Assembly (NCBI RefSeq): GCF_014647475.1
Contig: NZ_BMPG01000003.1
Coordinates: 124,001-188,000, forward strand
DNA length: 64,000 bases
Source: Halocalculus aciditolerans
Lineage (GTDB): Archaea; Halobacteriota; Halobacteria; Halobacteriales; Halobacteriaceae
Reading direction: 5' to 3'
Shown: positions 1 through 64,000 of the stretch, piece by piece
Layout of the letters: every line of letters begins with the position of its first letter
Position numbering within the stretch: the stretch's first letter is position 1
Notes under the pieces: generated by a model
Told to the model about the DNA's origin: nothing
The model's input: the letters and a program-made list of their open reading frames with translations, nothing else
Databases searched by the model: none
Program-made: the position numbers and the translations under genes

Positions 1-50
1 TCGAGTTCGATGTAGCCGTGAACGGGGTCTTTGAGCTGCTTCGTCGCCAC
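1..50 (-). CDS. HD-domain phosphohydrolase, N-terminus only (cut by window start)
   Basis: Reading leftward from a GTG at position 50, the frame encodes VATKQLKDPVHGYIEL before running off the window. The KDPVHGYIEL stretch is characteristic of the N-terminus of the HD-superfamily dGTPase-like phosphohydrolases, which hydrolyse nucleotides through a metal-bound HD motif. That motif lies outside the window and cannot be checked. The start falls one base after the stop of the DsbA-like gene on the same strand, so the two could be co-transcribed. Only about 16 residues are visible, so the call rests on that motif alone. Confidence 0.55.
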   Translation of the reverse strand, partial: MATKQLKDPVHGYIEL

Positions 51-51
51 G

Positions 52-753
52 CTACGTCGACGTCGCGTTCTCGATTGCGGCCCGCGTGTCCTCCTCCTGA
101 AGCGGGTTGTAGAGGTCGCCGTCGACGACCAGCATCGGCGTGCCGGAGATGTCGTTGTTCTGCGCGAACGTCGTCGTCTCGCGGACGGCCTCGCTGTACT
201 TCGTTCCCTCGAGGTCGGCGCGGACGGTGGAGCGAACGTCGGCGGAGACGCCCGCGGACTCCATCATGGAGACGAGGCGGTCGGTCGTCGCCCACGTCTC
301 GTCCTCCGGCGGCTGGTTCGCGAAGACGTACGTGTGGAACCGCCAGTAGGACTCGGGGGCGGCGTCCCAGAGCGAGAGGCCGGCGCGCGCCGCCCGGGAG
401 GCGTCCTCGCCGAGGAACGGCTCGCCGCTCGGCGTGTACGCGAGCGCCCGGTACGTCAACTGCACGGCGGCCGTTTCGACGTAGTCCGTGACGAACTCCG
501 GGAACCAGCCGGTGTCGAACTGCGCGCAGTACGGGCACTTCCAGTTTCCGACGTAGGTGACGTGCGCGTCGGCGTCCGCCGACCCCATCGTCGCGTACGT
601 CGTCGACGTGTCCGCGGGGAGCGGCGCGTTCGCCACGGCGTCGCTCTCCGACCCGCCACCGCCGCCACCGCCGCCGCCGCTACAGCCGGCGAGCGCACCC
701 GCGAGTGCCGTTCCGGACGCCGCGAGGACCGCACGCCGAGAAGGGTTCGTCAT
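52..753 (-). CDS. DsbA-like thioredoxin-fold lipoprotein
   Basis: 233 aa. The N-terminus has a twin-arginine-like signal (SRRAVLAASG) and a lipobox ending AGC near residue 24, followed by a poly-glycine linker, so the protein is probably exported and lipid-anchored outside the cell membrane. The mature part begins with a beta strand leading into a CPYC redox motif around residue 74. An alpha-helical insert and a late GTPML segment follow; the cis-proline there is typical of the DsbA/thioredoxin-4 family. The likely role is thiol-disulfide exchange on extracytoplasmic proteins. The poly-Gly run is encoded by a GGC/GGT-type tract and is a normal linker for haloarchaeal lipoproteins. The partner oxidase is not visible. 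Confidence 0.85.
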   Translation of the reverse strand: MTNPSRRAVLAASGTALAGALAGCSGGGGGGGGGSESDAVANAPLPADTSTTYATMGSADADAHVTYVGNWKCPYCAQFDTGWFPEFVTDYVETAAVQLTYRALAYTPSGEPFLGEDASRAARAGLSLWDAAPESYWRFHTYVFANQPPEDETWATTDRLVSMMESAGVSADVRSTVRADLEGTKYSEAVRETTTFAQNNDISGTPMLVVDGDLYNPLQEEDTRAAIENATST

Positions 754-857
754 ATCCTCTCTGTAGTCGCCGGGGGGATATGCGGCTTTTGTTCACTCGC
801 CGAACCGGCGTGAATCGGGGGCAGCGTTAAGCCCGTCCGTGTCCGAAGTCGAGTAGC

Positions 858-2954
858 ATGCACTGGGAGCAGGCCCTCCTGTTCTACCCGCTGCTCTTCG
901 CCGCTCTCGTGTCCGTCGCGACGGCCGTCGGGTTCGTCGTGCGGACGCCCAATCAGCGGCTCCGCACCGACGCCCGGTGGTTCGTCGTGCTCGCGGTCTC
1001 CGTCGGCCTCTGGGCGGCCGGGACGGCGTTCGCCGTCACGGCGACGACGGGCGAGGGGACGTTCGGCGGGGCGGCCATCGCCTGGCTCGGCGTGAGTGCG
1101 ACCGCCATCGCGTGGCCGCTCTTCGTCGCCGCGTACACGAACCGCCGGCGGTGGCTGCGCGCGAGCCGCGTCCTCGGCGTCGCCGTCATTCCGGCCGTCT
1201 CCTACTTCGCGGCGCTCACGAACCCCGTGCACGGGCTGTTCGTCATCGGCCTCGACACGGCGACCGGGAGCGACCTCGGGACCGTCGTCGCCGAACCCGG
1301 CCCCGTGCTCGTGGTCTTCGTCGCGTACACGCTCGCGGTCGACATCGTGACTCTCGGCTGGCTCGCGTCCAGTGCCCGCGACGCCACGGGGACCGACCGC
1401 CGCCAGTACCGCCTCGTCTTCGTCGCCGGCGCGGTCCCGTTCGCCGCGAGCGTCACCCACCTCGTCCTCGCCCCGCAGTCCGTCGACTTCACGCCCGTCA
1501 CGTTCGGCGTGACCGTCCCGCTCCTCGGCCTCACGCTCCTCGAACTCCACGACCGCGGCCTCGTCCGGCGGGCGCACGGCGAACTCCTCGAATCCCTCCC
1601 GGACGGCGTCGTCGTCGTGGACGACGCCGGCCGCGTCGCCGACGTGAACACCGCGGCCGAACGGCTCTTCGGCGACATCGTCGGCAGCCGGTTCGCGGAC
1701 GCCGCCGCCGACTACCCGACGCTCCGCGGCCTCGAACCCGCGGACGGCGCGGTCGAGCTGACCGCGGCGCTCGACGGCGAGCACGTCGTCTTCGACGCCC
1801 GCGTCGCCGCCATCGAAGACGACGACATCAGGCCGACCGGCCACCTCTACCTCCTGCGCGACGTCACCGAGCGCCGCCGGACCGAAGTCCGCTATCAGAC
1901 GCTCCTCGAGGACTCCGCCGCGCTCGTCTCCGTCGTGTCCGCGGACGGCGAAATAACGTACGCCAGCCCCGCCCACGAATCCGTCCTCGGACACGCCCCC
2001 GGGGACCTCGTCGGCGAGAGCGTCTTCGCCTTCGTCCACCCGGAGGACCGCGAGCACGCCGTCGAGCGCTTCGAACGCCTGCTCGACGACGACGAACCCG
2101 ACCAGACCCGTATCGAATACCGATTCAGAACGGGCGACGGCGCGTGGCGACGCCTCGAATCCTCGGGCGAGGACTTCCGCTCCCAGCCGTTCCTCGGCGG
2201 CGTCGTCATCACGAGCCAGGACGTCACGGAGCGCGTGCGGGACGCCCACCGCCTCGACCTCTTGAACCGCGTGCTCCGCCACGACGTCCGGAACGCGATG
2301 AACGTCATCGAGGGGAACGCCACCCTCATCGCGGAGCGCGCGGAGAGCGAAACGGTCGCCGAGCGTGCGGACACCATCAAGCGGCGCGCGCGCTCGCTCG
2401 CGGAGATGAGCGACGAAGCGCGGACGCTGGACCACGCGATCACCGCCATCGACGAGACGACCTGCGTCGACGTGAGCGCGATACTCGCGTCCTGCGTCAC
2501 CGCCGTCCGAGAGCGCTACCCGGACGCGACGTGGACGGTCGACATCGAGGGCGACCGCTGGGCGTACACCGACCCGCTCATCGGCGACGCCATCGAAATC
2601 GTCGTCGAGCGCGCCGCCGACGACGCGGACCCCGACCCCGCCGTCACCGTGAAGTGCGAGCGCGTCACCGTCGACGACGAGCCGTTCGTCGAGATCCGCG
2701 TCGTCGACGACGGCCGCCCCATCGGCGACCAGGACCGCCGCGTCCTCGAACACGGCGAGGAGACCACGCTCGAACACGGCACCGGCATCCGAACGTGGTT
2801 CGTGAACTGGGTCGTGACCGCGAGCGGCGGGAGCGTCACCGTCGACGAACGGGACGACGGTCGGAACGCCGTCACGCTCCGCCTCCCCGGAACCGACGAC
2901 GGCGACGCGGTACCAGACGCCGACGCGCTGGACGCCGACGCTCGTGGCACGTAA
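858..2954 (+). CDS. Membrane sensor histidine kinase (7TM, two PAS domains)
   Basis: 698 aa. Residues 1-220 form about seven membrane helices of the histidine-kinase 7TM type. A PAS domain follows at about 235-330 and a second at about 340-460, then a HisKA helix pair with the phospho-acceptor His475 in LRHDVRNAMN, and an ATPase domain at about 545-680. The glycine-rich ATP lid is present (GTGIRTWFVNWVV), but the N-box is atypical: IGDAIEIVVERA lacks the usual Asn that co-ordinates Mg-ATP. Activity may therefore be altered, although some haloarchaeal kinases diverge here. No response regulator is adjacent; the nearest in the window is at 34083. Confidence 0.85.
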   Translation: MHWEQALLFYPLLFAALVSVATAVGFVVRTPNQRLRTDARWFVVLAVSVGLWAAGTAFAVTATTGEGTFGGAAIAWLGVSATAIAWPLFVAAYTNRRRWLRASRVLGVAVIPAVSYFAALTNPVHGLFVIGLDTATGSDLGTVVAEPGPVLVVFVAYTLAVDIVTLGWLASSARDATGTDRRQYRLVFVAGAVPFAASVTHLVLAPQSVDFTPVTFGVTVPLLGLTLLELHDRGLVRRAHGELLESLPDGVVVVDDAGRVADVNTAAERLFGDIVGSRFADAAADYPTLRGLEPADGAVELTAALDGEHVVFDARVAAIEDDDIRPTGHLYLLRDVTERRRTEVRYQTLLEDSAALVSVVSADGEITYASPAHESVLGHAPGDLVGESVFAFVHPEDREHAVERFERLLDDDEPDQTRIEYRFRTGDGAWRRLESSGEDFRSQPFLGGVVITSQDVTERVRDAHRLDLLNRVLRHDVRNAMNVIEGNATLIAERAESETVAERADTIKRRARSLAEMSDEARTLDHAITAIDETTCVDVSAILASCVTAVRERYPDATWTVDIEGDRWAYTDPLIGDAIEIVVERAADDADPDPAVTVKCERVTVDDEPFVEIRVVDDGRPIGDQDRRVLEHGEETTLEHGTGIRTWFVNWVVTASGGSVTVDERDDGRNAVTLRLPGTDDGDAVPDADALDADARGT

Positions 2955-3047
2955 TCGAGCGCCGGACGCCCACGAGATGCGAACGGGGTTCGACCATCCC
3001 GGGGAACTGTGGAAAACATTTAATCGGGGGCCGGAGAAAGCGCGAGT

Positions 3048-3557
3048 ATGACCGATTCGTTCGACGTCGACCTGGACGAGATGGATATCGCCATCCTCCG
3101 GCGCGTCGAGGCGGACTACGACGTGAACCTGAGCGACCTCGCCGACGACCTCGGCATGTCGAAATCCGCGATACACTACCGCCTCCAGAAGCTCAAGGAC
3201 GCCGACGTCGTCGAATCCGTCTCCGCCGACGTGAACCCGCTCGCGCTCGGCCTCGACCACCTCCTCATCACCGAGATCTCCGTCGTCCACGAGACGGGCT
3301 ACGCCGAGGATATCGGTGCCGACCTCGCCGACGTCCCCGGCGTCGAACAGGTCTACTACACCATGGGCGACGTCGACTTCGTCGTCCTCTCCCGCGTCCA
3401 GAACCGCGACCAGCTCAACGAGCTCGTCGACGCCTTCGTCGCCATCGACGGCGTCAACGAGACCTCCAGCCGCTTCGTGATGGGTGAACTCTCCACCGGC
3501 GGTCGCCCGACCAGCGGCCTCTCCACCGAAATGGAGGAGAACGTCCTCAACGGCTGA
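3048..3557 (+). CDS. Lrp/AsnC family transcription regulator
   Basis: 169 aa. An N-terminal winged helix-turn-helix (residues about 8-55, with LSDLADDLGMSKSAIHYRL as the recognition unit) is followed by an alpha-beta ligand-binding and oligomerisation half containing GVEQVYYTMGDVDFVV, as in Lrp/AsnC proteins. Such proteins bind DNA as dimers or octamers and often respond to amino acids. The C-terminal 25 residues are a short polar tail. The upstream TTTAATCGG at about 3018 could be a promoter element. The gene stands alone between the kinase and the replication-origin region, so its target cannot be inferred from neighbours. Confidence 0.88.
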   Translation: MTDSFDVDLDEMDIAILRRVEADYDVNLSDLADDLGMSKSAIHYRLQKLKDADVVESVSADVNPLALGLDHLLITEISVVHETGYAEDIGADLADVPGVEQVYYTMGDVDFVVLSRVQNRDQLNELVDAFVAIDGVNETSSRFVMGELSTGGRPTSGLSTEMEENVLNG

Positions 3558-3568
3558 CCACCACACGA

Positions 3569-3610
3569 ATCAGCCGCACGACGACTGAGATCAGCCGCAC
3601 GACGACTGAG
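3569..3610. repeat. Two-copy 21-bp tandem repeat
   Basis: The unit ATCAGCCGCACGACGACTGAG occurs twice in direct succession (3569-3589 and 3590-3610), just after the stop of the Lrp/AsnC gene. It lies at the left edge of the gene-free stretch (3558-4014) that also contains three origin-type motifs. No function can be assigned. Confidence 0.75.
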
Positions 3611-3667
3611 CCGTCTATCGGACCGACTCGGGCCGAAGGCTGAGCCGTCCACACGCGTCTCTCCGTA

Positions 3668-3686
3668 CACCACCGTGTCCGGAGTT
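3668..3686 (+). repeat. ORB-like origin motif, downstream side of orc1/cdc6, copy 1
   Basis: CACCACCGTGTCCGGAGTT. It shares the core GTCCG[G/C]AGT preceded by CACCRCCG with copies at 3822, 3921, 5694, 5773, 6282, 6343 and 6471. The clustering around an orc1/cdc6 gene suggests an origin-recognition box. Confidence 0.6.
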
Positions 3687-3821
3687 CGACGCGCCACGCG
3701 ACCCCACGCGGCGCTCCGCGCCGTCCGCTGTCCCCGCTGTCCCACCCGTGACCGCCCACAGGCGCGGCGAACGCCATCCGAGGACCAGTACCACAGCTAT
3801 CTACCGACCAGCACGACGGCG

Positions 3822-3843
3822 CACACCGCCGCGTCCGGAGTAA
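3822..3843 (+). repeat. ORB-like origin motif, downstream side, copy 2
   Basis: A CACACCGCCGCGTCCGGAGT core followed by AA. Same orientation as copy 1. It lies in the non-coding stretch downstream of orc1/cdc6. Confidence 0.6.
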
Positions 3844-3920
3844 AGTGCCGAAATCGGACTGCTTCCGGCTCGCCCCGAGCGTCTCGCTCCGTCACGTCGC
3901 TATAGTCTCGGCGGACGATC

Positions 3921-3943
3921 CACACCACCGCGTCCGGAGAAAC
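3921..3943 (+). repeat. ORB-like origin motif, downstream side, copy 3
   Basis: CACACCACCGCGTCCGGAG followed by AAAC. Same orientation as copies 1 and 2, about 70 bp past the stop codon of orc1/cdc6. Confidence 0.6.
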
Positions 3944-4014
3944 GCCGGAGGCGAACTGAAGAAGCCGACGAGACGAGCAACCCCCGTCGACGGCTCCGCG
4001 GAGTCGACGGCCGC

Positions 4015-5664
4015 TCAGTCGAACGACGAAATCGTCGCGTCCTCGTGGTCGCCCTCTCCGCTCCCGTCCTCTTCGAGACGAGCGTCCGGGTCGTCGCCGC
4101 TGCGCTCGTCGGCGTCGCCGGCGTCCGCCGCATCCACCGCGTCTGCCGCGTCCACCACGTCCGGAACGTCCGCAGCGGCGTCGTCGGAGCCGGCCCCGTT
4201 CCCGGAGTCCGCCACCGCTTCGGACGGCGTTTCAGCGTCGTTCGCCCGCGTCGCCGTCGCGTCAGGCGACTCCCCGGCCGGTGCACGAGGCGACGTCTCC
4301 GTCCGTTCGTCAGCCGGAGTGGCTGCCGCATCGGACGGCGTCTCCGTCCGTTCGTCGGCCGCAGCGGTCGGCTCCGATTCGTCGGCCGCGGTGGCGACGT
4401 CCGCGTGCGTGGCGTTCTCCGAACCGTCGGGCGTGTCGCTGATGACGGCTTCTTCGAGGGCGCGCTCGACGACGGACTCGTGGACGCCGACGAGTTCGAC
4501 GGTCTCGGAGAGCGCGCTCAACACCTGCTCCACGGGCATGTCGAGTTCGTACTCGCGGTAGGTGCCGCCGCGCCGCCCCTCGTTCCGCTCGGTGACGGAG
4601 ATGATGCCGAGCATCGCGAGTTCGCTCAGGTGGTCGCGCATCCGCCGCGGGACGAGCGGGTCGCGGTTCGCGAGCTCCGCAAAGCGCGTGTAGCGCGGGC
4701 GGACGTCCCGCGACCGGATGGGCGTCTCCCCCTCCAGCGCGTTCGTGACGAGCGCGTAGAGCACGAGGTGGCCGTGCTCGGTGAGGCCCCGAATGCCCTC
4801 CTCGATGCGGCCGCGTTCGAGCGCGGTGCGCCCCCGGTCGACGTGTTCTTCGGTGACGGTGGCGGTTTCGTCGTCGCGCGCCACGTCGCCGGCCTTCATC
4901 AGGAGGTCGATGGACTGCCGGGCGTCGCCGGCGTCCTTCGCGCCGTACGCCGCGCAGAGCGGGATGACGCCGGGTTCGAGGACGTCGTCGTGGAACGCCA
5001 CCGCCGCGCGCTGTTCGAGGATGGCCTTCAGGTCGGTCGCGTCGTACGCCGGGAAGTGAATCTCGTTCTCGCAGAGCGACGACTTCACTTTCGGCGAGAG
5101 GTCGTCGCGGAAGGAGAAGTCGTTCGAGATGCCGATGAGGCCGACCTGGGTCGACTCGAGCTTGCTGTTCGCGCGGGCGCGCGGGAGCTGGTAGAGGATG
5201 GAGTCGTCGCCGATGTTGTCGATCTCGTCGAGGACGATTAATACTGTGCCGCCGTGGGAGTCGAGGTCCTCCCAGAGCATCTCGTAGACCGTCGCGAGCG
5301 GGTAGCCCGTCGTCGAAATCTGGTTGTGTTCCGCGCGGAGTTCGTTCACGAGGTGGGTCGCGACCTGGTAGGAAGAGGAGAGCCCGTCGCAGTTGAGGAA
5401 GATGATGTCGAGGTCGACGTCGTCGTACTGCGCCGCGTCCTCCCGGAGGTGGTCGAGGAGGTACCGCGTCGCCGCCGTCTTCCCCACGCCGGTCTTCCCG
5501 TAGAGGAAGATGTTGTTCGGTTGCTCGGAGTTGATGACGGGCTGCAGCGCGCTCGTGTACGTCGAGAGTTCCTCGTCCCGGCCCACGAGCTCGCTCGGCT
5601 GGTAGTCCTCCCTGAGCGCGTCCCGGTCCCGATAGATATCGGTATCCCGCTCGAAGAGTCCCAT
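4015..5664 (-). CDS. orc1/cdc6: Origin recognition / replication initiator Orc1/Cdc6
   Basis: 549 aa from the ATG at 5664 (MGLFERDTDIYRDRDALRED, the standard family N-terminus; an in-frame ATG at 5691 is less likely). The AAA+ core has Walker A GKTGVGKT (56-63), Walker B VLIVLDEID (about 141-149) and a sensor-1 region GISNDF. A winged-helix DNA-binding domain occupies about 290-395. The protein binds origin boxes and loads the MCM helicase. From about residue 405 to the end there is an acidic, repetitive, disordered tail (DERTETPSDAA, VDAADAVDAADAGDAD), making it longer than the roughly 400 aa of a minimal Orc1/Cdc6. ORB-like motifs lie on both sides, consistent with a cognate origin. Confidence 0.95.
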   Translation of the reverse strand: MGLFERDTDIYRDRDALREDYQPSELVGRDEELSTYTSALQPVINSEQPNNIFLYGKTGVGKTAATRYLLDHLREDAAQYDDVDLDIIFLNCDGLSSSYQVATHLVNELRAEHNQISTTGYPLATVYEMLWEDLDSHGGTVLIVLDEIDNIGDDSILYQLPRARANSKLESTQVGLIGISNDFSFRDDLSPKVKSSLCENEIHFPAYDATDLKAILEQRAAVAFHDDVLEPGVIPLCAAYGAKDAGDARQSIDLLMKAGDVARDDETATVTEEHVDRGRTALERGRIEEGIRGLTEHGHLVLYALVTNALEGETPIRSRDVRPRYTRFAELANRDPLVPRRMRDHLSELAMLGIISVTERNEGRRGGTYREYELDMPVEQVLSALSETVELVGVHESVVERALEEAVISDTPDGSENATHADVATAADESEPTAAADERTETPSDAAATPADERTETSPRAPAGESPDATATRANDAETPSEAVADSGNGAGSDDAAADVPDVVDAADAVDAADAGDADERSGDDPDARLEEDGSGEGDHEDATISSFD

Positions 5665-5693
5665 GCCACCCTCACTCGCGGCGACCCTCATAA

Positions 5694-5742
5694 AACCACC
5701 GCGTCCGGAGCGTCCGCAGTGTCCGGAGCGTCCGCTGTTCCA
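5694..5742 (+). repeat. Compound ORB-like cluster next to orc1/cdc6 start
   Basis: It begins ACCACCGCGTCCGGAG and continues with three further spaced copies of the short core (CGTCCGCAGT, GTCCGGAGCG, TCCGCTGTTCC). The cluster ends just before a TATA-like ATATATAC (5746-5754), so initiator binding here could also repress the orc1/cdc6 promoter. Confidence 0.6.
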
Positions 5743-5772
5743 AAGATATATACGGGAGGTGCCGATGACCCT

Positions 5773-5795
5773 CCCCCCACTTTGTCCGGAGTAAC
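5773..5795 (+). repeat. ORB-like motif with C-rich flank
   Basis: CCCCCCACTTTGTCCGGAGT followed by AAC. The G/C run next to the core resembles the G-string seen beside many haloarchaeal ORBs. It borders the AT-richer tract on the left. Confidence 0.6.
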
Positions 5796-5819
5796 GAGGC
5801 TCCGAAGGAGGGGGTGGGA

Positions 5820-5945
5820 GGAAGAAGCTAACGAGCGGTTACTAGAAGCGACAGAGCTAAGTCAAAACCACCACAACCAAAACCGCACTAGAAGACTAAG
5901 GCTAAGAAGAGGAAACCTGTCTAGGCCTAGAGTAGCCGTATTTTC
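5820..5945. other. AT-richer tract, candidate duplex-unwinding element
   Basis: By eye this stretch is near half A+T in a region that otherwise runs about one third. It is strongly asymmetric: A-rich on the given strand (for example CAAAACCACCACAACCAAAA near 5865), with CTAG and CTAAG motifs. It sits between the left and right ORB-like clusters, where an unwinding element would be expected. Confidence 0.5.
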
Positions 5946-5950
5946 GTCTC

Positions 5951-5987
5951 TCAGTCAGCGAGTCAGTCAGAGTCAGTCAGTCGGTCA
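5951..5987. repeat. GTCA short tandem repeats in origin
   Basis: Repeated AGTCAG/GAGTCAGTCAG units follow the AT-richer tract. The run is short and imperfect; no function is assigned. Confidence 0.6.
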
Positions 5988-6281
5988 TTCGCCAGTCGTT
6001 CCTCTTCGCTTCCTCCTCGGTCTCGTCACGTTGTCTCGGCACTCGTCTCACCGCTCAACCTTCCCTCGCTGTTTGTCGACCGCCTCGGCCCTCTGGTCTG
6101 ACTGTGTCGGTCGTCTAGCCCGTCTGAGAGGCGCGCAGTAGCCGTTCGGTCGCGGACCCTTCTTCTCTTCCTCCTGTTCTCGTCGGTTCTCTCGCCGATC
6201 CGACGTCGACGTCCCCTCACCGCCCGCCGTTATCGGCAATAAATCCCGCATTTCTCTCCCCCCTCCCTCCTTCGCGCCCGT

Positions 6282-6303
6282 TTACTGCGGACACGGTGGT
6301 GTG
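6282..6303 (-). repeat. ORB-like motif, rdfA side, copy 1 (inverted)
   Basis: On the minus strand it reads CACACCACCGTGTCCGCAGT then AA. It forms an inverted pair with the plus-strand copy at 6308, separated by four bases. Confidence 0.65.
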
Positions 6304-6307
6304 AGTG

Positions 6308-6330
6308 TACACCTCCGTGTCCGCTGTTCC
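6308..6330 (+). repeat. ORB-like motif, rdfA side, copy 2
   Basis: TACACCTCCGTGTCCGCTGT followed by TCC. It has the TGTTCC ending also seen at 5742 and 6517, a variant of the AGTAA ending. Confidence 0.6.
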
Positions 6331-6342
6331 GGGAAATCCGAA

Positions 6343-6365
6343 GAACTGCGGACGCGGTGGTGTGT
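6343..6365 (-). repeat. ORB-like motif, rdfA side, copy 3 (inverted)
   Basis: The minus strand reads ACACACCACCGCGTCCGCAG then TTC. Confidence 0.65.
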
Positions 6366-6470
6366 CCAAACGGTCCGCTCTCCATTTCTATCGACCGCGA
6401 AACGCGGCGATTTCGGACTAGAAGCCACCTAAACGCCTTCCTCGCGCCCACATCTCGGCCACGTCCCACC

Positions 6471-6494
6471 GGACACCACCGTGTCCGCAGTAAC
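6471..6494 (+). repeat. ORB-like motif, rdfA side, copy 4
   Basis: GGACACCACCGTGTCCGCAG then TAAC. It also contains a perfect dyad, GGACAC-CACC-GTGTCC. Confidence 0.65.
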
Positions 6495-6517
6495 CGACAC
6501 CGGTCTGTCCGCTGTTC
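6495..6517 (+). repeat. ORB-like motif, rdfA side, copy 5
   Basis: CGACACCGGTCTGTCCGCTG then TTC, immediately following copy 4; the weakest match of the set. Confidence 0.5.
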
Positions 6518-6652
6518 CGCGGTTCCCGTCGCCTCCGTCGCCCCTCGGTTTCTCTTCGGACGCCTCTTCCTCCGCGGGGACCGCGATTGCTTTACGGCCG
6601 TATGCGCGTAACGAAGCGAAGGTTTTTGCGCCCCCCTCTCGAACGACGTGGT

Positions 6653-7270
6653 ATGTCCGTGGAGACGACTCGGGACGTGGCGTGTGACTGTAAGGCCGGG
6701 CGGGTGGCGGCGGCGTACGGCCTCGACGACCTCGACGACGAACTCGAACGCCGGTGGCTCGGCGAGGGCCGGGAGCGCGAGAGCCTCCGGTCGCTCGCCG
6801 ACTACGCGAACCGCCGCGTCCTGCGTTCCGCGATGCGGGACGCCGGGATGGAGGTCATCGACGGCGAAGTCGAGAACACCTACCGCCTCCTCACGGACAG
6901 CGACACGAGCGCCGGCGACCGCACGCAGGTCGAACGCCGCCTCGAACGCGCCGGCGTCGACGTCGACGCCGTCGAATCCGACTTCGTCTCCCACCAGACC
7001 GTCCACACCCACCTCCGCGAGTGCCGCGACGTTTCCCGCGAGGAAGCCGACCGCGACCGCGTCGAATCCGCTCGCCGCACTATCTTCTCCCTCCAGAGTC
7101 GCACGGAGGCCGTCGTCGAGGACTCCCTCTCCCGGCTCGCCGGCGACGAACTCGCGCTCGACGACGTCGACGCGTTCGTCGACATCCAAGTCGTCTGCGA
7201 GGCCTGCGGCCGCCAGCAGGAGGTCGGCGCGCTCATCGACCGCGGCGGCTGCACCTGCCAGCTCGACTGA
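6653..7270 (+). CDS. rdfA: RdfA-like (rod-determining factor) protein
   Basis: 205 aa from the ATG at 6653; the longer frame from 6587 would read through origin DNA. The N-terminus has CDCK (Cys11, Cys13) and the C-terminus several more cysteines (VVCEACGR, GGCTCQLD), so a metal site is plausible. The middle is charged and helical, with a motif close to SLRSLADYANRRVLRSAM. This pattern matches the haloarchaeal family named for a Haloferax rod-shape determinant, where it is commonly encoded beside an archaeal SMC-related gene, as here (142 bp upstream). The biochemical activity is unknown. Its location next to the origin links cell-shape and chromosome functions by position only. Confidence 0.7.
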   Translation: MSVETTRDVACDCKAGRVAAAYGLDDLDDELERRWLGEGRERESLRSLADYANRRVLRSAMRDAGMEVIDGEVENTYRLLTDSDTSAGDRTQVERRLERAGVDVDAVESDFVSHQTVHTHLRECRDVSREEADRDRVESARRTIFSLQSRTEAVVEDSLSRLAGDELALDDVDAFVDIQVVCEACGRQQEVGALIDRGGCTCQLD

Positions 7271-7412
7271 CGGAGTCGACTCCGCCCGCGAACCGGGCTT
7301 TCGCGTCACGTCGTTCCGGCTCAGGTTCGCGTCACGTCGTTCCGGCTCACACCGTTTCGATACCCACCGCGTGGAAACGGTTATGGGCTCGGGGTGTCTG
7401 AGTCACGAGTAG

Positions 7413-9392
7413 ATGGCGACCTCTGAGCTCTCGTCCCCCTTGCGCGTCGCGGCCTCGAACGTCGGCGGTATCGACCAGACGGACGTCGAATTCCGTCCCG
7501 GAATCACCGTCCTCGTCGGCCGGAACGCCACGAACCGGACGTCGTTCCTGCAGGCGATTATGGCCGGACTCGGCAGCCGGAACGTCTCTCTCAAAGGCGA
7601 CGCCGACGAAGGCCGCGTCGAGCTCACCGTCGACGGAGAGACCTACACGCGGACGCTCACGCGGACCGCGAACGGCGTCCAGTTCGGCGGCGACCCCTAC
7701 CTCGACGACCCCGAAGTCGCAGACCTCTTCTCCTTCCTCTTAGAGGATAACGAGGCGCGGCAGGCTATCGCGCGCGGCGACGACCTCCGCGACCTCATCA
7801 TGCGACCCGTCGACACCGCCGAAATCAAGGCGAACATCAACCTCCTCGAACGCGAGCGAGAATCCGTCGACGAGCAGTTAGCGGATATCGAGTCGGCGAA
7901 GAGCCGGCTCCCCGACCTGGAGCGCCGCCGCGCGGACCTCGAAGACGAAATCTCCGAAGTACGCGAGGACCTCGAAGCGGCACAGGAAGCGCTCGAAGCA
8001 GCCGACGCGTCCGTCGAGGAGACCCGAGAGGAAGAGGACGAACTCGACGAGGCGCTCGACGCGCTCAGCGAGACGCGCGCGGAACTCGACGAAGTCCGCG
8101 ACCGCATCGAGACGCAGCGCGAGAGCCTCGCGTCCGTCCGGGAGGAACGCGCGGAACTCGACGCGCCCGAGGAGGGCGACGCGCTCGACGACATCGAGTC
8201 CGTCGAGGCCGAAATCGACGACCTCCGCGAGCGAAAGCGGACGCTCGACAGCGCCGTGAACCGCCTGCAGACGCTCGTGCAGGTCACCCAGCAGCTCGTC
8301 TCCGGCGAGGAGACCGCCCTCTTGGACATCCTCCAGTCGGCCGGCGACGCCGGCGGGCACGTCGCCGGAAGCGTCGACGCGGACGGCGACAGCGAGAACG
8401 GTGACGGCGGCGTCGAGGACGTCACGGCCGGTCTCCTCCCGGACGAGGAGGTAGAGGCGGTGACGTGCTGGACGTGCGGGAGCGAGGTCGAGCGCGGCGA
8501 GCTCGAGGAGTCGCTCGACCGACTCCGGACGGTGCTCCAGGAGACGCGAACGGAGCGCGCCGACCTCGACGAGGAGCTCTCCGAGCGTCAGGACGAACTC
8601 TCCGACCTCCGCGACGAGCGCCGGGAGCGCGAACGCCAGCGCGAACGCCGCCGCCGGCTCGCCGAGGAGGTCGAGGACCGCGAAGCCGCGATTGCCGACC
8701 TCCAGGAGCGCCGCGGAGAGCTCGAATCGGAGATCGAACGCCTCGAATCCGAGGTGGACGCGCTCGAATCCGACGTCTACAGCGACCTCCTCGACCGCCA
8801 CCGCGAGGCGAACGAACTGGAGTTCGAACTCGGCCGCCTCCGCGACGACCTCGACGACGTCGAAGCGGAGATCTCGGAGGTCGAGGAACGCGCGGACCGC
8901 GAGGACGACCTCCGAGAGCGCCGCGAGGAGATCACCGACGAGCTGACCGAACTCCGCACGCGCATCGACCACCTCGAAGAGACCGCCGTGGACGCGTTCA
9001 ACGAGCACATGGCGGAACTCCTCGGCGTGCTCGGCTACGACAACCTCGAGCGCGTCTGGATCGAACGCACCGGCGCGACGAACACGGAGTTCGCGCTCCA
9101 CGTCGTCCGCAGCACGGACGACGGCGTCGCCTACGAGGACACCGTCGACCACCTCTCCGAATCCGAGCGGAACGTCGTCGGCCTCGTCTTCGCGCTCGCC
9201 GGCTACCTCGTCCACGACGTCCACGAGACCGTCCCCGTGATGCTCCTCGACAGCCTCGAAGCCATCGACTCCGACCGCATCGCCGCCGTCGTCGAATACT
9301 TCGAGGCCTACGCCCCCTCCCTCGTCGTCGCCCTCCTCCCCGAAGACGCCCGGGCGGTCGACGACGACTACGAACGCATCACCGACATCTAA
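7413..9392 (+). CDS. Archaea-specific SMC-related ATPase
   Basis: 659 aa. The N-terminal ATPase half carries a P-loop-like GRNATNRTS at 36-44. Two long coiled coils (about 130-290 and 365-540, rich in Glu, Arg and Leu heptads) flank a hinge with CWTCG near residues 352-356, similar to a Rad50-type zinc hook. The C-terminal half has an ABC-signature-like LSESERNVVGLVFALAG and a Walker-B-like VPVMLLDSLEAIDS. Such proteins dimerise through the head and hinge to hold DNA. The head motifs diverge from true SMC and Rad50 (Asp-Ser in place of Asp-Glu in Walker B). The pairing with rdfA supports the archaeal SMC-related family. Confidence 0.85.
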   Translation: MATSELSSPLRVAASNVGGIDQTDVEFRPGITVLVGRNATNRTSFLQAIMAGLGSRNVSLKGDADEGRVELTVDGETYTRTLTRTANGVQFGGDPYLDDPEVADLFSFLLEDNEARQAIARGDDLRDLIMRPVDTAEIKANINLLERERESVDEQLADIESAKSRLPDLERRRADLEDEISEVREDLEAAQEALEAADASVEETREEEDELDEALDALSETRAELDEVRDRIETQRESLASVREERAELDAPEEGDALDDIESVEAEIDDLRERKRTLDSAVNRLQTLVQVTQQLVSGEETALLDILQSAGDAGGHVAGSVDADGDSENGDGGVEDVTAGLLPDEEVEAVTCWTCGSEVERGELEESLDRLRTVLQETRTERADLDEELSERQDELSDLRDERRERERQRERRRRLAEEVEDREAAIADLQERRGELESEIERLESEVDALESDVYSDLLDRHREANELEFELGRLRDDLDDVEAEISEVEERADREDDLRERREEITDELTELRTRIDHLEETAVDAFNEHMAELLGVLGYDNLERVWIERTGATNTEFALHVVRSTDDGVAYEDTVDHLSESERNVVGLVFALAGYLVHDVHETVPVMLLDSLEAIDSDRIAAVVEYFEAYAPSLVVALLPEDARAVDDDYERITDI

Positions 9393-9505
9393 CCCGCCGC
9401 GGCCGCTCCGCCTCCGCTTCTCCCCGTCGCTTTCCCCGTCGCCTCACCCCCGCCTCTGTTCGCTCATTCCGAACGATTATGGTGGTGGATGTCGTGCGTC
9501 GACGT

Positions 9506-10264
9506 ATGACCGGAGACGGCGACGTGAAGGCCACCGACACGCTCTTCAGAATCCTCGACCGCCTCCGCGAGGCGGACGGCGCGGGCGTGACGGCGCTCGC
9601 CGACGACCTCGGCCTCGCGAAGAGCACGGTGCACTCCCATCTCTCGACGCTCAAGGCCCACCGGTACGTCGTTCAGGAGGACGGCGTCTACTACGTCGGG
9701 AACCGCTTCCTCGAACTGAGCGAGTACGCGCGCACGCGCCGGAAGGAGTACCAGCTCGCCGCGGAGCAGGTCTCGCAGCTCTGCGCGGAGACCGGCGAGC
9801 GCGCGCAGTTCATCACCGAGGAACACGGGAAGGGCATCTACCTCTACTGCGAGGGCGGCGAGCGCGCGGTCCACACGGAGTCCGGGGTCGGCCGCGAGGT
9901 CTTTCTCCACTCGACGGCGGCGGGGAAGGCGATTCTCGCGGCGCTCCCCGAGGCGCGCGTCGACGAAATCATCGACCGCTGGGGGCTCCCCGCGAGAACG
10001 GACGAGACGGTCGGCGACGCGGACGCGCTCCGCGCCGAGCTCGACGAGATCGCGGAGCGCGGCTACGCCTTCAACCGCGGGGAGAACATCCAGTCGCTCA
10101 ACGCCGTCGGCGTCGCTATCACGCGTCCCGACGGCTCGGTGAGCGGCTCGTTCAGCGTCTCCGCGCCCGCGCACCGCCTCGACGGCGACCGACTGGAGTC
10201 CGAGGTTCCGAAACTCCTCCTCGGCATCGCCAACGAACTCGAACTCAAAATCGCCTACAGCTAA
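9506..10264 (+). CDS. IclR family transcription regulator
   Basis: 252 aa from the ATG at 9506 (an alternative ATG at 9479 adds nine residues). An N-terminal winged HTH (VTALADDLGLAKSTVHSHL) is followed by the IclR ligand-binding domain from about residue 80, with HSTAAGKAILAALPE and the late GVAITRPDGSVSGSFSVSAP. These regulators sense small organic acids or aromatics. It lies immediately before the acyl-CoA dehydrogenase–MaoC–CoA-transferase–MmgE/PrpD group on the same strand, the most likely target. The acyl-CoA dehydrogenase has its own TATA box, so co-transcription is not required. Confidence 0.9.
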   Translation: MTGDGDVKATDTLFRILDRLREADGAGVTALADDLGLAKSTVHSHLSTLKAHRYVVQEDGVYYVGNRFLELSEYARTRRKEYQLAAEQVSQLCAETGERAQFITEEHGKGIYLYCEGGERAVHTESGVGREVFLHSTAAGKAILAALPEARVDEIIDRWGLPARTDETVGDADALRAELDEIAERGYAFNRGENIQSLNAVGVAITRPDGSVSGSFSVSAPAHRLDGDRLESEVPKLLLGIANELELKIAYS

Positions 10265-10443
10265 CCCCGAACACCACCCACTGCTCCCCGCCGTTCGTTC
10301 GCCAGCACCGAACACGTCCACCGGGAATTATCGCGGTCGAGACCGAAAACGCCATCGAGGGGGTTTCTACGGGGAATCCTCGACGCCGCCGCGGCGTCTG
10401 CGTTCGGCGTGAGGGAACGGCTCGTGGTCGCTCCGCGACCCGA

Positions 10444-10453
10444 TACTTTATAC
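10444..10453 (+). promoter_or_regulatory. TATA box of the acyl-CoA dehydrogenase gene
   Basis: TACTTTATAC centred about 30 bases before the ATG at 10479, giving a leaderless transcript and favouring that ATG over the GTG and ATG codons at 10467 and 10470. Confidence 0.55.
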
Positions 10454-10478
10454 TGGAGACTGTCGAGTGATGGCGTGT

Positions 10479-11684
10479 ATGCCCACGCACTGGCGGGACA
10501 CCGTCGCCCTCGACGAGCAACAGCGCCTGGTCCGCGAGAGCATCCGCGACATCACGGCGGACTTCGACGACGACTACTGGCGCGAACGCGACCGGAAGGC
10601 GGAGTATCCGACCGAACTCGTCGACACGCTCGGCGAGCACGGCTGGCTCGGCATCCTCATCCCCGAGGAGTACGGCGGCGTGGGCATGGGGACGAAGGAG
10701 GTCGCCGTGATGATGGAGGAACTCGGCGCGAGCGGCGGCGGATTTAGCGGCCCGCAGTCCATCCACGGCGGCATCTACAACTCCGTCCCGCTCATCCGCT
10801 ACGCGAGCGAGGAGCTGAAAGCGGAAGTCCTCCCGGGGATGGCGAGCGGCGATATCGCCCTCCAGTCGCTCTGTCTCACCGAGCCGAACGCCGGGTCGGA
10901 CTCGACGTCCATCGAGACGCGCGCCGAGAAGGAGGGCGACGAGTACGTCATCACCGGGCAGAAGATCTGGATCTCGCGCGTCGACCACTCCGACTACGCG
11001 CTCGTGATGGCGCGCACCACGCCGAAAGAGGACGTAGAGAAGCGCACGCAGGGCATCTCGATGTTCCTCGTCGACCTCGACGACGCCTACGACCAGGACG
11101 CCCTCGACATTGAGCGGATTCCGAAGACGGCGAGCCGGCCCGTCCACTCCTTCGAGATGTGGTTCTCCGGCCTCCGCGTCCCCGAGCGCAACCTCGTCGG
11201 CGTCGAGGGCGAGGGGTTCTACCAGCTCTTAGACGGCCTCAACGAGGAGCGCCTCGCCATCGCGGCGGAAGCGCTCGGCCTCGGGTTCGCCGCCCTCGAA
11301 TCCGCGGTGGATTACGCGAACGAACGCGTCGTCTTCGACCGCCCCATCGGGAAGAACCAGAGCATCCAACACCCCATCGCGGAGGCGTACGCCCGCCTCC
11401 GCGCGGCGAAGCAGGTGACGTACAGCGCGGCGGACGTCCTCGAAGACGTCGACCGCACCGAGGCCGGCGCGCGCGCGAACACCGCGAAATACCTCGCCGC
11501 CGACGCCGCCTTCGACGCCGCCGACATCGCCGTGCAGGCCCACGGCGGATTCGGCGTCGCCCGCGAGTACGACGTCGAGCGCTACTTCCGCGAAGCCCGC
11601 CTCACCCGCCTCGTCCCCATCACCCAGGAACTCGTCCTCAACTACCTCGGCAACAACGTCCTCGGCCTCCCCAAATCGTACTGA
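10479..11684 (+). CDS. Acyl-CoA dehydrogenase
   Basis: 401 aa. It has an all-alpha N-terminal domain to about 120, a beta domain with the FAD- and substrate-binding LCLTEPNAGSDSTSIETRA and WISRVDHSDYAL, and a C-terminal helical domain ending QAHGGFGVAREYDVERYFREAR. It oxidises an acyl-CoA to the 2-enoyl-CoA, passing electrons to ETF. The usual catalytic Glu of the short/medium-chain type (the YEGT segment after REAR) is replaced by VPITQ. The base may lie elsewhere, as in isovaleryl-CoA dehydrogenase-like enzymes, which act on branched substrates. It is the first gene of a four-enzyme group. Confidence 0.9.
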   Translation: MPTHWRDTVALDEQQRLVRESIRDITADFDDDYWRERDRKAEYPTELVDTLGEHGWLGILIPEEYGGVGMGTKEVAVMMEELGASGGGFSGPQSIHGGIYNSVPLIRYASEELKAEVLPGMASGDIALQSLCLTEPNAGSDSTSIETRAEKEGDEYVITGQKIWISRVDHSDYALVMARTTPKEDVEKRTQGISMFLVDLDDAYDQDALDIERIPKTASRPVHSFEMWFSGLRVPERNLVGVEGEGFYQLLDGLNEERLAIAAEALGLGFAALESAVDYANERVVFDRPIGKNQSIQHPIAEAYARLRAAKQVTYSAADVLEDVDRTEAGARANTAKYLAADAAFDAADIAVQAHGGFGVAREYDVERYFREARLTRLVPITQELVLNYLGNNVLGLPKSY

Positions 11685-11771
11685 TGCTGACTCGCCTGAC
11701 GGACCGAGTCAGAGTGATACCGACACCCACGAACGACCACGAACCCACTCGACGCACGCTCACACGACTCC

Positions 11772-12335
11772 ATGACTGACACCAACGACGCAGATTCGAA
11801 CCGACGACTCGCCGCCGGCTGGCAGGGCCGCTACTACGAGGACTTCCAGGTCGGCGACATCTACAAACACCCGTTCGGGCGGACCGTCACGGAGACGGAC
11901 AACGTCTGGATGACGAACCTCACGATGAACCTCAACCCGATGCACTTCAACGAGGCCTACGCGGCCGAGACGGAGTTCGGCGAGCGCCTCGTCGACGGGA
12001 CGTTCGTCATCGCGCTCGCCGTCGGGATGAGCGTCATCGACGTCTCCGTGAACGCGACGGCCAACCTCGGTTACGACGACATCCGCCACCACGCGCCCGT
12101 CTTCCACGGCGACACCATCTTCGCCGAATCCGAAGTCATCGAGAAACGCGAGAGCAGCAGCCGCGACCACGTCGGCATCGTCACCACGGAGCTCCGCGCG
12201 TACAACCAGGAGGGCGAACTCGTGCTCTCCCTCGAACGCACGCCGATGGTCCTGAAACGCGAGTACGCGCAGCCGACCGCCGCGCAGCCGCCGGGGTGGC
12301 CCGAAGGCATCGGCACCCAGCCCGACGACCTATGA
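11772..12335 (+). CDS. MaoC-type hot-dog enoyl-CoA hydratase
   Basis: 187 aa. A hot-dog fold is suggested by YYEDFQVGD at about 20-28, NLNPMHFNEAYA at about 55-66 and the FGERLVDGTFV helix. In the canonical R-hydratase motif (GDxNPxH) the acid is Asp; here it is Asn (MNLNPMH). Either the chemistry differs or another residue serves. The family includes mesaconyl-CoA hydratase and hydratases of C4-C5 acids. Its stop overlaps the ATG of the CoA-transferase gene (ATGA at 12332), showing translational coupling, and it follows an acyl-CoA dehydrogenase by 87 bases. The most likely role is hydration of the enoyl-CoA made by that enzyme. Confidence 0.82.
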   Translation: MTDTNDADSNRRLAAGWQGRYYEDFQVGDIYKHPFGRTVTETDNVWMTNLTMNLNPMHFNEAYAAETEFGERLVDGTFVIALAVGMSVIDVSVNATANLGYDDIRHHAPVFHGDTIFAESEVIEKRESSSRDHVGIVTTELRAYNQEGELVLSLERTPMVLKREYAQPTAAQPPGWPEGIGTQPDDL

Positions 12336-13801
12336 CGGGCGTCCCCGACTCGCGGCTCGTCGGCGACCTCCCCGTTACGTCCCCCGCGGACGCCGCGGCC
12401 GCGCACGTCGGCGACGACGACACCCTCGTCGTCAGCGGCTTCGGGAGCGTCGGCGACCCGAAGGCCGTCCCCGGCGCGCTCGCCGACGCCGCCGAAGCCG
12501 GCCGCGACCTCTCGCTCACCGTCGTCTCCGGCGGGAGCACCGGCGCGCCCATCGACACCCGGCTCTTCGAGGCCGACGCCGTCGCCCGCCGCTACCCCTT
12601 CCAGGGGCGACAGGAATCGCGGCGCGCCATCAACGACCGCGACGTCGCCTTCCACGACACACACATCGCCCGGCTCGGCGACCAGGTCGAACTCGGCGCG
12701 CTCGCCGACGCCGACACCGCCGTCGTCGAAGCCGTCGCCGTCGGCGAGGACTGGCTCGTCCCCTCGACGTCCATCGGGCAGACCCCGGCGTACGTCGCCG
12801 CCGCCGACCGGCTCGTCGTCGAAGTGAATCACGCCCAGCCACTCGACCTCGCCGACCTCCACGACGTCTACCGGCCCGGCCTCCCGCCGGACCGGGACCC
12901 GATTCCGCTCGACAGCGTGGACGGCCGCATCGGCGACGCCCGCCTCGACTTCGACCCCGAGAAGCTCGTCGCCGTCGTCGAAACCGACGACGCCGACACG
13001 CCCTACAGCTTCCGGGAACCCACCGACGTCGACGAACGCATCGCCGACCACTTCGCGGACTTCCTCGAAGCCGAACTCCGCCGGAACCCCGCCATGTGCG
13101 AGACGATCCGCCTCCAGTTCGGCGTCGGCAGCATGGGGAACGCGCTCATGGGCGCGCTCGCCGCGTTCGACGACGGCGGCCGCGACGTCGAATACTTCGG
13201 CGAAGTCGTTCAAGACGGGATGCTCGACCTCCTCGCCGACGGCACCTTCCAGAGCGCCTCCGCGACGTCGCTCGCGCTCTCCGAGGACGGCCAGGAACGC
13301 CTCTTCGACGACATCCAGGCGTACACGGAGAACCTCGTCCTCCGCCCCGCCGACGTCTCGAACCGCGCCGAGCTCGTCGACCGCTTCGGCGTCGTCGCCG
13401 TCAACAGCGCCGTCGAAGTCGACATCTATGGGAACGCGAACTCCACTCACGTCGACGGGCGACGCCTCCTCTCCGGCATCGGCGGGAGCGGCGACTTCAA
13501 CCGGAACGGCCTGCTCTCCATCACCGCGCTCCCCTCGACCGCCGCCGGCGGCGACGTCTCCCGCATCGTCCCCGCCGTCACCCACGTCGACCACCCCGAA
13601 CACGACGTCTCCGTCGTTATCACCGAACACGGCGTCGCCGACCTCCGCGGCCTGAGCCCGGTCGAACGCGCCGAAACCCTCGTCGCGGACTGCGCCCACC
13701 CCGACTACCGCGAGCGCCTCCACGCCTACCTCGACCACGCCACCGACGAGCGCGGCCACATCCCCCACGACCCCGACGCCGCCTACGACTGGCTCGACTA
13801 G
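12332..13801 (+). CDS. Acetyl-CoA hydrolase / CoA-transferase family protein
   Basis: 489 aa from the ATG overlapping the MaoC stop. It has the two-lobed CoA-transferase family I architecture: an early VVSGFGSVGDPKAVP and STGAPIDTRLFEA, and a second half with VNSAVEVDIYGNANSTH, GIGGSGDFNRNG and ITEHGVADLRGLSP. These are the conserved segments of acetyl-CoA hydrolase, succinyl-CoA:acetate and 4-hydroxybutyrate CoA-transferases. It probably activates the cluster's carboxylic acid by CoA exchange or releases the acid product. Substrate specificity cannot be read from sequence. Confidence 0.88.
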   Translation: MTGVPDSRLVGDLPVTSPADAAAAHVGDDDTLVVSGFGSVGDPKAVPGALADAAEAGRDLSLTVVSGGSTGAPIDTRLFEADAVARRYPFQGRQESRRAINDRDVAFHDTHIARLGDQVELGALADADTAVVEAVAVGEDWLVPSTSIGQTPAYVAAADRLVVEVNHAQPLDLADLHDVYRPGLPPDRDPIPLDSVDGRIGDARLDFDPEKLVAVVETDDADTPYSFREPTDVDERIADHFADFLEAELRRNPAMCETIRLQFGVGSMGNALMGALAAFDDGGRDVEYFGEVVQDGMLDLLADGTFQSASATSLALSEDGQERLFDDIQAYTENLVLRPADVSNRAELVDRFGVVAVNSAVEVDIYGNANSTHVDGRRLLSGIGGSGDFNRNGLLSITALPSTAAGGDVSRIVPAVTHVDHPEHDVSVVITEHGVADLRGLSPVERAETLVADCAHPDYRERLHAYLDHATDERGHIPHDPDAAYDWLD

Positions 13802-13849
13802 TCGGCCGCGACGCGAACGTTTTTCATCGCGGCCGCCCACGCGTGTGGT

Positions 13850-15220
13850 ATGCCTTCGCAGTCACCAGCCCGTGCGGAGACGCCGGCGGCGACGCTCGCG
13901 GCGTTCGTCGCTGACACCGACTTCGACGACATCCCGCCCGACGCGCGCGAGACGGCCGCTCGCGCCATTACGGACACCGTCGGCGTGACGCTCGCCGGCC
14001 TCGGACACGAGAGCGCCAGCATCGCCGGCGGCGTCACCGGCTTCGACACCGACGGCTTCCCGGCCGGCGGCGAGACGGGCGGGTCGCGCGCCGAACTCGC
14101 CCTCCTCTACGGCACCGCCGCGCACGCCCTCGACTACGACGACCTCTCCTGGGCGATGGACGGCCACCCGAGCGTCGTCCTGCTCCCACCCATCCTCGCT
14201 CTTGCGGATTCTACGGACCCGTCGGGCGCGGACGTCGTGACGGCGTACGCGGTCGGGTTCGAGGTGGCGTGCGCGCTCGCGGAGCCAATCAGCCCGGAGC
14301 ATTACGAGGCGGGGTGGCACGCGACGTCGACGTTCGGCGCGCTCGGCGCGACCGCCGCCGCCGCGTCCCTCCTCGACCTCGACGAGGGAACTGTCGAGAC
14401 GGCGTTGAACGTCGCCGCGTCGACGGCGTCGGGCGTGAAGGAGAACTTCGGGAGCATGACGAAGCCGCTGCACGCCGGCCTCGCCGCGCGCTCCGGCGTC
14501 ACCGCGGTCCTCCTCGCCCGCGAAGGCTTCACCGCGGGCGCGAACGCCATCGACGGCGAGAAGGGCTTCTGGTCGCTCTACGGCGCGGGCACCGGCGACG
14601 ACGCCGCACTCGCCGCCCCGCCGACCACCGAGGGCTGGACGCTCTCCGAGCGCGGCATCCACATCAAGAAGTATCCCGCCTGCTACTTCACGCACTCCGC
14701 CATCGCCGCCGCCCGCGACCTCGCCGCGGATCACGGTGTCGACCCAGACGAGGTCGAGTCCGTCCGCGTCACCGCGGCGGGCGGGGCGGGCGACGCGCTC
14801 GCCTATCCCGACCCCGACACCGCGCTCGAGTCGAAGTTCTCCATGCAGCACGCCGTCGCCGTCGCGCTCACCGCCGACCGCGTCTCCCTCGACTGGTTCG
14901 CCCCCGACGCCGTCGACGACCCGTCGCTCGTCGCGCTCCGCGACCGCGTCACTTTCGCCGTCGACGACTCCCTCCACTACGACTCGCACGCGTCGACCGT
15001 CCGCATCGAAGCCGACGGAGACACCTACGAGACAGTCCGAGAACACCCGCCGTGGACGCACGACCACCCGCCGTCCGCCGACGAACTCGAGGCGAAATTC
15101 CTCGAAGCCGCGTCGCGCACCGTCCCCGAGGACACCGCCCGCGAGACGTTCGCCGCGCTCCGGACGCTCGCCGACCCCGACACCGACGTCGCCGCGCTCC
15201 TCGCCCCGCTCCGTCCCTGA
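13850..15220 (+). CDS. MmgE/PrpD family protein (dehydratase/decarboxylase type)
   Basis: 456 aa. Conserved family segments are YGTAAHALDYDDLSWAMDGHPS (about 85-106), GWHATSTFGALGA (about 160-172), GSMTKPLHAGLAA (about 201-213), NAIDGEKGF and KYPACYFTHSAIAAA (about 269-283). The family contains 2-methylcitrate dehydratase, cis-aconitate decarboxylase (which makes itaconate) and iminodisuccinate epimerase. The typical length of 450-480 aa is met. In this context (MaoC hydratase, CoA-transferase, acyl-CoA dehydrogenase) a role in a tricarboxylate or C5-dicarboxylate pathway is plausible. No methylcitrate synthase or methylisocitrate lyase is nearby, so standard propionate degradation is not supported. 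Confidence 0.87.
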   Translation: MPSQSPARAETPAATLAAFVADTDFDDIPPDARETAARAITDTVGVTLAGLGHESASIAGGVTGFDTDGFPAGGETGGSRAELALLYGTAAHALDYDDLSWAMDGHPSVVLLPPILALADSTDPSGADVVTAYAVGFEVACALAEPISPEHYEAGWHATSTFGALGATAAAASLLDLDEGTVETALNVAASTASGVKENFGSMTKPLHAGLAARSGVTAVLLAREGFTAGANAIDGEKGFWSLYGAGTGDDAALAAPPTTEGWTLSERGIHIKKYPACYFTHSAIAAARDLAADHGVDPDEVESVRVTAAGGAGDALAYPDPDTALESKFSMQHAVAVALTADRVSLDWFAPDAVDDPSLVALRDRVTFAVDDSLHYDSHASTVRIEADGDTYETVREHPPWTHDHPPSADELEAKFLEAASRTVPEDTARETFAALRTLADPDTDVAALLAPLRP

Positions 15221-15247
15221 CGCTGTCCCCCGCGGTTTCCCTCCGCC

Positions 15248-15853
15248 TCACTGGTCGCTGACGTACGTCTCGCCGCGGCGCTCGTACTCCATGCGCGACG
15301 CCACGGCGTCCGCGACGCTCGCGCCGAACTCGCGTTCCACGAGGTAGAGCGCGAGGTCGATGCCCGACGTCACGCCGCCCGCGGTCACCACGTCGCCGTC
15401 GTCGACGACGCGCGCGTCGACCACGGTCGCCCCTGACGCGCGGAGGTCGTCGAGCGCGCCGCGATGCGTCGTCGCGGGCCGCCCGTCCGTCACGCCCGCC
15501 CGCGCGAGCAACATCCCGCCGGTGCAGACGCCCGCGACGGTCACGCCCGCGTCGTGGAGGTCACGGACGCGCGCCGGGAGGACGCCGCGTTCGGCCTCCG
15601 CCCACGCGCCAGTCTCCCCGCGTGCGTTCCACTGCCCGCCCGGCACGACCAGGAGGTCCGGGTCGCGGTCGTCGAGGCGGCCCTGCGCCTCGAACGTGAG
15701 GCCGTGACTCGCCGTCACCGTCGGCGCGTCGTCGAGCGTGCAGAGCGTCACCGCGAGGTCGACGCCTTCGTCGGCGGCGTTCGCGAACACCTCGTACGGC
15801 CCGACCGCGTCCAGTTCGTCGACGCCGTTGAACGCCACGATAGCGATATCCAT
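15248..15853 (-). CDS. DJ-1/PfpI family glutamine-amidotransferase-like protein
   Basis: 201 aa. It opens with MDIAIVAFNGVDELDAVGPYEV, typical of the isonitrile-hydratase and AraC-regulator N-domain branch. It has LLVVPGG near 68-73 and the nucleophile elbow GVCTGG with Cys110. No HTH follows, so it is an enzyme-only form. Candidate activities include isonitrile hydratase or glyoxalase/deglycase-like reactions; the exact substrate is unknown. It converges with the MmgE/PrpD gene, 27 bases apart. Confidence 0.82.
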   Translation of the reverse strand: MDIAIVAFNGVDELDAVGPYEVFANAADEGVDLAVTLCTLDDAPTVTASHGLTFEAQGRLDDRDPDLLVVPGGQWNARGETGAWAEAERGVLPARVRDLHDAGVTVAGVCTGGMLLARAGVTDGRPATTHRGALDDLRASGATVVDARVVDDGDVVTAGGVTSGIDLALYLVEREFGASVADAVASRMEYERRGETYVSDQ

Positions 15854-15904
15854 ACGACTACTGGGTCGGGCGGCGAAAAAACGGTTACGCGCGAATCGGA
15901 GCCG

Positions 15905-18043
15905 CTACTTCTTGTCCGGCGTGCCGGCGGCCGGCGGGGAGTCGCCGCCGACGCCGAGCGCGCCCATCGCGACCGCGACCGGGTTCGGGCGGCCGACGAC
16001 GGACTGCAGGACGTACATCGCGACCGCGATAGCGACCGCGATTGCCTGCACGGTCCGCGACGGGTGCACCATCGCGAGGATTCCCGTCACGAAGAACGCG
16101 ACGCGGGACGCCGCCGTGATGGCGCGCCCGAAGACGAACCGGTAGTTGATGCCGTGGATAATCGCGATTGCGCCGAACATCGCGAGCACCCCGGACGTCA
16201 GCGAGGGCGCGTCGAACGCCGCCGAGACGAGCTCGGGGTGGTAGACGAACGCGAACGGCAGGACGAAGAGCGGCGCGGAGATCTTAATCGCCTCCCAGCA
16301 GCTCTTCCAGAAGTTCGCGCCCGCGATACCGCACGCCACTGCGACACACGTCGCGATTGGCGGCGTGAGACCGGCGAGAATCGCGGCGTAGAACACGAAG
16401 AAGTGCCCGGCGAACTCGGGGAGGAAGAACTGGCTGATGAGCGTCGGCGCGACGAGGAGCGCGACGATGGTGTAGGAGGCCGTCGTCGGCATCCCCAGCC
16501 CGAGGATGATGCAGATAATCATCGAGAGGATGGCGGCGACGAGCAGGACGCCGCCGGAGAGGTCGAGGAGCGTGAGGGAGATCGCCGTCGGCACGCCGGT
16601 CGCCGTGAGGATGTCGACGACGCCGTTGATGGCGGCGAGAATAATCGTCACCGGCGCGAGGACGACGACGCCCTCGCGCGCGCCGTCCAGCGTCTCCCAG
16701 AGCGTACGCTTGAGCGCGTCGAACGGCTCCTCGTCGACGTCCGTCAACGCGGCCTTCACGACCGGGAAGGAGACGCCCGTGAGGAACATCGCGACTACCG
16801 TCCAGAGCGCCGCCGTCCCGACCGTCACCTGCTCGACGCCGAGCTTGTAGATGAGGACGGCGAGCGGGATGCCGTACTTCAGGCTCTCCATGGCGAACTC
16901 GCTGCGCGGCATCTTCTCCTGGAGGAGGCCGTCCGCGTTCGAGTTGTCGAGCTGCGGCGCGGCGACGTAGTGGACGGCGACGAAGATGGTGAGCGAGAGG
17001 ATGGCGGCCGGCATGAGACCGGCGATGATGACGTCGACGTACGTCACGCCCGTGATGAGCGACGCCATGATGAACGCGCCCGCGCCCATGACGGGCGGGA
17101 GCACCTGCCCGGCGGTGGACGCGACCGCCTCGATCGCGCCCGCGGTCTCCGGCTTCACGCCGTTCCGCTTCATCAGCGGAATCGTGAACGACCCCGTCAT
17201 CCCGGCGTTCGCCGTCTGACTCCCGTTCACGGAGCCGATGACCGCAGAGGAGAGCACGGCCGTCTGCGCGATACCGGAGTCGATGTACTTCGCGGAGCGG
17301 AACGCGACCCGCATGATGAGGTCGAACGCCCCGTATCCCTTCAGGAAGCCCGCGTAGAGCAAGAAGAGCGCGATCCACGCGGCGACGAGCTGCGTCAGGA
17401 ACCCGAAGAAGCCGTCGACGCTGATGACGACCGTGCGGAGGATGCGCTCGATGCCGAGTCCGCCGTGCTGGAGCGGCCCGGGCGCGTACATCCCGAAGTA
17501 GCCGTAGAGGAAACCGGCGGCGACGACGGCGAGGAACGTCCCGCCGAACGACCGCCACGTCAAGTAGATGATGACGAAGGTGAACACCGCCGCGCCGACG
17601 TACTCGTGCGGGAGCGCGCGGCCGGAGCGCTCCACGTAGAGCGCCTGGAAGTTGACGAGCATGTAGATGGCCGTGACCGCGACGTCAATCGCCGAGAACG
17701 ACAGCAACGCCGCGTCGATGCGGTTCCCCGGCCCGTACGCGCGCCGCACGTCCTCGACGAGGTTCTCCCGCCCGCCGCCCGCGAGGTCCATGATCTCCGT
17801 CAGAATGTACAGTTCGAGGATGCTGCCGAGGAAGAGCACGCCGTACTTCGCGCGCGGCCACGGGAGGGCGTACGCGTACCAGATCGCGGTCCCCCAGAAC
17901 ACGACCGAGAGCCCGATGAGGACGTTCCGGAGGGAGACCAGCTCCGCGTCCCACGGGTCTTCCCGCTCGATCTCGGTTCCGGTGGTCGCGCTCTCCGCGG
18001 CATCCGCCGCGTCCGCGTTCGATTCACTCACCCGACACCACAT
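15905..18043 (-). CDS. TRAP transporter fused permease (DctQ-DctM, 4TM/12TM)
   Basis: 712 aa. A hydrophilic N-terminus precedes four helices of the small DctQ-like half and then about 12 or more helices of the large DctM-like half, with NGSQTANAGMTGSFTIPLM, LPPVMGAGAFIMA and GLGMPTTASYTIVALL as the usual conserved TRAP loops. Fused permeases of this length go with TAXI-type binding proteins, and one is encoded just upstream on the same strand. The transporter uses ion gradients to bring in organic acids. The start at 18043 is ATG; a GTG at 18031 (giving SESNADAAD) is also possible. The neighbouring catabolic genes suggest what it imports. Confidence 0.92.
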   Translation of the reverse strand: MWCRVSESNADAADAAESATTGTEIEREDPWDAELVSLRNVLIGLSVVFWGTAIWYAYALPWPRAKYGVLFLGSILELYILTEIMDLAGGGRENLVEDVRRAYGPGNRIDAALLSFSAIDVAVTAIYMLVNFQALYVERSGRALPHEYVGAAVFTFVIIYLTWRSFGGTFLAVVAAGFLYGYFGMYAPGPLQHGGLGIERILRTVVISVDGFFGFLTQLVAAWIALFLLYAGFLKGYGAFDLIMRVAFRSAKYIDSGIAQTAVLSSAVIGSVNGSQTANAGMTGSFTIPLMKRNGVKPETAGAIEAVASTAGQVLPPVMGAGAFIMASLITGVTYVDVIIAGLMPAAILSLTIFVAVHYVAAPQLDNSNADGLLQEKMPRSEFAMESLKYGIPLAVLIYKLGVEQVTVGTAALWTVVAMFLTGVSFPVVKAALTDVDEEPFDALKRTLWETLDGAREGVVVLAPVTIILAAINGVVDILTATGVPTAISLTLLDLSGGVLLVAAILSMIICIILGLGMPTTASYTIVALLVAPTLISQFFLPEFAGHFFVFYAAILAGLTPPIATCVAVACGIAGANFWKSCWEAIKISAPLFVLPFAFVYHPELVSAAFDAPSLTSGVLAMFGAIAIIHGINYRFVFGRAITAASRVAFFVTGILAMVHPSRTVQAIAVAIAVAMYVLQSVVGRPNPVAVAMGALGVGGDSPPAAGTPDKK

Positions 18044-18155
18044 CCGTTACGCCGCGCACCGGCGGCGCGCTCAATGTATTGTATCTGTTCATAGTCGTGC
18101 TGCGTTCGAAAGAGTAGTTACGAGAAGCCGGTTCATGGAGGCGGGGTCGGCGACG

Positions 18156-19268
18156 CTACTCGTTCGTCGACCCGGCCGTCCACTCGTCGTTCCAGACGTC
18201 GTTCTCCTTGAAGAAGTTCGCCACGCCCGGGTGGATTTCGAGGTCGGGGATGACGGCGGTCGTCATCGACTCCGGGTCCGAGTGGTCGAGCGTCGTCGGG
18301 TCGGCCTGCTGAATCGTCTCCCAGTGCTCGCTCGCGAGCCGCGCGACCTCGTGCGTCGCTTCCGCGGGAACGTCCGGACCGAACGCCCACTGCCCGGAGA
18401 GCACCCAGGACGTCGTCGTGTCCGTGATGCTCGTCACGTTCTGCTCCCAGCCGTAGGGTTCGAGCGTCTTCTTAATCGCGCCGGGGACGTTGTCGATTGC
18501 CTGCTCGAAGTTGTCGTCGACCTCGATGATGTTCAGCCCGCCGCCGCTACGGACGTCGACCTCCTGCACCCAGCTGGAGAGCGCGACGCCGTTCGCCCCG
18601 TAGACACAGAGCGCGTCGACGCGGCCTTCCTCGACCGCGCCAGAGATGTCGCTCGTTCCGACGTTGAGGATGTCGTTCTGCTCCCAGAGGCCGGCCTCCT
18701 TGATGACCTCCTCGGTGAGGAGGCGCGTCCCGAACCCGGGCTGAATCGGATAGATGGTGTAGCCGCCCTCTTGGAGGTCGGCGGTCGACTCGATTCCGGA
18801 TTCCTCCGTCGCCACCCAGTAAATCTCGAGGTTCGTGAAGACGTACCCCTGCATCGGGAGGCTGTCCACGGGCTCTTCGGCGAACGGCCCCTCGTCGTTC
18901 ATCGCCTTCGAGAGGGAGTTGTTGTCGACGCCGATCGAGGAGACGTTCCCGCTGTCGAACTCGTAGAGGTTCGCCGTCCACCCGTCCGTCACCTGCACGC
19001 TGATGTCGAGGATGTCGCTGTGCTGCTGTGCCGCGCGGGCGAGCGCCTGCCCGGCCTGCTGCGTCGAACTCCCCGACGACGTCCCGGCGATGACGATCTG
19101 GTAGTTACCGCCACCGCCACCGCCGCCGCCACCGTCACCGCCGCCGTCTCCGCCGCCATCGCCACCGCCTCCCCCGCTGCCGCCACCGGAACAGCCGGCC
19201 ATCCCGATGACGCCCATCGTCGCGGCTCCTTTCAGCACATCGCGCCTGTCTATGTCATCACTAACCAT
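18156..19268 (-). CDS. TAXI-family TRAP transporter solute-binding lipoprotein
   Basis: 370 aa from the ATG at 19268, the start that puts the Tat motif near the N-terminus (DRRDVLKG). The signal ends in a lipobox MAGC, followed by a Gly/Asp-rich linker of about 40 residues. The mature domain begins YQIVIAGTSSGSSTQQAGQA, the SGG/TGxxY-like start of TAXI proteins, and has GYTIYPIQPGFGTRL in the middle. It captures the substrate outside the membrane and hands it to the fused TRAP permease encoded downstream (112 bases away), probably in one operon. TAXI proteins often bind glutamate, 2-oxoglutarate or other dicarboxylates; the ligand here is not known. Confidence 0.9.
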   Translation of the reverse strand: MVSDDIDRRDVLKGAATMGVIGMAGCSGGGSGGGGGDGGGDGGGDGGGGGGGGGNYQIVIAGTSSGSSTQQAGQALARAAQQHSDILDISVQVTDGWTANLYEFDSGNVSSIGVDNNSLSKAMNDEGPFAEEPVDSLPMQGYVFTNLEIYWVATEESGIESTADLQEGGYTIYPIQPGFGTRLLTEEVIKEAGLWEQNDILNVGTSDISGAVEEGRVDALCVYGANGVALSSWVQEVDVRSGGGLNIIEVDDNFEQAIDNVPGAIKKTLEPYGWEQNVTSITDTTTSWVLSGQWAFGPDVPAEATHEVARLASEHWETIQQADPTTLDHSDPESMTTAVIPDLEIHPGVANFFKENDVWNDEWTAGSTNE

Positions 19269-19379
19269 GCAACTACACGATTGATAATGGCCCATATTAA
19301 GTTTAGCGCTGCACGCAACTGGCTTTCGTGCCGGCCCCCTGAATCTACTAGTCCGACCCCGGTCGGCGGTCAGCGGTCG

Positions 19380-19841
19380 CTACTTCGCGACGATGACCGG
19401 GACGTCGCTGTCGAGAACGACGCCCTGCGTGACGCTCCCGAACACCGCCTTCCCGACCGGGCTGCGCTTCCGGCCGGCGACCAGCACCGCGTCCGCCTCG
19501 GCGTCCGCCGCCGCACTGAGTATCTCCTCGACCGGCTCGCCCGTCAGCTCCGCGACGTCGGTCGGCACGTCGAGCGCGCGGAGCTCGTCCGCGACGTCGT
19601 ACACCGCGTCCGGGACGCCTTGGAGTTCGCCGATCTCCTCGTTCACGGCTTCGATGATGGACCGGCCGGCTTCGTCCGCCGGGACGTCGATCTCCTCGTG
19701 CACGTAGAGCACCGTGACTTCGAGCTCGTCCCGTCCCGGCAGCCCGCGGAGGGCGTCGATTTGGTTCGCGGCGCGCTCCTCGTTCCCGTCGACCGCTGCG
19801 AGTACGTGATACACACCCACGGGTTCCGAACCGTCCATCAT
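19380..19841 (-). CDS. Universal stress protein (UspA) domain protein
   Basis: 153 aa, starting at tandem ATGs (19841/19838) just after the stop of the tautomerase gene. It has an alpha/beta Usp fold, with VYHVLAAVDGNEERA at the start and the ATP-binding signature GRKRSPVGKAVFGSVTQGVV near the end (G-x2-G-x9-G-S). Usp proteins are repeatedly found beside TRAP transporters and in one studied case (TeaD) regulate transport. Its position 111 bases upstream of the TAXI gene on the same strand fits such a role. Confidence 0.85.
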   Translation of the reverse strand: MMDGSEPVGVYHVLAAVDGNEERAANQIDALRGLPGRDELEVTVLYVHEEIDVPADEAGRSIIEAVNEEIGELQGVPDAVYDVADELRALDVPTDVAELTGEPVEEILSAAADAEADAVLVAGRKRSPVGKAVFGSVTQGVVLDSDVPVIVAK

Positions 19842-19851
19842 TAATGTTCGC

Positions 19852-20232
19852 TCACTCGTCCGGCGGCGACCACGCCCCGCCGACGCGGTCTGCGCCCATG
19901 AGCTCGTCACCGTCGTGCTCGGTGAAGACGACTTTCAGGTTCGGGCGCGGGAGCTCCCACTCCCCGTGCAGCCAGTCGATGACGGCGAGCGCGAACGCTC
20001 GCCGCCGCTCTGCGGACCGCCCGCGTCGCACGTCCGCGTTCAACACCGCAATTGGACCGTCGACGGCGCGGCCGAGCGCCATCGCCGCCGGCGGGTGTTC
20101 GCGCACGGCGACCGCGACGTGGCCGGCCGTCGTCGCCATCTCTTCTGTGTACTGGGCGGTGACCGCGTCGGTAAAGGCCCGGCGCGCCGCGTCGTCCGGC
20201 GTCGCCGTCGTGTCGAGTGCGAGGTACGGCAT
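19852..20232 (-). CDS. Tautomerase-superfamily protein (Pro1 type)
   Basis: 126 aa. The sequence starts Met-Pro-Tyr-Leu, and Pro1 after Met removal is the catalytic base of the 4-oxalocrotonate tautomerase/MIF superfamily. The length matches the two-beta-alpha-beta forms (about 110-150 aa). The segment TAGHVAVAVREHPPAAMALG followed by later NADVRRGRSAERRRAFA resembles the repeated half. These enzymes tautomerise 2-oxo or enol acids, or dehalogenate or hydrate unsaturated acids. Its presence beside organic-acid import and CoA genes suggests it processes an intermediate of that pathway. Confidence 0.7.
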   Translation of the reverse strand: MPYLALDTTATPDDAARRAFTDAVTAQYTEEMATTAGHVAVAVREHPPAAMALGRAVDGPIAVLNADVRRGRSAERRRAFALAVIDWLHGEWELPRPNLKVVFTEHDGDELMGADRVGGAWSPPDE

Positions 20233-20280
20233 CGACTCCTCGTAGGAACTCCCCCGAGTAAAGCGGCGTCGGCTCCCCGG

Positions 20281-21471
20281 TCACTCCGCCGACGCGGCGG
20301 ACTCCGGGGTCGACTCCGCGAGGATGACGCGGACGACGAACCCAGCGCCGACGAGAGCGAGACCGGCGAGCAACAGCCAGCTCCACCGGTAGCCGACGGT
20401 GTCCGCGAGGTGGCCGAAGACCGGCGGCGCGACCAGCGCCCCGGACGTGAGCGCGAGCTGGCCGCCGCCGGTCGCGCCACCCATCTCCTCCGCGGAGACG
20501 ACCGTCGCCATACAGGAGTAGTAGACGCCGGTGAACCCGAGGACGAAGAAGCCGAGCACGACGAAGGTCGCCGCCGCCGCGAGCCGCCCCTCGACGAACG
20601 CGGCGACGACGAACAGCGCCGCGCTCGCGACGGCCTGCACGAGCAGTATCGCGCCGATGCGCCGCCGCGGGTCGCCCGGGAGCGCGTCGCTCAGCCAGCC
20701 GGTGACGACGCGGCCGACGCTCCCCGACACCTGGAGGGCGGCGAGGACGACGCCGCCGAACGCCACCGACGCGCCGACCGACTCCTCGACGTAGAGAATC
20801 GTGTAGCCGGTCGTGGTGAACAGCCCCGCGCCGAGACACACGCCGGCCGCGGCGAGCGAGCGGTACGGTCGGTTCGCGAGCAGCCGTCGGAAGTCCGGAT
20901 ACGACGCCTCCCCCGTCTGCTCGCCGCGGGGGTACGCCACCCAGAACGCCAGCGCGACGGCGACGCCGACGGCGGTGGCGACGTAGAACCCGGCCTGCCA
21001 GTAGAGCACGCTCGCCAACCCCGTCACGAGCAGCGCGCTCGCGCCGCTCCCCGCCGTCACCCCGACCTGCTTCACGCCGATTGCGAGGTTCTGCCGGCCC
21101 GGCGGCGTCCGGTCGAAAATCGCCTTGTTCGTCCCCGGCATCGCCGTCCCGTACACGGACCCGAGGAGGAAGACGCTCACGAGCAACACGAGGTAGGAGT
21201 CCGCGCGCGCGACGAGCGCCGTCCCCACCGTCAGCCCGAGCAGCCCGGCCGTGAGCGTCCGATGCTCGCCGAACCGGTCCGTCAGCGCCCCGAGCGGCAA
21301 CAAGAACACCGCGTACCCGAGCGTCAGCGCCGTCACCACCAGCCCGACCGCCGCACCACCCAACCCGAACTCGTCCCGGAAGAAGGGCGTCGCCGCGAAC
21401 ACCGCGTAGTAACACACGCTCGCCGCCACCTGCCACCCGAGTATCAGCGTGACGACGCGGTAAACACTCAT
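20281..21471 (-). CDS. Major facilitator superfamily transporter
   Basis: 396 aa from the ATG at 21471; upstream in-frame codons would add a non-hydrophobic leader. Twelve membrane helices are predicted by eye. The loop between helices 2 and 3 has the MFS motif GALTDRFGEHRTL (G-x3-D-R-x-G), with a related VTGWLSDALPGDPRRR in the second half. The substrate is unknown. It lies 48 bases upstream of the tautomerase gene on the same strand, so it may belong to the same catabolic island and provide a second import or an export route. Confidence 0.87.
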   Translation of the reverse strand: MSVYRVVTLILGWQVAASVCYYAVFAATPFFRDEFGLGGAAVGLVVTALTLGYAVFLLPLGALTDRFGEHRTLTAGLLGLTVGTALVARADSYLVLLVSVFLLGSVYGTAMPGTNKAIFDRTPPGRQNLAIGVKQVGVTAGSGASALLVTGLASVLYWQAGFYVATAVGVAVALAFWVAYPRGEQTGEASYPDFRRLLANRPYRSLAAAGVCLGAGLFTTTGYTILYVEESVGASVAFGGVVLAALQVSGSVGRVVTGWLSDALPGDPRRRIGAILLVQAVASAALFVVAAFVEGRLAAAATFVVLGFFVLGFTGVYYSCMATVVSAEEMGGATGGGQLALTSGALVAPPVFGHLADTVGYRWSWLLLAGLALVGAGFVVRVILAESTPESAASAE

Positions 21472-21854
21472 CCTCGACCCAACCCTCCACCTCCCCGGTC
21501 TAAAACCGTCGGGTACCGGACAAACCTCCACCCGAAATCCACTCAGTCGCCGACGACTCACCGACCACCCACCGACGACTTACTGACCCACTCGAACCCG
21601 CAGCGACGAGCACCAACCTCTCTGAGCGAGACATACTACTCAAGCCCGACCAGTCAGACCCCCATCTATTCGACGCCAGCCCGACGATCGATTCTCCTCG
21701 GGTCCGCTACCTCGCGTAAATCCCTTTTCTGCTACGTGAGAATTCGCTTCCAGCTAAAAGCCGGACTCGCTTCCCGATACGTCTTTTAGCTCGGTGAGAC
21801 GGATTCTGAGGGGGAGTTAGGCTTCTGGGCCGTACTTTTAACTCTTAGCTAACA
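21472..21854. other. Intergenic, no gene recognised
   Basis: About 380 bp between the MFS gene and mobA, more AT-rich in its right half (TTTTAACTCTTAGCTAACAC at 21835-21854). It contains short CCGACGACT/CCACCGACGACTTA repetitions near 21551-21590. No convincing coding frame, RNA or operator was seen. Confidence 0.5.
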
Positions 21855-22481
21855 CTAACGCCTACCTTCTTCTCTCAGTATGTCTTCGAGCGCGTCAGTG
21901 GTGTTGACGTTGGTGAGGGCGGCGTGGAGGTCGACGGTGGGCGGTGTGTCGTCGGGGCCGAGCGTGTGCGTGCGGAGGTGGTCGAGGAGGGCGCGGGGGC
22001 CGGCGGTTTCGGAGAGGTCGTCGAGGGCGTCGCGGAGGGCGGTGCGGCGGTAGGCGGCGCAGAGGGGCTGGGGAACGCCGTCGGCGATGGGGACGACGGC
22101 GTCGGTGCCGGTCGGGGCGCGGCGGCGTTCAGTGTCGAGCCAGCGGAGCGCGGCGGCGTCGAGGCGGGGCATATCGCAGGCGACGACGAGGAGCCAGCCG
22201 CCGTCGAGGGCGCGGGCGGCGCTGGCGAGGCCGGCGAGCGGCCCGCGGAAGTCGGGGGCGTCGGGGAGGAAGTCGGGGTCGTCGAGGGCGTCGCGGTAGG
22301 CGTCGGGCGGGTGGTCGCCGGCGGCGACGACGGGCGGACGGCCGGTGGCGTCGGCGAGCGCGTCGGCGGCACGGCGGATGAGGGGGGTGCCGTCGAGGCG
22401 GGCGAGGGCCTTGTCGCCGTCGGCGAACCGGGTGCTGTTCCCGCCGGCGAGGAGGACGCCCCGCGTGGTCGAATCGGTCAC
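21855..22481 (-). CDS. mobA: Molybdenum cofactor guanylyltransferase MobA
   Basis: 208 aa from the GTG at 22481, which places the nucleotide-binding GVLLAGGNSTRF a few residues from the start. It also has the KALARLDGTPLIRR and LLVVACDMPRL segments of MobA. It attaches GMP to molybdopterin to make the bis-MGD cofactor. It lies divergently (157 bases) from a formate dehydrogenase operon whose catalytic subunit needs that cofactor, so shared regulation is likely. Confidence 0.88.
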   Translation of the reverse strand: MTDSTTRGVLLAGGNSTRFADGDKALARLDGTPLIRRAADALADATGRPPVVAAGDHPPDAYRDALDDPDFLPDAPDFRGPLAGLASAARALDGGWLLVVACDMPRLDAAALRWLDTERRRAPTGTDAVVPIADGVPQPLCAAYRRTALRDALDDLSETAGPRALLDHLRTHTLGPDDTPPTVDLHAALTNVNTTDALEDILREEGRR

Positions 22482-22638
22482 AGCGGGGAGTAGTCGCTCC
22501 GCGGAGATAAGCCTCCGTCGTCGTATTGGCGAGCTGACGGCAATTCGGATGTGGCGGCGAGTTCGACCGGGTTCGGCCGTTCGAGACGAGTTACTTATTT
22601 TGGGATGGGGTCCGAAGGAGGAACACAAATGATTCGTG

Positions 22639-24141
22639 ATGTCTGAAAGTATACTAACTGCATCGACGGTGGTACGGGTCGCCGGGCGGGGCGCGGAGGA
22701 GGTCGCCGCGGCCGCGCGCGAGCGGACTGACGTCCCCGTCGTCGACGTCGGGTCGACGGGCGTGCCGGGCGTGGAGCCGCTCGTCGTCGCGACGGACGAC
22801 GGGCGGAGCGCGTTCTACGCGAACGCGACGCCGGACGACGCGGAGTCCGTCGCGTCCGTCATCGGCGAACCGACGCGTGCGCTCCCGGACGCCGACGCGA
22901 CGGTGACGCACGACGAGACGGGCGCGCTCCCGGTTCCCGACCTCGACGGCTTCTCGGGGTCGCGCTCGGTGCTCGCGCGCTGCGGGTGGCTGCGCCCGGC
23001 GAGCGCCGACGACTACGCCGAGTCCGTCGGATTCACGGACGCGGCGGCGGACGAAGTGGTGGACGCGGCGGGCGGCGTGCTCGGCCGCGGCTGGGGCGAC
23101 TGGAACGCCGACGAGCCGGCGGGCGCGCTCTGGGAGGGCGTCCGCGACCGCGACGGGAGCCCGGCGGTCGTCGTGAACGCGCACGGGAACCCCGGGGACG
23201 CACTGCTCGCGGAGAGCGACCCCTTCGCCGTGCTCGAAGGCGCGGCGCACGTCGCGCGCGTCGTCGACGCCGTCCAGGTCTTCGTCTACGTCAGCGAGAC
23301 GGACGAGCGCGCACGCGACACCCTCGAAGCCGCGGCGGCCGCGTATCCGGACTTCCCGACGGACGTCGCCGTCGTCGAAGGCCCGAGCGCGTACCGCGCG
23401 GCCGAACCGACGATGGCCATCGAGGCCGTGGAAGGCAATCACCGGCTCGAAGCGCGCCTGCGGCCGCCGGGCCCCGAAGTCGAGGGCGTCTTCGGCGAAC
23501 CCACCGTGGTCCACACGGCGCGGACGTTCGCGCACGTCGCGGGCGCGGTGCGCGGCGACGACACGAGCACGCGCGTGCTCTCCGTCACCGGTGACACGCA
23601 GGACGTGACGGTGGAACTCGGCGAGACGGACACGGTCCGCTCGGCGGTCGAGGCGTCCGGGGCCACCGACTACACGGGCGTGCTCGTCGGCGGGCGGTTC
23701 GGCGGGCTGACGCGGAAACTCGACGTCGCGCCGACGCCGATCGCGCTCGACGAACGCGACCTCGGCACGGACGGCGTGCTCGAGGTCCTCGGCTCCGACG
23801 CGTGTCCGGTCGCGTTCGTCGGTCGCCGCAGCCAGTTCGCGGCCGATTCGAACTGCGGGCGGTGTGTCCCCTGCCGCGAGGGCTCCACGCAGCTGAGCGA
23901 GCTCCTCCGCGACATCTACGACGGGGAGTTCAACGAGGCGAAGATCACGGAGCTCCTGCGCGTGATGGAGTCGACGAGCATCTGCGCGTTCGGCCGGAAC
24001 GCCCCGCGTCCGGTCCGAACGGGCCTGCGGGAGTTCCGCGACCACTTCGAAGCGCACGCGAACGGCGAGTGTCCGTCCGGGCAGTGTCTCGTGGACGCTG
24101 ACGCCGAGGCGGAGACGGAAGCGGAGGCGGCTACGCTATGA
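22639..24141 (+). CDS. NuoF/FdsB-like iron-sulfur subunit of formate dehydrogenase
   Basis: 500 aa. The C-terminal third has the NuoF 4Fe-4S ligand set CGRCVPCREGS with a later ICAFGR, then a helical bundle. The N-terminal part corresponds to the NuoF flavin domain, but its signatures are eroded: the FMN/NADH loop usually GRGGAGFPTG reads LGRGWGDWNADEP, and NADEGDPG reads NAHGNPGD. Electron exchange with NADH is therefore uncertain. The start at 22639 is preferred to GTG 22636. A GGAGG at 22617-22621 precedes a five-codon frame (ATG at 22629) that overlaps this start. Its stop overlaps the next gene (ATGA at 24138). Confidence 0.82.
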   Translation: MSESILTASTVVRVAGRGAEEVAAAARERTDVPVVDVGSTGVPGVEPLVVATDDGRSAFYANATPDDAESVASVIGEPTRALPDADATVTHDETGALPVPDLDGFSGSRSVLARCGWLRPASADDYAESVGFTDAAADEVVDAAGGVLGRGWGDWNADEPAGALWEGVRDRDGSPAVVVNAHGNPGDALLAESDPFAVLEGAAHVARVVDAVQVFVYVSETDERARDTLEAAAAAYPDFPTDVAVVEGPSAYRAAEPTMAIEAVEGNHRLEARLRPPGPEVEGVFGEPTVVHTARTFAHVAGAVRGDDTSTRVLSVTGDTQDVTVELGETDTVRSAVEASGATDYTGVLVGGRFGGLTRKLDVAPTPIALDERDLGTDGVLEVLGSDACPVAFVGRRSQFAADSNCGRCVPCREGSTQLSELLRDIYDGEFNEAKITELLRVMESTSICAFGRNAPRPVRTGLREFRDHFEAHANGECPSGQCLVDADAEAETEAEAATL

Positions 24142-25055
24142 GTTCACAGGAACACCCACACGCGGAGTTCGACGTACCACCACTGACGGAGACCATCGCG
24201 CCGGGAACGGCGACGGACCCGGACGTGAAGAGCGCGGAGACCACGACCCTCACGGTCGACGGCCACGAGGTGACGGTCCCCGAGGGATCGACCGTCCTCG
24301 ACGCCGTCGAGGAAGTCGAGACCGACGAGTACGTCCCGGCGCTCTGTAACTACGACCGCGAGGACATCGGCCCGCGGAGCGAGTGCCGGACGTGTATGGT
24401 CGAGACGAACGAGGGCATCGTTCCCTCCTGTAGCACGCCGGCCGAGGAGGGCCTCGAGGTCTCCACGGACGCCGAGGCCGCCTCCGAGGCGCGCGACGTC
24501 AACCTCGACCTCGTCCTCTCCGACCACAACCTCCGCTGTACGACCTGCGGGAAGAACGGTCGCTGCGACCTTCAGGACGCCTCCATCGAGAACGACGTGG
24601 AGGAGCCGCGATACGGCGTCTTCGACGACCGCGACGCCTACGAGCCCATCGACGACTCCAGCGACTTCATCCAGATCGACCGGAACAAATGCATCCTCTG
24701 TAACCGCTGCGTGGAAGCCTGTAACGACGTGCAGGTCGAAGGCGTCCTCCGGATGGAGGGCCACGGGCAGGACACGCGCATCGGCTTCCAGAACGGGGCC
24801 GAGACGATGGAGGGCTCGACCTGCGTCTCCTGCGGGCACTGCGTCACCGTCTGCCCGACCGGGAGTCTCGTCGAGAAGGGACTGGAGGACGCGGCGACGC
24901 TCCCCATCCCCGGATTCAATCAGAAGAACAGCGTCGGGAAAGTCATCGAGTCCAGCGACGTCGAGAAGGGTCCGATGACGCCGATGAAGGCGGACCAGGT
25001 GACCGAGACGTCGCGGGAGACCGGCGGCGACGCGGAAGAACGCCAGTGGCCATGA
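24138..25055 (+). CDS. NuoG/HoxU-like ferredoxin-type subunit of formate dehydrogenase
   Basis: 305 aa. A 2Fe-2S domain with cysteines in ALCNYDRE, SECRTCMVE and PSCST sits at about 70-105. Then comes a His-Cys3 type site (HNLRCTTCGKNGRCDLQD), then two 4Fe-4S motifs (KCILCNRCVEACN and CVSCGHCVTVCPTG). This is the N-terminal architecture of NuoG and of FdhA-type chains and serves as an electron wire between the molybdopterin subunit and the NuoF-like subunit. The gene overlaps both neighbours by four bases (24138 and 25052), indicating one translationally coupled operon. Confidence 0.88.
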   Translation: MSSQEHPHAEFDVPPLTETIAPGTATDPDVKSAETTTLTVDGHEVTVPEGSTVLDAVEEVETDEYVPALCNYDREDIGPRSECRTCMVETNEGIVPSCSTPAEEGLEVSTDAEAASEARDVNLDLVLSDHNLRCTTCGKNGRCDLQDASIENDVEEPRYGVFDDRDAYEPIDDSSDFIQIDRNKCILCNRCVEACNDVQVEGVLRMEGHGQDTRIGFQNGAETMEGSTCVSCGHCVTVCPTGSLVEKGLEDAATLPIPGFNQKNSVGKVIESSDVEKGPMTPMKADQVTETSRETGGDAEERQWP

Positions 25056-27349
25056 CGAACTTAGACGAACGCACAACCGACGACGACGAGAAGAACGGTG
25101 TCGCGAGCTTCATGCAGGGCGCGAAGGAGCAAGCCCTGAAGAACGTCGAGCACGTCGCCGAGGGGACGGCGGCGGGCACGATGCCGGAGGGGAAGCTCTT
25201 CGACATCGCGACGCAGATCAGTGATAAGCGCCTCGCCGACCTGACGGTCGAAGACACGACCTGCGGGTACTGCGCGGTCGGCTGTCGCTTCGACGTCTAC
25301 ACGGACGGCGACGAAGTGCTGGCGACGCGCCCGACGGAGCCGGAGAAATCCCCGGTGAACGGCATCTCGACCTGCGTGAAAGGGAAGTTCTCCTACGACT
25401 TCGTGGACTCCGAGGGCCGCCTCACCTCCCCGCTCGTCCGCGACGAGAACGGCGAGTTCCGCGAGGCCTCCTGGGAGGAAGCCTACGGCCGCGTGGTCGA
25501 GGGCTTCCAGGAGATTCAGGAGAAGTACGGCGGGTCGGCGATGAGCATGATCGCGTCCTCGAAGGCGACGAACGAGGAGAACTACCTGATGGGGAAGTTC
25601 GCCCGGCAGGTGCTGGGCACGAACAGCGTCGACAACTGCAACCGGCTCTGTCACTCGTCGACGGTCGCCGGCCTCGCGCGCACGTACGGGTACGGCGCGG
25701 CGTCGGTGTCGACGGAGGACTTCGAGCAGGCGGACGCCATCTTCCTCACCGGATCGAACACCACCGAGGCGCACCCCGTGCTCGGGACGCGCATCAAACA
25801 GCACGCGAAGGAGGGGAACGAGCTCGTCGTCTTCGACCCGCGGAAGGTCCAGATCGCGGAGTACGCGACGCAGTACACGAAGGTCCGGCCGGGCTTCGAC
25901 CAGGTCTGGATCAACGGGCTGACGCGGTACATCATCGAGAACGACCTCTACGACGAGGAGTTCGTGGAGGAGCGGACGACGGGCTTCGAGCAGGTGAAGG
26001 AGTCCGTCGAGGAGTTCACGCCGGAGTACGTCGAGGAAGTGACGGACGTCTCCGAGGAGGACATCGCCTCTGCGGCGGAGACCATCGCGAACAACGACCG
26101 CGTGCTCTTCGGGTGGACGCTCGGCCTGACCGAGCACTCCCACGGCACGGAGAACATCATGGCGATGGCGAACCTCGCCGCCATCACCGGGAACCTCGGG
26201 AAGCCCGGGACAGGAGTATCCCCATTCAGGGGGCAGAACAACGTGCAGGGCGGCGGCGGCGACATGGGGCCGCTCCCCGACAACTTCCCCGGCTACCAGT
26301 CCATCACGGACGACGACAATCGAGAAAAATTCGAGGAGGCCTGGGACTGCGAGATCGACCCCGAGCCCGGCTTCTACACGACGGAGATGTTCCTCGCCGC
26401 CGACGACGGCGACCTCCGCGGGATGTACTGCATCGGCGAGAACCCGTCGCTCTCAGAGCCGGGCTCGAACCACGCGTCGGAGATGCTGGAGGAGATGGAG
26501 TTCCTCGTCGTGCAGGACCTCTTCCTGAACGACACGGCGCAGTTCGCCGACGTCGTCCTCCCCGCCGTCTCCTTCCTGGAGAAGACGGGGACGTTCACGA
26601 ACACGGACCGCCGCGTCCAGATGGTGAAGCAGGTCATCGAGCCGAAGGGCGACGCGAAGGCCGACTGGGAGATCCTGCAGGACCTCGCGAACCGCATGGG
26701 CCGCGAGTGGGACTACTCGGAGACCTCGGAGATCATGGAGGAGATGCGGCAGCTCACGCCGATCTACGGCGGCATCACGCAGGAGCGCGTGGAGGAGGAA
26801 GGCGGCCTGCAGTGGCCGTGCTACGACCTCGACCACCCCGGCACCGAACGCCTCTACGAAGAGGAGTTCAACACCGACGACGGCAAGGCCCACCTCCAGC
26901 CGGTCGGCTACGGCGAACCCGGCGAACTCCCCGACGAGGAGTACCCGTTCTCTCTCACTACTGGCCGCGTCCTCTACCAGTACCACACGGGGACGATGAC
27001 GCACCCCGAGGAGGGAATCATGGACTACAACGACCGCGACTTCGTGGAGATTAACCCGGAGGACGCGGCGAACTACGGCATCGAGGACGGCGACCTCGTG
27101 ACGCTGGAGTCGCGGCGCGGCGAGATTACGGTGCCCGCACAGGTCACCGCGCGCATCGGGAAGGGCGTGGTGTTCGCGCCGATTCACTTCGCGGAGACGT
27201 GCGTGAATCAGCTCACGGACTCGACGCGCCTCGACCCGGACGCGCGGACGCCGGAGTTCAAGTTCTCCGCCGTGCGCGTGTCGCCCTACGAGGGCGACGC
27301 GGAACAGGTCTCGTACGACAACGTCGAGCCGATCTCGGGGGACGACTGA
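25052..27349 (+). CDS. fdhF: Formate dehydrogenase catalytic (molybdopterin) subunit
   Basis: 765 aa. A 4Fe-4S motif CGYCAVGC with a later STCVKGK lies at about 70-115. The active-site segment VDNCNRLCHSSTVAGL has Cys as Mo/W ligand followed by His, as in cysteine-type formate dehydrogenases. GSNTTEAHPVLG is the formate dehydrogenase substrate-channel signature, and QNNVQGGGDMGPLPDNFPGY matches the family too. A C-terminal MGD-binding domain is present (LTTGRVLYQYHTGTMT). The protein oxidises formate to CO2 and passes electrons to the upstream subunits. No selenocysteine codon is involved. No signal peptide was seen, so it is probably cytoplasmic. Confidence 0.93.
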   Translation: MTNLDERTTDDDEKNGVASFMQGAKEQALKNVEHVAEGTAAGTMPEGKLFDIATQISDKRLADLTVEDTTCGYCAVGCRFDVYTDGDEVLATRPTEPEKSPVNGISTCVKGKFSYDFVDSEGRLTSPLVRDENGEFREASWEEAYGRVVEGFQEIQEKYGGSAMSMIASSKATNEENYLMGKFARQVLGTNSVDNCNRLCHSSTVAGLARTYGYGAASVSTEDFEQADAIFLTGSNTTEAHPVLGTRIKQHAKEGNELVVFDPRKVQIAEYATQYTKVRPGFDQVWINGLTRYIIENDLYDEEFVEERTTGFEQVKESVEEFTPEYVEEVTDVSEEDIASAAETIANNDRVLFGWTLGLTEHSHGTENIMAMANLAAITGNLGKPGTGVSPFRGQNNVQGGGGDMGPLPDNFPGYQSITDDDNREKFEEAWDCEIDPEPGFYTTEMFLAADDGDLRGMYCIGENPSLSEPGSNHASEMLEEMEFLVVQDLFLNDTAQFADVVLPAVSFLEKTGTFTNTDRRVQMVKQVIEPKGDAKADWEILQDLANRMGREWDYSETSEIMEEMRQLTPIYGGITQERVEEEGGLQWPCYDLDHPGTERLYEEEFNTDDGKAHLQPVGYGEPGELPDEEYPFSLTTGRVLYQYHTGTMTHPEEGIMDYNDRDFVEINPEDAANYGIEDGDLVTLESRRGEITVPAQVTARIGKGVVFAPIHFAETCVNQLTDSTRLDPDARTPEFKFSAVRVSPYEGDAEQVSYDNVEPISGDD

Positions 27350-27350
27350 G

Positions 27351-27932
27351 ATGGCGAAACCGACCACGAAGATTCCGGACAGCGCCCGGAACGTCGACAC
27401 GGAGCGCCCGCAGGAAGGCGAGGAAGCCCTGCGCGCGGTCCTCGAAACGTACGGCGGCGACTACGCGGACGCCGCCGAATACACCGACGAGCTGGAGGAC
27501 ATCCTCGAAACCGCGGTTCTCGTGCTCGCGAGCGCGGACGACGACGAGGTCGACTACGTCACGGACTCCGTCGTGACACTCGTTCAGTCGGCGGACGCCA
27601 TCTCCAACGAGGGCACGGTCGCGCTCGCGGAGGGCGTCGGCGAGAACAGCGACGAGCTCGCGGACGCGCTCGACTCCGTCATCGGACTCCAGAAGAGCGG
27701 CGACCTCGACGCGCTCATCGAGAAAGCCCCGCTCCTCGCGGAACTCGACATCGACGAGACCACCATCGACACGCTCAATCGCGTGCTCGACGCCGTCGAC
27801 GAGGCCGAGAAGGAGTCCGAGCCGACGGGGCTCTTCGGCGCGATGCGCGCGCTCTCCTCCGCGGAGGGCCGCGCCGGCCTCGGCTACGCCATCTCCGTGC
27901 TGAAAGGCATCGGCTCGCGCCTCCCGAGGTAA
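27351..27932 (+). CDS. DUF1641 protein of the formate dehydrogenase operon
   Basis: 193 aa, beginning one base after the catalytic-subunit stop. It is largely helical and acidic. A central LADALDSVIGLQKSGDLDALIEKAP and a C-terminal GLFGAMRALSSAEGRAGLGY followed by ISVLKGIG are typical of DUF1641 proteins encoded next to formate dehydrogenases. The function is unknown; the strict genetic linkage suggests an accessory or assembly role. Confidence 0.82.
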   Translation: MAKPTTKIPDSARNVDTERPQEGEEALRAVLETYGGDYADAAEYTDELEDILETAVLVLASADDDEVDYVTDSVVTLVQSADAISNEGTVALAEGVGENSDELADALDSVIGLQKSGDLDALIEKAPLLAELDIDETTIDTLNRVLDAVDEAEKESEPTGLFGAMRALSSAEGRAGLGYAISVLKGIGSRLPR

Positions 27933-28054
27933 CGCTCTCCGATCACTCTCGGCCTCTACTCCGCGACAGTGACACAGCACCAGCAGTTCTCGCCGACGAC
28001 GGTCCCGCGTTCGATTCGAACAGCCACGCCGCCGCGCGCACCCGAGGTGGCCGC

Positions 28055-29989
28055 GTGACGGACGAACAGTCCACGGTCTGCCCGATGTGCGCCGTCGGGT
28101 GTCAGCTGACCGTCTCCGGCGGTTCGCCAGACGCCGGGCGGGCGTCGGGGCGGGCGGGGCCGGCGAACCCGCAAGGAACGCTGTGTCGGCGGGGGATTCG
28201 CGCGCCGCGCGTGCTCGGCGACGACGACCGGCTGGACGCGCCGCTCGTCCGGGAGGACGGCGAGCTCGTGGAGGCGGACTGGGAGACGGCGCTCGACCGC
28301 GCCACGGACGGGCTGGGCGGCGTCGTCGCGGAGGCGGGGGCGGACGCGCTCGCCTTCCTGGGTGCGCCGCACTGCACGAACGAGGAGAACTATCGGCTGC
28401 AGAAGCTCGCGCGCGTGCTCGGGACGAACAACGTGGACAATCGGGCGCGGGCGTGCCACGACGCGGCGGCGGGCGCGCTCGAAGCCCGGTTCGGGTATCC
28501 GGCGACGTCGTTCGCGGCGGAGGACGTCCTCGAGACGGACCTCTTGCTCGCGGTCGGCGCGAACCCGGCGGTCCAACAGCCGGTGTTCTTCGACTCGTTC
28601 GTCCGGCCGGCGGTGAACGAACGGGACGCGACGCTCGTGCAGGTGGACCCGCAGGCGAACGAGACGACGCGGCTCGCCGACCACCACGTCGCGCCGCGGC
28701 CGGGCGCGGACGCGCTCCTCCTGCAGGCGGTCTGCGCGCGCCTCGCGGAGCGCGGCGACGTCGACGAGTCGTTCGTGGCGGCGCGGACGACGGGCGACGA
28801 GGTATACAGAGAGGCGCTCGCGGACGTCGACGCGGCGGAGGCGGCGGCGGAGACGGGCGTGCCGCCGGAGGCGGTGGACGCGCTCGCGGACGCCGTCGCG
28901 GACGCGGAGCGCGTCGCGGTGCTCGCGGCGACCGGCGTAGAGAACGACGACGGGGCGACGCCGAACGCCCTCCTCGACCTCTTGACGCTCACGGGGAACG
29001 TCGGCGAGCCCGGGACGGGCTTTGCGATTCTCCGCGGGCTCGCGAACGAGCAGGGCGCGAGCGACGTCGGCTGCCGGCCGACCGGCCTCCCCGGGCACGC
29101 CGCTCTCGACGACGCGGCCGCTCGCGAGCGTCTCGCGGACGCGTGGGGCGTCGCGCCGCCGGAGACGCCGGGGTTGACCGAGCGGGAGGCGCTCGAAGGG
29201 TTCGGCGAGCGCGTCCGGGGCGCGCTCGTGGTCGGGGAGAACCCGGCGGTGTCGAAGTACGACGAGGAGTGGGTGGCGGACCGGCTGGACGCGCTCGACT
29301 CGCTCGTGGTGCTCGACGTCTTCGAGAGCGAGACGACCGCGCACGCGGACGTCGTCCTCCCGGCGGCCGTCGGCCTGGAGAAGGGCGGAACCGTCACGTC
29401 GCTCGACCGGCGCGTACAGACGCTCACGCCGGTCGCGGAGCCGCCGGGTGACGCCCGCTCGGACCACGCGATTCTCGGCGCGCTCGCCCGCCGGCTCGCG
29501 CCCGACCCCGATTGCTTCGCGGGCGACGTGGCGGAGACGGCGACGGAGCTCGCGGCCGTCAGCCCGCTTCACGGCGACCTCGACGACGGCGAGCGCTGGC
29601 CGCCGACCGGGAGCGGCTCGGGGACGGACACCCTCTACGCGGAGTCGTTCGCGACGCCGGACGGAAAGGCGGCGTTCTCGACGCCGGACGTCTCCGTGTC
29701 GGCGCTCCCCGAGGGCGCGTTCGCGCTCGTCGTGGGGAGCCGCGCGGGCGGGTTCGGCGCGGCCGGCGAGGGCGACGACCGCCTCCGCCTCAACCCCACG
29801 GACGCCGCGGAACTCGGCGTCGCGGACGGGGAGGCGGTCACGGTGACGCCCGCAGACGGCGGGGACGCGGCCGTCGAGGTCGTCGCGGACGTCACCGACG
29901 CGATGCGCGCCGGGACGGTCGCGTTACACGCGGACGTCGCGGACCCGCTCGTTCGCGCCGGCGCGACCGCCGTCCGCATCACGCCGTAG
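28055..29989 (+). CDS. Second molybdopterin oxidoreductase, formate-dehydrogenase-like
   Basis: 644 aa from a GTG (VTDEQSTVCPMCAVGC). The 4Fe-4S ligands are CPMCAVGC and GTLCRRG. The active-site region NVDNRARACHDAAAGAL keeps the Cys-His pair of formate dehydrogenases, and LANEQGASDVGCRPTGLPGH resembles the FDH segment, but the FDH channel signature EAHPV is replaced by NPAVQQPV. It could act on formate poorly or on another substrate, and nitrate-reductase-like activity cannot be excluded. It has no partner subunits of its own and lies 122 bases after the FDH operon, so it may share those electron carriers. Confidence 0.8.
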   Translation: MTDEQSTVCPMCAVGCQLTVSGGSPDAGRASGRAGPANPQGTLCRRGIRAPRVLGDDDRLDAPLVREDGELVEADWETALDRATDGLGGVVAEAGADALAFLGAPHCTNEENYRLQKLARVLGTNNVDNRARACHDAAAGALEARFGYPATSFAAEDVLETDLLLAVGANPAVQQPVFFDSFVRPAVNERDATLVQVDPQANETTRLADHHVAPRPGADALLLQAVCARLAERGDVDESFVAARTTGDEVYREALADVDAAEAAAETGVPPEAVDALADAVADAERVAVLAATGVENDDGATPNALLDLLTLTGNVGEPGTGFAILRGLANEQGASDVGCRPTGLPGHAALDDAAARERLADAWGVAPPETPGLTEREALEGFGERVRGALVVGENPAVSKYDEEWVADRLDALDSLVVLDVFESETTAHADVVLPAAVGLEKGGTVTSLDRRVQTLTPVAEPPGDARSDHAILGALARRLAPDPDCFAGDVAETATELAAVSPLHGDLDDGERWPPTGSGSGTDTLYAESFATPDGKAAFSTPDVSVSALPEGAFALVVGSRAGGFGAAGEGDDRLRLNPTDAAELGVADGEAVTVTPADGGDAAVEVVADVTDAMRAGTVALHADVADPLVRAGATAVRITP

Positions 29990-30173
29990 CCGCCGCTGCG
30001 AGGAGTAGAGGGAAGCAATGGGGGGAGTGGGAGGCTAACCAGGCCCGTTCCGGAACCACGAGCGGCTCCGACCCGACTCACCGAGTGAGTCTTCGGACAC
30101 CGAGTTATATCTGGTGGCCGACCGGGCGGGGCGAGCCGGTGAGTTATGGGGTTCGGCGGCGAACGCGTTCGGT

Positions 30174-31145
30174 GTGACTCGAAGCGTCCTGATTCCGTTC
30201 GAGGCGGGCGTCGACGCCGTCGCGTTCGCGCGGCGGGCGAGCGACCGCGGATACGACGGCGTCTGGGCGGGCGAACTCTGGGGGCGCGACGCCTTCGTGA
30301 CGCTCGCCGACATCGCGCGCGAGGTCGACATCGGCGTGGGGACCGCCATCGCGAACGTCTACTCGCGGACGCCGGCGGCGCTCGCGCAGGCCGCCGCGTC
30401 CGTCGCCGAACGCACCGACGAGCGCGTCGTCCTCGGTCTCGGTACGTCGACCCGGAAGGCCATCGAGGACCTCCACGGGGTGGCGTTCGCGAACCCGCCG
30501 CGACGCCTCCACGAGACCGCGGCGCTCGCCGGGCGCTTCCTCCGCTCGGACGACCGCGTCTCCTACGACGGCGAGGTCTTCTCAGTCTCCGACTTCCCCG
30601 GGCTCAGCACGACAGTACCGGTGTACACGGCGGCGCTGGGGCCGGCGACGCGGCGCGCGACCGGCCGGGTCGCCGACGGCTGGCTCCCGCACAACATTCC
30701 GTTCGCCGCGCTCGGGGAGGCGTTCGAGACGATTGCGAAAACCGCTCGGGAGCGCGGCCGCGACCCCGACGACATCGCGGTCGCGCCGTACGTGCCGGCC
30801 GCGGTGAGCGACGACCCCACGGAGGCGCGGGACGCGGTCCGCGGCCACCTCGCCTACTACGTCGGGAGCGGCGAGGGCTACGAGCGCGCGGTCGCGAGCG
30901 AGTTCCCGGACGCCGCGGCGGCGGTCGCGGCCGCGTGGCGCGATGGGGAGCGCGAAGCGGCGAAAGCCGCGGTGACGGACGACATGGTGGACGCGCTCGG
31001 CGTCGCCGGCACGCCCGCGGACGCCCGCGAGCGCTTCCGCGAGGTCGCCGCGACCCCGGTCGTCGACGAACCCATCGTCGTCGTGCCGTCGAACGCGCCC
31101 GACCTCGCCGAGGCGACGGTCGACGCGCTCGCACCGAAGCGGTGA
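30174..31145 (+). CDS. LLM-class (luciferase-like, probably F420-dependent) oxidoreductase
   Basis: 323 aa from the GTG at 30174 (VTRSVLIPFEAGV), which begins at the first beta strand as usual for the family. A GTG at 30114 lies too close to the TATA-like TTATAT at 30105. Typical segments are GYDGVWAGELWGRDAFVTLA, DIGVGTAIANVYSRTPAALAQAA and RVVLGLGTST, then VPVYTAALGPATRRATGRVADGWLP. The TIM-barrel fold binds F420 or FMN. The substrate is unknown; methylenetetrahydromethanopterin reductase-like naming is common but unproven. It is monocistronic. Confidence 0.86.
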   Translation: MTRSVLIPFEAGVDAVAFARRASDRGYDGVWAGELWGRDAFVTLADIAREVDIGVGTAIANVYSRTPAALAQAAASVAERTDERVVLGLGTSTRKAIEDLHGVAFANPPRRLHETAALAGRFLRSDDRVSYDGEVFSVSDFPGLSTTVPVYTAALGPATRRATGRVADGWLPHNIPFAALGEAFETIAKTARERGRDPDDIAVAPYVPAAVSDDPTEARDAVRGHLAYYVGSGEGYERAVASEFPDAAAAVAAAWRDGEREAAKAAVTDDMVDALGVAGTPADARERFREVAATPVVDEPIVVVPSNAPDLAEATVDALAPKR

Positions 31146-31212
31146 GCGCCCGAACGTGAGCGCGCCCGAACGAGCGTGGGTGCGGACGAGTGTGGGTTTG
31201 GCCGGGCCCGAG

Positions 31213-32571
31213 TCAGTCGGCGTTTCCGTGCTCGGCGGTCGGTGCGTTCGCGCCGAACGCGTACTGGAGGGCGAAGCCGCCGAGGAGCGCGGCGACGGTG
31301 AGGGCGGCGGCGACGGGGTGGTCGACGGAGAGGCCGACGGCGAGGAGGACGAGGAAGCAGAAGGCGAGCGCGGCGGTGAGCAGGCCGCCGGGCGCGCGGA
31401 AGGAGGGCGTGACGTCCGTGCGATAGCGGCGCAGGCCGACGAAGGAGGCGACGTTGATGGTGTAGGGGAGGACGGTGCCGACGAGCGCGGCGAGGACGAG
31501 ACCGCCGACGACGGCTTTGCCGACGACCACCGCGCCGGCGGCGACGGCGACGACGGTGAGCGCGACGTAGGGAGCGTTCGTGCGGTCGCTGGTCGCGGCG
31601 AACGCGCGCGGGAAGGTGTCGCGGTCGGCGAGCGCGGCGAGGACGCGCGCCGAGGACGTCATGCCGACGAGCATCGTGGTGAAGATGGCGACGAGCGCGG
31701 CGACGGGGAGCGCGTAGTTCGCGAGGGCGGGGAGGCCGGCGTCGACGACGACGGCGGAGAGCGGCGCGACCATCACGAGGTTCCCCGATTCGAACGCGCT
31801 CGGCGGGACGGTGACGTGGAGGGCGACGACGACGAGCGTGTAGAGCGCGGTGGTGAGGAGGAGGCTGCCGACGATGGCGCGCGGAATCGTCCACTCGGGG
31901 TTCTTCACTTCGCCGGCGGCGGCGGGGACGACGGTCCACGCGCCGTAGCCCGTGATGGCGACGCCGACGGCGGCGAGGAACTGCGTGCTCGTTCCGGTGA
32001 CGAAGGGCTGTGCGTTCGCGGGGTCGCCGTTCGCGAGGCCGACCGCGGCGACGACGGCGAGGACGGCGAGGACGAACGCCGTGAGCACGAGGTTCGCGCG
32101 CTTCGTCACGTCGATACCTGAGAGGGTGACGGCGAGGCTGGCGACGACGGCGAGCAGGCCGAACGCGACGGTGTGGCTGCGGACGCCGGCGAGCGGCGGA
32201 ATCGCGCCGAGGTAGTTCGCGACGTACCACGCGGAGACGGCGACACCGAAGACCCAGCCGAGCGCGTAGGAGGTGCCTTCGAGGTAGGCGAAGAAGCGTC
32301 GGACGACGGGGTTCGGCCCGAGCGTCTCCGCGGGGAAGACCGCGGGGCCGCCGGATTCGGGGAAGGCCGTCGCGAGCTCCGTGTAGCAGAGCGCGACCGC
32401 GACCATGCCGACGCCGGCGGCGAGCCACGCGAGTATCGCCGTCGGACCGACCCACTGGCCGGTGAACGCCGGGAAGAAGAACACCGCAGACCCGATCATC
32501 CCGCCGACGCTGAGCACGAGGAGGTCCCGCAGGCCGACCGTTCGCGGGAGCCCGTCAGAGTCCTGCATCAC
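31213..32571 (-). CDS. APC-family amino acid permease
   Basis: 452 aa with about 12 membrane helices. The N-terminus LRDLLVLSVGGMIGSAVFFFP is the unwound first helix (GxIGSG-like) that binds the amine of the substrate in APC transporters, followed by SGGPAVFPAETLG. The last ten residues are hydrophilic. The specific amino acid or polyamine cannot be read from the sequence. It is not obviously in an operon. Confidence 0.87.
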   Translation of the reverse strand: MMQDSDGLPRTVGLRDLLVLSVGGMIGSAVFFFPAFTGQWVGPTAILAWLAAGVGMVAVALCYTELATAFPESGGPAVFPAETLGPNPVVRRFFAYLEGTSYALGWVFGVAVSAWYVANYLGAIPPLAGVRSHTVAFGLLAVVASLAVTLSGIDVTKRANLVLTAFVLAVLAVVAAVGLANGDPANAQPFVTGTSTQFLAAVGVAITGYGAWTVVPAAAGEVKNPEWTIPRAIVGSLLLTTALYTLVVVALHVTVPPSAFESGNLVMVAPLSAVVVDAGLPALANYALPVAALVAIFTTMLVGMTSSARVLAALADRDTFPRAFAATSDRTNAPYVALTVVAVAAGAVVVGKAVVGGLVLAALVGTVLPYTINVASFVGLRRYRTDVTPSFRAPGGLLTAALAFCFLVLLAVGLSVDHPVAAALTVAALLGGFALQYAFGANAPTAEHGNAD

Positions 32572-32697
32572 GTCTCCCTCCGCCGGTGACGCCGTTAAGA
32601 CTTACTACCGAGGAGATGCGTTCCACGATTGGAACGCGATTCCGGAGAACCCTGCTCCCACACGGAACGTTACCCCGCCCCCCGGCGACGTCCCGGT

Positions 32698-33096
32698 ATG
32701 GTGAACGAAGCCCGCCTGATCCGCGACCTGAAACACGAATACTGCTACGCCATCGACGGCGGCCGCTACGCCGTCTGGTCCGAACTCTTCACGGAGGACG
32801 GCCGGTTCGTCCGCGCGAACGGCGACGTCTACGAAGGCCACGACGAACTCTACGGGTTCGCCGCCGACGGCTTCGACGACCTCTTCGCGCGCTCCGCCCA
32901 CGTCGTCACCAACCCCGTCATCGACGTCGCCAACGGCGAAGCCACCGGCCAGTGGTACCTCCTCCTCTGGGGCGAGACCCCGGACGGCGACGTCACCGTC
33001 ACGCAGGCGAAGTACGAAGACCGCTTCGAGCGCGTCGACGGCGAGTGGCGCATCGCCGAAGTGAACGTCCGGGGCGGCATCGAACTCAGCGTCTGA
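32698..33096 (+). CDS. NTF2-like (SnoaL-type) small protein
   Basis: 132 aa from ATG at 32698. It has a cone-shaped alpha+beta fold pattern: an N-terminal helix (LIRDLKHEYCYAIDGG), YAVWSELFTEDGRFV, a GHDELYGFA loop and late strands (GQWYLLLWGETPDG, RVDGEWRIAEV). NTF2-like proteins include isomerases, dehydratases and binding domains, so no reaction can be assigned. A SnoaL-like polyketide-cyclase or dehydratase label would be only a fold statement. Confidence 0.8.
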   Translation: MVNEARLIRDLKHEYCYAIDGGRYAVWSELFTEDGRFVRANGDVYEGHDELYGFAADGFDDLFARSAHVVTNPVIDVANGEATGQWYLLLWGETPDGDVTVTQAKYEDRFERVDGEWRIAEVNVRGGIELSV

Positions 33097-33138
33097 GCCG
33101 CCGCTACACCTTAATCCGTCCGCGTCCTCTCTCCCGGC

Positions 33139-33783
33139 GTGCCGTCCCTCGTCGTCCACCTCGCCGCCGGCTGCCTCCTCGCCGTCCTCCTCCTCGACGA
33201 CGACTTCACGCCGCGCGCCGCCGCCGTCGTCCTCGCCGCCACCGCGCTCCCCGACCTCGACAGCGTCGTCGGCCTCGCCCTCCCGAACGCTCACCGCGCC
33301 GCCCTCCACACCGCCCTCCTTCCAGTTCTCCTCGGGTTCCTCCTCGCCTACGACCTCCGCATCCGCGACCGCTCCGTCCTCCGCGCGCGCTTCGGCCCGA
33401 CCGCCGGCCGCGTCGCCGCCGTCGCCCTCCTCGCGCTCGCCGCCGCCGGCATCGGCCTCGACCTCGTCACGAACGGCGTCAACCTCCTCTACCCGCTCTA
33501 CGACCGCTTCTACACGCTCGACGGCCACCTCCTCCTCTCGAACACCCGCGGCGTCGTCCAGACGTTCGTCCAGCCGCCGCCCGCCGACGCTGCCGTCAGC
33601 ACGACGGCGAACACGCACTACAGCACCGCCGTCGACCCCACGTATCCCGGCGTCGAACCCGACGAGCCCGTCGAGCGCGTCGCGCCCGTCGTCGCGAGCG
33701 GCTGGCAGCTCTGGCTCGTCGTCCTCGGATACGCCGCGTTCGCCCGCGCGCTCCTCGCCGCCCGCGCGTCCCGAAGCGCCTAA
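33139..33783 (+). CDS. Membrane-bound metal-dependent hydrolase-like protein (YdjM family)
   Basis: 214 aa starting at GTG (33139). Several hydrophobic helices are present. His and Asp residues of the family occur in VHLAAG near the start, TALPDLDSVVGL and HRAALHT. A long extracytoplasmic-looking loop follows (STTANTHYSTAVDPTYPG). The family is named for Escherichia coli YdjM but lacks a proven reaction. The gene lies 42 bases after the NTF2-like gene. Confidence 0.75.
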   Translation: MPSLVVHLAAGCLLAVLLLDDDFTPRAAAVVLAATALPDLDSVVGLALPNAHRAALHTALLPVLLGFLLAYDLRIRDRSVLRARFGPTAGRVAAVALLALAAAGIGLDLVTNGVNLLYPLYDRFYTLDGHLLLSNTRGVVQTFVQPPPADAAVSTTANTHYSTAVDPTYPGVEPDEPVERVAPVVASGWQLWLVVLGYAAFARALLAARASRSA

Positions 33784-33808
33784 GCCCGCGGCCGCGCACC
33801 TCCCGCGT

Positions 33809-33994
33809 ATGCCCGATCGCTTCGGCGCGCTCGCGCTCGCCCTCGGCGTCGTCGGCGTCGCGCTCTACGCCGCCGCCGGCTCCGCCGGCTGCCCGGACTG
33901 CGGGTCGGCCGCGACCTTCCTCGGCGGGAGCGGCGCGGTCGTCGGCCCCGTTCTCCTCCTCGTCGGCGCGGCCGCACTCCGCGACGCGACGTGA
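33809..33994 (+). CDS. Small two-helix membrane protein, unknown
   Basis: 61 aa. Two hydrophobic segments (about 6-22 and 35-57) are joined by a short loop containing GCPDCGS. It begins 25 bases after the YdjM-like gene and may share its transcript. The paired cysteines could bind metal or form a disulfide. No family is recognised; the call rests on hydrophobicity, plausible codon use and operon-like spacing. Confidence 0.5.
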   Translation: MPDRFGALALALGVVGVALYAAAGSAGCPDCGSAATFLGGSGAVVGPVLLLVGAAALRDAT

Positions 33995-34082
33995 CACCGA
34001 CGGGCTCCGTATCGACGGCGATAATCGGCGCTTACCTTTTAATGTTCCAGACGGAAACGTGCCGGTGTAATCGAGGCCACCG

Positions 34083-34670
34083 ATGTTTCCCGATCCGTCG
34101 CCAACGCCGTCCGTGCTCGTCGTCGAGGACAACGCGCTCCTCGCCGAGAACTACGAGCGCTGGCTCGCCCCGACCTGCGCCGTGACGACCGTCTCCACCG
34201 GCGAGCGAGCGCTCGACGTCGTGAGCGACCGCACCGACGTCGTCTTCCTCGACCGACGCCTCCCCGGCCAGTCCGGCGACGCCGTCCTCGAACGCATCCG
34301 CGAGCGCGACATCGACGTCCGCGTCGTCATGGTCACCGGCGTCGAACCGGACTTCGACATCCTCGACATGGGGTTCGACGACTACCTCGTCAAGCCCGTC
34401 GACCGCGACGACTTCGTCGGGACCGTCGAACGCATGACCGCCCGCGCCGAGTTCGACGACGCCACCCGCGAATACTACGCGCTCTCCGCGCGGAAAGCCG
34501 CGCTCGAAGCCGTCAAACCCGACCACGAACTCGCCGCGAACAGCGAGTACACCCGAATCCGGGAACAGCTCACCGAGCTCCGAACGGACATCGACGCCGC
34601 CGTCGACGCCTTCGAACCCCACGACTTCGACGCGGCCTTCCACGCCATCCGAACCCCCGGCGACGACTAA
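34083..34670 (+). CDS. HalX-type response regulator
   Basis: 195 aa. The receiver domain has acidic pocket E15/D16 (VLVVEDN), phospho-acceptor D57 in VVFLDRRLPG, the VTG switch and K in YLVKPVD. The C-terminal 80 residues match the HalX domain, a haloarchaea-specific helical domain (YYALSARKAALEAVK). It has no DNA-binding domain, so output is probably by protein interaction. A TATA-like CTTTTAATG at 34036 lies upstream. No kinase is adjacent; the orphan kinase at 858 is a candidate partner only by co-occurrence. Confidence 0.9.
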   Translation: MFPDPSPTPSVLVVEDNALLAENYERWLAPTCAVTTVSTGERALDVVSDRTDVVFLDRRLPGQSGDAVLERIRERDIDVRVVMVTGVEPDFDILDMGFDDYLVKPVDRDDFVGTVERMTARAEFDDATREYYALSARKAALEAVKPDHELAANSEYTRIREQLTELRTDIDAAVDAFEPHDFDAAFHAIRTPGDD

Positions 34671-34825
34671 CCAGTCGCCCTCCCCGCTTTTCCTCCCGCA
34701 ACCGTCTCCGGTAGAACCCGGCGTTGGCTCCGCTCTACCCCGCCGAAACGCTACTCGCGGCTGTCGTCGCTCGTCTCTCGACGACGTCTGCCGCTGCCGC
34801 TCGAAAGCCGTGTTGAGCGAACGGC

Positions 34826-35070
34826 TCAGTCGCCTTCGACGTCGATAATCGACTCTGCGACCGACTCGACGCGCTCGCGATGCGCCGCCGACGGCCCCGA
34901 TTCTCGCGCGGCGTCCACCTGACCGTTCACGACCGCGTTCTGCTCCGGCCCCCACTGCTCGGGCGGCGTCGACCGGCTACGGGCCACCCACCGCTTCGCG
35001 CCTTCGATACGCTGCTCGCGGTTCAGCGCCGCTGTATCGCCCGGTCCTCACGCGTCTCGGAGTCGCTCAT
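34826..35070 (-). pseudogene. Frameshifted small acidic protein gene
   Basis: From ATG at 35070 the frame reads MSDSETREDRAIQRR and then stops. From about position 35025 a second minus-strand frame is open to a TGA at 34826-34828 and encodes a typical haloarchaeal protein segment (LNREQRIEGAKRWVARSRST, PPEQWGPEQNAVVNGQ, ending VAESIIDVEGD). The two halves join naturally if one or two bases are lost or gained near CAGCGGCGCTGAACC. It is either a recent pseudogene, a sequencing indel or a programmed frameshift. The intact product would be about 80 aa; no family is assigned. Confidence 0.55.
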
Positions 35071-35261
35071 ACTGTCCTCTCACCCCACGCGTCTCGCTCC
35101 ATCGGCGCTGGGGAACCTCCCACCACACCCACAGTCAGTCTAAGACATCCAAACCAAGTAAACTCTCACAGACGGATTCGACGTCGACGAGACCGTCCAC
35201 GGCATCGTCCGCCGCGACGACGACCTCTCCAGCCGGGTGCGCCCCGACGCTCGCTTTCGCC

Positions 35262-36503
35262 CTACTCTTGCTTCTCGACGCCGTCCTCGCCGTCGTTGCT
35301 CTCGCTGTCGCTACTCTCGTCGTCGTCGCCGTTCTCAGCGTTCTCACCCTCACCGTCGCTCTCACCGTTGCCGTCGACATCGCCGACGTCGGGAGCGGGC
35401 GGGCCGGCGAGGGCGACGTCGCCGTCGCGCGCGGAGACGGTGCGCTGAGGGAACGGGATGGTGATGCCGGCGTCGTCGAACTCGGCCTTTATCGATTCGA
35501 TGACGGCGGTCTTCGCGTTCCAGAGCCGGCGCGCCGAGGGGTTCTCGATGTAGAAGCGACAGCGGAGGACGACGCTCGACCCGCCGAACTCGGAGAGGAC
35601 GACGTGCGGCGTCGGGCGCTCCATCACGGGGTCGAGGCCCTGCATCGCCTCCTCGGCGAGGTCGGCGGCCTCCCGGACGTCCGCGTCGTAGTCCACGCCG
35701 ACGTCGAGGTTCACGCGCAGCCGGCCGTTCCGCGAGCGATTGATGACCTTCGTGCTCGTCACGATGTCGTTCGGGATGAGCACGACCTCGTCGTCGAACG
35801 TTTTTAGCTCTGTTTGGACGACGGAGACGTCCTGGACGATGCCCTCGTCTTCTTCGACGACGATCCAGTCGCCGGGTTCGAACGGTCGGGAGAAGAGGAG
35901 GACGAACCCGGCGAGCACGGACCCGAGCGTCTGCCGCGCGGCGAACCCGAGGACGACGGAGACGACGGACGCGCCGAGGACGAAGCTATCCGGCGGCACT
36001 TTCCACGCGGCGAGCACGAGGAAGAACACGAGGATGACGACCGCGAACTGGACGACGTGCTGTGCGACCTCCTCGTGGTGTTTCGACACCGCGCCCGGCC
36101 GCTCGGCGAGCAGGTGGACGAAGCGATTCAAGAGGCGGATGGCGACGACGCCGGCGACGGCGAACGCGACGGAGAGGACGATGGCGATGACGTCCGCTTG
36201 ACTGATTCTGACGGTCTCTCGGATGAAGGCGAGCGTTCCGGCCGCGCCCCAGAGGTTCGCGACGGCGACGGCGGCGGCGACGACGGCGGCCGCGGCCACC
36301 ACCGCCTGCAGGCTCTCGACCGCGAGCGCGCTGAACCGCCGTTTCAGCCGCGAGCCGCCCCAGCGGACCAGGAACGAGAACACGGCGAACGCGACGACGA
36401 TCGCCGCGGTCCCGACGACGTGCTCGCCGCTGACGCTCCCGTCGCCCGGCACCGATATCGCTACGACCGTTCCGGAAAGCACTACGCGTGGCGTGGAGCG
36501 CAC
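35262..36503 (-). CDS. Small-conductance mechanosensitive channel (MscS family)
   Basis: 413 aa. About four or five membrane helices end in the pore-lining segment SVVSVVLGFAARQTLGSVLAGFVLLFSRPFEPGDW, which contains the MscS signature. A beta domain follows (VVEEDEGIVQDVSVVQTELK, VLIPNDIVTSTKVINRSRN) and an alpha/beta C-domain ending ITIPFPQRTV. It opens under membrane tension and releases osmolytes on hypo-osmotic shock. The last 55 residues are an extremely acidic Asp/Glu/Ser/Gly tail, probably cytoplasmic. Confidence 0.93.
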   Translation of the reverse strand: MRSTPRVVLSGTVVAISVPGDGSVSGEHVVGTAAIVVAFAVFSFLVRWGGSRLKRRFSALAVESLQAVVAAAAVVAAAVAVANLWGAAGTLAFIRETVRISQADVIAIVLSVAFAVAGVVAIRLLNRFVHLLAERPGAVSKHHEEVAQHVVQFAVVILVFFLVLAAWKVPPDSFVLGASVVSVVLGFAARQTLGSVLAGFVLLFSRPFEPGDWIVVEEDEGIVQDVSVVQTELKTFDDEVVLIPNDIVTSTKVINRSRNGRLRVNLDVGVDYDADVREAADLAEEAMQGLDPVMERPTPHVVLSEFGGSSVVLRCRFYIENPSARRLWNAKTAVIESIKAEFDDAGITIPFPQRTVSARDGDVALAGPPAPDVGDVDGNGESDGEGENAENGDDDESSDSESNDGEDGVEKQE

Positions 36504-36629
36504 GCAGGATAAGTGTAGGTGGGCCGGCCGCGCCCCCGAGTACTACCCGTGCGGGAGCCGCGGAGCCGGGAGGTCTGCCGCGCGTGACCGAGGAGTAACC
36601 CGTATCCTCTCACGCGTCGTAGTCGGTGT

Positions 36630-36731
36630 ATGGAGCCCGCGCGGAAGCGAGTCTACGTGCTCGCCGTTGCCATCGTCTGCTTCCTCCTCGCGTTCGGCGC
36701 GCTCGCGTACGTCGTGCTGTCCTCGCTCTAG
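36630..36731 (+). CDS. 33-residue single-pass membrane peptide
   Basis: Encodes MEPARKRVYVLAVAIVCFLL then AFGALAYVVLSSL. A positively charged N-terminus and one clean transmembrane helix make it look like a genuine short haloarchaeal membrane protein. Its TAG overlaps the stop codon of the minus-strand pseudogene (36728-36730), so the two converge tail-to-tail. No function is known. Confidence 0.6.
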   Translation: MEPARKRVYVLAVAIVCFLLAFGALAYVVLSSL

Positions 36732-36944
36732 TCGTCGAAGACGTGGATGGCGTCGGCGCGCGCCTCGATTTCGTCTCGTGTCAGGTGGGCGTCGTTGACT
36801 GCGGCGAGCTCACGCTCGCGGACACGGTCGAGGCGGCCGGGGTCGAGGGCCGTACCGAACCGTGAGGATTCCGGCCGTCGCGCCCGCGGGACCGCCACCG
36901 ATCACGACGACGTCTCGGTCAGCGTCGGCTGCGCCGGTCGCCAT
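36728..36944 (-). pseudogene. Internally deleted FAD-dependent oxidoreductase gene
   Basis: The N-terminal piece starts at ATG 36944 with a Rossmann dinucleotide-binding motif (DVVVIGGGPAGATAGIL). After about 30 codons the frame shifts into LDRVRERELAAVNDAHLTRD and ends AIHVFDD at 36728. The C-terminal piece matches the C-terminal end of the intact oxidoreductase at 38202 (LERVKERELAFVAAARLDD). About 230 residues between the two are missing. The gene begins within the stop of the substrate-binding protein gene (ATGA), showing that a binding-protein–oxidoreductase pair once existed here. Confidence 0.75.
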
Positions 36945-38137
36945 CAGAACTCGCCGTTCACGATGTCGGCCATACGCTGTCGGTCGAAGAGCCGCTGTCC
37001 CTCGGGGACGTCGCCGACGGAGCCCGGCCACTCACCGAACTCGTCGGGATAGAGCTGTTTCGCGGTCGCCTCCGCGGAGAACAGGTCGATGACGGGGCCC
37101 ATCCGCTTCCCGCCCGTCCGCACGAAGTTCCCCTCTTGGACGGCGGTGAGCGCGCCGAGCGTCTCGTGGTTCTGCGCGGTTTCGATGACGTCCCGGAACT
37201 CCCCGTGGGTGAGGTAGGAGAGGTCGCCGATGCAGCCGATGTAGTCCGGGTCGATATCGAGGAGTTCCTCGTAGCCGATGGGTTCGTTCGGGACGTACTC
37301 GCCGGCGGGGAAGGCGTCCTCGACGCCGAGCAGGCGGAGGCTCCGCGTGTCGTTCCGGGACGCGTAGATGTTCGCGCCGTAGAACTTCCCGGACTCGGGG
37401 GAGAACCGGAAGTTGAACGCCGCAACGGTCGGCGCGTCGTCGGGGACGCGCGACTCGATGTCCGCGTAGACCTCGTCCTTGAAGGACACCCAGGCCTCGT
37501 ACTGACGCTGCCGCTGGAAGATCTGTGCGGCCTTCTCGAACGCCTCGTAGAGCGTGTAGTAGGGGTCGTGGCCGCCGTAGGGGAAGCGGATGAACGACCC
37601 GAGGATGGGGCCGATATTCGACTCGATCTCTTCGAGGTCGGCTTCCTCCCAGCCGGAGTAGCGTTTGAGCAGCCGGGGGTCCATCAGGTGGACGTCGGCG
37701 TCGACCTCGTAGAGGATTTCCTTGTCGTAGCTCCCGCTCTCGCCGTCGGTGCCGAAGGTGAGGACGCTGTCGGCGTCGAACTCGACGCCGGGGAGGGCGT
37801 CGTAGTAGTCGAGGGAGATGCGGTTGAACGACGCGACGGCCTTCGGGGGGATGCCGAGGGCCATCGCGATGTCCATCCACACGCCGGGGATGGTGGCGTA
37901 GGTCTCGGGGACCACGTCGAACGTCCCGGTGCCGGCGGGTTCGACCGTCACCTCGTAGGTCGTGTCTTCCGCCGTGGTCGCGGCGGTCGTCGTGGTGGTC
38001 TCCGCCGCGGTGGTGGTCGTCGCCTCGCTCGCGCCGCCGCTGCAGCCAGCGAGGAGGCCGCCGCCCAGGAGCGCGCCGCCGCCCTTGATGGCGTCTCTCC
38101 GCGTTGGTGCGTCGTGGCAGTCGACATCTCGTGCCAT
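36944..38137 (-). CDS. Iron/siderophore-type ABC substrate-binding lipoprotein 1
   Basis: 397 aa. Tat lipoprotein signal: TRRDAIKGGGALLGGGLLAGC, then a Thr-rich linker. The mature protein is a two-lobed type III binding protein with DPYYTLYEAFEKAAQIFQRQ in the middle and the family end motif TAKQLYPDEFGEWPG, then LFDRQRMADIVNGEF. It is the most divergent of the seven paralogues here (ETYATIPGVWMDIAMALG in place of the usual PER motif). The start is directly next to an operator (38141-38158), so expression should follow metal availability. It is translationally coupled to the oxidoreductase pseudogene downstream. Confidence 0.88.
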   Translation of the reverse strand: MARDVDCHDAPTRRDAIKGGGALLGGGLLAGCSGGASEATTTTAAETTTTTAATTAEDTTYEVTVEPAGTGTFDVVPETYATIPGVWMDIAMALGIPPKAVASFNRISLDYYDALPGVEFDADSVLTFGTDGESGSYDKEILYEVDADVHLMDPRLLKRYSGWEEADLEEIESNIGPILGSFIRFPYGGHDPYYTLYEAFEKAAQIFQRQRQYEAWVSFKDEVYADIESRVPDDAPTVAAFNFRFSPESGKFYGANIYASRNDTRSLRLLGVEDAFPAGEYVPNEPIGYEELLDIDPDYIGCIGDLSYLTHGEFRDVIETAQNHETLGALTAVQEGNFVRTGGKRMGPVIDLFSAEATAKQLYPDEFGEWPGSVGDVPEGQRLFDRQRMADIVNGEF

Positions 38138-38140
38138 ACG

Positions 38141-38158
38141 TTTTAGGTCGGCCTAAAA
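38141..38158. promoter_or_regulatory. Palindromic metal-regulator operator, site 1
   Basis: TTTTAGGTCGGCCTAAAA: seven-base perfect arms around TCGG, ending three bases before the start codon of substrate-binding protein 1. Shape and position match sites 2-6 and resemble DtxR-family (SirR/Idr) operators. Confidence 0.8.
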
Positions 38159-38201
38159 CACATAGTTCTTTCTCTCCGGACAGCCGCCGTCACCGCCTGA
38201 G

Positions 38202-39116
38202 TCAGACGAGGTCGCGCTCGCGGACGTACTCGCACAGCCGCTCGTCGTCGACCGCATCGAGAAGCGCGTCGTCGTCGAGGTGCGCCGCCAGCCGGCGCTG
38301 TCCGGCCGCCGCCCGTCGCGTAATCTCCGCGTCGTCGAGGCGGGCCGCCGCGACGAACGCCAACTCCCGCTCCTTCACGCGTTCGAGACGCGCCGCGTCG
38401 ATATCGTGGTCGTCCGGCAGGCGGTGGTACTCGAACCACTCCTCCCACGACCGCTCCTCCTCCCAGTCGGCGGCGTCCCCCGGGACGCGGCGCAGCCAGT
38501 CCATGTGCGGGAGCGCCGCCTCCCAGTAGCCGAACTCGCGGCGCGCCTCGTGGACGATTTCGCGGCCGACGCGCATCCCGTCCGCCGCCGCGAGCAACAC
38601 CTGGTCGCCGCGGTCTGCGAGGCCCCCCGCGAAGAACAACCCGTCTATCGGCGTGCGGCCGTCGGCGTCCGCGTACGACCCGTCGACCCGCTCGTGCGTC
38701 CCCGTCTCTCGAACGTGCGTCGTGAACAACTCGTCTTCGTCGGCGATACCGCGGAGGTAGTCGCCGTCGAGCGTCGTCGCCGCGACGACGCGGTCCGCGA
38801 CGACCACCCGCCCGCTCTCCGCCTCGACCCGGAAGCCATCGGCGTGCTCGCGGACCTCGCTGACGGTCTCCGCGACGACGTCGCCGCCCGCAGCGCGGAC
38901 GTGGTCTACGAAGAGCGCGCGCAGCGTCTCCACGTCGACACCGCCCGGGAACCCCGGGTAGGTCTCGACGAACGCACAGCGGTCGAGGGAGGCGTCGCCG
39001 CGGTCGAAAACGACGGTGTCGAGGCCGTCTCGCGCGGTACAGATACTCGCTGCCGTTCCCGCGGGGCCGCCGCCGACGACGACCACGTCGTATCGTCGTG
39101 TCGCTGAACCACCCAC
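38202..39116 (-). CDS. FAD-dependent oxidoreductase of the iron locus
   Basis: 304 aa starting at GTG (39116), next to operator site 2. An FAD-binding Rossmann motif VVVVGGGPAGTAAS is followed by DRGDASLDRCAFVETYPGFP, and GLFFAGGLADRGDQVLLAAADG marks the late FAD contact. It resembles thioredoxin-reductase-fold proteins but has no CxxC, so it is not a disulfide reductase. In an iron-regulated locus with siderophore-type binding proteins it may reduce ferric siderophore or modify a ligand. The C-terminal helical extension is shared with the pseudogene at 36728. Confidence 0.8.
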   Translation of the reverse strand: MGGSATRRYDVVVVGGGPAGTAASICTARDGLDTVVFDRGDASLDRCAFVETYPGFPGGVDVETLRALFVDHVRAAGGDVVAETVSEVREHADGFRVEAESGRVVVADRVVAATTLDGDYLRGIADEDELFTTHVRETGTHERVDGSYADADGRTPIDGLFFAGGLADRGDQVLLAAADGMRVGREIVHEARREFGYWEAALPHMDWLRRVPGDAADWEEERSWEEWFEYHRLPDDHDIDAARLERVKERELAFVAAARLDDAEITRRAAAGQRRLAAHLDDDALLDAVDDERLCEYVRERDLV

Positions 39117-39119
39117 GTC

Positions 39120-39135
39120 TTTAGGCTCGCCTAAA
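39120..39135. promoter_or_regulatory. Palindromic metal-regulator operator, site 2
   Basis: TTTAGGCTCGCCTAAA, a perfect dyad three bases before the GTG of the FAD oxidoreductase. It has the same core (TTAGGCTCGCCTAA) as sites 3 and 5. Confidence 0.8.
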
Positions 39136-39206
39136 AGAACATAAACGTTGTCGTCAGCCCGCGAGAACTCGCCGCCGACCGTGCGCGCTCTCCACGTCCG
39201 GTGTCT

Positions 39207-39647
39207 CTACGCGTCCTGTGCGTTGACCGTGAGGACGGGCATCGGGGCGTCGCGGACGACGCGCTCGGCGACGCTCCCGACGAGTCGGCGGCGCACGCCC
39301 TCGCGGCCGTGCGTCCCCATCACGGCGAGGTCGGCGTCGATTTCCGCCGCGTACGCGAGAATCTCCTCGTCCGCCGACCCCTCGCCTAGCTCGGTGACGA
39401 GGTCGACGTCGCGGTCGGCGGCGAGGGATTCGACGTCGGCGAGGGCGGTCTTCCCGGCGTCGATGCCGACGTCGCGGAGGGCGTCCGTGACTTCGTTCTT
39501 CGAGACGGCGAGCCAGCTCGTCGACGTCTCCACGACGTAGAGGGCGTAGACGATGGCGTCGTGGGTCTCGGCGAGTCCGAGGGCTTCTCGCGCCGCGGCG
39601 AGCGCGTGTTCGCTGCCGTCGGTCGCGACGAGGATGCGGTCGTACAT
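39207..39647 (-). CDS. Universal stress protein (UspA) domain protein
   Basis: 146 aa. It starts MYDRILVATDGSEHALAAA and has the ATP-binding signature GTHGREGVRRRLVGS and a C-terminal PVLTVNAQ. Its ATG directly abuts the stop of the membrane transporter gene upstream (39648), so the two are surely co-transcribed. It may regulate that transporter in response to ATP or energy state. Confidence 0.88.
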   Translation of the reverse strand: MYDRILVATDGSEHALAAAREALGLAETHDAIVYALYVVETSTSWLAVSKNEVTDALRDVGIDAGKTALADVESLAADRDVDLVTELGEGSADEEILAYAAEIDADLAVMGTHGREGVRRRLVGSVAERVVRDAPMPVLTVNAQDA

Positions 39648-40976
39648 TCAGAGCACCCCGAAACCGAACTGGCTGTACGGCCAGACGAAGTGGAGCGCCA
39701 CGCCGACGACGAGCGCGGGAATCGTCGTGTAGATGGTGGCGACGATGGCGGCCTTCAGGTCGATGGCCAGCAGGGGGAAGAGGGCGTCGCCGTCCTGACT
39801 GATGGCGTTCGCGGTGAGCGCGGAGAACGGCAGGCCGCCCTCGGCGTAGAGCTGTGCGAACACGATCTGTGGCGCGCAGCCGGGGATGAGGCCGAGGAGC
39901 GCGCCGCCGACGGGGGCGAGGACGCCCGCGGCCGCGGCGAGCGCGGCGATGTCGATGCCGAAGAGGACGACGCTGTACTCGTAGACGAGGTAGGCGACGA
40001 TGACCCACACCGTCACCATGCTCGTCTCCATCGCGGCGTGCTGGAAGGTCTCGTAGGCGCTCGCGAAGTCGTCGCGAACGCGGCCCGCCGCGCCCTCGCC
40101 GATGAACTTCCGGCCGACGAAGTGGAGGTAGAAGGACGCGGTCGTGCCGACGAGGCCGGCGACGGTGAACAGCCCGAAGAAGGTCGCGTCGAACGCGAGC
40201 GGGACGTCGGGCGCGCCGCGCGCGAGGTAGAGCACGCCGGCGACGAGGCCGGCGACGGCGACGGCCCACCAGAGCACGTGGACGCCGTGACTGAACACCG
40301 TCGCGACGCGCGCCAGCGCGGTTTCCTCGCTCTGGCTCTCCGCGTGGCTGTGGGCGTCGTCCATCTCGTAGTGCGGGACGCTCGGCCCGCCGCTGGCGAC
40401 GTTCGCCGTCGCGAACCCGCCGTCGGTGACGGGGCGGCCGAGTCGGCTCACGGCGCGGTCGACGCGCCCGACGCCGAGCCCCCACGCGTCGATGGCGTAG
40501 CCGAAGCCGACGGCGGCGACGAACGCGAGCCCGTAGGCGTAGACGGCGGCTTCGGGGGCGAGCGCGAGAATGACGAACGCGGAGTCGCCGGCGGTCGCGG
40601 CGAGCGCGGCGATGACCGTTCCGAAACTCACCGACCCCCGGATGTAGAGCGGCATCGCGATAATCGCGCCGCCGCATCCGGGCGTCAGGCCGAGGAGCGC
40701 GCCGGCGAGCGGCTGCATGCGCTCGTTCCGTTCGAGGTAGGAGACGATACGGCCGCCCGTCCGATACTGGATGTAGCTGAAGACGAGGACGGTGACGGCG
40801 ACGAACGCGCTCACCTGCACGAAGCCGTCGCGAACGGAGAACACGAAAATATCGAGCGCGTCGGCGAGCGACAGCCCGCCGAACTGGAGCGGGGCGGTCA
40901 CGTCGACCACCTCGCCAACTGCGGACGGCGGCCCGAGCCACCGTCGAAGCGTGCGTAGTAACTCATCACGACACAC
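39648..40976 (-). CDS. Putative ten-helix heavy-metal exporter (manganese-transporter-like, ArsP_2 type)
   Basis: 442 aa with about ten helices in two related halves. Each half has the G-x2-PGC motif: LLGLTPGCGGAIIAMPLYIR in the first and LLGLIPGCAPQIVFAQLYAEG in the second. This duplicated pattern is that of the putative manganese or heavy-metal transporters with 10 TM segments. A His- and acid-rich cytoplasmic loop (HYEMDDAHSHAESQSEE) near residue 215 could bind metal. A dyad ATTAGCCCCTTCTAAT lies upstream (41020), possibly a metal-responsive operator. Transport direction and ion are inferred from the family only. Confidence 0.78.
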   Translation of the reverse strand: MCRDELLRTLRRWLGPPSAVGEVVDVTAPLQFGGLSLADALDIFVFSVRDGFVQVSAFVAVTVLVFSYIQYRTGGRIVSYLERNERMQPLAGALLGLTPGCGGAIIAMPLYIRGSVSFGTVIAALAATAGDSAFVILALAPEAAVYAYGLAFVAAVGFGYAIDAWGLGVGRVDRAVSRLGRPVTDGGFATANVASGGPSVPHYEMDDAHSHAESQSEETALARVATVFSHGVHVLWWAVAVAGLVAGVLYLARGAPDVPLAFDATFFGLFTVAGLVGTTASFYLHFVGRKFIGEGAAGRVRDDFASAYETFQHAAMETSMVTVWVIVAYLVYEYSVVLFGIDIAALAAAAGVLAPVGGALLGLIPGCAPQIVFAQLYAEGGLPFSALTANAISQDGDALFPLLAIDLKAAIVATIYTTIPALVVGVALHFVWPYSQFGFGVL

Positions 40977-41019
40977 GCTTACGACCCTAACTACAAAATA
41001 CTACCTACCGAACTCCAAA

Positions 41020-41035
41020 ATTAGCCCCTTCTAAT
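41020..41035. promoter_or_regulatory. Candidate operator of the metal-exporter gene
   Basis: ATTAGCCCCTTCTAAT: five-base arms (ATTAG/CTAAT) around six bases, 44 bp before the ATG at 40976 and just upstream of a TATA-like TATTTTGTAG (minus strand). It has a looser spacing than the TTAGG-N4-CCTAA sites, so it may be a different regulator. Confidence 0.4.
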
Positions 41036-41131
41036 CCTTCTCGGGTGCGGGTGTTTCACCGCGAACGCCGTCGCTCTCCGATGCGAGCGACAGAGCGAAA
41101 GACGACTCAGGCTTCTGTTCGAACAGTCGGG

Positions 41132-42367
41132 TCAGTCGCCGGTGACGATGCGTGCGACCTCGTCACGGTCGAAGAGCCGCTCGCTCTCGGGAATCTCCGG
41201 GTAGGGGCCGCCGTCGTAGCCCGGCCACGCGCCGAAGACGTCGGGATAGAGCTGTTTCGCCGTCATCTCCAGCTGGAAGAGATTCATCAACGGCCCCTGC
41301 AGGGGGTTACCGCCCGCGTAGAATCGGTCATTCTCGACGGCCGCGAGCTTCGCGCCGACGGAGTGGCTCGCGACCTGCTCGCGGATCGCGGACACGTCGT
41401 AGTAGGAGTAGCCGTAGCGGTGGAGGATGACGTCGGGGTCGACGTCGAGCAGCGTCTCGAAGTCGTAGGACGTCTGGTAGGAGACGTCGCTCTCGGCGAA
41501 CGCGTCGGACGCGCCGAGCGGCCGCGTGTGCGCGGTCGCGAACCCCGACTCGTTGACTTTCGCCGGATAGAACGTCTCCCCCATGTAGAGCACGGACGCG
41601 ACGGTGGGGCGCTCCGACTCCGGAGGGAGGTTCGCCTGTATCGTCGAGACGACGTCGTCGTGAATCGCCGCGAGCGCCTCGTACCGCTCCGCTTCCCGGA
41701 ACACCTCTGCGAGCTTCTCCGAGAGTTCCCAGAGCGTGTAATACTCGTACCCCTCGTCGTAGGGCTCCGGCGGTTCGGTGTTCCGTCGGCTGTAGTTGTT
41801 CGCGAAGAACGGTGCGACGTTCTCCGACACCTCCTCGATGTCCGCGACCTCCCAGCCGTCGAAGGACACGAGGAGCGCCGGGTCGACGACGTGGAGGTCC
41901 GAGTTCAACTCGTAGAACAACTCCTTGTCGACGGTGATACCGCCGCCCGATCCCGAGTTGAGCTGTTCGATGTCGCTGTAGTCGAAGTCGACGCCGTCGA
42001 GGCGCGCGTAGAACGCGTCGAGCGCGCCCGCGACCTCAGTGCTGAACCCGAGGGAGTTCACCGCGTCGCCGTAGCCGTACGCGACCGCCATATCCGCGTA
42101 GAGGAGGTTGTACACCATCACGCGCTCCGGCGGCTCCTCGAACTCGACCGTCCCAACTGGCGACAGCGATACTGCGTACGACGCCGCCGCCTCGCCCTCC
42201 GTCGTCGTCTCGTCCGCCGCCGTCGATTCGGTCGTTCCGCTCGCCTCGTCCGGATCGGACGTGCTCGAACAGCCGGCGATGAGCCCACCCCCCACGAGCG
42301 CGCCCGCGTACGTCAGGTACTCTCTACGCGTCGGTGCGTCGCGTCCCGTCGTCTCGTCGTTCGTCAT
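41132..42367 (-). CDS. Iron/siderophore-type ABC substrate-binding lipoprotein 2
   Basis: 411 aa. Tat signal and lipobox: TRREYLTYAGALVGGGLIAGC, followed by a Ser/Thr/Glu linker. The mature domain carries EPPERVMVYNLLYADMAVA, DGWEVADIEEVSENVAPFF, YYTLWELSEKLAEVFREAE, FDRDEVARIVTGD at the end and LFQLEMTAKQLYPDVFGAWP before it. It is the last gene of the five-gene binding-protein operon, starting two bases from the end of the preceding gene. The Tyr-rich segment ILHRYGYSYYDVSAI is specific to this copy and may reflect a different ligand. Confidence 0.88.
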   Translation of the reverse strand: MTNDETTGRDAPTRREYLTYAGALVGGGLIAGCSSTSDPDEASGTTESTAADETTTEGEAAASYAVSLSPVGTVEFEEPPERVMVYNLLYADMAVAYGYGDAVNSLGFSTEVAGALDAFYARLDGVDFDYSDIEQLNSGSGGGITVDKELFYELNSDLHVVDPALLVSFDGWEVADIEEVSENVAPFFANNYSRRNTEPPEPYDEGYEYYTLWELSEKLAEVFREAERYEALAAIHDDVVSTIQANLPPESERPTVASVLYMGETFYPAKVNESGFATAHTRPLGASDAFAESDVSYQTSYDFETLLDVDPDVILHRYGYSYYDVSAIREQVASHSVGAKLAAVENDRFYAGGNPLQGPLMNLFQLEMTAKQLYPDVFGAWPGYDGGPYPEIPESERLFDRDEVARIVTGD

Positions 42368-42369
42368 CG

Positions 42370-43578
42370 TCAGAGATCTCCGTTGATGATGTCCGCCACC
42401 CGCTGGTGGTCGAAGAGCTGTTCGGACTCCGCGAAGTCGGGGTACGGACCGCCGTCGTAGTCCGGCCACGCACCGAACTGCTCGGGATAGAGCTCCTTCG
42501 CGACCATCTCGAGCTGGAAGAAGTTCATAATCGGGCCGCCGTACCGGGCACTGAGCGGATACACCCGGTTGTTCTTCACCGCGGAAATCCCGCTGGCGAC
42601 CGGGTCGTCGCGGAGGTTCTGCTTCTGCGCTCGCCAATCGTCCGCCCGAGCGAACGCGTTCTCGACGAGGACGACCTCCGGGTCGGCTTCGGCGAGCGCC
42701 TCCAAGCCGATTGTCTCCGCCTCCGGGATGTCCGCGAACACGTCGTCGACGCCGAACGGACGCGTGTGCGAACGGATGAACCCGGGACCGTCCATGTGGA
42801 AGACCCAGATCGAGTCCAGGTCCGGAGACATCATCACACGGGCTGTTCGCGGACGCTCGTCTTCGGCCGGGAGACCGGACGCGACCGTCGAATCGAGCGC
42901 GGCCTTGGCGTTCGAGAGCGCGTCGTACCGCGCCCGCTCCTGAAACACCTCCGCGACCTTCTCGAATATCTCCCAGAGCGTGTAGTACTGGTACTGGTCC
43001 GCCCAGTCCGCCGGCGGTTCGCTGTGGTTCCGACTCAGCGCGTTTCCGAACCACGGCGCGACCGCCGTTCGGACTTCCTCGACGTCCGCGGTATCCCACG
43101 TGTCCATCGTCGAGACGTACGCCGGGTCGGTCAGATGGAGGTCGCTATCGAGTTCGTAGAGGACTTCCTTATCGGGGTTCCAGGAGTCGTAGAGGTCCGA
43201 CCAGTCGACCGAGACGCCGTCGAGTCGTTCGAGGAGTTTGTCGTAGTTACCCTCGAAGTTGGCGGGACTGTACATCGCGTTGAGTGCGTCGCCGTGACCG
43301 AGCGCGACGACCATATCGGTGTGATGGACGAGGATCGTGAACACGCTCTCCGGCGGCTGGTCGAACTCGACGGTGCCTGCCGGCGACATCGTCACCGAGT
43401 AGGACCCCCTCGAACCGCTCGTCCCAGCTCTGGTCGTAGACTTCGTCGCCGCTCGCGTCGTGTTCGATCCCTCGCCGGAACAGCCCGCGAGCAAGCCGCC
43501 ACCCGCGACCGCGCCGCCGTACTTCAGGTAGTCGCGCCGCGTCGGTGCGTCTGTCGTCCGCTCGTCGTTGTCACTCAC
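42370..43578 (-). CDS. Iron/siderophore-type ABC substrate-binding lipoprotein 3
   Basis: 402 aa from a GTG (VSDNDERTTD); no better start exists in the two-base gap after the preceding gene. Tat lipoprotein signal TRRDYLKYGGAVAGGGLLAGC. It shares with its neighbours the pattern YYTLWEIFEKVAEVFQERARY, NFFQLEMVAKELYPEQFGAWP and LFDHQRVADIINGD. The segment PDLDSIWVFHMDGPGFIRSHTRP replaces the FYP-type motif of copy 2. It is the fourth gene of the operon that begins at 47217. Confidence 0.88.
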   Translation of the reverse strand: MSDNDERTTDAPTRRDYLKYGGAVAGGGLLAGCSGEGSNTTRAATKSTTRAGTSGSRGSYSVTMSPAGTVEFDQPPESVFTILVHHTDMVVALGHGDALNAMYSPANFEGNYDKLLERLDGVSVDWSDLYDSWNPDKEVLYELDSDLHLTDPAYVSTMDTWDTADVEEVRTAVAPWFGNALSRNHSEPPADWADQYQYYTLWEIFEKVAEVFQERARYDALSNAKAALDSTVASGLPAEDERPRTARVMMSPDLDSIWVFHMDGPGFIRSHTRPFGVDDVFADIPEAETIGLEALAEADPEVVLVENAFARADDWRAQKQNLRDDPVASGISAVKNNRVYPLSARYGGPIMNFFQLEMVAKELYPEQFGAWPDYDGGPYPDFAESEQLFDHQRVADIINGDL

Positions 43579-43580
43579 GT

Positions 43581-44807
43581 TCAGATGTCTCCGTTGATGA
43601 TGTCCGCGACGCGCTGTCGGTCGAAGAGCCGCTCGCTCTCGGGGAACTCCGGATAGGTGTCGCCGTCGTAGCCCGGCCACGCGCCGAAGACGTCGGGGTA
43701 GAGCTGTTTCGCCGTCATCTCCAGCTGGAAGAGGTGCATAATCGGGCCCTGGCGGGGGTTCCCGGACGCGTAGAGGCGGTCGTTCTGCACGGCGCTCAGC
43801 TGCGACCCCACGCTGTCGTCTCGGATAGCGTGCTTCGTCTCGGGAACGTCGTAGTACGACGAGATGCCGTGGTTCATGAGGATGACGTCCGGGTCGCGGT
43901 CGAGCATCGCCTCGTAATCGACGAGCTTCCCGCCGTACTCGCCCCGCTGGACGTCCGCGAAGACGTCCGCCGCGCCCATCGGGCGCGTGTGCGCGTAGAA
44001 GTACCCCTTGTGATTGAACGTCTGCACGTAGAACGAATCCTTCTTGAGTCGCGGGTACACCATCGCGGCGGTCGGCCGCTCCGCTTTCGACGGGAGGTTC
44101 GATTCGATGTGGTCCAGCAGGTCCGTTCGAAGCGCGTTCAGCTCGTCGAACCGCGCCTGCTCCTGGAAGACCTCGGCGTACTTCTCCGTCATCTCCCAGA
44201 GCGTGTAGTACTGGTAGGAGTCGCTGTAGGCCTCCGGCGGGTCGCGGTGCTTCCGGCTGTACATGTTCCCGAAGAAGGGACCGACGTTCTCCGCGACCTC
44301 GTCGATGTCGGGCTGGCTCCACCCGTCGAGCGTGTCGAGGTACGCGGGGTCGACGAAGTGGACGTCGCTGTCGAGCTCGTAGAGCGTCTCCTTCTTGTAG
44401 CTCCCCGCCCGCTTCAGGTCGTCCAGCCAGTCCGTCGAGACGCCCAGCGCTTGGTAGTAGTACTTCAGCGAGGGCGTGGACGTCGAGGGACGCGACGTCG
44501 ATTTCGCCGCGTCGCCGTGTCCGAGCGCGGCCGTGATGTCGAGGTAGTTCGTCGAGCCGGCCAGCACGTTCTGGGGCACCGCCTCGAACTCGACCGCTCC
44601 CGCCGGAGACATCGCCACCGAGTACGAGTCGCCCGCCGTCGTGCTCGTTTCGCTCGACTGCGTCGCCGTCGACGTCGCCGTCGTCTCGTCCGTCCCGCCG
44701 CCGCCCGAACAGCCGGAGAGCAGGCCGCCGGCGGCGAGCGCGCCCGCGTACGTCAGGTAGTCACGTCGGCTCGGTGCGTCACGTCTCGTCGTCTCGTCGT
44801 TCGTCAT
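43581..44807 (-). CDS. Iron/siderophore-type ABC substrate-binding lipoprotein 4
   Basis: 408 aa. Tat lipoprotein signal SRRDYLTYAGALAAGGLLSGC with a Thr/Ser linker. Family segments are DGWSQPDIDEVAENVGPFFG, YYTLWEMTEKYAEVFQEQARF, LFQLEMTAKQLYPDVFGAWPG and LFDRQRVADIINGDI. The N-terminal 17 codons are nearly the same as in copy 2 (MTNDETT-RDAP-RR), evidence of recent duplication. The insert ARFDELNALRTDLLDHIES is a helix that probably bridges the lobes. It starts two bases from the preceding stop in the operon. Confidence 0.88.
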   Translation of the reverse strand: MTNDETTRRDAPSRRDYLTYAGALAAGGLLSGCSGGGGTDETTATSTATQSSETSTTAGDSYSVAMSPAGAVEFEAVPQNVLAGSTNYLDITAALGHGDAAKSTSRPSTSTPSLKYYYQALGVSTDWLDDLKRAGSYKKETLYELDSDVHFVDPAYLDTLDGWSQPDIDEVAENVGPFFGNMYSRKHRDPPEAYSDSYQYYTLWEMTEKYAEVFQEQARFDELNALRTDLLDHIESNLPSKAERPTAAMVYPRLKKDSFYVQTFNHKGYFYAHTRPMGAADVFADVQRGEYGGKLVDYEAMLDRDPDVILMNHGISSYYDVPETKHAIRDDSVGSQLSAVQNDRLYASGNPRQGPIMHLFQLEMTAKQLYPDVFGAWPGYDGDTYPEFPESERLFDRQRVADIINGDI

Positions 44808-44809
44808 CG

Positions 44810-46021
44810 TCAGAAGTCTCCGTTGATGATGTCCGCGACTCGCTGGTGGTCGAACAGCTGTTCGTCTTCGGCGAACTCCGGATAGGAGTCGCCGTTCTCG
44901 TAGGTGGGCCACGCGCCGAACTGCTCGGGATAGAGCTGCTTGGCCGTCATCTCGAGCTGGAAGAGGTTCATTAACGGTCCCTGCCAGCGCGTCCCCTGCA
45001 CGTACACCCGGTCGTTCTGCACGGCGGCCAACTCGCTTCCCACGGGGTCGTCTCGCAGATTCTGCTCCATCTGTTCGAAATCGACCTCTTCCGTGACCGT
45101 CCAGAGTGCGAGAATCGCGTCCGGGTCGGCGTCCAGCAGCGCCTCCATGTCGATTCGCTTGAACGGACCCTCTAACCCCGCATCGCCGAATACGTCGATC
45201 GCGCCGAGCGGCCGGGTGTGGGAGTTCCAGTAGCCGGGAGCGTTCAGTCGGAGTCGGTAGATGTCGGCCAGGTCCTCCCTGAGGGAGAGGTACGCGACGG
45301 TCGGCCGTTCCGACTCCGGTGGCAGCCCCTCTTCGACGGTCCCGAGCAGGTCGTCGTGGACGGACGCGAGCGCTTCGTACCGTTCTCGCTCCCCGTACAG
45401 CGTCGCGACGCGTTCGAACAACTCCCACAGCGAGTAGTACTCGTACCCGTCGGCCCACTCCTCCGGCGGCGTGGCGTGGTAGTTGCTGTAGTAGTTGCCG
45501 AGCCACGGCCCGACGTTGTTCGACACTTCGTCGATGTCGCTTCGGTTCCAATTGTCCTCCGTGGTTACCCACGCGGGGTCGACGAGGTGGAGATCGCTGT
45601 CGAGTTCGTACAGCTGCTCCTTCGCGAAGCCGTACTCCCCCGCCTTGTCCGCCCACTCGATCTCGAAGTCGTCGAACCCGGCGGTGAAGTACTCGAGACC
45701 CGCGACGGTCCCGTCCCACCAGAGGTAGTTGATGGTCTCACCCTGACCGAGCGCACTGGCCATGTCCGGGAACCACGGGAAGTGGGTGAACACGTTCGTC
45801 GGGGGCTCTTCCAGCGAGACCGTGCCGACGGGCGATAGCTCGACCGTGTAATTCGATGCCGTCGTCGAGGTCGTCTCGCTCTCTTGCCCGGTCGCCTGGG
45901 CCGTCTCCGCCGTCTGCGTCGAGTCACCGGTCGATCGGCTGGAACATCCTGCGAACAGTCCCCCACCGATGACCGCGCCGCCGTACTTCACGTACTCTCG
46001 CCGAGTGGTGTCGTCGCTCAT
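44810..46021 (-). CDS. Iron/siderophore-type ABC substrate-binding lipoprotein 5
   Basis: 403 aa. Tat lipoprotein signal TRREYVKYGGAVIGGGLFAGC. The mature part has EPPTNVFTHFPWFPDMASALG, a Trp-rich ligand-facing segment (INYLWWDGTVAGLEYF), YYSLWELFERVATLYGERERY, LFQLEMTAKQLYPEQFGAWP and LFDHQRVADIINGDF. The aromatic-rich pocket segment is unique among the copies and may mean a different siderophore. Its ATG overlaps the stop of copy 6 (ATGA at 46018). Confidence 0.88.
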   Translation of the reverse strand: MSDDTTRREYVKYGGAVIGGGLFAGCSSRSTGDSTQTAETAQATGQESETTSTTASNYTVELSPVGTVSLEEPPTNVFTHFPWFPDMASALGQGETINYLWWDGTVAGLEYFTAGFDDFEIEWADKAGEYGFAKEQLYELDSDLHLVDPAWVTTEDNWNRSDIDEVSNNVGPWLGNYYSNYHATPPEEWADGYEYYSLWELFERVATLYGERERYEALASVHDDLLGTVEEGLPPESERPTVAYLSLREDLADIYRLRLNAPGYWNSHTRPLGAIDVFGDAGLEGPFKRIDMEALLDADPDAILALWTVTEEVDFEQMEQNLRDDPVGSELAAVQNDRVYVQGTRWQGPLMNLFQLEMTAKQLYPEQFGAWPTYENGDSYPEFAEDEQLFDHQRVADIINGDF

Positions 46022-47217
46022 CGTTCGAAGTCTCCGGTGACGATGTCCGCCACCCGCTGTCGGTCGAAGAGCTGTTCGCCGTCGATCACGCTCCCGAACT
46101 CGCCGGGGTAGAGCTGCTGGGCGGCGCGTTCAGTGAGGAAGAGGTTCTGGAGCGGGCCCTGGAAGAGGTAGCCGCCGCGGTAGACGCGGCCGTTCTGGAC
46201 GGCGGTGAGCTCGCCGCCGACGGGGTGGTCGCGCATGTACGCGAGGACGGTGTCGCGGAACTCGGTGACGCTGTCGCGTTCGTGCCCGCGAATCAGGATG
46301 ACTTCGGGGTCGATCTCGAGGAGGGTCTCGTAGTCGAGTTCGCCGCGGTTCGTCGTGCTGAGGTTCTCGATGTCGGTGTCGGCGAGCGCGTCGCGCGCCC
46401 CGAGGTCACGCCACTGCTTCTTGCTCGTCCCGGCGTCGTCGAGCCGGTACGGCGAGAAGGTCTCGGGTTCGTCCGTCCCCTCGAAGGTGAGGAAGACGCG
46501 TGGCCGCTCGCTCTCGGGCGGGAGGCGCTCTCGAAGCCCGGACACGAACTCGTCGTGGTAGGCTTTGAAGGCCTCGTAGCGCTCGCGCTCCTGGAAGACG
46601 TCGGCGACTCTCTCGAAGGCCTCGTAGAGCGTGTAGTAGCGGTAGTCGTGCCACTCGTCGGAGCGCCGGAAGATGAGGTTGCCGACGAAGGGTGCGACGT
46701 TCTCCCGGATCTCCGTGACGTCCGCGTCGTCCCAGTCGAACCAGTTCACGAGCATGTTCGGGTCGTAGAGGTGGACGTCGTTGTCGAGTTCGTAGAACTC
46801 CTCTTTCGTTCGGACTTCCGGGTGGGATTCGATCCGTTCGCGGTCGACGCTCACGCCGGGGAGTTCGTCGTAGACGCCCGTGTAGTAGCGGCTCGCGCCG
46901 CCGACGCCCGTGAGGCCGTCGGCCTGTCCGAGCGCGACCGCCATGTCGGCGTAGCCGCCGTCGTAGGCGACCCAGCGCTCGGGGACGGCGTCGAACGTCA
47001 CCTCGCCTACCGGGGCCATCTCGACCGTGTACGAGGGGTTCGCCGCCCGCGTCGTCTCATCCGCCGATCGCTCTGTCGTCGTCGGCGTCTCTGACGACGA
47101 AGCGCCCGAACAGCCGGCGAGCAGGCCGCCGGCGGCGAGCGCGCCACCGTATCTCACGTACTCTCTGCGCGTCGGTACGCTATCTCTTCCGCGCTGTTTC
47201 GTGTCGTCCTCCGACAT
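46018..47217 (-). CDS. Iron/siderophore-type ABC substrate-binding lipoprotein 6 (first gene of operon)
   Basis: 399 aa. Tat lipoprotein signal TRREYVRYGGALAAGGLLAGC. It has AVPERWVAYDGGYADMAVALG, YYTLYEAFERVADVFQERERY and an altered end (LFLTERAAQQLYPGEFGS), where the usual LFQLEMTAKQLYP is only partly kept. With copy 1 it is among the more divergent paralogues. Its start lies three bases from operator site 3, with a TATA-like TAGTATTTTA further upstream on the minus strand. It therefore carries the promoter for genes 6-5-4-3-2. Confidence 0.88.
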   Translation of the reverse strand: MSEDDTKQRGRDSVPTRREYVRYGGALAAGGLLAGCSGASSSETPTTTERSADETTRAANPSYTVEMAPVGEVTFDAVPERWVAYDGGYADMAVALGQADGLTGVGGASRYYTGVYDELPGVSVDRERIESHPEVRTKEEFYELDNDVHLYDPNMLVNWFDWDDADVTEIRENVAPFVGNLIFRRSDEWHDYRYYTLYEAFERVADVFQERERYEAFKAYHDEFVSGLRERLPPESERPRVFLTFEGTDEPETFSPYRLDDAGTSKKQWRDLGARDALADTDIENLSTTNRGELDYETLLEIDPEVILIRGHERDSVTEFRDTVLAYMRDHPVGGELTAVQNGRVYRGGYLFQGPLQNLFLTERAAQQLYPGEFGSVIDGEQLFDRQRVADIVTGDFER

Positions 47218-47220
47218 ACG

Positions 47221-47238
47221 TTTTAGGCTCGCCTAAAA
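47221..47238. promoter_or_regulatory. Palindromic metal-regulator operator, site 3
   Basis: TTTTAGGCTCGCCTAAAA, a perfect 18-bp dyad between the TATA-like element and the start codon at 47217, where a bound repressor would block transcription of the five-gene binding-protein operon. Confidence 0.85.
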
Positions 47239-47255
47239 TACTATCAGTGCTTCGG

Positions 47256-47274
47256 TTTTTAGGCGGGCCAAAAA
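47256..47274. promoter_or_regulatory. Imperfect metal-regulator operator, site 4
   Basis: TTTTTAGGCGGGCCAAAAA. The left arm is intact; the right arm lacks the T of CCTAA. It lies 17 bases beyond site 3, upstream of the TATA-like element. Confidence 0.6.
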
Positions 47275-47314
47275 GACGCGAGTGGGGCGGTCGACCGGTC
47301 ACCCCGTCAGCCGG

Positions 47315-48490
47315 TTAGAGCGCGCCCATGTTCTGCTTCCGCCGCATGAGGTAGAGGAAGTAGGGGCCGCCGACGAGCCCGGTGACGATGCCCACCGGGA
47401 GCTGGACGGGGCTGAGCGCGAGGCGCGCGCCGACGTCGGCGGCGACCATGAGCGCCGGGCCGGCGAACACGCAGCCGACGACGAGCTTCTTGTAGTCGCT
47501 CCCGACGATGTTTCGGACCAGGTGGGGGACGATGAGGCCGACGAAGCCGACGATGCCGGCCGCCGCGATGCTCGCCGCCGCCGCGAGCACGGCGACGCCG
47601 GAGAGCGCGAACCGAATCTTCTCCACGTCCATCCCGAGCGATTTCGCCGTTTCCTCGCCGAGCAGGAGGACGTTCAACTGGCGGGCGCTCACGAGCGCGA
47701 GCCCGATGGCCAGCACGCTCCACGGGAGGATCATCCGCACCTGCTCCCAGTCAGTGCCCGTCAGCGACCCCGTCGTCCACGAAATCGCGGACTGGACCAC
47801 GCCGATATCGTCCGCGAAGAAGAACAACCCCGTCTGGAGCGAACTGAAGACCGTCCCGACGATGACGCCGGCGAGCACGAGCCGCACGGGGCTCGTGCCG
47901 TTCTTCCACGCGATGGCGTAGACGATGAGGAACGCGACGATTCCACCGACCGCCGCGATGACGGGCAGCAGGGACGAGATGCCGAGCACGAGCGTCCCGA
48001 AGACGAACGGCACGACGATGGTGATCCCGGAGAGGACGACGAGGGTCAGGAGAATCATCAGGCCCGCGCCCGAGGAGACGCCGAGGATGAACGGGCTCGC
48101 GAGCTCGTTCCGCGTGACGCCCTGGAAGATCGCGCCCGAGACGGCGAGGTTCATCCCGACGAAGACCGCGACGAACACCCGCGGCAGCCGGATGTTCCAG
48201 ACGATGAGGCTCTCCTGTGCCATCTCCGGCGTCGGCGCGCCGAGCAAGAACGCCTCCCACGCCTTCGCGCTCAATACGACGTTCGGGTCGAAGACCGCGC
48301 CCCACGCCCGGAAGAACGTCATCGTGTACGCGCCGAAACTCACCTGCACGAGGCCGCCGGCGACGACGACGAGCACGCTCGCGAGACAGAGCGCGAAGAG
48401 CGACCCGTCGAACCAGCCGAGCCAGCGCTCCCGCAGGGACCCCGAACCGGCGTCCGAACTCTGCGTCTCCGCCGGCGGTGTCTCACTCAT
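47315..48490 (-). CDS. FecCD-type ABC iron/siderophore permease
   Basis: 391 aa with about ten helices, as in BtuC/FhuB-type permeases. Conserved segments are RLPRVFVAVFVGMNLAVSGAIFQG, SPFILGVSSGAG, the coupling-helix region ETAKSLGMDVEKIRF and the C-terminal GFVGLIVPHLVRNIVGSDY. It moves the ligand delivered by a binding protein, powered by a separate ATPase, which is not in this window. Its ATG overlaps the stop of a 26-codon frame, which in turn overlaps the stop of binding protein 7, forming one coupled operon. Confidence 0.92.
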   Translation of the reverse strand: MSETPPAETQSSDAGSGSLRERWLGWFDGSLFALCLASVLVVVAGGLVQVSFGAYTMTFFRAWGAVFDPNVVLSAKAWEAFLLGAPTPEMAQESLIVWNIRLPRVFVAVFVGMNLAVSGAIFQGVTRNELASPFILGVSSGAGLMILLTLVVLSGITIVVPFVFGTLVLGISSLLPVIAAVGGIVAFLIVYAIAWKNGTSPVRLVLAGVIVGTVFSSLQTGLFFFADDIGVVQSAISWTTGSLTGTDWEQVRMILPWSVLAIGLALVSARQLNVLLLGEETAKSLGMDVEKIRFALSGVAVLAAAASIAAAGIVGFVGLIVPHLVRNIVGSDYKKLVVGCVFAGPALMVAADVGARLALSPVQLPVGIVTGLVGGPYFLYLMRRKQNMGAL

Positions 48491-48570
48491 CAGTCGGCCC
48501 CCTCGGCGCGCGCCGCCTCGCTCTCACACTTGATGGAGACAAATTCGTCGCCGGAAGCTGTAGCGCTCAT
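48490..48570 (-). CDS. 26-residue coupled small ORF between binding protein 7 and permease
   Basis: MSATASGDEFVSIKCESEAA then RAEGAD. Its ATG (48570) overlaps the TGA of binding protein 7 and its own TGA overlaps the ATG of the permease, giving ATGA junctions at both ends. That double coupling is hard to explain for random DNA. It may be a real microprotein, or a spacer whose translation feeds ribosomes to the permease start, or the remnant of a deleted gene. No family is recognised. Confidence 0.45.
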   Translation of the reverse strand: MSATASGDEFVSIKCESEAARAEGAD

Positions 48571-49787
48571 GCCTCGAACTCCCCGTTGATGATGTCCGCG
48601 ACGCGCTGGCGGTCGAAGAACTGCTCGCTCTCGGGAAGCTCCGGATACGGTCCCTCGGCGTACTCCGGCCACTCGCCGAACGTGTCGGGGTAGAGCTGCT
48701 TCGCCGTCATCTCCAGCTGGAAGAGGTTGAGAACGGGGCCCTGGTAGCGGCCGCCCTGCGGGTAGATGCGGCCGTTCTCGACGGCGGGAATCGTCGAGCC
48801 GACGGGGTCGTCTTCGAGCGACGACCGAATCTCCGATATGTCGGTGCTCGGGTGGAGACCGCCGAAGACGAGGATGACGTCCGGGTTCGCCTCCGCGAGC
48901 GCCTCCATGTCGACTCGCGCGCCGGACTCCACGTCGTCGCCGAACGCGTCCACCGGCTGGAACGGCCGCACGTGCGCGGTCAGGTAGCCGGGCGTGTCCA
49001 CGTTGTAGACGTAGGGCGCGCTCGGGTCGCTGAACCCGCCCATGACGATGCCCGGGCGAGCGTCCGACGCGGGGAGGTCGGCCTCGACGGTCGCCATGAC
49101 GTCGTCGTGAATCTCGGCCAGCGCCTCGTACTTCGCCTCCTCTCTGAACACCTGGGAGACCTTCTCGAACTGCTCCCAGAGCGTGTAGTACTCGTAGCGG
49201 TCCGCGTACGCCTCGGGCGGCGATTTGTGCGCGTTACTGAACGTGTTCCCGAACCACGGCGCGACGTTCTCCCGTATCTCCTCGATGTCGCCCATCCCCC
49301 ACTCGTCGAGCGCGAGGACGCTCGCCGGGTCCGCGAGGTGGACGTCGCTGTCGAGTTCGTAGAGCTTCTCCTTCGAGACGTTCCACGAGGAGTACCGCCC
49401 GGTCCAGTCGAGCTCGACGCCGGGGAGCCGCGGCGTGAACTGGTTCCAGAGCGCGTCGTAGTAGTCCGGGGCGTGCAGCGCGTTCACGTCGCTCCCGCGG
49501 CCGAGCGCGAACGCCATCCCCGCGAGGTGCGTGAGCCGCGTGAAAATCGTCTCCGGAACGCCCTCGAACTCGACCTCGCCCATCGGTGCCATCGTCACCG
49601 TGTACGAACTCTCGGCGGGCGTCGGCGTCGACTCACTCGCGGTCGTCGTGGTCGTCGTCGATTCAGCCGTCGGGTCCGCGCTCTGACCGCCCGAACAGCC
49701 CGCGAGGAGCGCGCCGCCGAGGATGCTTCCGCCGTACTTGACGTAGTCTCTACGCGTCGTCATGTCGCGACCGGCGTCGTCTACCAT
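48567..49787 (-). CDS. Iron/siderophore-type ABC substrate-binding lipoprotein 7
   Basis: 406 aa from the ATG at 49787 (MVDDAGRDMTTRRDYVKYGG), four bases from operator site 5; the inner ATG at 49763 would also keep the Tat motif. Lipobox LLAGC with a Ser/Thr linker. Family segments are GVPETIFTRLTHLAGMAFALG, DEWGMGDIEEIRENVAPWFG, YYTLWEQFEKVSQVFREEAKY, LFQLEMTAKQLYPDTFGEWP and FFDRQRVADIINGEF. It is the only copy transcribed together with the permease, so it is probably the cognate core binding protein. Confidence 0.88.
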   Translation of the reverse strand: MVDDAGRDMTTRRDYVKYGGSILGGALLAGCSGGQSADPTAESTTTTTTASESTPTPAESSYTVTMAPMGEVEFEGVPETIFTRLTHLAGMAFALGRGSDVNALHAPDYYDALWNQFTPRLPGVELDWTGRYSSWNVSKEKLYELDSDVHLADPASVLALDEWGMGDIEEIRENVAPWFGNTFSNAHKSPPEAYADRYEYYTLWEQFEKVSQVFREEAKYEALAEIHDDVMATVEADLPASDARPGIVMGGFSDPSAPYVYNVDTPGYLTAHVRPFQPVDAFGDDVESGARVDMEALAEANPDVILVFGGLHPSTDISEIRSSLEDDPVGSTIPAVENGRIYPQGGRYQGPVLNLFQLEMTAKQLYPDTFGEWPEYAEGPYPELPESEQFFDRQRVADIINGEFEA

Positions 49788-49791
49788 GGGT

Positions 49792-49805
49792 TTAGGCTCG
49801 CCTAA
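49792..49805. promoter_or_regulatory. Palindromic metal-regulator operator, site 5
   Basis: TTAGGCTCGCCTAA, identical in its core to sites 2 and 3, immediately upstream of the start of binding protein 7. Confidence 0.8.
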
Positions 49806-49826
49806 TCGAACAAAACCCTTCCGGAT

Positions 49827-49842
49827 TTTAGGCCACCCTAAA
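49827..49842. promoter_or_regulatory. Palindromic metal-regulator operator, site 6
   Basis: TTTAGGCCACCCTAAA. A dyad with CCAC spacer, 21 bases beyond site 5. It overlaps the last codon and stop (49838-49840) of the HEAT-repeat gene, so repressor binding here also touches that gene's 3' end. Confidence 0.7.
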
Positions 49843-50833
49843 CGGGGCCGTTCGGCGCGCCGCAGCGCGGACACACCGGCGGCCCGCGCTCCGGGAGCGC
49901 CAGCCCGCAGTGCTGACACGCGTGCTCGTCGTCCGGCGCGGTCATCGCTTCCACGGCCGCCGCCGTCGTCTCCCGAACCCCCGCCACCGTCCCGACGCCC
50001 CCCGCTTCGCCTGCGCCGCCAGCGTCCGCATTCAGCGCGAACGCCGCGCGCTCGGCGAGGAATTCTCCGTCGGCGTCTCCGAGCGCCTTCAACCGCTCGC
50101 GCGGCACGGACTCGCCCGCGTCACGCGCGAGCACCCCGAGCGCCTCGGCCGCCCGCCCCCGGACGTGCGCGCGCTCGTCGTCCAACCGCTCGACGAGGGC
50201 TCCCCGCGCGTCCGCGAGCGCGTCGGGCGACGCGCAGCCGACGACGACGAACGCCGAACAGAGGTGGTAGCGGACGCGGTCCGCGCCGTCGTCGAGGTGC
50301 GCCGCGAGCGACGACACCCGGTGGCGGAGTCGCTCCGGGTCTCCGAGCGCCACGTGCTCCAGCGCCTTCGCCAACTGCTCGCGGACCTCGCGCTCGTCGA
50401 ACTCGAGGCCGACGCGGAAATCCGCCAGCACGCCCGGCGATACCGCCTCCGGCGCGGCGAGCGCGACGTACCCCAGCGCCTCCGCCGCGCGAGCGCGCAC
50501 GTAGTAGAACTCGCCCTCGTCCGCGAGTCGCGCCGCCAGCGCCGGCACCGCGTCCTCGACCGCCTCCGGGTCGGCCTCGGCGACGGCGACGAGCGTCTTC
50601 GCCGTCGTCAACCGCACGGACCGCTCGTCGTCCGTCAGGAACGCCGTCAGCGCGTCGACGAGCGGCGCGACCGCGCCCGCGTCGTCCTCGGCGGCCCGCG
50701 AGAGCGCCTGCACGGCGTCCCGCCGCGCCTCGACGTCCGCAGACTCGTACGCCGACAGCCCCGCGACCGCCTCGGCCGTCGCCCCCTCCGCCACCCGGTC
50801 GAGCACGCGCGAGATCGACGGCGCATCGGACAT
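49838..50833 (-). CDS. HEAT-repeat protein with C-terminal zinc ribbon
   Basis: 331 aa from the ATG at 50833. It has six or more alpha-helical HEAT/armadillo-like repeats of about 35-45 residues (for example RSVRLTTAKTLVAVAEADPE, YYVRARAAEALGYVALAAPE, AHVRGRAAEALGVLARDAGE). A low-complexity Ala/Gly stretch follows, then a zinc ribbon with CQHCG and CPRCG. The protein is probably a scaffold for protein or nucleic-acid partners. It shares the strand of the iron locus but ends inside operator site 6, so it is not part of that operon. Confidence 0.85.
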   Translation of the reverse strand: MSDAPSISRVLDRVAEGATAEAVAGLSAYESADVEARRDAVQALSRAAEDDAGAVAPLVDALTAFLTDDERSVRLTTAKTLVAVAEADPEAVEDAVPALAARLADEGEFYYVRARAAEALGYVALAAPEAVSPGVLADFRVGLEFDEREVREQLAKALEHVALGDPERLRHRVSSLAAHLDDGADRVRYHLCSAFVVVGCASPDALADARGALVERLDDERAHVRGRAAEALGVLARDAGESVPRERLKALGDADGEFLAERAAFALNADAGGAGEAGGVGTVAGVRETTAAAVEAMTAPDDEHACQHCGLALPERGPPVCPRCGAPNGPV

Positions 50834-51173
50834 CGTTTCGACCCGAGGTTTCCCCTCCGACGCCAATACCTTCACGGTCCCGGCACCCCGGCCACCACGC
50901 CCCCGTCCCCTCGGCGCGTCTCGTCTCGCTCCGTTCCGCTTCGCCTCGCCTCGTTCTCGCCTTGTCGCCCCGCGTCGCCCTGCTGCGCATCGTTCGCCCT
51001 CTCCGCCTCGATACGCTCTGGGTATTCGTTCGATACTCCTATGTGGCGGCTCGAGGAACCCCCGTCATGGGTTCTCTCCCGCGACGCGCACGTCTCGTGG
51101 ACCGCCCGGCGCATCGACTTCGACGCCGACTCGAACTCGGAATCCGAACCGCGCCGACGCGATCTGATTCCCG
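50834..51173. other. Intergenic between HEAT gene and queC
   Basis: 340 bp, strongly pyrimidine-rich on the given strand, with repeated TCGCCTCG/TCGTCTCGCTCCG runs at about 50915-50965. A frame from ATG 51041 (MWRLEEPPSWVLSRD...) is open but overlaps the queC start in another frame and has no family resemblance. No clear RNA element was recognised. Confidence 0.45.
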
Positions 51174-51935
51174 ATGACTTCGACCGACGCGCTCGACGCG
51201 ACCGAACGCTCCGCTGCATCGACCGCTGACTCGTCCGACGGCCCCGCGAAGCGCGCCGTCGTCCTCGCCTCCGGCGGGATGGACTCCGCGACGGCCGCCG
51301 CCGTCGCCCGAGAACGAGGGTACGAGCTCTACCTGCTCCACACGAGCTACGGCCAGCGCACCGAGGACAAGGAGTACGAGTGTGCGAAGGCACAGGCCGA
51401 CTACTTCGACGCCGCGGACTTCCTCCACCTCACCACCGACCACCTCTCGAAGATCGGTGGCTCCTCGCTCACCGACGACGAGATGGCCGTCGAGGACGCC
51501 GACCTCGACGCCGACGACGTTCCGACCTCGTACGTGCCGTTCCGGAACGCGAACCTCCTCGCGATGGCGACCTCCTACGCCGAAGCCAACGACTGCGACG
51601 CCGTCTTCACGGGCGCGCACTCCGAGGACTTCTCCGGCTATCCCGACTGCCGCCCCGAATTCTTCGACGCCTTCCAGACCGTCGTCGACGTCGGCACCAA
51701 GGACGACACCGACATCAGCATCGAAGCCCCCTTCGTCGACTGGTCCAAGACCGACATCGCCCAGAAAGGCACCGAACTCAACGTTCCCTACGAGCACACC
51801 TGGTCGTGCTACCGCGATGAAGAGCCTGCGTGTGGGACGTGTGACGCCTGTGCCTTCCGCCTCCAAGCCTTCCAGAACATCGGCGTCCGCGACCCAATCG
51901 ACTACGCCGAGCGCCCCAACTACACCGAAGAGTAA
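51174..51935 (+). CDS. queC: 7-cyano-7-deazaguanine synthase QueC (archaeosine pathway)
   Basis: 253 aa. The PP-loop SGGMDS (33-38) binds ATP. HTSYGQRTEDKEYECAKAQ, PFRNANLLAMATSYAEA and FTGAHSEDFSGYPDCRPEF are QueC hallmarks. The zinc ligands are in SCYRDEEPACGTCDAC near 217-232. It converts 7-carboxy-7-deazaguanine to preQ0, the precursor placed in tRNA position 15 and turned into archaeosine. The first 25 residues are a variable polar extension; a later start is possible. No other archaeosine gene is in the window. It is the last gene with the GC-rich composition of the left part. Confidence 0.95.
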   Translation: MTSTDALDATERSAASTADSSDGPAKRAVVLASGGMDSATAAAVARERGYELYLLHTSYGQRTEDKEYECAKAQADYFDAADFLHLTTDHLSKIGGSSLTDDEMAVEDADLDADDVPTSYVPFRNANLLAMATSYAEANDCDAVFTGAHSEDFSGYPDCRPEFFDAFQTVVDVGTKDDTDISIEAPFVDWSKTDIAQKGTELNVPYEHTWSCYRDEEPACGTCDACAFRLQAFQNIGVRDPIDYAERPNYTEE

Positions 51936-52042
51936 GCGGGGTTACAAGGAGACTAACGGGAAGGACGACGGTTCGACCCGTCGAGTTTCGGTTTTTAAGT
52001 GATGGTCTGTCTGTGAGCGAGTGAGGAAACTATCTGCGAGTA

Positions 52043-52609
52043 ATGGCAAGCCAATATTTGGTATCGATACCCGTCTCACCCAATGGTGACATAATCCCCG
52101 TAGAATACTCTCTCACGATGAAATCTAATGCTGATATACTGCTCACGGACGCCAGAGGGGAGATACCGAAACAGGCGTTCACCGGTGAGCAGAGTGGGTT
52201 ATTCGGGAAGAAGTATCTCGCTGGGCCGCCGGTGTCCGATCGGCTCAAAGAAGGCGAACAGATCCACTCCCTCCCTCGTCAACCGTTCCAGCGGAGTGAT
52301 GATCGAATCCCGTGACGCAGGCGAATCTCGGTCAGTAACATCGGGGAGCGAGTATCGGTCAATCGCCGTCGTTACCGACCAGCGCGTGTCCTTCGTTATC
52401 GGTGAAGCGCCGGAGGATACGTTCATCGAAGTCCCCGCAACCGAAGTGACGGGCGCGGAGCATCGTGGCAGCCTCTTCTCGACGACGATACTCACCGAGA
52501 CGGATCGGAACAATACACCTTCAGTGTCAAGGAGCGCGGGTCATCCGACCCCCAAGACGCGGTGTCCTATATACGGCACGAGCACGTTCCGGTGACCCCG
52601 ACCGAAGAA
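52043..52609 (+). pseudogene. Decayed PH-domain-like protein gene
   Basis: Coding resemblance continues through three frames. Frame one from ATG 52043 contains SGLFGKKYLAGPPVSDRLKE then GEQIHSL. It switches near 52280 to a frame with SEYRSIAVVTDQRVSFVIGE and FIEVPATEVTGAEHRGSLFS, typical of haloarchaeal PH-like (bPH) domains. It switches again at about 52508 to QYTFSVKERGSSDPQDAVSY. Two frameshifts in 500 bases make an intact product impossible. The family call is from the pattern VTDQRV...F plus EVPATEVTGAE. Confidence 0.55.
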
Positions 52610-53540
52610 CCAGAGACTGAAGCCGAACAGCTCGAACCCGGTGATGGACAGTTACCGGAAGCGGAGATGTGCAAGCACTACGAGCCACGGGAACTCGAAG
52701 TCACGGCCGATAGTGGTGGGACGACGACCGTCCAGATCGTTGGGATGGTCGGCGGGAAGGAGGCACGCGACGAGCTACCGACGTACGGCCGGCACTCCGC
52801 TCAGTTCGGGATCTGGCTCGCGAAAGACCACATCGAGGTCGAACGATCGAACGAAGCAATCCTCGTGGCAACGAATTCATCCACCTCCTCTTCGTTGCGA
52901 ACCCCCAGGACATCGTGCTCTCGGCGAACCGCGAGAAGATCCGGAACAAGTCGAGTCCGATCTACCAAGCGATCGAAAAGCAACTGAGCTACTCCCTCTC
53001 GAAGATCACGAGCGACCCGTGGTTCAAAGAGTACTCGATCAACGCCGCGTCGCCGAGTTGAACCCGAAGGCGAAATCGCAACAGAACTTCATCGAGGACC
53101 GCGTCGAGCAGATTACCGCTCGCGACCACCTCGAACCGTCTAATAAGGCCGAAGTCGTACTGGCCCTCGATCAGTCGAATCGTCTCGGCGCGAAGCCCAC
53201 GATTACCGTTAAGGATTTCGACCCAGGAGGAGACGCGAATCCCGTCATCGAGCGGAGCGGGAACCGCTACGGCGGCTCCGTACATCGGCAGCTGACAGAC
53301 CACTTCACGGAGGACAGGCCACTCGAGAGCATCTCGAAGATCATCTGCTGGTCGATCGGCGACCGAGACAAATTACGGCAGCTCGAACGCCGAGGCTACC
53401 ACAACGAACGGGTCTCATTCGACCTAGAAAACAACCGGATCGAGTGCGGAGCCGGTAGTACACGAGTGATACACGTCATTCAGGTCGCGCCGCCAGTCCA
53501 ACAACTCGGCCAGGAAGCAGGTCAAGTGACGCTCGACTAG
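52610..53540 (+). pseudogene. Decayed gene, possible GHKL/HSP90-like ATPase fragment
   Basis: The reading is continuous across at least two frameshifts (about 52868 and 53050): first LEVTADSGGTTTVQIVGMVG and PTYGRHSAQFGIWLAKDHIE; then NEFIHLLFVANPQDIVLSAN followed by REKIRNKSSPIYQAIEKQLS; finally an intact frame with NFIEDRVEQITARDHLEPSN, ending VQQLGQEAGQVTLD at 53540. The ANREKIRNK stretch resembles the middle region of GHKL-type ATP-binding proteins seen in accessory islands, but this is a loose similarity. The N-terminal ATP-binding part is missing. Confidence 0.45.
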
Positions 53541-54102
53541 GGGGTCAGACGGGGAAAGCTGACAAACCAGCAGTTCGCCGATCGTAACGAAGAGGCGGTC
53601 GATCTCTTTTCGAGAGGATGACCTCGTCGTTTGCGGTGGAGGGGAATCTCACTCGACGGTCTACTTGTGCTGGAGGAGGACGGTGATCTTGTGTGGGTTG
53701 GGATTCTCTTCGCGGCGAATTCGTCTTGGGGACTCCGAAAGAGTACCATGAACAGAACAGTCCCGGAGTCGTGTCGTTCAAACTCCGAACACCCGTCTCA
53801 TCGGTCCATTCGACGAATTCTGTATGTGTCTCGTTGTAGAGTTGTTCTATTTGCTCAAGAGCGTGTGCGGTGTCATGGCTAACGGTCGCGTTCGCTTGCA
53901 ATCCACTGAGTGCGGTCCGTTCAATCCGGCAGAATAACCCTGAGAACGGGCTCATCAAGCAGACCGTTCGGTTCTCGGTCGTCGACGACGTTCCGAAAGA
54001 CGGCCTCCATCGCGTCACTGATAGAGGATTACGAGTCGAGTGGCGCGTCATATAGACCCTACAAAGGACGGCTCGTTAGAGGTGTGATAGTCTTCGATGG
54101 TC
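53541..54102. other. Non-functional stretch with coding debris
   Basis: About 560 bp. Minus-strand fragments such as TAHALEQIEQLYNETHTEFV and, in another frame, VFRNVVDDREPNGLLDEPVL look like eroded protein sequence, but stops and frame changes interrupt them. I could not assign a parent gene. Confidence 0.4.
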
Positions 54103-54600
54103 GTGTTTAGTTTAGCGAGTTCCACCAGACGGCGAAGGCCTGCAACCACGTTTCTGCGGTCTCTGGATCGACGTGGCCGAAACTATCGATGAACGAGGAA
54201 GTACGCCGTTTTATTTCTCTAAGGACACGTTTGACGGCGTTCCGATTTCCATGGCGAATAGTTTGACATCGGAGGCCTGCTCGATGCAGTGCAGCCGCTC
54301 GATGCTTGGCGTGATCGACGAGGAACGCGGCGTCTGTGACGTCACGTTTCTCACGAAGCTCTCGCAGAAACTGCTGTGTCAGTACCGTTGAAGTCGTCGT
54401 AAACACCCTCATGTGGCGGATTTTTCTCGTCCCGGGAGCGGCGGCGGTGTACAACCAGATTCTCTGACCAATAATTCGGCTCACCGTCTCGTTAAGCGCG
54501 ATGTGATCCGGACTCACGTCGCTAGCTGGCTGTGATTGGATTTCTGTACCTAGTCGTGAATCGCTTTTCGCGACCGTTCGATGTCGAACTTTTCGAGTTT
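54103..54600 (-). pseudogene. IS6-family transposase remnant A
   Basis: An open minus-strand frame from about 54517 to the TAA at 54107 reads DHIALNETVSRIIGQRIWLY, QQFLRELREKRDVTDAAFLV, HGNRNAVKRVLREIKRRTSS and ends ETAETWLQAFAVWWNSLN. This is the C-terminal two-thirds of an IS6-type DDE transposase. Upstream, IERSRKAIHD is followed by a stop, and the N-terminal domain is otherwise lost. The stop codon lies within GTGTTTAGTTTAG (54103-54115), probably the element's terminal repeat. Confidence 0.75.
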
Positions 54601-54690
54601 TGATTATATGCTTGAAGGTGATGGTTTCGACAGGTGAAGTCGAATATCGAGCTCCATCAGCTCGCTCGGTGTCCGCTCTCGCTCCAGGCG

Positions 54691-55379
54691 GTGTTCAGAT
54701 AAGGATGAAGAGTGAGACGGAGCGATCTTCTAGTGGTTCATGCCAGAAATCGCCCGCCTCATCGGTGGTAGCGACTGCTTCGAGTTAGATTTTCTGGAGC
54801 GAGCGGCGGCACCCGAGTCCGCGATGAAGCTCGGTATCCGACTGCATCTGGCCGGACTGTCACTTTCGGATACTGTTTCAATTCTCGATAGATCGGGTAT
54901 CGAACGCCGTCGAACCACCGTTCACAACTGGGTGCAGAAGGCAGGTCTACAGCCGCTCAATGGTGCGAGTCCGGATCACGTCGCGGTTGACGAGACCGTG
55001 ATCCAACTCGATGACGAACGATTCTGGCTGTACACCGCTGTCGATCCCGCCACGAATCGCTTGCTGCACGTCAAGCTCGCTCCGACGAGAAATCAAGCAA
55101 TTACCGAGATGTTCCTCGCGGAACTCCGCGACAAACATCTCGTCGATGACGCAGTCTCCCTCGTCGATTCTCCACTGTGGATGCAAGCAGCACTCCATCG
55201 CCGCGGTTTCGATTACCGATACGAAACACACGGTAATCGAAACGGCATCGAACGTATCTTCCGAGAACTAAAACGTCGAACTAACTAGTTCTCAAACTAT
55301 TTCAGCCACGCCGAAGCAGAGACCGTCGAAAATTGGCTTCAAGCGTTCGCCTTCGCATGGAACCAGTTTATCTGAACAC
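54691..55379 (+). mobile_element. IS6-family insertion sequence B (inactive)
   Basis: A 689-bp element bounded by 12-bp perfect terminal inverted repeats: GTGTTCAGATAA at 54691-54702 and its complement TTATCTGAACAC at 55368-55379. The size and single transposase gene fit small haloarchaeal IS6-type elements. No matching 8-bp target duplication is seen (TCCAGGCG left, TAGGAGAC right), so rearrangement after insertion is likely. It abuts remnant A. Confidence 0.8.
54740..55375 (+). pseudogene. IS6-family transposase with one internal stop
   Basis: The frame starts ATG 54740 (MPEIARLIGGSDCFELDFLE) and includes RRTTVHNWVQKAGLQPL, the first catalytic Asp in DHVAVDETVIQL, the second in DAVSLVDSP and the Glu in GIERIFRELKRRT. 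An in-frame TAG at 55286 is followed by FSNYFSHAEAETVENWLQAF and a TGA at 55375, exactly where a complete IS6 transposase would end. At that position related transposases have Gln (CAG), so a single C-to-T change explains the stop. Full length would be about 211 aa. Confidence 0.82.
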
Positions 55380-55624
55380 TAGGAGACGAGCGGAGACAAT
55401 CTTCAGGGCGTTCGCCATCCGCCTCCACGCGGCCAGTCGTCTCATCTAACAGAGAATAAATACTTTCGGATATTTCGTGAAACGCTCGCATCAAGCGATC
55501 TTTCAGAGGATAACTCGGGTATCTGATAGTATTGGCGACCCATCGGCGACGAAGCCCTCAAGGGTCGCGTTTGACGAGAACGCTATCGGGTTCAACGGCG
55601 GTTAGTCTTGATAATACGGCGCAA

Positions 55625-56021
55625 TAGCCATCGACACAAAACTAATTCTCGAAGTTGAGTTGCTCGGGCGCTATACACAGATCCAGCGGCTGTGCTCCCG
55701 CGTGGACTCCGCGAGAAACACGAGCTCTCCGACACGATGTTTCTCGTCGATCAGTTCGTCTACCCGGCTGGAATCACTCGACCAGGGTTGAACACCTGTG
55801 TGGGATATACCGACTGGGACCTCATCGAAAAGCGGTCTCTCTTCAAAATACTCATCGACTGTTCCCATAATTCGTGGGTGGGATGTCGGTCGAGTGCACG
55901 CGAATTTCTTGAACGGTGCGTGCATTACTACAACCGACAGGGACTGCATCAATTGCTCGATGAGAACACGCCGATCGAGGAGGTACTAAACCAGACAATG
56001 CCGGTACGGTCGCAGAATTAG
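55625..56021 (+). pseudogene. Transposase remnant C (DDE/rve type)
   Basis: A first frame contains TKLILEVELLGRYTQIQR, then after a frameshift near 55680 the sequence runs LREKHELSDTMFLVDQF, SWVGCRSSAREFLERCVHYY and NRQGLHQLLDENTPIEEVLN. The HYYNRQ-x3-HQ-LDE-x-TPIEEV ending is typical of DDE transposase C-termini. It differs in family from elements A and B. The catalytic core is incomplete, so it is not active. Confidence 0.65.
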
Positions 56022-56252
56022 AGGCGTACATGTTGATAAGGTAACCACATACAACACGACCTCACACAGACATTTACAAGGGTACGCTTGTAAAATAAAT
56101 CCTCTTTATCTAGACCATGATGAGATGGTACTTTACAATTATATTCCTGTAATCCCACTGTAGCTGGGTAGACCGACGCCGCTCCTACAGTGCATTGCAA
56201 ACTTGCTGTCATCTATCACTCACTACGAGTGTCCGAGCTCTTCTGCCCGCGG

Positions 56253-56651
56253 TCACGGCCGATAAACGCGGCCGCGGAAGATGGCGAGTACGTCGTCACC
56301 ACCTTTGACCTGTACTTCGTATGTCCCGGTTCTTGTGGTGTCATGCTCCTCCGTTGCGGTTGCGGTGATAGTCGTACCGACGTCAACGGTATCTAGGTAG
56401 GAGATGTTCGTCTCTAGCGCGACCGCAGTCTCCCCGCTGGCGTTCGACGCCGCGGCGAACGCAGCATCCGCAAGCGAGTAAATCACTCCGCCGTGGGGCG
56501 TTCCGTGGAAGTTACAGTGAGACTGCTCGAGGGTGAGTTCCACACGCGCAGCCCTTGGTTTCAACTCAACGACCTCGATACCGATACGATCGCAGTATGG
56601 ATCGCTCTCGATTCGCTCCTTGGTGTCCGCGTCAACGTTGTTTGCAGTCAT
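56253..56651 (-). CDS. paaI: PaaI-type hot-dog acyl-CoA thioesterase
   Basis: 132 aa from the ATG at 56651, which overlaps the stop of the zinc-ribbon gene (ATGA). Hot-dog motif: CNFHGTPHGGVIYSLADAAF, with the HGG loop and the Asp of LADAAF as catalytic residues of PaaI; then ALETNISYLDTVDVGTTITA. PaaI removes CoA from dead-end phenylacetyl-CoA intermediates (for example 2-hydroxycyclohepta-dienyl-CoA-type products), freeing trapped CoA. It is the last gene of the paa operon on this strand. Confidence 0.87.
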   Translation of the reverse strand: MTANNVDADTKERIESDPYCDRIGIEVVELKPRAARVELTLEQSHCNFHGTPHGGVIYSLADAAFAAASNASGETAVALETNISYLDTVDVGTTITATATEEHDTTRTGTYEVQVKGGDDVLAIFRGRVYRP

Positions 56652-56815
56652 CAGTGGAACCGCTCGAACGGCTGCTGGCAGTCGGTGCAGAAATGCATCG
56701 ATCGGCAGAGAGACGGTCCCTTTGGGTGTTCGCGCTTTGTGTCCGTCGACCCACAGTACGGACACTGTACGGCCGCATCGTCAGCAGTCGTGGTGGTGCT
56801 GGGATCCGTAGTCAT
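56651..56815 (-). CDS. Separately encoded zinc ribbon of PaaD
   Basis: 54 aa, too short for usual gene-length cut-offs: MTTDPSTTTTADDAAVQ then CPYCGSTDTKREHP, CRSMHFCTDCQQPFERF and a stop. The four paired cysteines match the C-terminal zinc-binding part of bacterial PaaD, which there is fused to the MIP18-like domain. Here the two parts are separate genes that overlap by four bases (ATGA at 56812). The same arrangement joins it to paaI. It probably works with PaaD in maturing or stabilising the epoxidase. Confidence 0.82.
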   Translation of the reverse strand: MTTDPSTTTTADDAAVQCPYCGSTDTKREHPKGPSLCRSMHFCTDCQQPFERFH

Positions 56816-57225
56816 ACGCTCAACCCAAATTCACGGAGGTCGTCTCGGCCGGCCTCTGTCACCATATCGACCGTCCACTTCGGACTGAACTGGAGGCGTA
56901 CGTCCGCCTCTTGCACCGCGTGTGCTGTCTCAGCTGCGCACTTCACGTCGTTCAGGATCATATCGCGCGCCGGACATCCCGTGTACGTTAACGTCATCTC
57001 AACAGTGCAGTGGTCATCATCGACGGACACGTCGTAGATGAGGCCGAGGTCAACGATGCTGACTGGCATCTCGGGATCTTGGACCTCTCGGAGCGCCTCC
57101 CACACTTCGGCTTCGGTGCCCGTTGCGTCCACGCCCGTCTTCGGATACTCGTCTGGTACGGTCCCTTCCTCGTAATTCGTGTACCCACAGGCCTTCCCGC
57201 CGTCCAGAGGCGCGTTCGTCGTCAC
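56812..57225 (-). CDS. paaD: PaaD, MIP18-type component of phenylacetyl-CoA epoxidase
   Basis: 137 aa. The DUF59/MIP18 core is VWEALREVQDPEMPVSIVDL then GLIYDVSV, with TLTYTGCPARDMI carrying the conserved Cys. The protein ends after the MIP18 fold and lacks the C-terminal zinc ribbon, supplied by the next gene. In bacteria PaaD is needed for a functional epoxidase, probably for iron or iron-sulfur centre assembly. Its ATG overlaps the paaC stop. Confidence 0.9.
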   Translation of the reverse strand: MTTNAPLDGGKACGYTNYEEGTVPDEYPKTGVDATGTEAEVWEALREVQDPEMPVSIVDLGLIYDVSVDDDHCTVEMTLTYTGCPARDMILNDVKCAAETAHAVQEADVRLQFSPKWTVDMVTEAGRDDLREFGLSV

Positions 57226-58085
57226 TTTGACACCTCCGACCGCAGTCTGGCTGGCGTGTCCGGGTCAAGTTCGCGGTACGTCGCGGTGAAATCCTCGTAA
57301 AGGTCGAACCATGCGTCCGTGTGGCTTCCGTCGCGGCCGTGTGCGTCGAGGTCAGCAAGCGTGTCGGCGTTCGGCACATGCATGGCGGGCGACGGAGTGT
57401 TTGGAACGATGAGATCAAGCGACGTGAGGAACGTGCTCACGGTGTCGATCCACTCAGTCCGCATCTCCTCGACTGTGGCTGTTCGGAACCCAGCTTCAAC
57501 GATCGCGTCTTCGTATTCGCCAGGCGCGAATAGCGTGATTGCGGGACCGAATAGGTCGTCCAGCGCCCCCTGTACCCGCTCCTTCGAGTCGGGGTTGGCA
57601 GTGAGTCGCTTAAGCCAGTTCTGCGCGTGTTCGCGGTGATACGATTCCTCATCAAGTGCTTTCCCAACGCGGTCGGCAAGCGGCGCGTAACTGGTGTCGA
57701 CTAACGCTTCGAGCCGGACGCGCTCGGCGACATCGTAGAGATAGCTGCGGACGACCGTGTCAGCCCAGTCGCCTTCGTCAAACGGCCGTTCAACGAGCAC
57801 GCTGTGCGTCCACTCTTCAGGTGGGCGTTCCCACACACACTCAGCCTCCGTGTACCCGAGCTCCTGTAGGAGGTCATACCAGAGGCGTGCGTGGCCGAAC
57901 TCGTCCTGTGCAATGTTCGCGAGCGAAAGGTCGGATTCGAGCGTCGGCGCGAATATCTGCCACTCCGTTAGGCGTTCTGCGTGCACGAACTCGTCGTCTG
58001 CGAGACGGAATAAAAGGTGTTCAAGCGCGACCTGACCTTCCGGTGTAAGGTCGTCCCTGTCGAGACTCCCAGCGGTGGAACTCAT
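57222..58085 (-). CDS. paaC: Phenylacetyl-CoA epoxidase structural subunit PaaC
   Basis: 287 aa, ferritin-like helical. NIAQDEFGHARLWYDLLQEL (about 57-76) and LDEESYHREHAQNWLKRLT (about 137-155) are the paired helices of PaaC. This subunit pairs with PaaA in the epoxidase and does not itself bind the diiron centre in characterised enzymes. Length and order match bacterial PaaC (about 250-290 aa). Overlaps of four bases with paaB and paaD show tight coupling. Confidence 0.93.
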   Translation of the reverse strand: MSSTAGSLDRDDLTPEGQVALEHLLFRLADDEFVHAERLTEWQIFAPTLESDLSLANIAQDEFGHARLWYDLLQELGYTEAECVWERPPEEWTHSVLVERPFDEGDWADTVVRSYLYDVAERVRLEALVDTSYAPLADRVGKALDEESYHREHAQNWLKRLTANPDSKERVQGALDDLFGPAITLFAPGEYEDAIVEAGFRTATVEEMRTEWIDTVSTFLTSLDLIVPNTPSPAMHVPNADTLADLDAHGRDGSHTDAWFDLYEDFTATYRELDPDTPARLRSEVSK

Positions 58086-58423
58086 GCTTCACCCTCCTCG
58101 CTGAGCGCTTTGCGACGCTTCCGTGCGGCCTCACGCTGCTCTGCCTCGCTGTCCTCAACTTCCTCCGCAAACGACGCGTCAATGTCGTTGTACGTCATCG
58201 CCCACCGGTAGGACTTGTCAGTTCGACCACCAAACGCTGCATCCTGAGCTCCAACCTCACTAATTTCGTCCAGAGGGACGACCCAGAGGCTGTTTGTCTG
58301 CATGCGACGGGCATGTTGGACTTCGGCGAACTGTTTCGCCATCTCGCTGTCCGGCGCATGGACGTTTCCGACGTGCTCGTACGTGTCCCCGGCGGACTCT
58401 TGCCGGAACACTTCCCAGATCAT
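58082..58423 (-). CDS. paaB: Phenylacetyl-CoA epoxidase subunit PaaB
   Basis: 113 aa from ATG 58423 (MIWEVFRQESAGDTYEHVGN), matching the PaaB start pattern W-E-V-F-x-Q. VHAPDSEMAKQFAEVQHARR and LWVVPLDEI are conserved PaaB segments. The C-terminal tail is rich in Glu, Arg and Ala (EQREAARKRRKALSEEGEA), longer than usual in bacteria and perhaps a salt adaptation. PaaB bridges two PaaAC heterodimers. It overlaps paaA (58420) and paaC (58082). Confidence 0.92.
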   Translation of the reverse strand: MIWEVFRQESAGDTYEHVGNVHAPDSEMAKQFAEVQHARRMQTNSLWVVPLDEISEVGAQDAAFGGRTDKSYRWAMTYNDIDASFAEEVEDSEAEQREAARKRRKALSEEGEA

Positions 58424-59361
58424 GATCGCGCAACCCCCTGCTGTGCGCCGCCACGTGATTCCCAAGTGTCGAGCGTGTCCCGCACCCACCTGACTGCGTT
58501 TTGACGGTGGCGGCGGGATCCGATCTGCTCTTTGGAACCCTCGTACTCGTTCTTTGAAATCTCCCAGAACTCGTCCCAGTCCAGGTCGTCCTCGCGGACG
58601 GCCATCGTGCCGTCGTCGCGCTCGTAGATTCGCGGCGTCTCTGGGATTTTGAGACCGTATTTCTCAGCCTTTGGGATGTACATGTTGAGGAACGAGTTCC
58701 GGAGCTCGTCGTTCGTCGCAGTCTTCAGGCCAACGCTCTGTGCGAAGTCATCGTGAACGGATTCATCGTTTGTTGGGCCGAAGAACTGGAGGATGCGCGG
58801 CCACCACGTCTCGAACGTCTCTTGGACGCGTTCTTGCGTGGCTTTCGAGCCTTGCATGAGCTCGCGCAGGATCGATTCACCGTGTTTCACGTGGAAACCT
58901 TCCTCGAAGCAGACTTTATCCATAGCGTGGGCGTACGGCGTCCAGCTTGTGGATTTGAGGGTCGCCTGCCGCCGCATTGCGCCGCCGTCGACAAAGAAGT
59001 CGATCATGGGCGCCTCATACCAGGAGTCCACTGGGTAGTGGAAGCAGTTGAGGAACTTCCCTTCGCCCTCCTTGAGTTCGTTGAGCATCTGCTCGCGAGT
59101 CTTGACGCCCAGCGTCTCTGCGGCGCGGTAGAGAAGTTGAGCATGCCCGATTTCGTCTTGAACTTTAGCGGTATTCGCGAGTTTTCGGTCAATGGAGGGA
59201 GCGTGCCGCGTGAACTCCTTGTCGAGGTAGCCACCCATGACTTCGCTGTTCGCGTGAAACTGGATCATTCGGGTGGCGGCTTTTCGGTACTCTTCAGGAA
59301 GGTCGTCAGCGGGACCGAACTCCCGCGGACCGGCGTTCGATTTCACCTCAGTGATGTTCAT
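58420..59361 (-). CDS. paaA: Phenylacetyl-CoA epoxidase catalytic subunit PaaA
   Basis: 313 aa, first gene of the operon. Diiron ligands: Glu40 in FHANSE, the EIGHAQLLYRA motif with E70-x2-H73, and a second pair in FEEGFHVKHGESIL near 160. The family segment SWTPYAHAMDKVCFEEG is present. It epoxidises the ring of phenylacetyl-CoA at the 1,2 position using O2, the step that opens the aerobic phenylacetate route. It needs PaaB-D and a reductase; no PaaE-like ferredoxin reductase is in this window. Confidence 0.94.
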   Translation of the reverse strand: MNITEVKSNAGPREFGPADDLPEEYRKAATRMIQFHANSEVMGGYLDKEFTRHAPSIDRKLANTAKVQDEIGHAQLLYRAAETLGVKTREQMLNELKEGEGKFLNCFHYPVDSWYEAPMIDFFVDGGAMRRQATLKSTSWTPYAHAMDKVCFEEGFHVKHGESILRELMQGSKATQERVQETFETWWPRILQFFGPTNDESVHDDFAQSVGLKTATNDELRNSFLNMYIPKAEKYGLKIPETPRIYERDDGTMAVREDDLDWDEFWEISKNEYEGSKEQIGSRRHRQNAVRWVRDTLDTWESRGGAQQGVARS

Positions 59362-59448
59362 CGTTAACTCAGTGTATCGACCCTACCCAAATACCGATTG
59401 GCCGCCATATATCTTGGTTTTAAATACTCTTAGAGCGTACCACTTCCA
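59362..59448. promoter_or_regulatory. Divergent promoter region between paaA and the Bat-type regulator
   Basis: 87 bp. For the regulator, a TATA box TTTTAAATA at 59421-59429 lies about 25 bases before the ATG at 59449. For paaA, TATA-like GATATATGG (minus strand, about 59407-59415) or the TATTTGG nearer the start could serve. The central region is the likely binding place of the divergent regulator. Confidence 0.55.
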
Positions 59449-60087
59449 ATGATCGACGAATGCCTCGTCGTCGAATTCGACGTGGAGGGCGACGACTGCC
59501 CACTCGCCAACGCGACTGCCGCTGCCACCGCAACAGCTATCGCCCAACCCCCACAGCTCCGCGAAGACGGCAACGTCCTACTCCAGTTCAGCACGACTGC
59601 AGGTGACAGTCTTGCCGACGTGCTTGACGCCGATGACCGTATTCGCTACCTCCACCGATCCACTGCGGACGCCCGCGACAATTTCCGCTGCCTCTCCAAA
59701 CACCCCTGTATCGTCCACGAACTCATCAGCGCTGGCCTCCTAGTCGATACGATTCGCTACCAGAACGGAGCCGCTCGTCTCACTGGGGCCGTCGTCGGTC
59801 ACTCAGTCCTCCAGGGCGTTATGGAAACTGCGAGCGAGACCGTTGGCGTCCAACTCCAGCGGGTTTACCCACTCCACGAGGAAGACGACGAACCCGTCGC
59901 TCGCCGCTGGGATCTCACGCCCGCGCAGATCGAGAGTATCGAGTGCGCACTTGAACTCGGCTACTTCACTATCCCTCGCGAGGCAGATGCAAGCGATGTG
60001 GCCAAAGCGCTCAACATCAGCAAGTCTGCGTTTCTCGAACGTCTCCGCCGCGCCCAAGCTTCCCTTTTCCGAGACCTGTTCGAATAG
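59449..60087 (+). CDS. Bat-type HTH-10 transcription regulator, likely paa regulator
   Basis: 212 aa. The N-terminal 150 residues resemble the bacterio-opsin-activator (Bat) sensor-like domain. The C-terminal 55 residues are an HTH-10 unit: LTPAQIESIECALELGYFTI, PREADASDVAKALNISKSAF, LERLRRAQASL. Divergent transcription from paaA with an 87-bp gap is the classic layout of a pathway-specific regulator. There is no PaaX or PaaR (bacterial repressors) here, so the haloarchaeal cluster seems to use its own regulator family. Confidence 0.86.
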   Translation: MIDECLVVEFDVEGDDCPLANATAAATATAIAQPPQLREDGNVLLQFSTTAGDSLADVLDADDRIRYLHRSTADARDNFRCLSKHPCIVHELISAGLLVDTIRYQNGAARLTGAVVGHSVLQGVMETASETVGVQLQRVYPLHEEDDEPVARRWDLTPAQIESIECALELGYFTIPREADASDVAKALNISKSAFLERLRRAQASLFRDLFE

Positions 60088-60100
60088 CTTCACTACCGGA

Positions 60101-60116
60101 ATATTTTAATAATATA
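60101..60116 (+). promoter_or_regulatory. AT-rich promoter (TATA box) of paaK
   Basis: ATATTTTAATAATATA, roughly 25-30 bases before ATG 60136; supports that start and a leaderless transcript. Confidence 0.6.
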
Positions 60117-60135
60117 ATTGCTATCGTGGTGTTGC

Positions 60136-61425
60136 ATGGTCTGGAACAGTGTCGAGACCGCAGACAGAGAATCGATTCGCGACCTACAGGATAAACGCCT
60201 CCGCGAAACCGTCGCACACGCCTACGAGAATGTCGACTTCTACCGGCGCATACTCGATGACGCCAACATCACCCCCGACGACATTGACGGCGTCGATGAC
60301 ATTACCACCCTCCCAATGACCACGAAGGAGGACTTCCGCGACGAGTACCCGGACGGCCTCTTTGCCGTCAATAACGCTGACGTCAGACGAATCCACGCGT
60401 CATCCGGAACGACCGGGAAACCCAAAATAGTCGGCTACACCCAGAGCGATCTCGACGTCTGGAGTGAAGTCGTCGCACGGTCGCTCAATGCGGCAGGTGT
60501 CGCCCCCGGCGATACGGTTCAGAACGCGTACGGCTACGGTCTGTTCACGGGCGGCCTTGGCGTCCACAATGGCGTCGAGGAACTCGGTGCGTCCGTCATC
60601 CCTATCGGCGGCGGACAGACCCAGCGACAAATAGAACTCCTTCAAGATCTAGAGAGTGATGCCCTAACGTGCACGCCGTCCTACGCACTCTACCTTGCCG
60701 AGACGGCCGAGGAACGCGGCATCGACATCCGTGACCTTCCCCTGTCGACCGTCATTTTCGGTGCTGAACCCTGTACTGATCCGATGCGCGAGGAGATCGA
60801 GGAACGACTTGACATCACGGGTGTCGATATCTATGGTCTGTCCGAGGTCATCGGCCCCGGCGTCTCAAACGAGTGCCACGAAGCCCAGGACGGCCTTCAT
60901 ATCTGGGAGGATCACTTCTATCCTGAAGTCGTCGACCCCAAGACTGGCGATCCGCTTCCTGAAGGAGAGGAAGGCGAGCTCGTCTTGACTTCCCTCACAA
61001 AAGAAGCGCTCCCAGTTCTCCGCTACCGAACCGGCGATTTGACGACGCTCACCTACGAGGAGTGCGAGTGCGGACGGACGATGGTGCGGATGGACAACGT
61101 TACTGGCCGCGCGGATGATCTGCTAATCGTTCGTGGTGTCAACCTCTATCCGAGCGAGATTGAAGATGTCGTCCTGGAGTTCGACGAGGTTGCACCGTTC
61201 TATCGAATCGACCTCTACCGGGAGAATAACCTTGACCGGCTTGAACTTCAGGTTGAACGCGAGCGCGACGTATCGGTTGACGACGACGACCTGCGCGCCC
61301 GTATCGAACGCCGTCTCTCGAACGTTTTATCGTTCACGCCGGATCATATTGAAATAACGGCCCCTGGCGGCATTGAGCGCACAGAGACGGGGAAGGTAAA
61401 GCGCGTCTACGATCACCGCGACTAG
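60136..61425 (+). CDS. paaK: Phenylacetate-CoA ligase PaaK
   Basis: 429 aa from ATG 60136 (MVWNSVETADRESI). AMP-binding motif HASSGTTGKPKIVGYT (A8 loop-like) at about 83-98, NAYGYGLFTGGLG, VIFGAEPCTDPMREEIEERL, ISEV-like YGLSEVIGPGVSNEC, and LVLTSLTKEALPVLRYRTGD with the ATP-binding YRTGD, then the C-domain GRADDLLIVRGVNLYPSEIE. It activates phenylacetate with ATP and CoA, the entry reaction of the pathway. Its length is normal for PaaK (about 430 aa). The gene converges with a hydrolase gene three bases after its stop. Confidence 0.95.
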   Translation: MVWNSVETADRESIRDLQDKRLRETVAHAYENVDFYRRILDDANITPDDIDGVDDITTLPMTTKEDFRDEYPDGLFAVNNADVRRIHASSGTTGKPKIVGYTQSDLDVWSEVVARSLNAAGVAPGDTVQNAYGYGLFTGGLGVHNGVEELGASVIPIGGGQTQRQIELLQDLESDALTCTPSYALYLAETAEERGIDIRDLPLSTVIFGAEPCTDPMREEIEERLDITGVDIYGLSEVIGPGVSNECHEAQDGLHIWEDHFYPEVVDPKTGDPLPEGEEGELVLTSLTKEALPVLRYRTGDLTTLTYEECECGRTMVRMDNVTGRADDLLIVRGVNLYPSEIEDVVLEFDEVAPFYRIDLYRENNLDRLELQVERERDVSVDDDDLRARIERRLSNVLSFTPDHIEITAPGGIERTETGKVKRVYDHRD

Positions 61426-61428
61426 CCG

Positions 61429-62229
61429 TCAGGTCGGGAGGCCGTTTTCTTCGAAGAATGACTCGATAAACGACCGGCAGGTGTCCGGTGCGTCGCGGAA
61501 CACTGTGTGGCCGGCACCGTCAACGGCGTGGCGAACTGCTCCGCCTCCCGACCAGTCTCGTGCAGCGTCTGTGTACGGTGCGACATCGGGGTCGGGACGA
61601 AGTAGGAGGGTCGGACACGGCGGGGAGGACGCGGTGTCCGCAATCGGTCGGAACCCGCGGCGAGTTACGCCAATGACTGACGGTCGCACCTGTTTGCGTG
61701 CGGTAGCGAGCGCGTCCGCAAACACCTCTCCTCGCTTCTCGAATGCGAGCCGGAGTTCCTCGTGAGTCGCGGTTCCCCACGCTTTGAGTTCCTGCCGTTT
61801 CTCTTGGAGATGGTCGTCACCGAGAACCGTGAACAACTGCGCAGGGTGTTCTTCAAGAACGAGTGCGCGTGGGCTGACGTTCGAACGGCACGCTACTCGG
61901 AGCGCGGAATCCGCACCGAGCGAGTGGCCGTAGAAGACGGGATGTTCGACGCCCAGGTACCCACAGAGTGCGGCGAGATCGTCCGCCATCGTCTCCGCGT
62001 CGTAGCCGCCCCCTGTGGCTTCGCTGAGGCCGTGACCGCGCGCATCGTAAAGGACGACGTTGTAAGCGTCGTCAAACGGGGCCGCGAGCGGTGCAAGACA
62101 CTGCCAGTTGTCCGTGAACCCGTGCGCGACGATGAGCGTCGGCCGGTCGGTTTGCTTCCCGATCACGTAGTGATGTCGACAGTTGTTGAGAGTCACGTGC
62201 CTAGAGGCCCAGCCGTCGGGGATCTGCAT
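61429..62229 (-). CDS. Alpha/beta hydrolase
   Basis: 266 aa from ATG 62229 (MQIPDGWASRHVTLNNCRHH). VAHGFTDNW is the oxyanion loop, YGHSLGADSALR the nucleophile elbow with Ser, and GAGHTV the catalytic His near the C-terminus; Asp lies in LLRPDPDVAPY. A cap insertion at about 130-190 is charged. It resembles lactonases, esterases or thioesterases of aromatic-degradation clusters (for example 3-oxoadipate enol-lactonase), but the reaction is not determined. It is on the opposite strand to paaK and shares a divergent promoter with the MaoC gene. Confidence 0.82.
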   Translation of the reverse strand: MQIPDGWASRHVTLNNCRHHYVIGKQTDRPTLIVAHGFTDNWQCLAPLAAPFDDAYNVVLYDARGHGLSEATGGGYDAETMADDLAALCGYLGVEHPVFYGHSLGADSALRVACRSNVSPRALVLEEHPAQLFTVLGDDHLQEKRQELKAWGTATHEELRLAFEKRGEVFADALATARKQVRPSVIGVTRRGFRPIADTASSPPCPTLLLRPDPDVAPYTDAARDWSGGGAVRHAVDGAGHTVFRDAPDTCRSFIESFFEENGLPT

Positions 62230-62313
62230 GTATCCACCTTTCAAACCTATGAATATAGTCGCTTCGCCGGTCACGACGGTAACTTATTTACCGCGGGTGG
62301 GAAATATACGGGT

Positions 62314-62775
62314 ATGGCATACAGCTACGAGCCACACCACTTCGAGGACTTCGAGGTCGGAAAGGAGTTCATTAGTGTCGGTCGGACCGTCACCGAGTCG
62401 GACTTCGTGATGCATTCGGCGCTGAGTGGGGATTGGACAGAACTCCACACAAATAAGGAGTACGCGGAGGATCAACAGTTCGGGGAACGAATCGCACACG
62501 GCCCAATGACGTTCGTGCAGGCGACTGGATTCGTCTATCGAACGGGTATCGTCGAGCGAACTGCGGTCGCGTTCCTCGGCATGAACTACATGGATCTCCC
62601 GAACCCCGTCACCATTGGCGACACTCTCCAACTGGAAATCGAGGTCGTGGATCGCAAGGATCTGGAGAGTCGAGAGGACGCGGGTATTGTCGTCCTTGAC
62701 ACAGTCATGGAGAACCAGGAGGGGACGGTCGTCTTCGAAGGCGACATGAAGTTCCTCATAAAGAAGCAAAACTGA
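62314..62775 (+). CDS. MaoC-type hydratase, probable PaaZ hydratase half
   Basis: 153 aa. Hot-dog R-hydratase motif SGDWTELHTNKEYA with Asp and His intact (about 42-55), preceded by YEPHHFEDFEVGKEFISVG and followed by IAHGPMTFVQATGFVYRTG. TATA-like CTTATTTACC (62283-62292) precedes the ATG by about 25 bases. In bacterial PaaZ, a MaoC-like domain (oxepin-CoA hydrolase) is fused to an aldehyde dehydrogenase. Here the two domains are separate genes, this one and the aldehyde dehydrogenase at 62988. Assignment to the oxepin-CoA step is inferred from context. Confidence 0.83.
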   Translation: MAYSYEPHHFEDFEVGKEFISVGRTVTESDFVMHSALSGDWTELHTNKEYAEDQQFGERIAHGPMTFVQATGFVYRTGIVERTAVAFLGMNYMDLPNPVTIGDTLQLEIEVVDRKDLESREDAGIVVLDTVMENQEGTVVFEGDMKFLIKKQN

Positions 62776-62819
62776 CACCACCACTCTCGTTCTGTCAATC
62801 ATGGAAACGGATCTAGTGG

Positions 62820-62934
62820 TAGTGTTTAGTTAGGTAGATTTAGTGGAGAAGACGGCGAGGGAGGGGGCCCAGAGCCCCTCTCGGTCTCTCACCCAATTGG
62901 ACTGGCCAGTCGGCTTTTGCCTAACTAAACACTA
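62820..62934. mobile_element. 115-bp MITE with 15-bp terminal inverted repeats
   Basis: The ends are TAGTGTTTAGTTAGG (62820-62834) and the exact complement CCTAACTAAACACTA (62920-62934), with a non-coding, GC-rich centre (GAGGGAGGGGGCCCAGAGCC). The ends resemble the GTGTTTAGTTTAG terminus of IS6-type remnant A at 54103, so a related transposase could have moved it. It lies between the MaoC gene and the aldehyde dehydrogenase gene, ending 53 bases before the latter's ATG. Confidence 0.82.
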
Positions 62935-62987
62935 TCAGTTTAGTAAGGAAAACGGTTAAGGTATTCTCTGCTCAGCACTCAAACGCA

Positions 62988-64000
62988 ATGGAGTATTCGG
63001 GCCCAACAGACCTGTATATCGACGGAGAATGGACCCCAGCAAAGAGCGGAGACACAATCGAGACTGAGGATCCCGCAACGGAAATAGCGTACGCGACCGT
63101 TCAGAAGGCCGGTGTGGACGACGTTGACAACGCAGTCGCGGCGGCTAATGACGCTGCCGTGCGCGACAGCGAATGGCGAACTATGGACCCCGAGGAGCGG
63201 CGCGCGAAGCTCCACGCGATGGCAGACGCGATTGAGGAGTGGAAGGATGAAATCGTGCTGGTGGAGTCTCACGATAACGGAAAGACACCGTTCGAGGCGA
63301 AGCTCGAAATCGGAATGGTAGTTGATACCTTCCGGTATTACGCAGGGTGGACGGAGAAGAGCGGTGGGAGTGAAATACCTGTCTCTGATTCCCGGCTCAA
63401 CTACACGAAACGCGAACCCGTCGGCGTCACCGCGCACATCGCACCCTGGAATTTCCCATTCCAGCTCGCCGGTCGTAGCGTTGCGCCCGCACTTGCGACT
63501 GGGAATTCCGTTGTTCTTAAGCCGTCCAGTATGACGCCGCTCTCAGCGCTCTACTACGCGAAGGCTGCGGAAGAAGCGGGTCTCCCGGACGGCGTGCTCA
63601 ACGTTGTTCCAGGGTCGGGATCCACGGCCGGGAGTACGCTTGCGAGCCACGGGGACGTTGACCACGTCACGTTCACGGGGAGCACTGGCGTTGGAAAGAC
63701 GGTTCAGCGGGACGCGGCGGACGCCGTCGCGGATGTTTCCCTTGAACTCGGTGGGAAGGGTCCTGCGGTCGTCTTTCCTGACGCGGATCTGGATGCGGCG
63801 GCCCGTGGCGTCCAGTATGGTATCTTCATGAACGCCGGGCAGATGTGTTGGGCGAACTCGCGGTTGGTCGTCCACGAGGACGTTCACGACGAACTTGTGG
63901 AGTCGCTCGTGTCCATTGCGGAGAACATCCCGCTAGGCAGCGGTATCGACGACGACGGTCAGATGGGGCCGGTGGTCAGCGAATCGCACCAGCAGGACAT
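62988..64000 (+). CDS. Aldehyde dehydrogenase (runs off window end), probable PaaZ ALDH half
   Basis: 337 codons visible from ATG 62988. NAD-binding fold with APWNFPFQLAGRSVAPALA, TGNSVVLKPSSMTPLSA, FTGSTGVGKTVQR; catalytic Glu in SLELGGKGP and catalytic Cys in NAGQMCWANSR. The family length is about 480-500 aa, so about 150 residues are beyond the window. In the phenylacetate pathway the PaaZ dehydrogenase oxidises the ring-opened semialdehyde-CoA; a separate ALDH (PacL-like) is known to substitute. Alternatively it oxidises phenylacetaldehyde to feed PaaK. A MITE ends just upstream in its promoter region. Confidence 0.85.
   Translation, partial: MEYSGPTDLYIDGEWTPAKSGDTIETEDPATEIAYATVQKAGVDDVDNAVAAANDAAVRDSEWRTMDPEERRAKLHAMADAIEEWKDEIVLVESHDNGKTPFEAKLEIGMVVDTFRYYAGWTEKSGGSEIPVSDSRLNYTKREPVGVTAHIAPWNFPFQLAGRSVAPALATGNSVVLKPSSMTPLSALYYAKAAEEAGLPDGVLNVVPGSGSTAGSTLASHGDVDHVTFTGSTGVGKTVQRDAADAVADVSLELGGKGPAVVFPDADLDAAARGVQYGIFMNAGQMCWANSRLVVHEDVHDELVESLVSIAENIPLGSGIDDDGQMGPVVSESHQQD

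Follow-up and report, generated by a model that had tools for sequence, protein, structure and literature searches.

A probable Orc1/Cdc6-dependent replication origin of the oriP-cdc6K type on a 533-kb contig of Halocalculus aciditolerans, with a conserved compound box at the initiator promoter

Introduction

Initiator families have been linked in general with ORB elements (Wu et al., 2012; PMC3528665). In H. hispanica, cdc6A, which belongs to oriC1, and cdc6K are separate genes (PMC3936714). The origin at the second of these, oriP-cdc6K, has ARS activity and can by itself sustain replication of a plasmid (PMC3528665); it could not be deleted, and by marker frequency it is the sole origin responsible for pHH400 (PMC3936714). 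At oriC1 of the same species, a G-rich inverted repeat acts as an enhancer (PMC3936714).

Haloarchaeal origins in which ORBs flank an orc/cdc6 gene on both sides are among those listed by Wu et al. (2012; PMC3528665), and are also described in PMC3936714. For one downstream set, oriC2D of H. hispanica, a function is known. It lies downstream of cdc6E, holds 11 ORBs in 722 bp and has no origin activity, yet it cannot be deleted while oriC2 is present; it is an essential negative regulator that lowers plasmid copy number, probably through titration of Cdc6E (PMC3936714). The number of downstream boxes has a graded dose effect, and the authors expected the strategy to be widespread (PMC3936714).

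Here we describe a locus on the 533-kb contig C3 that very probably acts as the Orc1/Cdc6-dependent origin of a large secondary replicon; in type it would match oriP-cdc6K. From its sequence it appears to be a mostly ordinary origin of a known type, with a well-conserved promoter control element as the putative exception.

Results and Discussion

We analysed a window of 64 kb, bases 124001-188000 of contig C3 (533,175 bp), in a genome of 3.38 Mb and 27 contigs. As in an Orc1/Cdc6-type origin, the repeated boxes adjoin an orc1/cdc6 gene, whose product has AAA+ and winged-helix domains (Table 1). The ATG of this gene at 5664 is the conserved start of the family, with the start methionine matched by orthologs, the nearest of which come from Halarchaeum; a second in-frame ATG lies upstream at 5691 (frame 4015-5691). 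The closest solved structures among PDB matches are those of archaeal Orc1 (2qby_A and 2v1u). Two genes are divergent from orc: rdfA, starting at 6653, and one that is SMC-like, at 7413-9392. A sequence-only reading of this DNA had described motifs on both sides of orc1/cdc6, and every one of them is present where it was described, including five boxes in mixed orientation beyond an AT-richer tract (the distal core ORB and the outer upstream group).

Table 1. Features of the orc1/cdc6 locus, in window coordinates
Feature	Position	Strand	Evidence or remarks
Downstream ORBs, no G-string (cluster 3668..3940)	3668-3685, 3824-3841, 3923-3940	+	sequence, genome scan, simulation
Weak downstream core	3723-3731	+	sequence
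orc1/cdc6 initiator gene	4015..5664	-	AAA+ ATPase, lid, winged helix; Pfam Cdc6_lid, Cdc6_C, AAA_22
Compound box	5690..5740	-	four GTCCG cores in exact 9-bp steps (5703, 5712, 5721, 5730) and conserved CACCACC..TTTTAT flank; over predicted orc transcription start
TATA-box-like element of orc promoter (GTATATATC, orc orientation)	5744..5752	-	sequence
Proximal core ORB with G-string (CCCTCCCCCCACTTTGTCCGGAGT)	5769..5792	+	aligned with proximal core ORB of Halarchaeum orthologs
G-rich inverted repeat, left arm (CGAAGGAGGGGGTGGGAGGAAG)	5803..5824	+	pairs with 6254-6274
AT-richer tract, candidate duplex unwinding element	5830..5960		GC 0.46 at 5851-5950
G-rich inverted repeat, right arm	6254..6274	-	sequence
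Distal core ORB	6284..6301	-	inverted relative to proximal box; without extended G-string
Outer upstream ORBs (6310..6515)	6310-6327, 6345-6362, 6474-6491, core 6507-6515	+, -, +, +	sequence, genome scan

Simulation, genome scan and conservation together rule out chance repeats. The core GTCCG[GC][AT]G[TA] occurs eight times in 5692-6652 (simulation: mean 0.14, maximum 2 in 1000) and four times in 3558-4014 (simulation: mean 0.07, maximum 2). The 18-mer CACCNCCGNGTCCGSWGT is matched exactly six times across the 3.38 Mb of the genome, each time at the orc locus, and a whole-genome scan allowing one mismatch adds one match here and two elsewhere, both on C3. The boxes are thus sited almost exclusively at this locus, and the expectation that the motif would cluster around orc rather than be scattered was borne out. 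A motif common to the other origins of the genome is ruled out as well, the strict form being missing around the eight other orc loci that were compared. Nor is the motif private to this genome: the same box is found at orthologous loci of many haloarchaea. Among the matches listed in a literature search on the letters of the box, all seem unrelated by title.

We compared 28 loci, made up of 19 named haloarchaeal loci, 8 from plasmids or megaplasmids, and the window. The upstream plan is conserved across the family, being common to all 28. Right before the initiator gene is the compound box; a first box, nearly always with a G-string, lies ~90-160 bp before the start codon; and further out a second box faces the first, usually with several outer boxes that lack the G-string. 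The compared set takes in H. hispanica Cdc6K (pHH400) and its H. marismortui counterpart cdc6k (pNG700). We identify the pHH400 gene as cdc6K because it is the only orc/cdc6 gene on pHH400 in Table 1 of PMC3528665. Identity between the window initiator and H. hispanica Cdc6K is 72-73% over ~410-414 aa, which is below the threshold of at least 80% identity that defines one family in Wu et al. (2012; PMC3528665). The initiators that share the box are joined by intermediates; in a tree with the other Orc proteins of the genome, branches are very long and there is no firm monophyly.

The flanks of H. hispanica cdc6K hold downstream boxes as well as the ORB core seen here (ACCCTCCCACCCCACTATGTCCGCAGTAACTA and eight others upstream), and the compound promoter box is shared too. 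With oriP-cdc6K and H. marismortui cdc6k the window shares the core TGTCCGC[AT]GT, an inverted pair of core boxes, downstream boxes, and a compound box of 9-bp tandem repeats, which sits between the TATA element and the initiator ATG as at oriP-cdc6K. It departs from them in several ways: the core is longer, the tract within it is weakly AT-rich, the distal core box has no G-string, downstream boxes are more numerous, and the initiator carries a long acidic tail at its C terminus. Since the set includes the proven oriP-cdc6K, the window is a further member of an experimentally backed origin type, and this comparison with a proven origin places the likely C3 origin within ~1 kb. A close ortholog, from Halarchaeum sp. 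CBA1220, is likewise on a large element, a circular plasmid of 603 kb. What the sequence-only reading had proposed, a replication origin, therefore survives as an Orc1/Cdc6-type origin with its specificity pair, while the unusual layout and the private class do not.

The core of the predicted origin resembles that of archaeal oriC1 (Sulfolobus, Halobacterium, Haloarcula), where ORBs with a dyad-like core and a G-string form an inverted pair around an AT-rich region. In the window, the proximal and distal core boxes are inverted relative to each other with the GC minimum between them. The AT enrichment of the tract is genuine though mild, with GC at 0.46 compared with ~0.62 in its surroundings. 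Like H. hispanica oriC1, the locus has an internal G-rich inverted repeat, and G-rich tracts are found in orthologs too. Firing would begin with Orc from the adjacent gene binding the two inverted core boxes, probably aided by the inner G-rich repeat; the tract between them would then melt and MCM would be loaded.

The two core boxes are not equivalent. The haloarchaeal G-string at ORB ends is carried by the proximal box, which alone in the genome has this form, and is missing from the distal one, although most relatives have it there; in addition, the core pair is ~500 bp apart, compared with ~190-320 bp in relatives. Because of the incomplete distal box and the stretched core, origin strength is possibly reduced, and this origin may be weaker than those of its relatives. 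Carried further, the same two features would suggest a dormant or weakened origin that fires rarely, with C3 replicating from elsewhere. Haloferax mediterranei has dormant origins that carry inverted ORBs, one of them on pHM500, and C3 has a second, distant orc gene at 444 kb, which could carry another origin. We nonetheless consider dormancy improbable. The Hfx. mediterranei and CBA1220 orthologs likewise have a weak G-string on the distal box, that of Hfx. mediterranei being closely similar to the distal box here; all other elements are intact; and no family boxes are present around the second C3 orc gene.

Nucleotide skew also bears on this question. With windows of half a replicon, the strongest switch on the 533-kb C3 falls at 119.5 kb, ~10 kb from the origin (~130 kb), and the opposite extreme is at 380 kb, which argues against dormancy. 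Detrended G-C skew along C3 is lowest at 369 kb and broadly high over 20-130 kb, with a break near 80 kb. With windows of 20-100 kb, nothing special is seen at the orc locus. The skew inflection anticipated at the origin is therefore absent in sharp, local form and appears only as the half-replicon switch ~10 kb away, which, if C3 is taken as a nearly complete circle, weakly backs an origin at ~130 kb.

The core of the boxes had been judged to depart from the textbook ORB. It does differ from oriC1: the window has ..GGACA.. (core CGGACA) in place of ..GGAAAC.., as well as more boxes and the compound promoter box, and the best H. hispanica plasmid match of its initiator is Cdc6K, with the same box. 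It is nonetheless a variant of the haloarchaeal ORB, with G-string and dyad, and the same kind of element; the plan is kept, as can be seen when TTACTCCGGACAAAGTGGGGGGAGGG in the window is set beside TAACAGCGGAAACAGTGGGGTGGGGGGG quoted in PMC3528665.

The box core and the initiator family vary together. Orthologs with at least ~70% identity have a TGTCCG[GC][AT]GT box, and sister initiators 55-62% identical have boxes with altered cores: TTTCCGCTGTT in Halorussus and Haladaptatus, GTGTCCAGTGT in Haloterrigena KLK7, TGTCGAGTGTT in Halorubrum lacusprofundi, and TTCCGCTGTTA in Haloarcula marina. Since a linkage of initiator families with ORBs was already reported by Wu et al. (2012), these differences between the window family and its sisters refine a known rule. 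An earlier suggestion that initiator and motif form a specificity class of their own thus holds in that the two behave as a pair; the class is not private, as it includes the proven oriP-cdc6K. Seven residues set the family apart from six sister initiators, four of the seven in the winged-helix region; this is suggestive, in a set of sequences too small to name them as specificity determinants. With cores only one or a few bases apart, the sister families offer a natural series for how Orc1/Cdc6 proteins choose origins.

The compound box is kept at the same place before orc in orthologs, and is degenerate in Natribaculum. In most of them the TATA-like element is found just upstream of it, which puts the predicted start of orc transcription within the box. 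When 391 haloarchaeal genomes were searched with CGGACNCNSCGGACNNGGTGGTTTTAT (at most one mismatch), 77 sites were found in 75 genomes, and none in a reversed control. An orc gene adjoins every one of the 30 sites that were inspected, and the box lies 25-37 bp before the orc start at all 28 that were measured. Its range is somewhat wider than the family, the initiator at one of the 30 sites (L139) being only 47% identical. In two sister families (Haloterrigena KLK7 and Haloarcula marina), the tandem box carries the core of its own family.

Its position makes the compound box a probable autorepression operator of orc: Orc bound to the 9-bp tandem repeats, over its own transcription start, would repress the gene. 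In a search of open-access papers we found no earlier account of a compound box over the predicted transcription start of an initiator; in PMC3936714 the term autoregulation is applied to DnaA. From the box follows a precise and easily checked prediction: repression of an archaeal initiator gene by its own product. Occurring as it does throughout the family, it could also be taken to mean that the boxes are mainly an array for transcriptional control of orc, perhaps also of the divergent rdfA, and not an origin. This we regard as extremely improbable, given that gene control does not call for an inverted pair of core boxes around an AT-richer tract, that origin function is proven for the relative in H. 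hispanica, and that rdfA is missing next to most orthologs.

Boxes on both sides of the initiator gene had been thought an unusual layout. They are not: the arrangement is known in haloarchaea (PMC3528665; PMC3936714) and is constant in this family, with clear downstream boxes in 27 of 28 loci; Halovenus aranensis, with only a weak match, is near a contig end. The layout thus holds as the rule across an entire family of origins in haloarchaea, mostly on secondary replicons. With ORBs on either side of the initiator gene, the window resembles oriC2-cdc6E with oriC2D, its own group lying directly downstream; the likeness is one of box layout, with three clear boxes here compared with 11 ORBs in 722 bp.

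Our best guess, by analogy with oriC2D, is that the downstream boxes serve as an Orc titration site: they, and perhaps the outer upstream boxes, would hold free Orc and so limit firing. The boxes might instead be inert relics or a spare half-origin, as their number (1-5 per locus) and orientation differ between species. We think this unlikely, because no fewer than 27 of the 28 loci have downstream boxes and sister families have them too, with a core altered to match, which points to selection, and because oriC2D is required as a negative regulator in spite of having no origin activity. Taking operator and titration site together, we tentatively propose, as a possibility somewhat less likely than not, that compound-box autorepression and downstream titration would make up a plasmid-like copy-number circuit in this family of haloarchaeal secondary-replicon origins, with initiator and box specificity switching together between sister families. 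A similar combination is found in E. coli, with DnaA autoregulation and titration at datA. Although the analogy is functional, without homology, and the archaeal autoregulation is putative, both systems place boxes for the initiator within the promoter of its gene and have a further, separate cluster that takes up, or would take up, the initiator.

Origin boxes and similar sequences elsewhere

At locus L139 (G057 C1 ~831902), the initiator is only 47% identical to that of the window, yet the compound promoter box, the cluster of GTCCG cores before the orc start, is nearly the same, and a box close to it reads GTCCGCATAA. Away from the origin, one-mismatch boxes were found only on contig C3 and on no other contig of the genome. 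Of these two isolated boxes (L072 and L073), the former is intergenic, 5' of an MFS-like transporter gene; they are possibly remote initiator sites, or else chance matches. Within the stretched part of the origin core, window positions 5945-6000 carry short AGTC repeats (CAGTCAGTCAGAGTCAGTCAGTCGGTC). These lie close to the position of the distal G-string box in relatives, and the repeat stretch looks like an expansion or replacement.

Features at the origin and elsewhere on contig C3
Feature	Location	Remark
Initiator C-terminal tail	window 4015-4460	acidic, Ala/Asp/Thr-rich, ~150 residues
rdfA + SMC-like gene (sph3-type)	window 6653-9392	directly adjoining origin
Near-exact box L072	C3 240189-240206	one mismatch, isolated; genome scan
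Near-exact box L073	C3 376764-376781	one mismatch, isolated; genome scan
Second orc gene	C3 444170-445150	distant; inside low-GC block

Initiator and neighboring genes

In most initiator orthologs, the acidic tail is missing or far shorter than in the window initiator. RdfA is a rod-shape factor in Haloferax volcanii, and its gene is single-copy genome-wide in Halocalculus aciditolerans. The rdfA/SMC-like pair also occurs near the orthologous origins of Halogeometricum limi (L028) and H. pallidum (L029), and an SMC-related gene near that of Natrinema sp. SYSU A 869 (L134); in most other orthologous loci compared, such neighbors are absent near the origin. Finally, the low GC (~0.53) of the C3 430-470 kb block, together with the distant second orc gene there, suggests that this block is an integrated element.

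Follow-up and report, generated by a model that had tools for sequence, protein, structure and literature searches.

Clusters for itaconate and methylsuccinate degradation in Cupriavidus and Pseudomonas combine a CoA-transferase, an acyl-CoA dehydrogenase (ACAD), a MaoC-type hydratase and an MmgE/PrpD protein with a lyase. In these clusters, the MmgE/PrpD protein is an (S)-(R)-methylsuccinate isomerase and the ACAD is a (RS)-methylsuccinyl-C4-CoA dehydrogenase (PMC12290011, PMC9875883). Pseudomonadota account for 96.2% of the reported cases of methylsuccinate isomerases, and haloarchaea are mentioned in that study only within the reference list (PMC12290011).

The window (i.e., the whole 64,000-nt stretch of Halocalculus aciditolerans contig NZ_BMPG01000003.1 that was analysed) carries a related set of genes (Table 1). 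A plus-strand run of IclR, ACAD, MaoC, CoA-transferase and MmgE genes lies opposite minus-strand genes for DJ-1, TRAP, TAXI, Usp, tautomerase and MFS proteins, every gene of the original prediction is in its place, and Pfam and NCBIfam searches put all but the tautomerase in the family named for it. The IclR start codon is the ATG at position 9506, the CoA-transferase ATG and the MaoC stop share a 4-base overlap, and position 21471, where the original prediction ended the island, is an internal Met in the MFS frame. The IclR protein reached no NCBIfam equivalog cut-off, the best being BhcR (118 bits vs the 350 required). Between the genes, short inverted repeats were considered as operator candidates and rejected as GC-rich and unconvincing.

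Table 1. Genes of the island, by position in the window
Gene product	Position	Strand	Basis
IclR-family transcriptional regulator, likely local regulator	9506..10264	+	Pfam IclR_C 5.7e-28, HTH_IclR
Acyl-CoA dehydrogenase (ACAD), methylsuccinyl-C4-CoA dehydrogenase superclade	10467..11684	+	Family search, tree, signature residues
MaoC hydratase, RipB/Ich-mesaconyl-CoA hydratase kind	11772..12335	+	NF038241 1.1e-53, below cut-off; active-site Asn
Class-I succinyl-CoA-type CoA-transferase (CoAT1)	12332..13801	+	NF053853 ScpC
MmgE/PrpD protein, probable substituted-succinate racemase/epimerase	13850..15220	+	PF03972 6.7e-55; structure match; catalytic residues
DJ-1/PfpI protein, accessory	15248..15853	-	PF01965 1.5e-27
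TRAP fused permease of TAXI-TRAP importer	15905..18043	-	TIGR02123 392.3 bits vs cut-off 320.65
TAXI solute-binding lipoprotein	18156..19295	-	PF16868 64.4 bits, above cut-off
Universal stress protein (Usp), adjoins TRAP genes	19380..19835	-	PF00582 7.3e-15
Tautomerase-superfamily protein with Pro1, accessory	19852..20232	-	AlphaFold/Foldseek match, conserved Pro
MFS carrier, accessory	20281..21471	-	PF07690 1.7e-45

A proposed haloarchaeal island for substituted succinates

With the ich-mcd-msi-ict-ccl cluster of C. necator and P. aeruginosa, the window shares a CoA-transferase, a MaoC-type hydratase, an ACAD of the same superclade and an MmgE/PrpD protein, and the P. aeruginosa cluster is likewise flanked by a TRAP importer. 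The window cluster differs in that it has no linked lyase, its CoA-transferase is class-I and not CaiB-type (the C. necator loci match CaiB references), its hydratase is RipB-like and not Pseudomonas-type, and it has a separate MmgE clade, the TAXI type of TRAP and an IclR regulator. The Yersinia pestis type of ripABC, in its Paraburkholderia caribensis copy, includes a RipB with 48.5% identity over 171 residues to the window MaoC and a CoA-transferase whose annotated C-terminal domain is that of the window CoA-transferase, but it has a linked lyase and neither ACAD nor MmgE. The Mct/Mch/Mcl enzymes of the Haloarcula methylaspartate cycle (PMC5592240) likewise transfer CoA to a C5 dicarboxylate and hydrate it; unlike the route that we propose, they use C1-CoA esters. 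In the window genome, a haloarchaeal malate synthase AceB adjoins an isocitrate-lyase-like gene, the latter named from its translation alone.

The island is probably an archaeal variant of the pathway recently described in soil bacteria, as judged from these gene and family comparisons. The earlier statement that it matches no textbook route needs correction: its enzyme classes all occur, alongside a lyase, in the published Pseudomonas/Cupriavidus cluster, and the genome encodes a candidate lyase of the CLYBL/RipC kind at another place. The computations show which genes are present, how they are conserved, which families they belong to and which residues occupy their active sites; from the sequences we infer the steps of a pathway. 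We give a probability of roughly 45% to the reading that the island serves the uptake and breakdown of a small 2-substituted succinate, for which methylsuccinate would be the best single candidate and itaconate a possible side substrate. The TAXI-TRAP importer would take up the acid, and the MmgE protein would racemise the free acid to the enantiomer accepted by the enzyme that follows. The class-I CoA-transferase would then move CoA from succinyl-CoA to the acid, the ACAD would yield mesaconyl-C4-CoA, the MaoC protein would hydrate this to citramalyl-CoA, and the unlinked CLYBL/RipC-like lyase would split the latter into acetyl-CoA and pyruvate, with the IclR protein as the presumed switch. 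The C5 dicarboxylate of the original prediction is well supported as a substrate class, methylsuccinate itself being a candidate, and a thiolytic alternative had been overlooked.

Of 40 haloarchaeal MmgE loci sampled, 14, the window among them, hold the four enzymes ACAD, MaoC, CoAT1 and MmgE together, and TRAP and TAXI genes accompany them at 8 of these 14; the gene grouping is therefore not accidental. A TAXI gene lies beside 19/38 CoAT1 loci vs 0/20 CaiB loci (p 6e-5). Neighbouring genes were labelled by tblastn against annotated references, so the counts cover labelled genes only, and some contigs stop near the cluster, where genes may be missed. It is tentatively suggested that haloarchaea built their own 2-substituted-succinate island, often on megaplasmids, combining a class-I CoA-transferase and a TAXI importer with an MmgE of a separate clade, a dehydrogenase of the Mcd type and a hydratase of the RipB type; the last steps would fall either to an unlinked core lyase or to an SDR and a thiolase. 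This MmgE clade might then be a new racemase of the family, possibly one acting on an acid so far unrecognised as a natural brine substrate. If true, a counterpart this widespread among haloarchaea would mean that branched dicarboxylates are turned over in hypersaline waters too, that the MmgE/PrpD family, little characterised so far, has one more specificity, and that there is a hint of a substrate for the TAXI-TRAP importers of archaea.

Signatures of the CoA-ester enzymes

The window ACAD falls within the superclade of the characterised cluster's Mcd (SH-aLRT 100 in a tree with limited outgroups, built from 48 of the 69 collected ACAD rows and 5 PDB rows) and is 43-49% identical to 14 bacterial Mcd-group rows. 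All 17 Mcd signature residues are present, among them Arg171, Tyr104 and Gln133, which are missing from two actinobacterial homologues in other gene contexts. On an Mcd profile the window ACAD scored 425 bits, the PDB and other local ACADs at most 238 bits, and two actinobacterial ACADs from other contexts 434-448 bits. Glu261 occupies the IVD-type helix-G position and Pro384 is found where the catalytic Glu usually sits. An excerpt of PMC5798300 indicates that the isovaleryl-CoA-dehydrogenase arrangement, with its helix-G Glu, suits beta-branched acyl-CoA; since methylsuccinyl-C4-CoA is beta-branched, the Glu261/Pro384 pair fits this substrate.

RipB/Ich NF038241 was the best NCBIfam match of the MaoC protein, which scored below the equivalog cut-off of this model (181.7 vs 340 bits; alignment to profile positions 20-169 of 175) and reached 93.9 bits on the haloarchaeal Mch model. 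An Asn takes the usual place of the catalytic Asp in 88/88 haloarchaeal MaoC tblastn hits, as it does in Paraburkholderia RipB and two mesaconyl-CoA-hydratase-type structures, whereas 1q6w, 4ffu and PaaZ have Asp at the corresponding position. The MaoC survey scanned 101 loci, 88 of them with the conserved MaoC, and counted the first MaoC per locus; of the MaoC sites not yet covered, 60 were fetched, and G089 and G096, on short contigs, were omitted. The CoA-transferase scored 506.4 bits on ScpC (succinyl-CoA:acetate CoA-transferase, NF053853; equivalog cut-off 500) and fell below the TIGR03458 cut-off in the NCBIfam search.

The MmgE/PrpD protein as a candidate racemase

The MmgE/PrpD protein is probably a racemase or epimerase of a substituted succinate, as suggested by its fold and catalytic residues. 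H106, Y152, H157, K205 and K273 are invariant across 35 aligned rows. H106, Y152, K205 and K273 match the two-base set of Msi (His102/Tyr148 and Lys202/Lys266), a set that also occurs in iminodisuccinate (IDS) epimerase and B. subtilis MmgE and is not diagnostic for Msi; in place of Msi Glu91 the window protein has Asp. We built an Msi profile from 12 rows, distinct from the published one (cut-off 550), and it gave the window protein 159 bits vs 672-821 bits for the Msi rows; a single clade with Msi was rejected (AU p 0.009). By these comparisons, the window MmgE is no orthologue of methylsuccinate isomerase and belongs to a separate clade. Eight MmgE rows (7 duplicates and 1 partial) had been removed before an MmgE tree was built; among 3 proteobacterial plasmid records inspected for Msi, 2 lacked usable annotation and 1 yielded another MmgE type, and the Cupriavidus ACAD-MmgE pair was obtained by a whole-record search. 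Among the families that it lists, an AlphaFold/VIA run assigned the protein to its known fold only.

The closest structure is that of IDS epimerase (Z 50.6), which raises the question of whether the island degrades an iminodisuccinate-like aminopolycarboxylate, with the MmgE protein as an IDS-type epimerase and a PurB-family lyase to cut the C-N bond. PurB-like lyases do lie beside some haloarchaeal loci (2/88 MaoC loci), but the window cluster has none, and this mechanism, which we regard as very improbable, would leave the CoA-transferase, ACAD and hydratase without a role. Tricarboxylate degradation through a cis-aconitate decarboxylase (CAD)-like or methylcitrate-dehydratase-like PrpD member appears improbable as well. 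The fold is common to all of these proteins (Z 47-49 to CAD, 32-39 to PrpD), and one haloarchaeal relative of the cluster has a TcuA-like tricarballylate dehydrogenase and an ICL/PEP-mutase protein by a more distant MmgE, ACAD and MaoC. That TcuA neighbour was found at only 1/88 MaoC loci, however, and methylcitrate synthase and methylisocitrate lyase are absent from the window cluster. Moreover, the residue at position 152 is Tyr in the window protein, as in IDS epimerase and the methylsuccinate isomerases, but Met in CAD and Asn in E. coli PrpD, and identity to the latter two is 26% and 21%, respectively. The CAD-like option raised in the original prediction is unlikely because the second-base Tyr of the epimerase and isomerases is present in the window protein.

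Proposed cleavage of the product, and accessory genes

The absence of a citramalyl-CoA lyase nearby, as first predicted, was borne out: no linked (S)-citramalyl-CoA lyase was found in the gene list of the window cluster or by a genome PF03328 search, whose 5 above-cut-off matches all lie away from the cluster. Likewise, no CitE-type lyase was found within 7 kb of any of the 38 CoAT1 loci. Among the genome's unlinked genes is a lyase candidate of the CLYBL/RipC kind, whose best PDB match (1.1e-49) is human CLYBL, a citramalyl-CoA lyase; the genome's CitE scored under the RipC/Ccl equivalog cut-off (205 vs 375 bits). An unlinked CitE with at least 50% identity is present in 13 of the 14 genomes with the four-gene cluster, the cluster-bearing genome G221 giving no CitE match at 1e-30. 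A CitE with at least 49% identity also occurs in 14/20 genomes that gave no MmgE match at 1e-60. Since genomes that lack the cluster have the core CitE almost as often, co-occurrence proves no lyase linkage.

An alternative mechanism is that a different dicarboxylate, or a 2-alkylsuccinate, undergoes (R)-specific beta-oxidation, in which the MmgE protein would first epimerise the free acid, the CoA-transferase, ACAD and MaoC proteins would yield a secondary 3-hydroxyacyl-CoA, and an SDR and a thiolase would oxidise and cleave it. The missing lyase linkage is in keeping with this mechanism, as is a paralogous run in the same genome, in the order IclR, decayed MmgE, ACAD (68%), MaoC (81%), CoAT1 (58%), MFE2-like SDR and thiolase. 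Because that run includes an SDR and a thiolase, which are at odds with a tertiary-alcohol product, the dicarboxylate may instead be degraded by a thiolytic route. A related actinobacterial ACAD gene neighbours FabG and thiolase genes, and among the surveyed loci an SDR lies beside 11/38 CoAT1 loci and a thiolase beside 3/38 CoAT1 and 4/20 CaiB loci. The window cluster, however, has neither an SDR nor a thiolase, 35/38 CoAT1 loci have no thiolase, and the ACAD and hydratase signatures favour substrates of the mesaconyl/itaconyl type, although the paralogous MaoC has the same Asn. We consider beta-oxidation less likely than the methylsuccinate-type route, but its strongest contender.

The start of the TAXI protein, as read off the sequence, has twin-Arg and lipobox-like features (RRDVLK...GMAGC), and the protein scored below the TIGR02122 cut-off (69.8 vs 84.35 bits). 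According to an excerpt of PMC11574862, a characterised TAXI solute-binding protein binds glutamate and another TAXI system transports 2-oxoglutarate. DJ-1/PfpI genes adjoin the cluster in other haloarchaea also, and MFS genes do so repeatedly. The tautomerase passed no Pfam cut-off (best E 0.0026), but the original call of a Pro1 tautomerase stands because its AlphaFold model (pLDDT 87) resembles those of malonate semialdehyde decarboxylase, cis-CaaD and 4-OT (Foldseek E 6e-9) and 19/19 aligned rows share Pro2. With the family present in 90/293 haloarchaeal genomes, the tautomerase was too common to be retained as a pathway marker. It accompanies the cluster at some loci of one locus family (f5).

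Likeness to bacterial itaconate-methylsuccinate clusters

The original prediction described an IclR-fronted enzyme run with transport genes on the minus strand, and this named gene set is confirmed (see table). The tautomerase does not reach the Pfam cut-offs; its predicted fold and invariant Pro match the tautomerase family.

Gene content of the window cluster
Feature	Coordinates	Strand	Remark
IclR	9506-10264	+	
Acyl-CoA dehydrogenase (ACAD)	10467-11684	+	
MaoC	11772-12335	+	
Class-I CoA-transferase	12332-13801	+	start ATG overlaps MaoC stop
MmgE/PrpD	13850-15220	+	
DJ-1, fused TRAP permease, TAXI binding protein, Usp, tautomerase, MFS carrier		-	opposite strand

The proposal that these genes match no textbook route does not hold, as the window cluster resembles one from Cupriavidus and Pseudomonas that degrades itaconate and methylsuccinate by way of a CoA-transferase, a hydratase, a lyase, an ACAD and an MmgE/PrpD protein (PMC12290011, PMC9875883). 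The same sources identify the ACAD as (RS)-methylsuccinyl-C4-CoA dehydrogenase and report demonstrated (S)-(R)-methylsuccinate isomerase activity for the MmgE/PrpD protein (PMC12290011, PMC9875883). The C. necator loci that we recovered have the order ACAD, CaiB, MmgE, CitE, which agrees with the gene set in PMC12290011; CitE lies within that run, whereas no lyase is linked to the window cluster. The substrate class first proposed, a C5 dicarboxylate, is likely right.

The ACAD shares 43-49% identity with the bacterial ACADs of Cupriavidus/Pseudomonas-type loci and forms one clade with them (SH-aLRT 100; outgroups, five PDB rows and ten local rows). The two groups have 17 signature residues in common, including Arg171, Tyr104 and Gln133, several of which are missing from two actinobacterial homologues in other gene contexts. 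Both groups also have Glu261 at the helix-G position where isovaleryl-CoA dehydrogenase has its base, and Pro384 in place of the Glu of other ACADs, an arrangement that we take to be isovaleryl-CoA dehydrogenase's own motif. The relocated base is described as giving space for a beta-branched substrate (PMC5798300). Methylsuccinyl-C4-CoA would correspond to isovaleryl-CoA with a carboxylate in place of one methyl.

A single run on a Deinococcus sp. QL22 plasmid (L099) holds MmgE, two TPP-enzyme genes, PxpA, ACAD, CaiB, a malyl-CoA-lyase-like gene and MaoC, and is, judging from sequence, a bacterial variant with a different lyase type.

Isomerase, hydratase and the last step

The nearest relative of the window MmgE, by sequence and by fold, is iminodisuccinate epimerase. 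It carries the residues that have been proposed for enolate chemistry in this family, and the suggestion of a cis-aconitate decarboxylase-like PrpD member is not borne out, since the protein has the Tyr used by isomerases that cis-aconitate decarboxylase and PrpD lack. Read most economically, the window MmgE would racemise or epimerise a substituted succinate, an activity reached independently of methylsuccinate isomerase (Msi). Orthology with Msi was ruled out by the tree, the profile score and the AU test.

The best match of the window MaoC is RipB/Ich, below that model's cut-off. The position of what is presumably the usual catalytic Asp holds Asn in all 88 haloarchaeal MaoC tblastn hits, in Paraburkholderia RipB and in both mesaconyl-CoA-hydratase-type structures; it holds Asp in 1q6w, 4ffu and PaaZ. 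The CoA-transferase reaches the ScpC cut-off, and succinyl-CoA as its predicted CoA donor is consistent with this.

The window's genome encodes a CLYBL-like CitE, which has another RipB-like MaoC and glutamate-dehydrogenase-like genes close by; such copies are common in genomes with and without the cluster. In one sampled genome (G186) the core CitE copy is absent and a CitE-like gene lies ~2.3 kb from the MaoC; in another (G221), which carries the cluster, CitE gave no match at 1e-30. A second cluster in the window's own genome consists of ACAD, MaoC and class-I CoA-transferase, followed by genes for an MFE2-like SDR and for a thiolase; degradation of a different dicarboxylate by a thiolytic route is therefore a serious rival to the proposed methylsuccinate degradation with an unlinked lyase. 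Upstream of this second cluster, outside the window, is a decayed MmgE remnant with stops and frame changes (contig C3 of this genome, G000, 266.9-267.3 kb; L243:6872-7273); the window is located on contig C3 as well.

Distribution, transport and variant loci

Across the order, 56 of the 293 genomes searched have an MmgE homologue at E 1e-60 or better. Loci were read around the closer homologues, at 40 of the 59 places listed; MmgE, ACAD, MaoC and class-I CoA-transferase occur together in 14 of the 40 (the window counted), eight of which also have TAXI and TRAP permease genes, and 12 others pair MmgE, ACAD and MaoC with a CaiB-type CoA-transferase. MaoC homologues at E 1e-80 occur in 84/293 genomes, and the neighbours of 88 MaoC loci include ACAD (51), class-I CoA-transferase (38), MmgE of the window group (27), TAXI (19), SDR (14), thiolase (12) and CitE-type lyase (1). 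TAXI adjoins 19/38 class-I CoA-transferase loci versus 0/20 CaiB loci. The same gene blocks are found on annotated plasmids of Halobaculum, Haladaptatus, Haloprofundus, Natrinema and Halorussus, and further records have variant blocks or are without them. The window's order includes plasmid-bearing Halobaculum, and one sampled genome of this order matches the Halobaculum magnesiiphilum plasmid at 100%. No description of the haloarchaeal cluster was found among the mostly open-access papers (PMC) on methylsuccinate isomerase and on methylsuccinate or itaconate in haloarchaea.

No TRAP type other than TAXI has been reported from archaea; a Vibrio TAXI protein is specific for glutamate and a Proteus TAXI system for 2-oxoglutarate (PMC11574862). 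Itaconate in P. aeruginosa requires the TRAP transporter IctPQM (PMC12599236). By analogy, a C5 dicarboxylate would fit as TAXI-TRAP cargo, a fit that does not fix the substrate.

A Halomarina sp. BND7 plasmid (L096) groups MmgE, ACAD, MaoC, a TcuA-like tricarballylate dehydrogenase, an ICL/PEP-mutase protein, MFS and IclR, possibly a tricarboxylate variant. Hydantoinase HyuA/HyuB genes and ACAD lie beside MaoC and class-I CoA-transferase in L102, L260 and L270, with an Asp/Glu racemase-family gene in addition in L102; a nitrogen-containing precursor is possible for these loci. The ACAD-MaoC pair occurs with enoyl-CoA hydratase, CaiB and an acetate--CoA-ligase-family gene, and without MmgE of the window group, in L103, L104, L261, L263, L265, L271 and L277. 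In family f8 (L071, L074, L077, L078, L079, L085, L086) a dihydroorotate-dehydrogenase-like gene directly follows MmgE.

Within the window, GC is 0.55-0.59 at 52001-64000 versus 0.66-0.75 elsewhere, and the lower value suggests foreign or mobile DNA in that segment.
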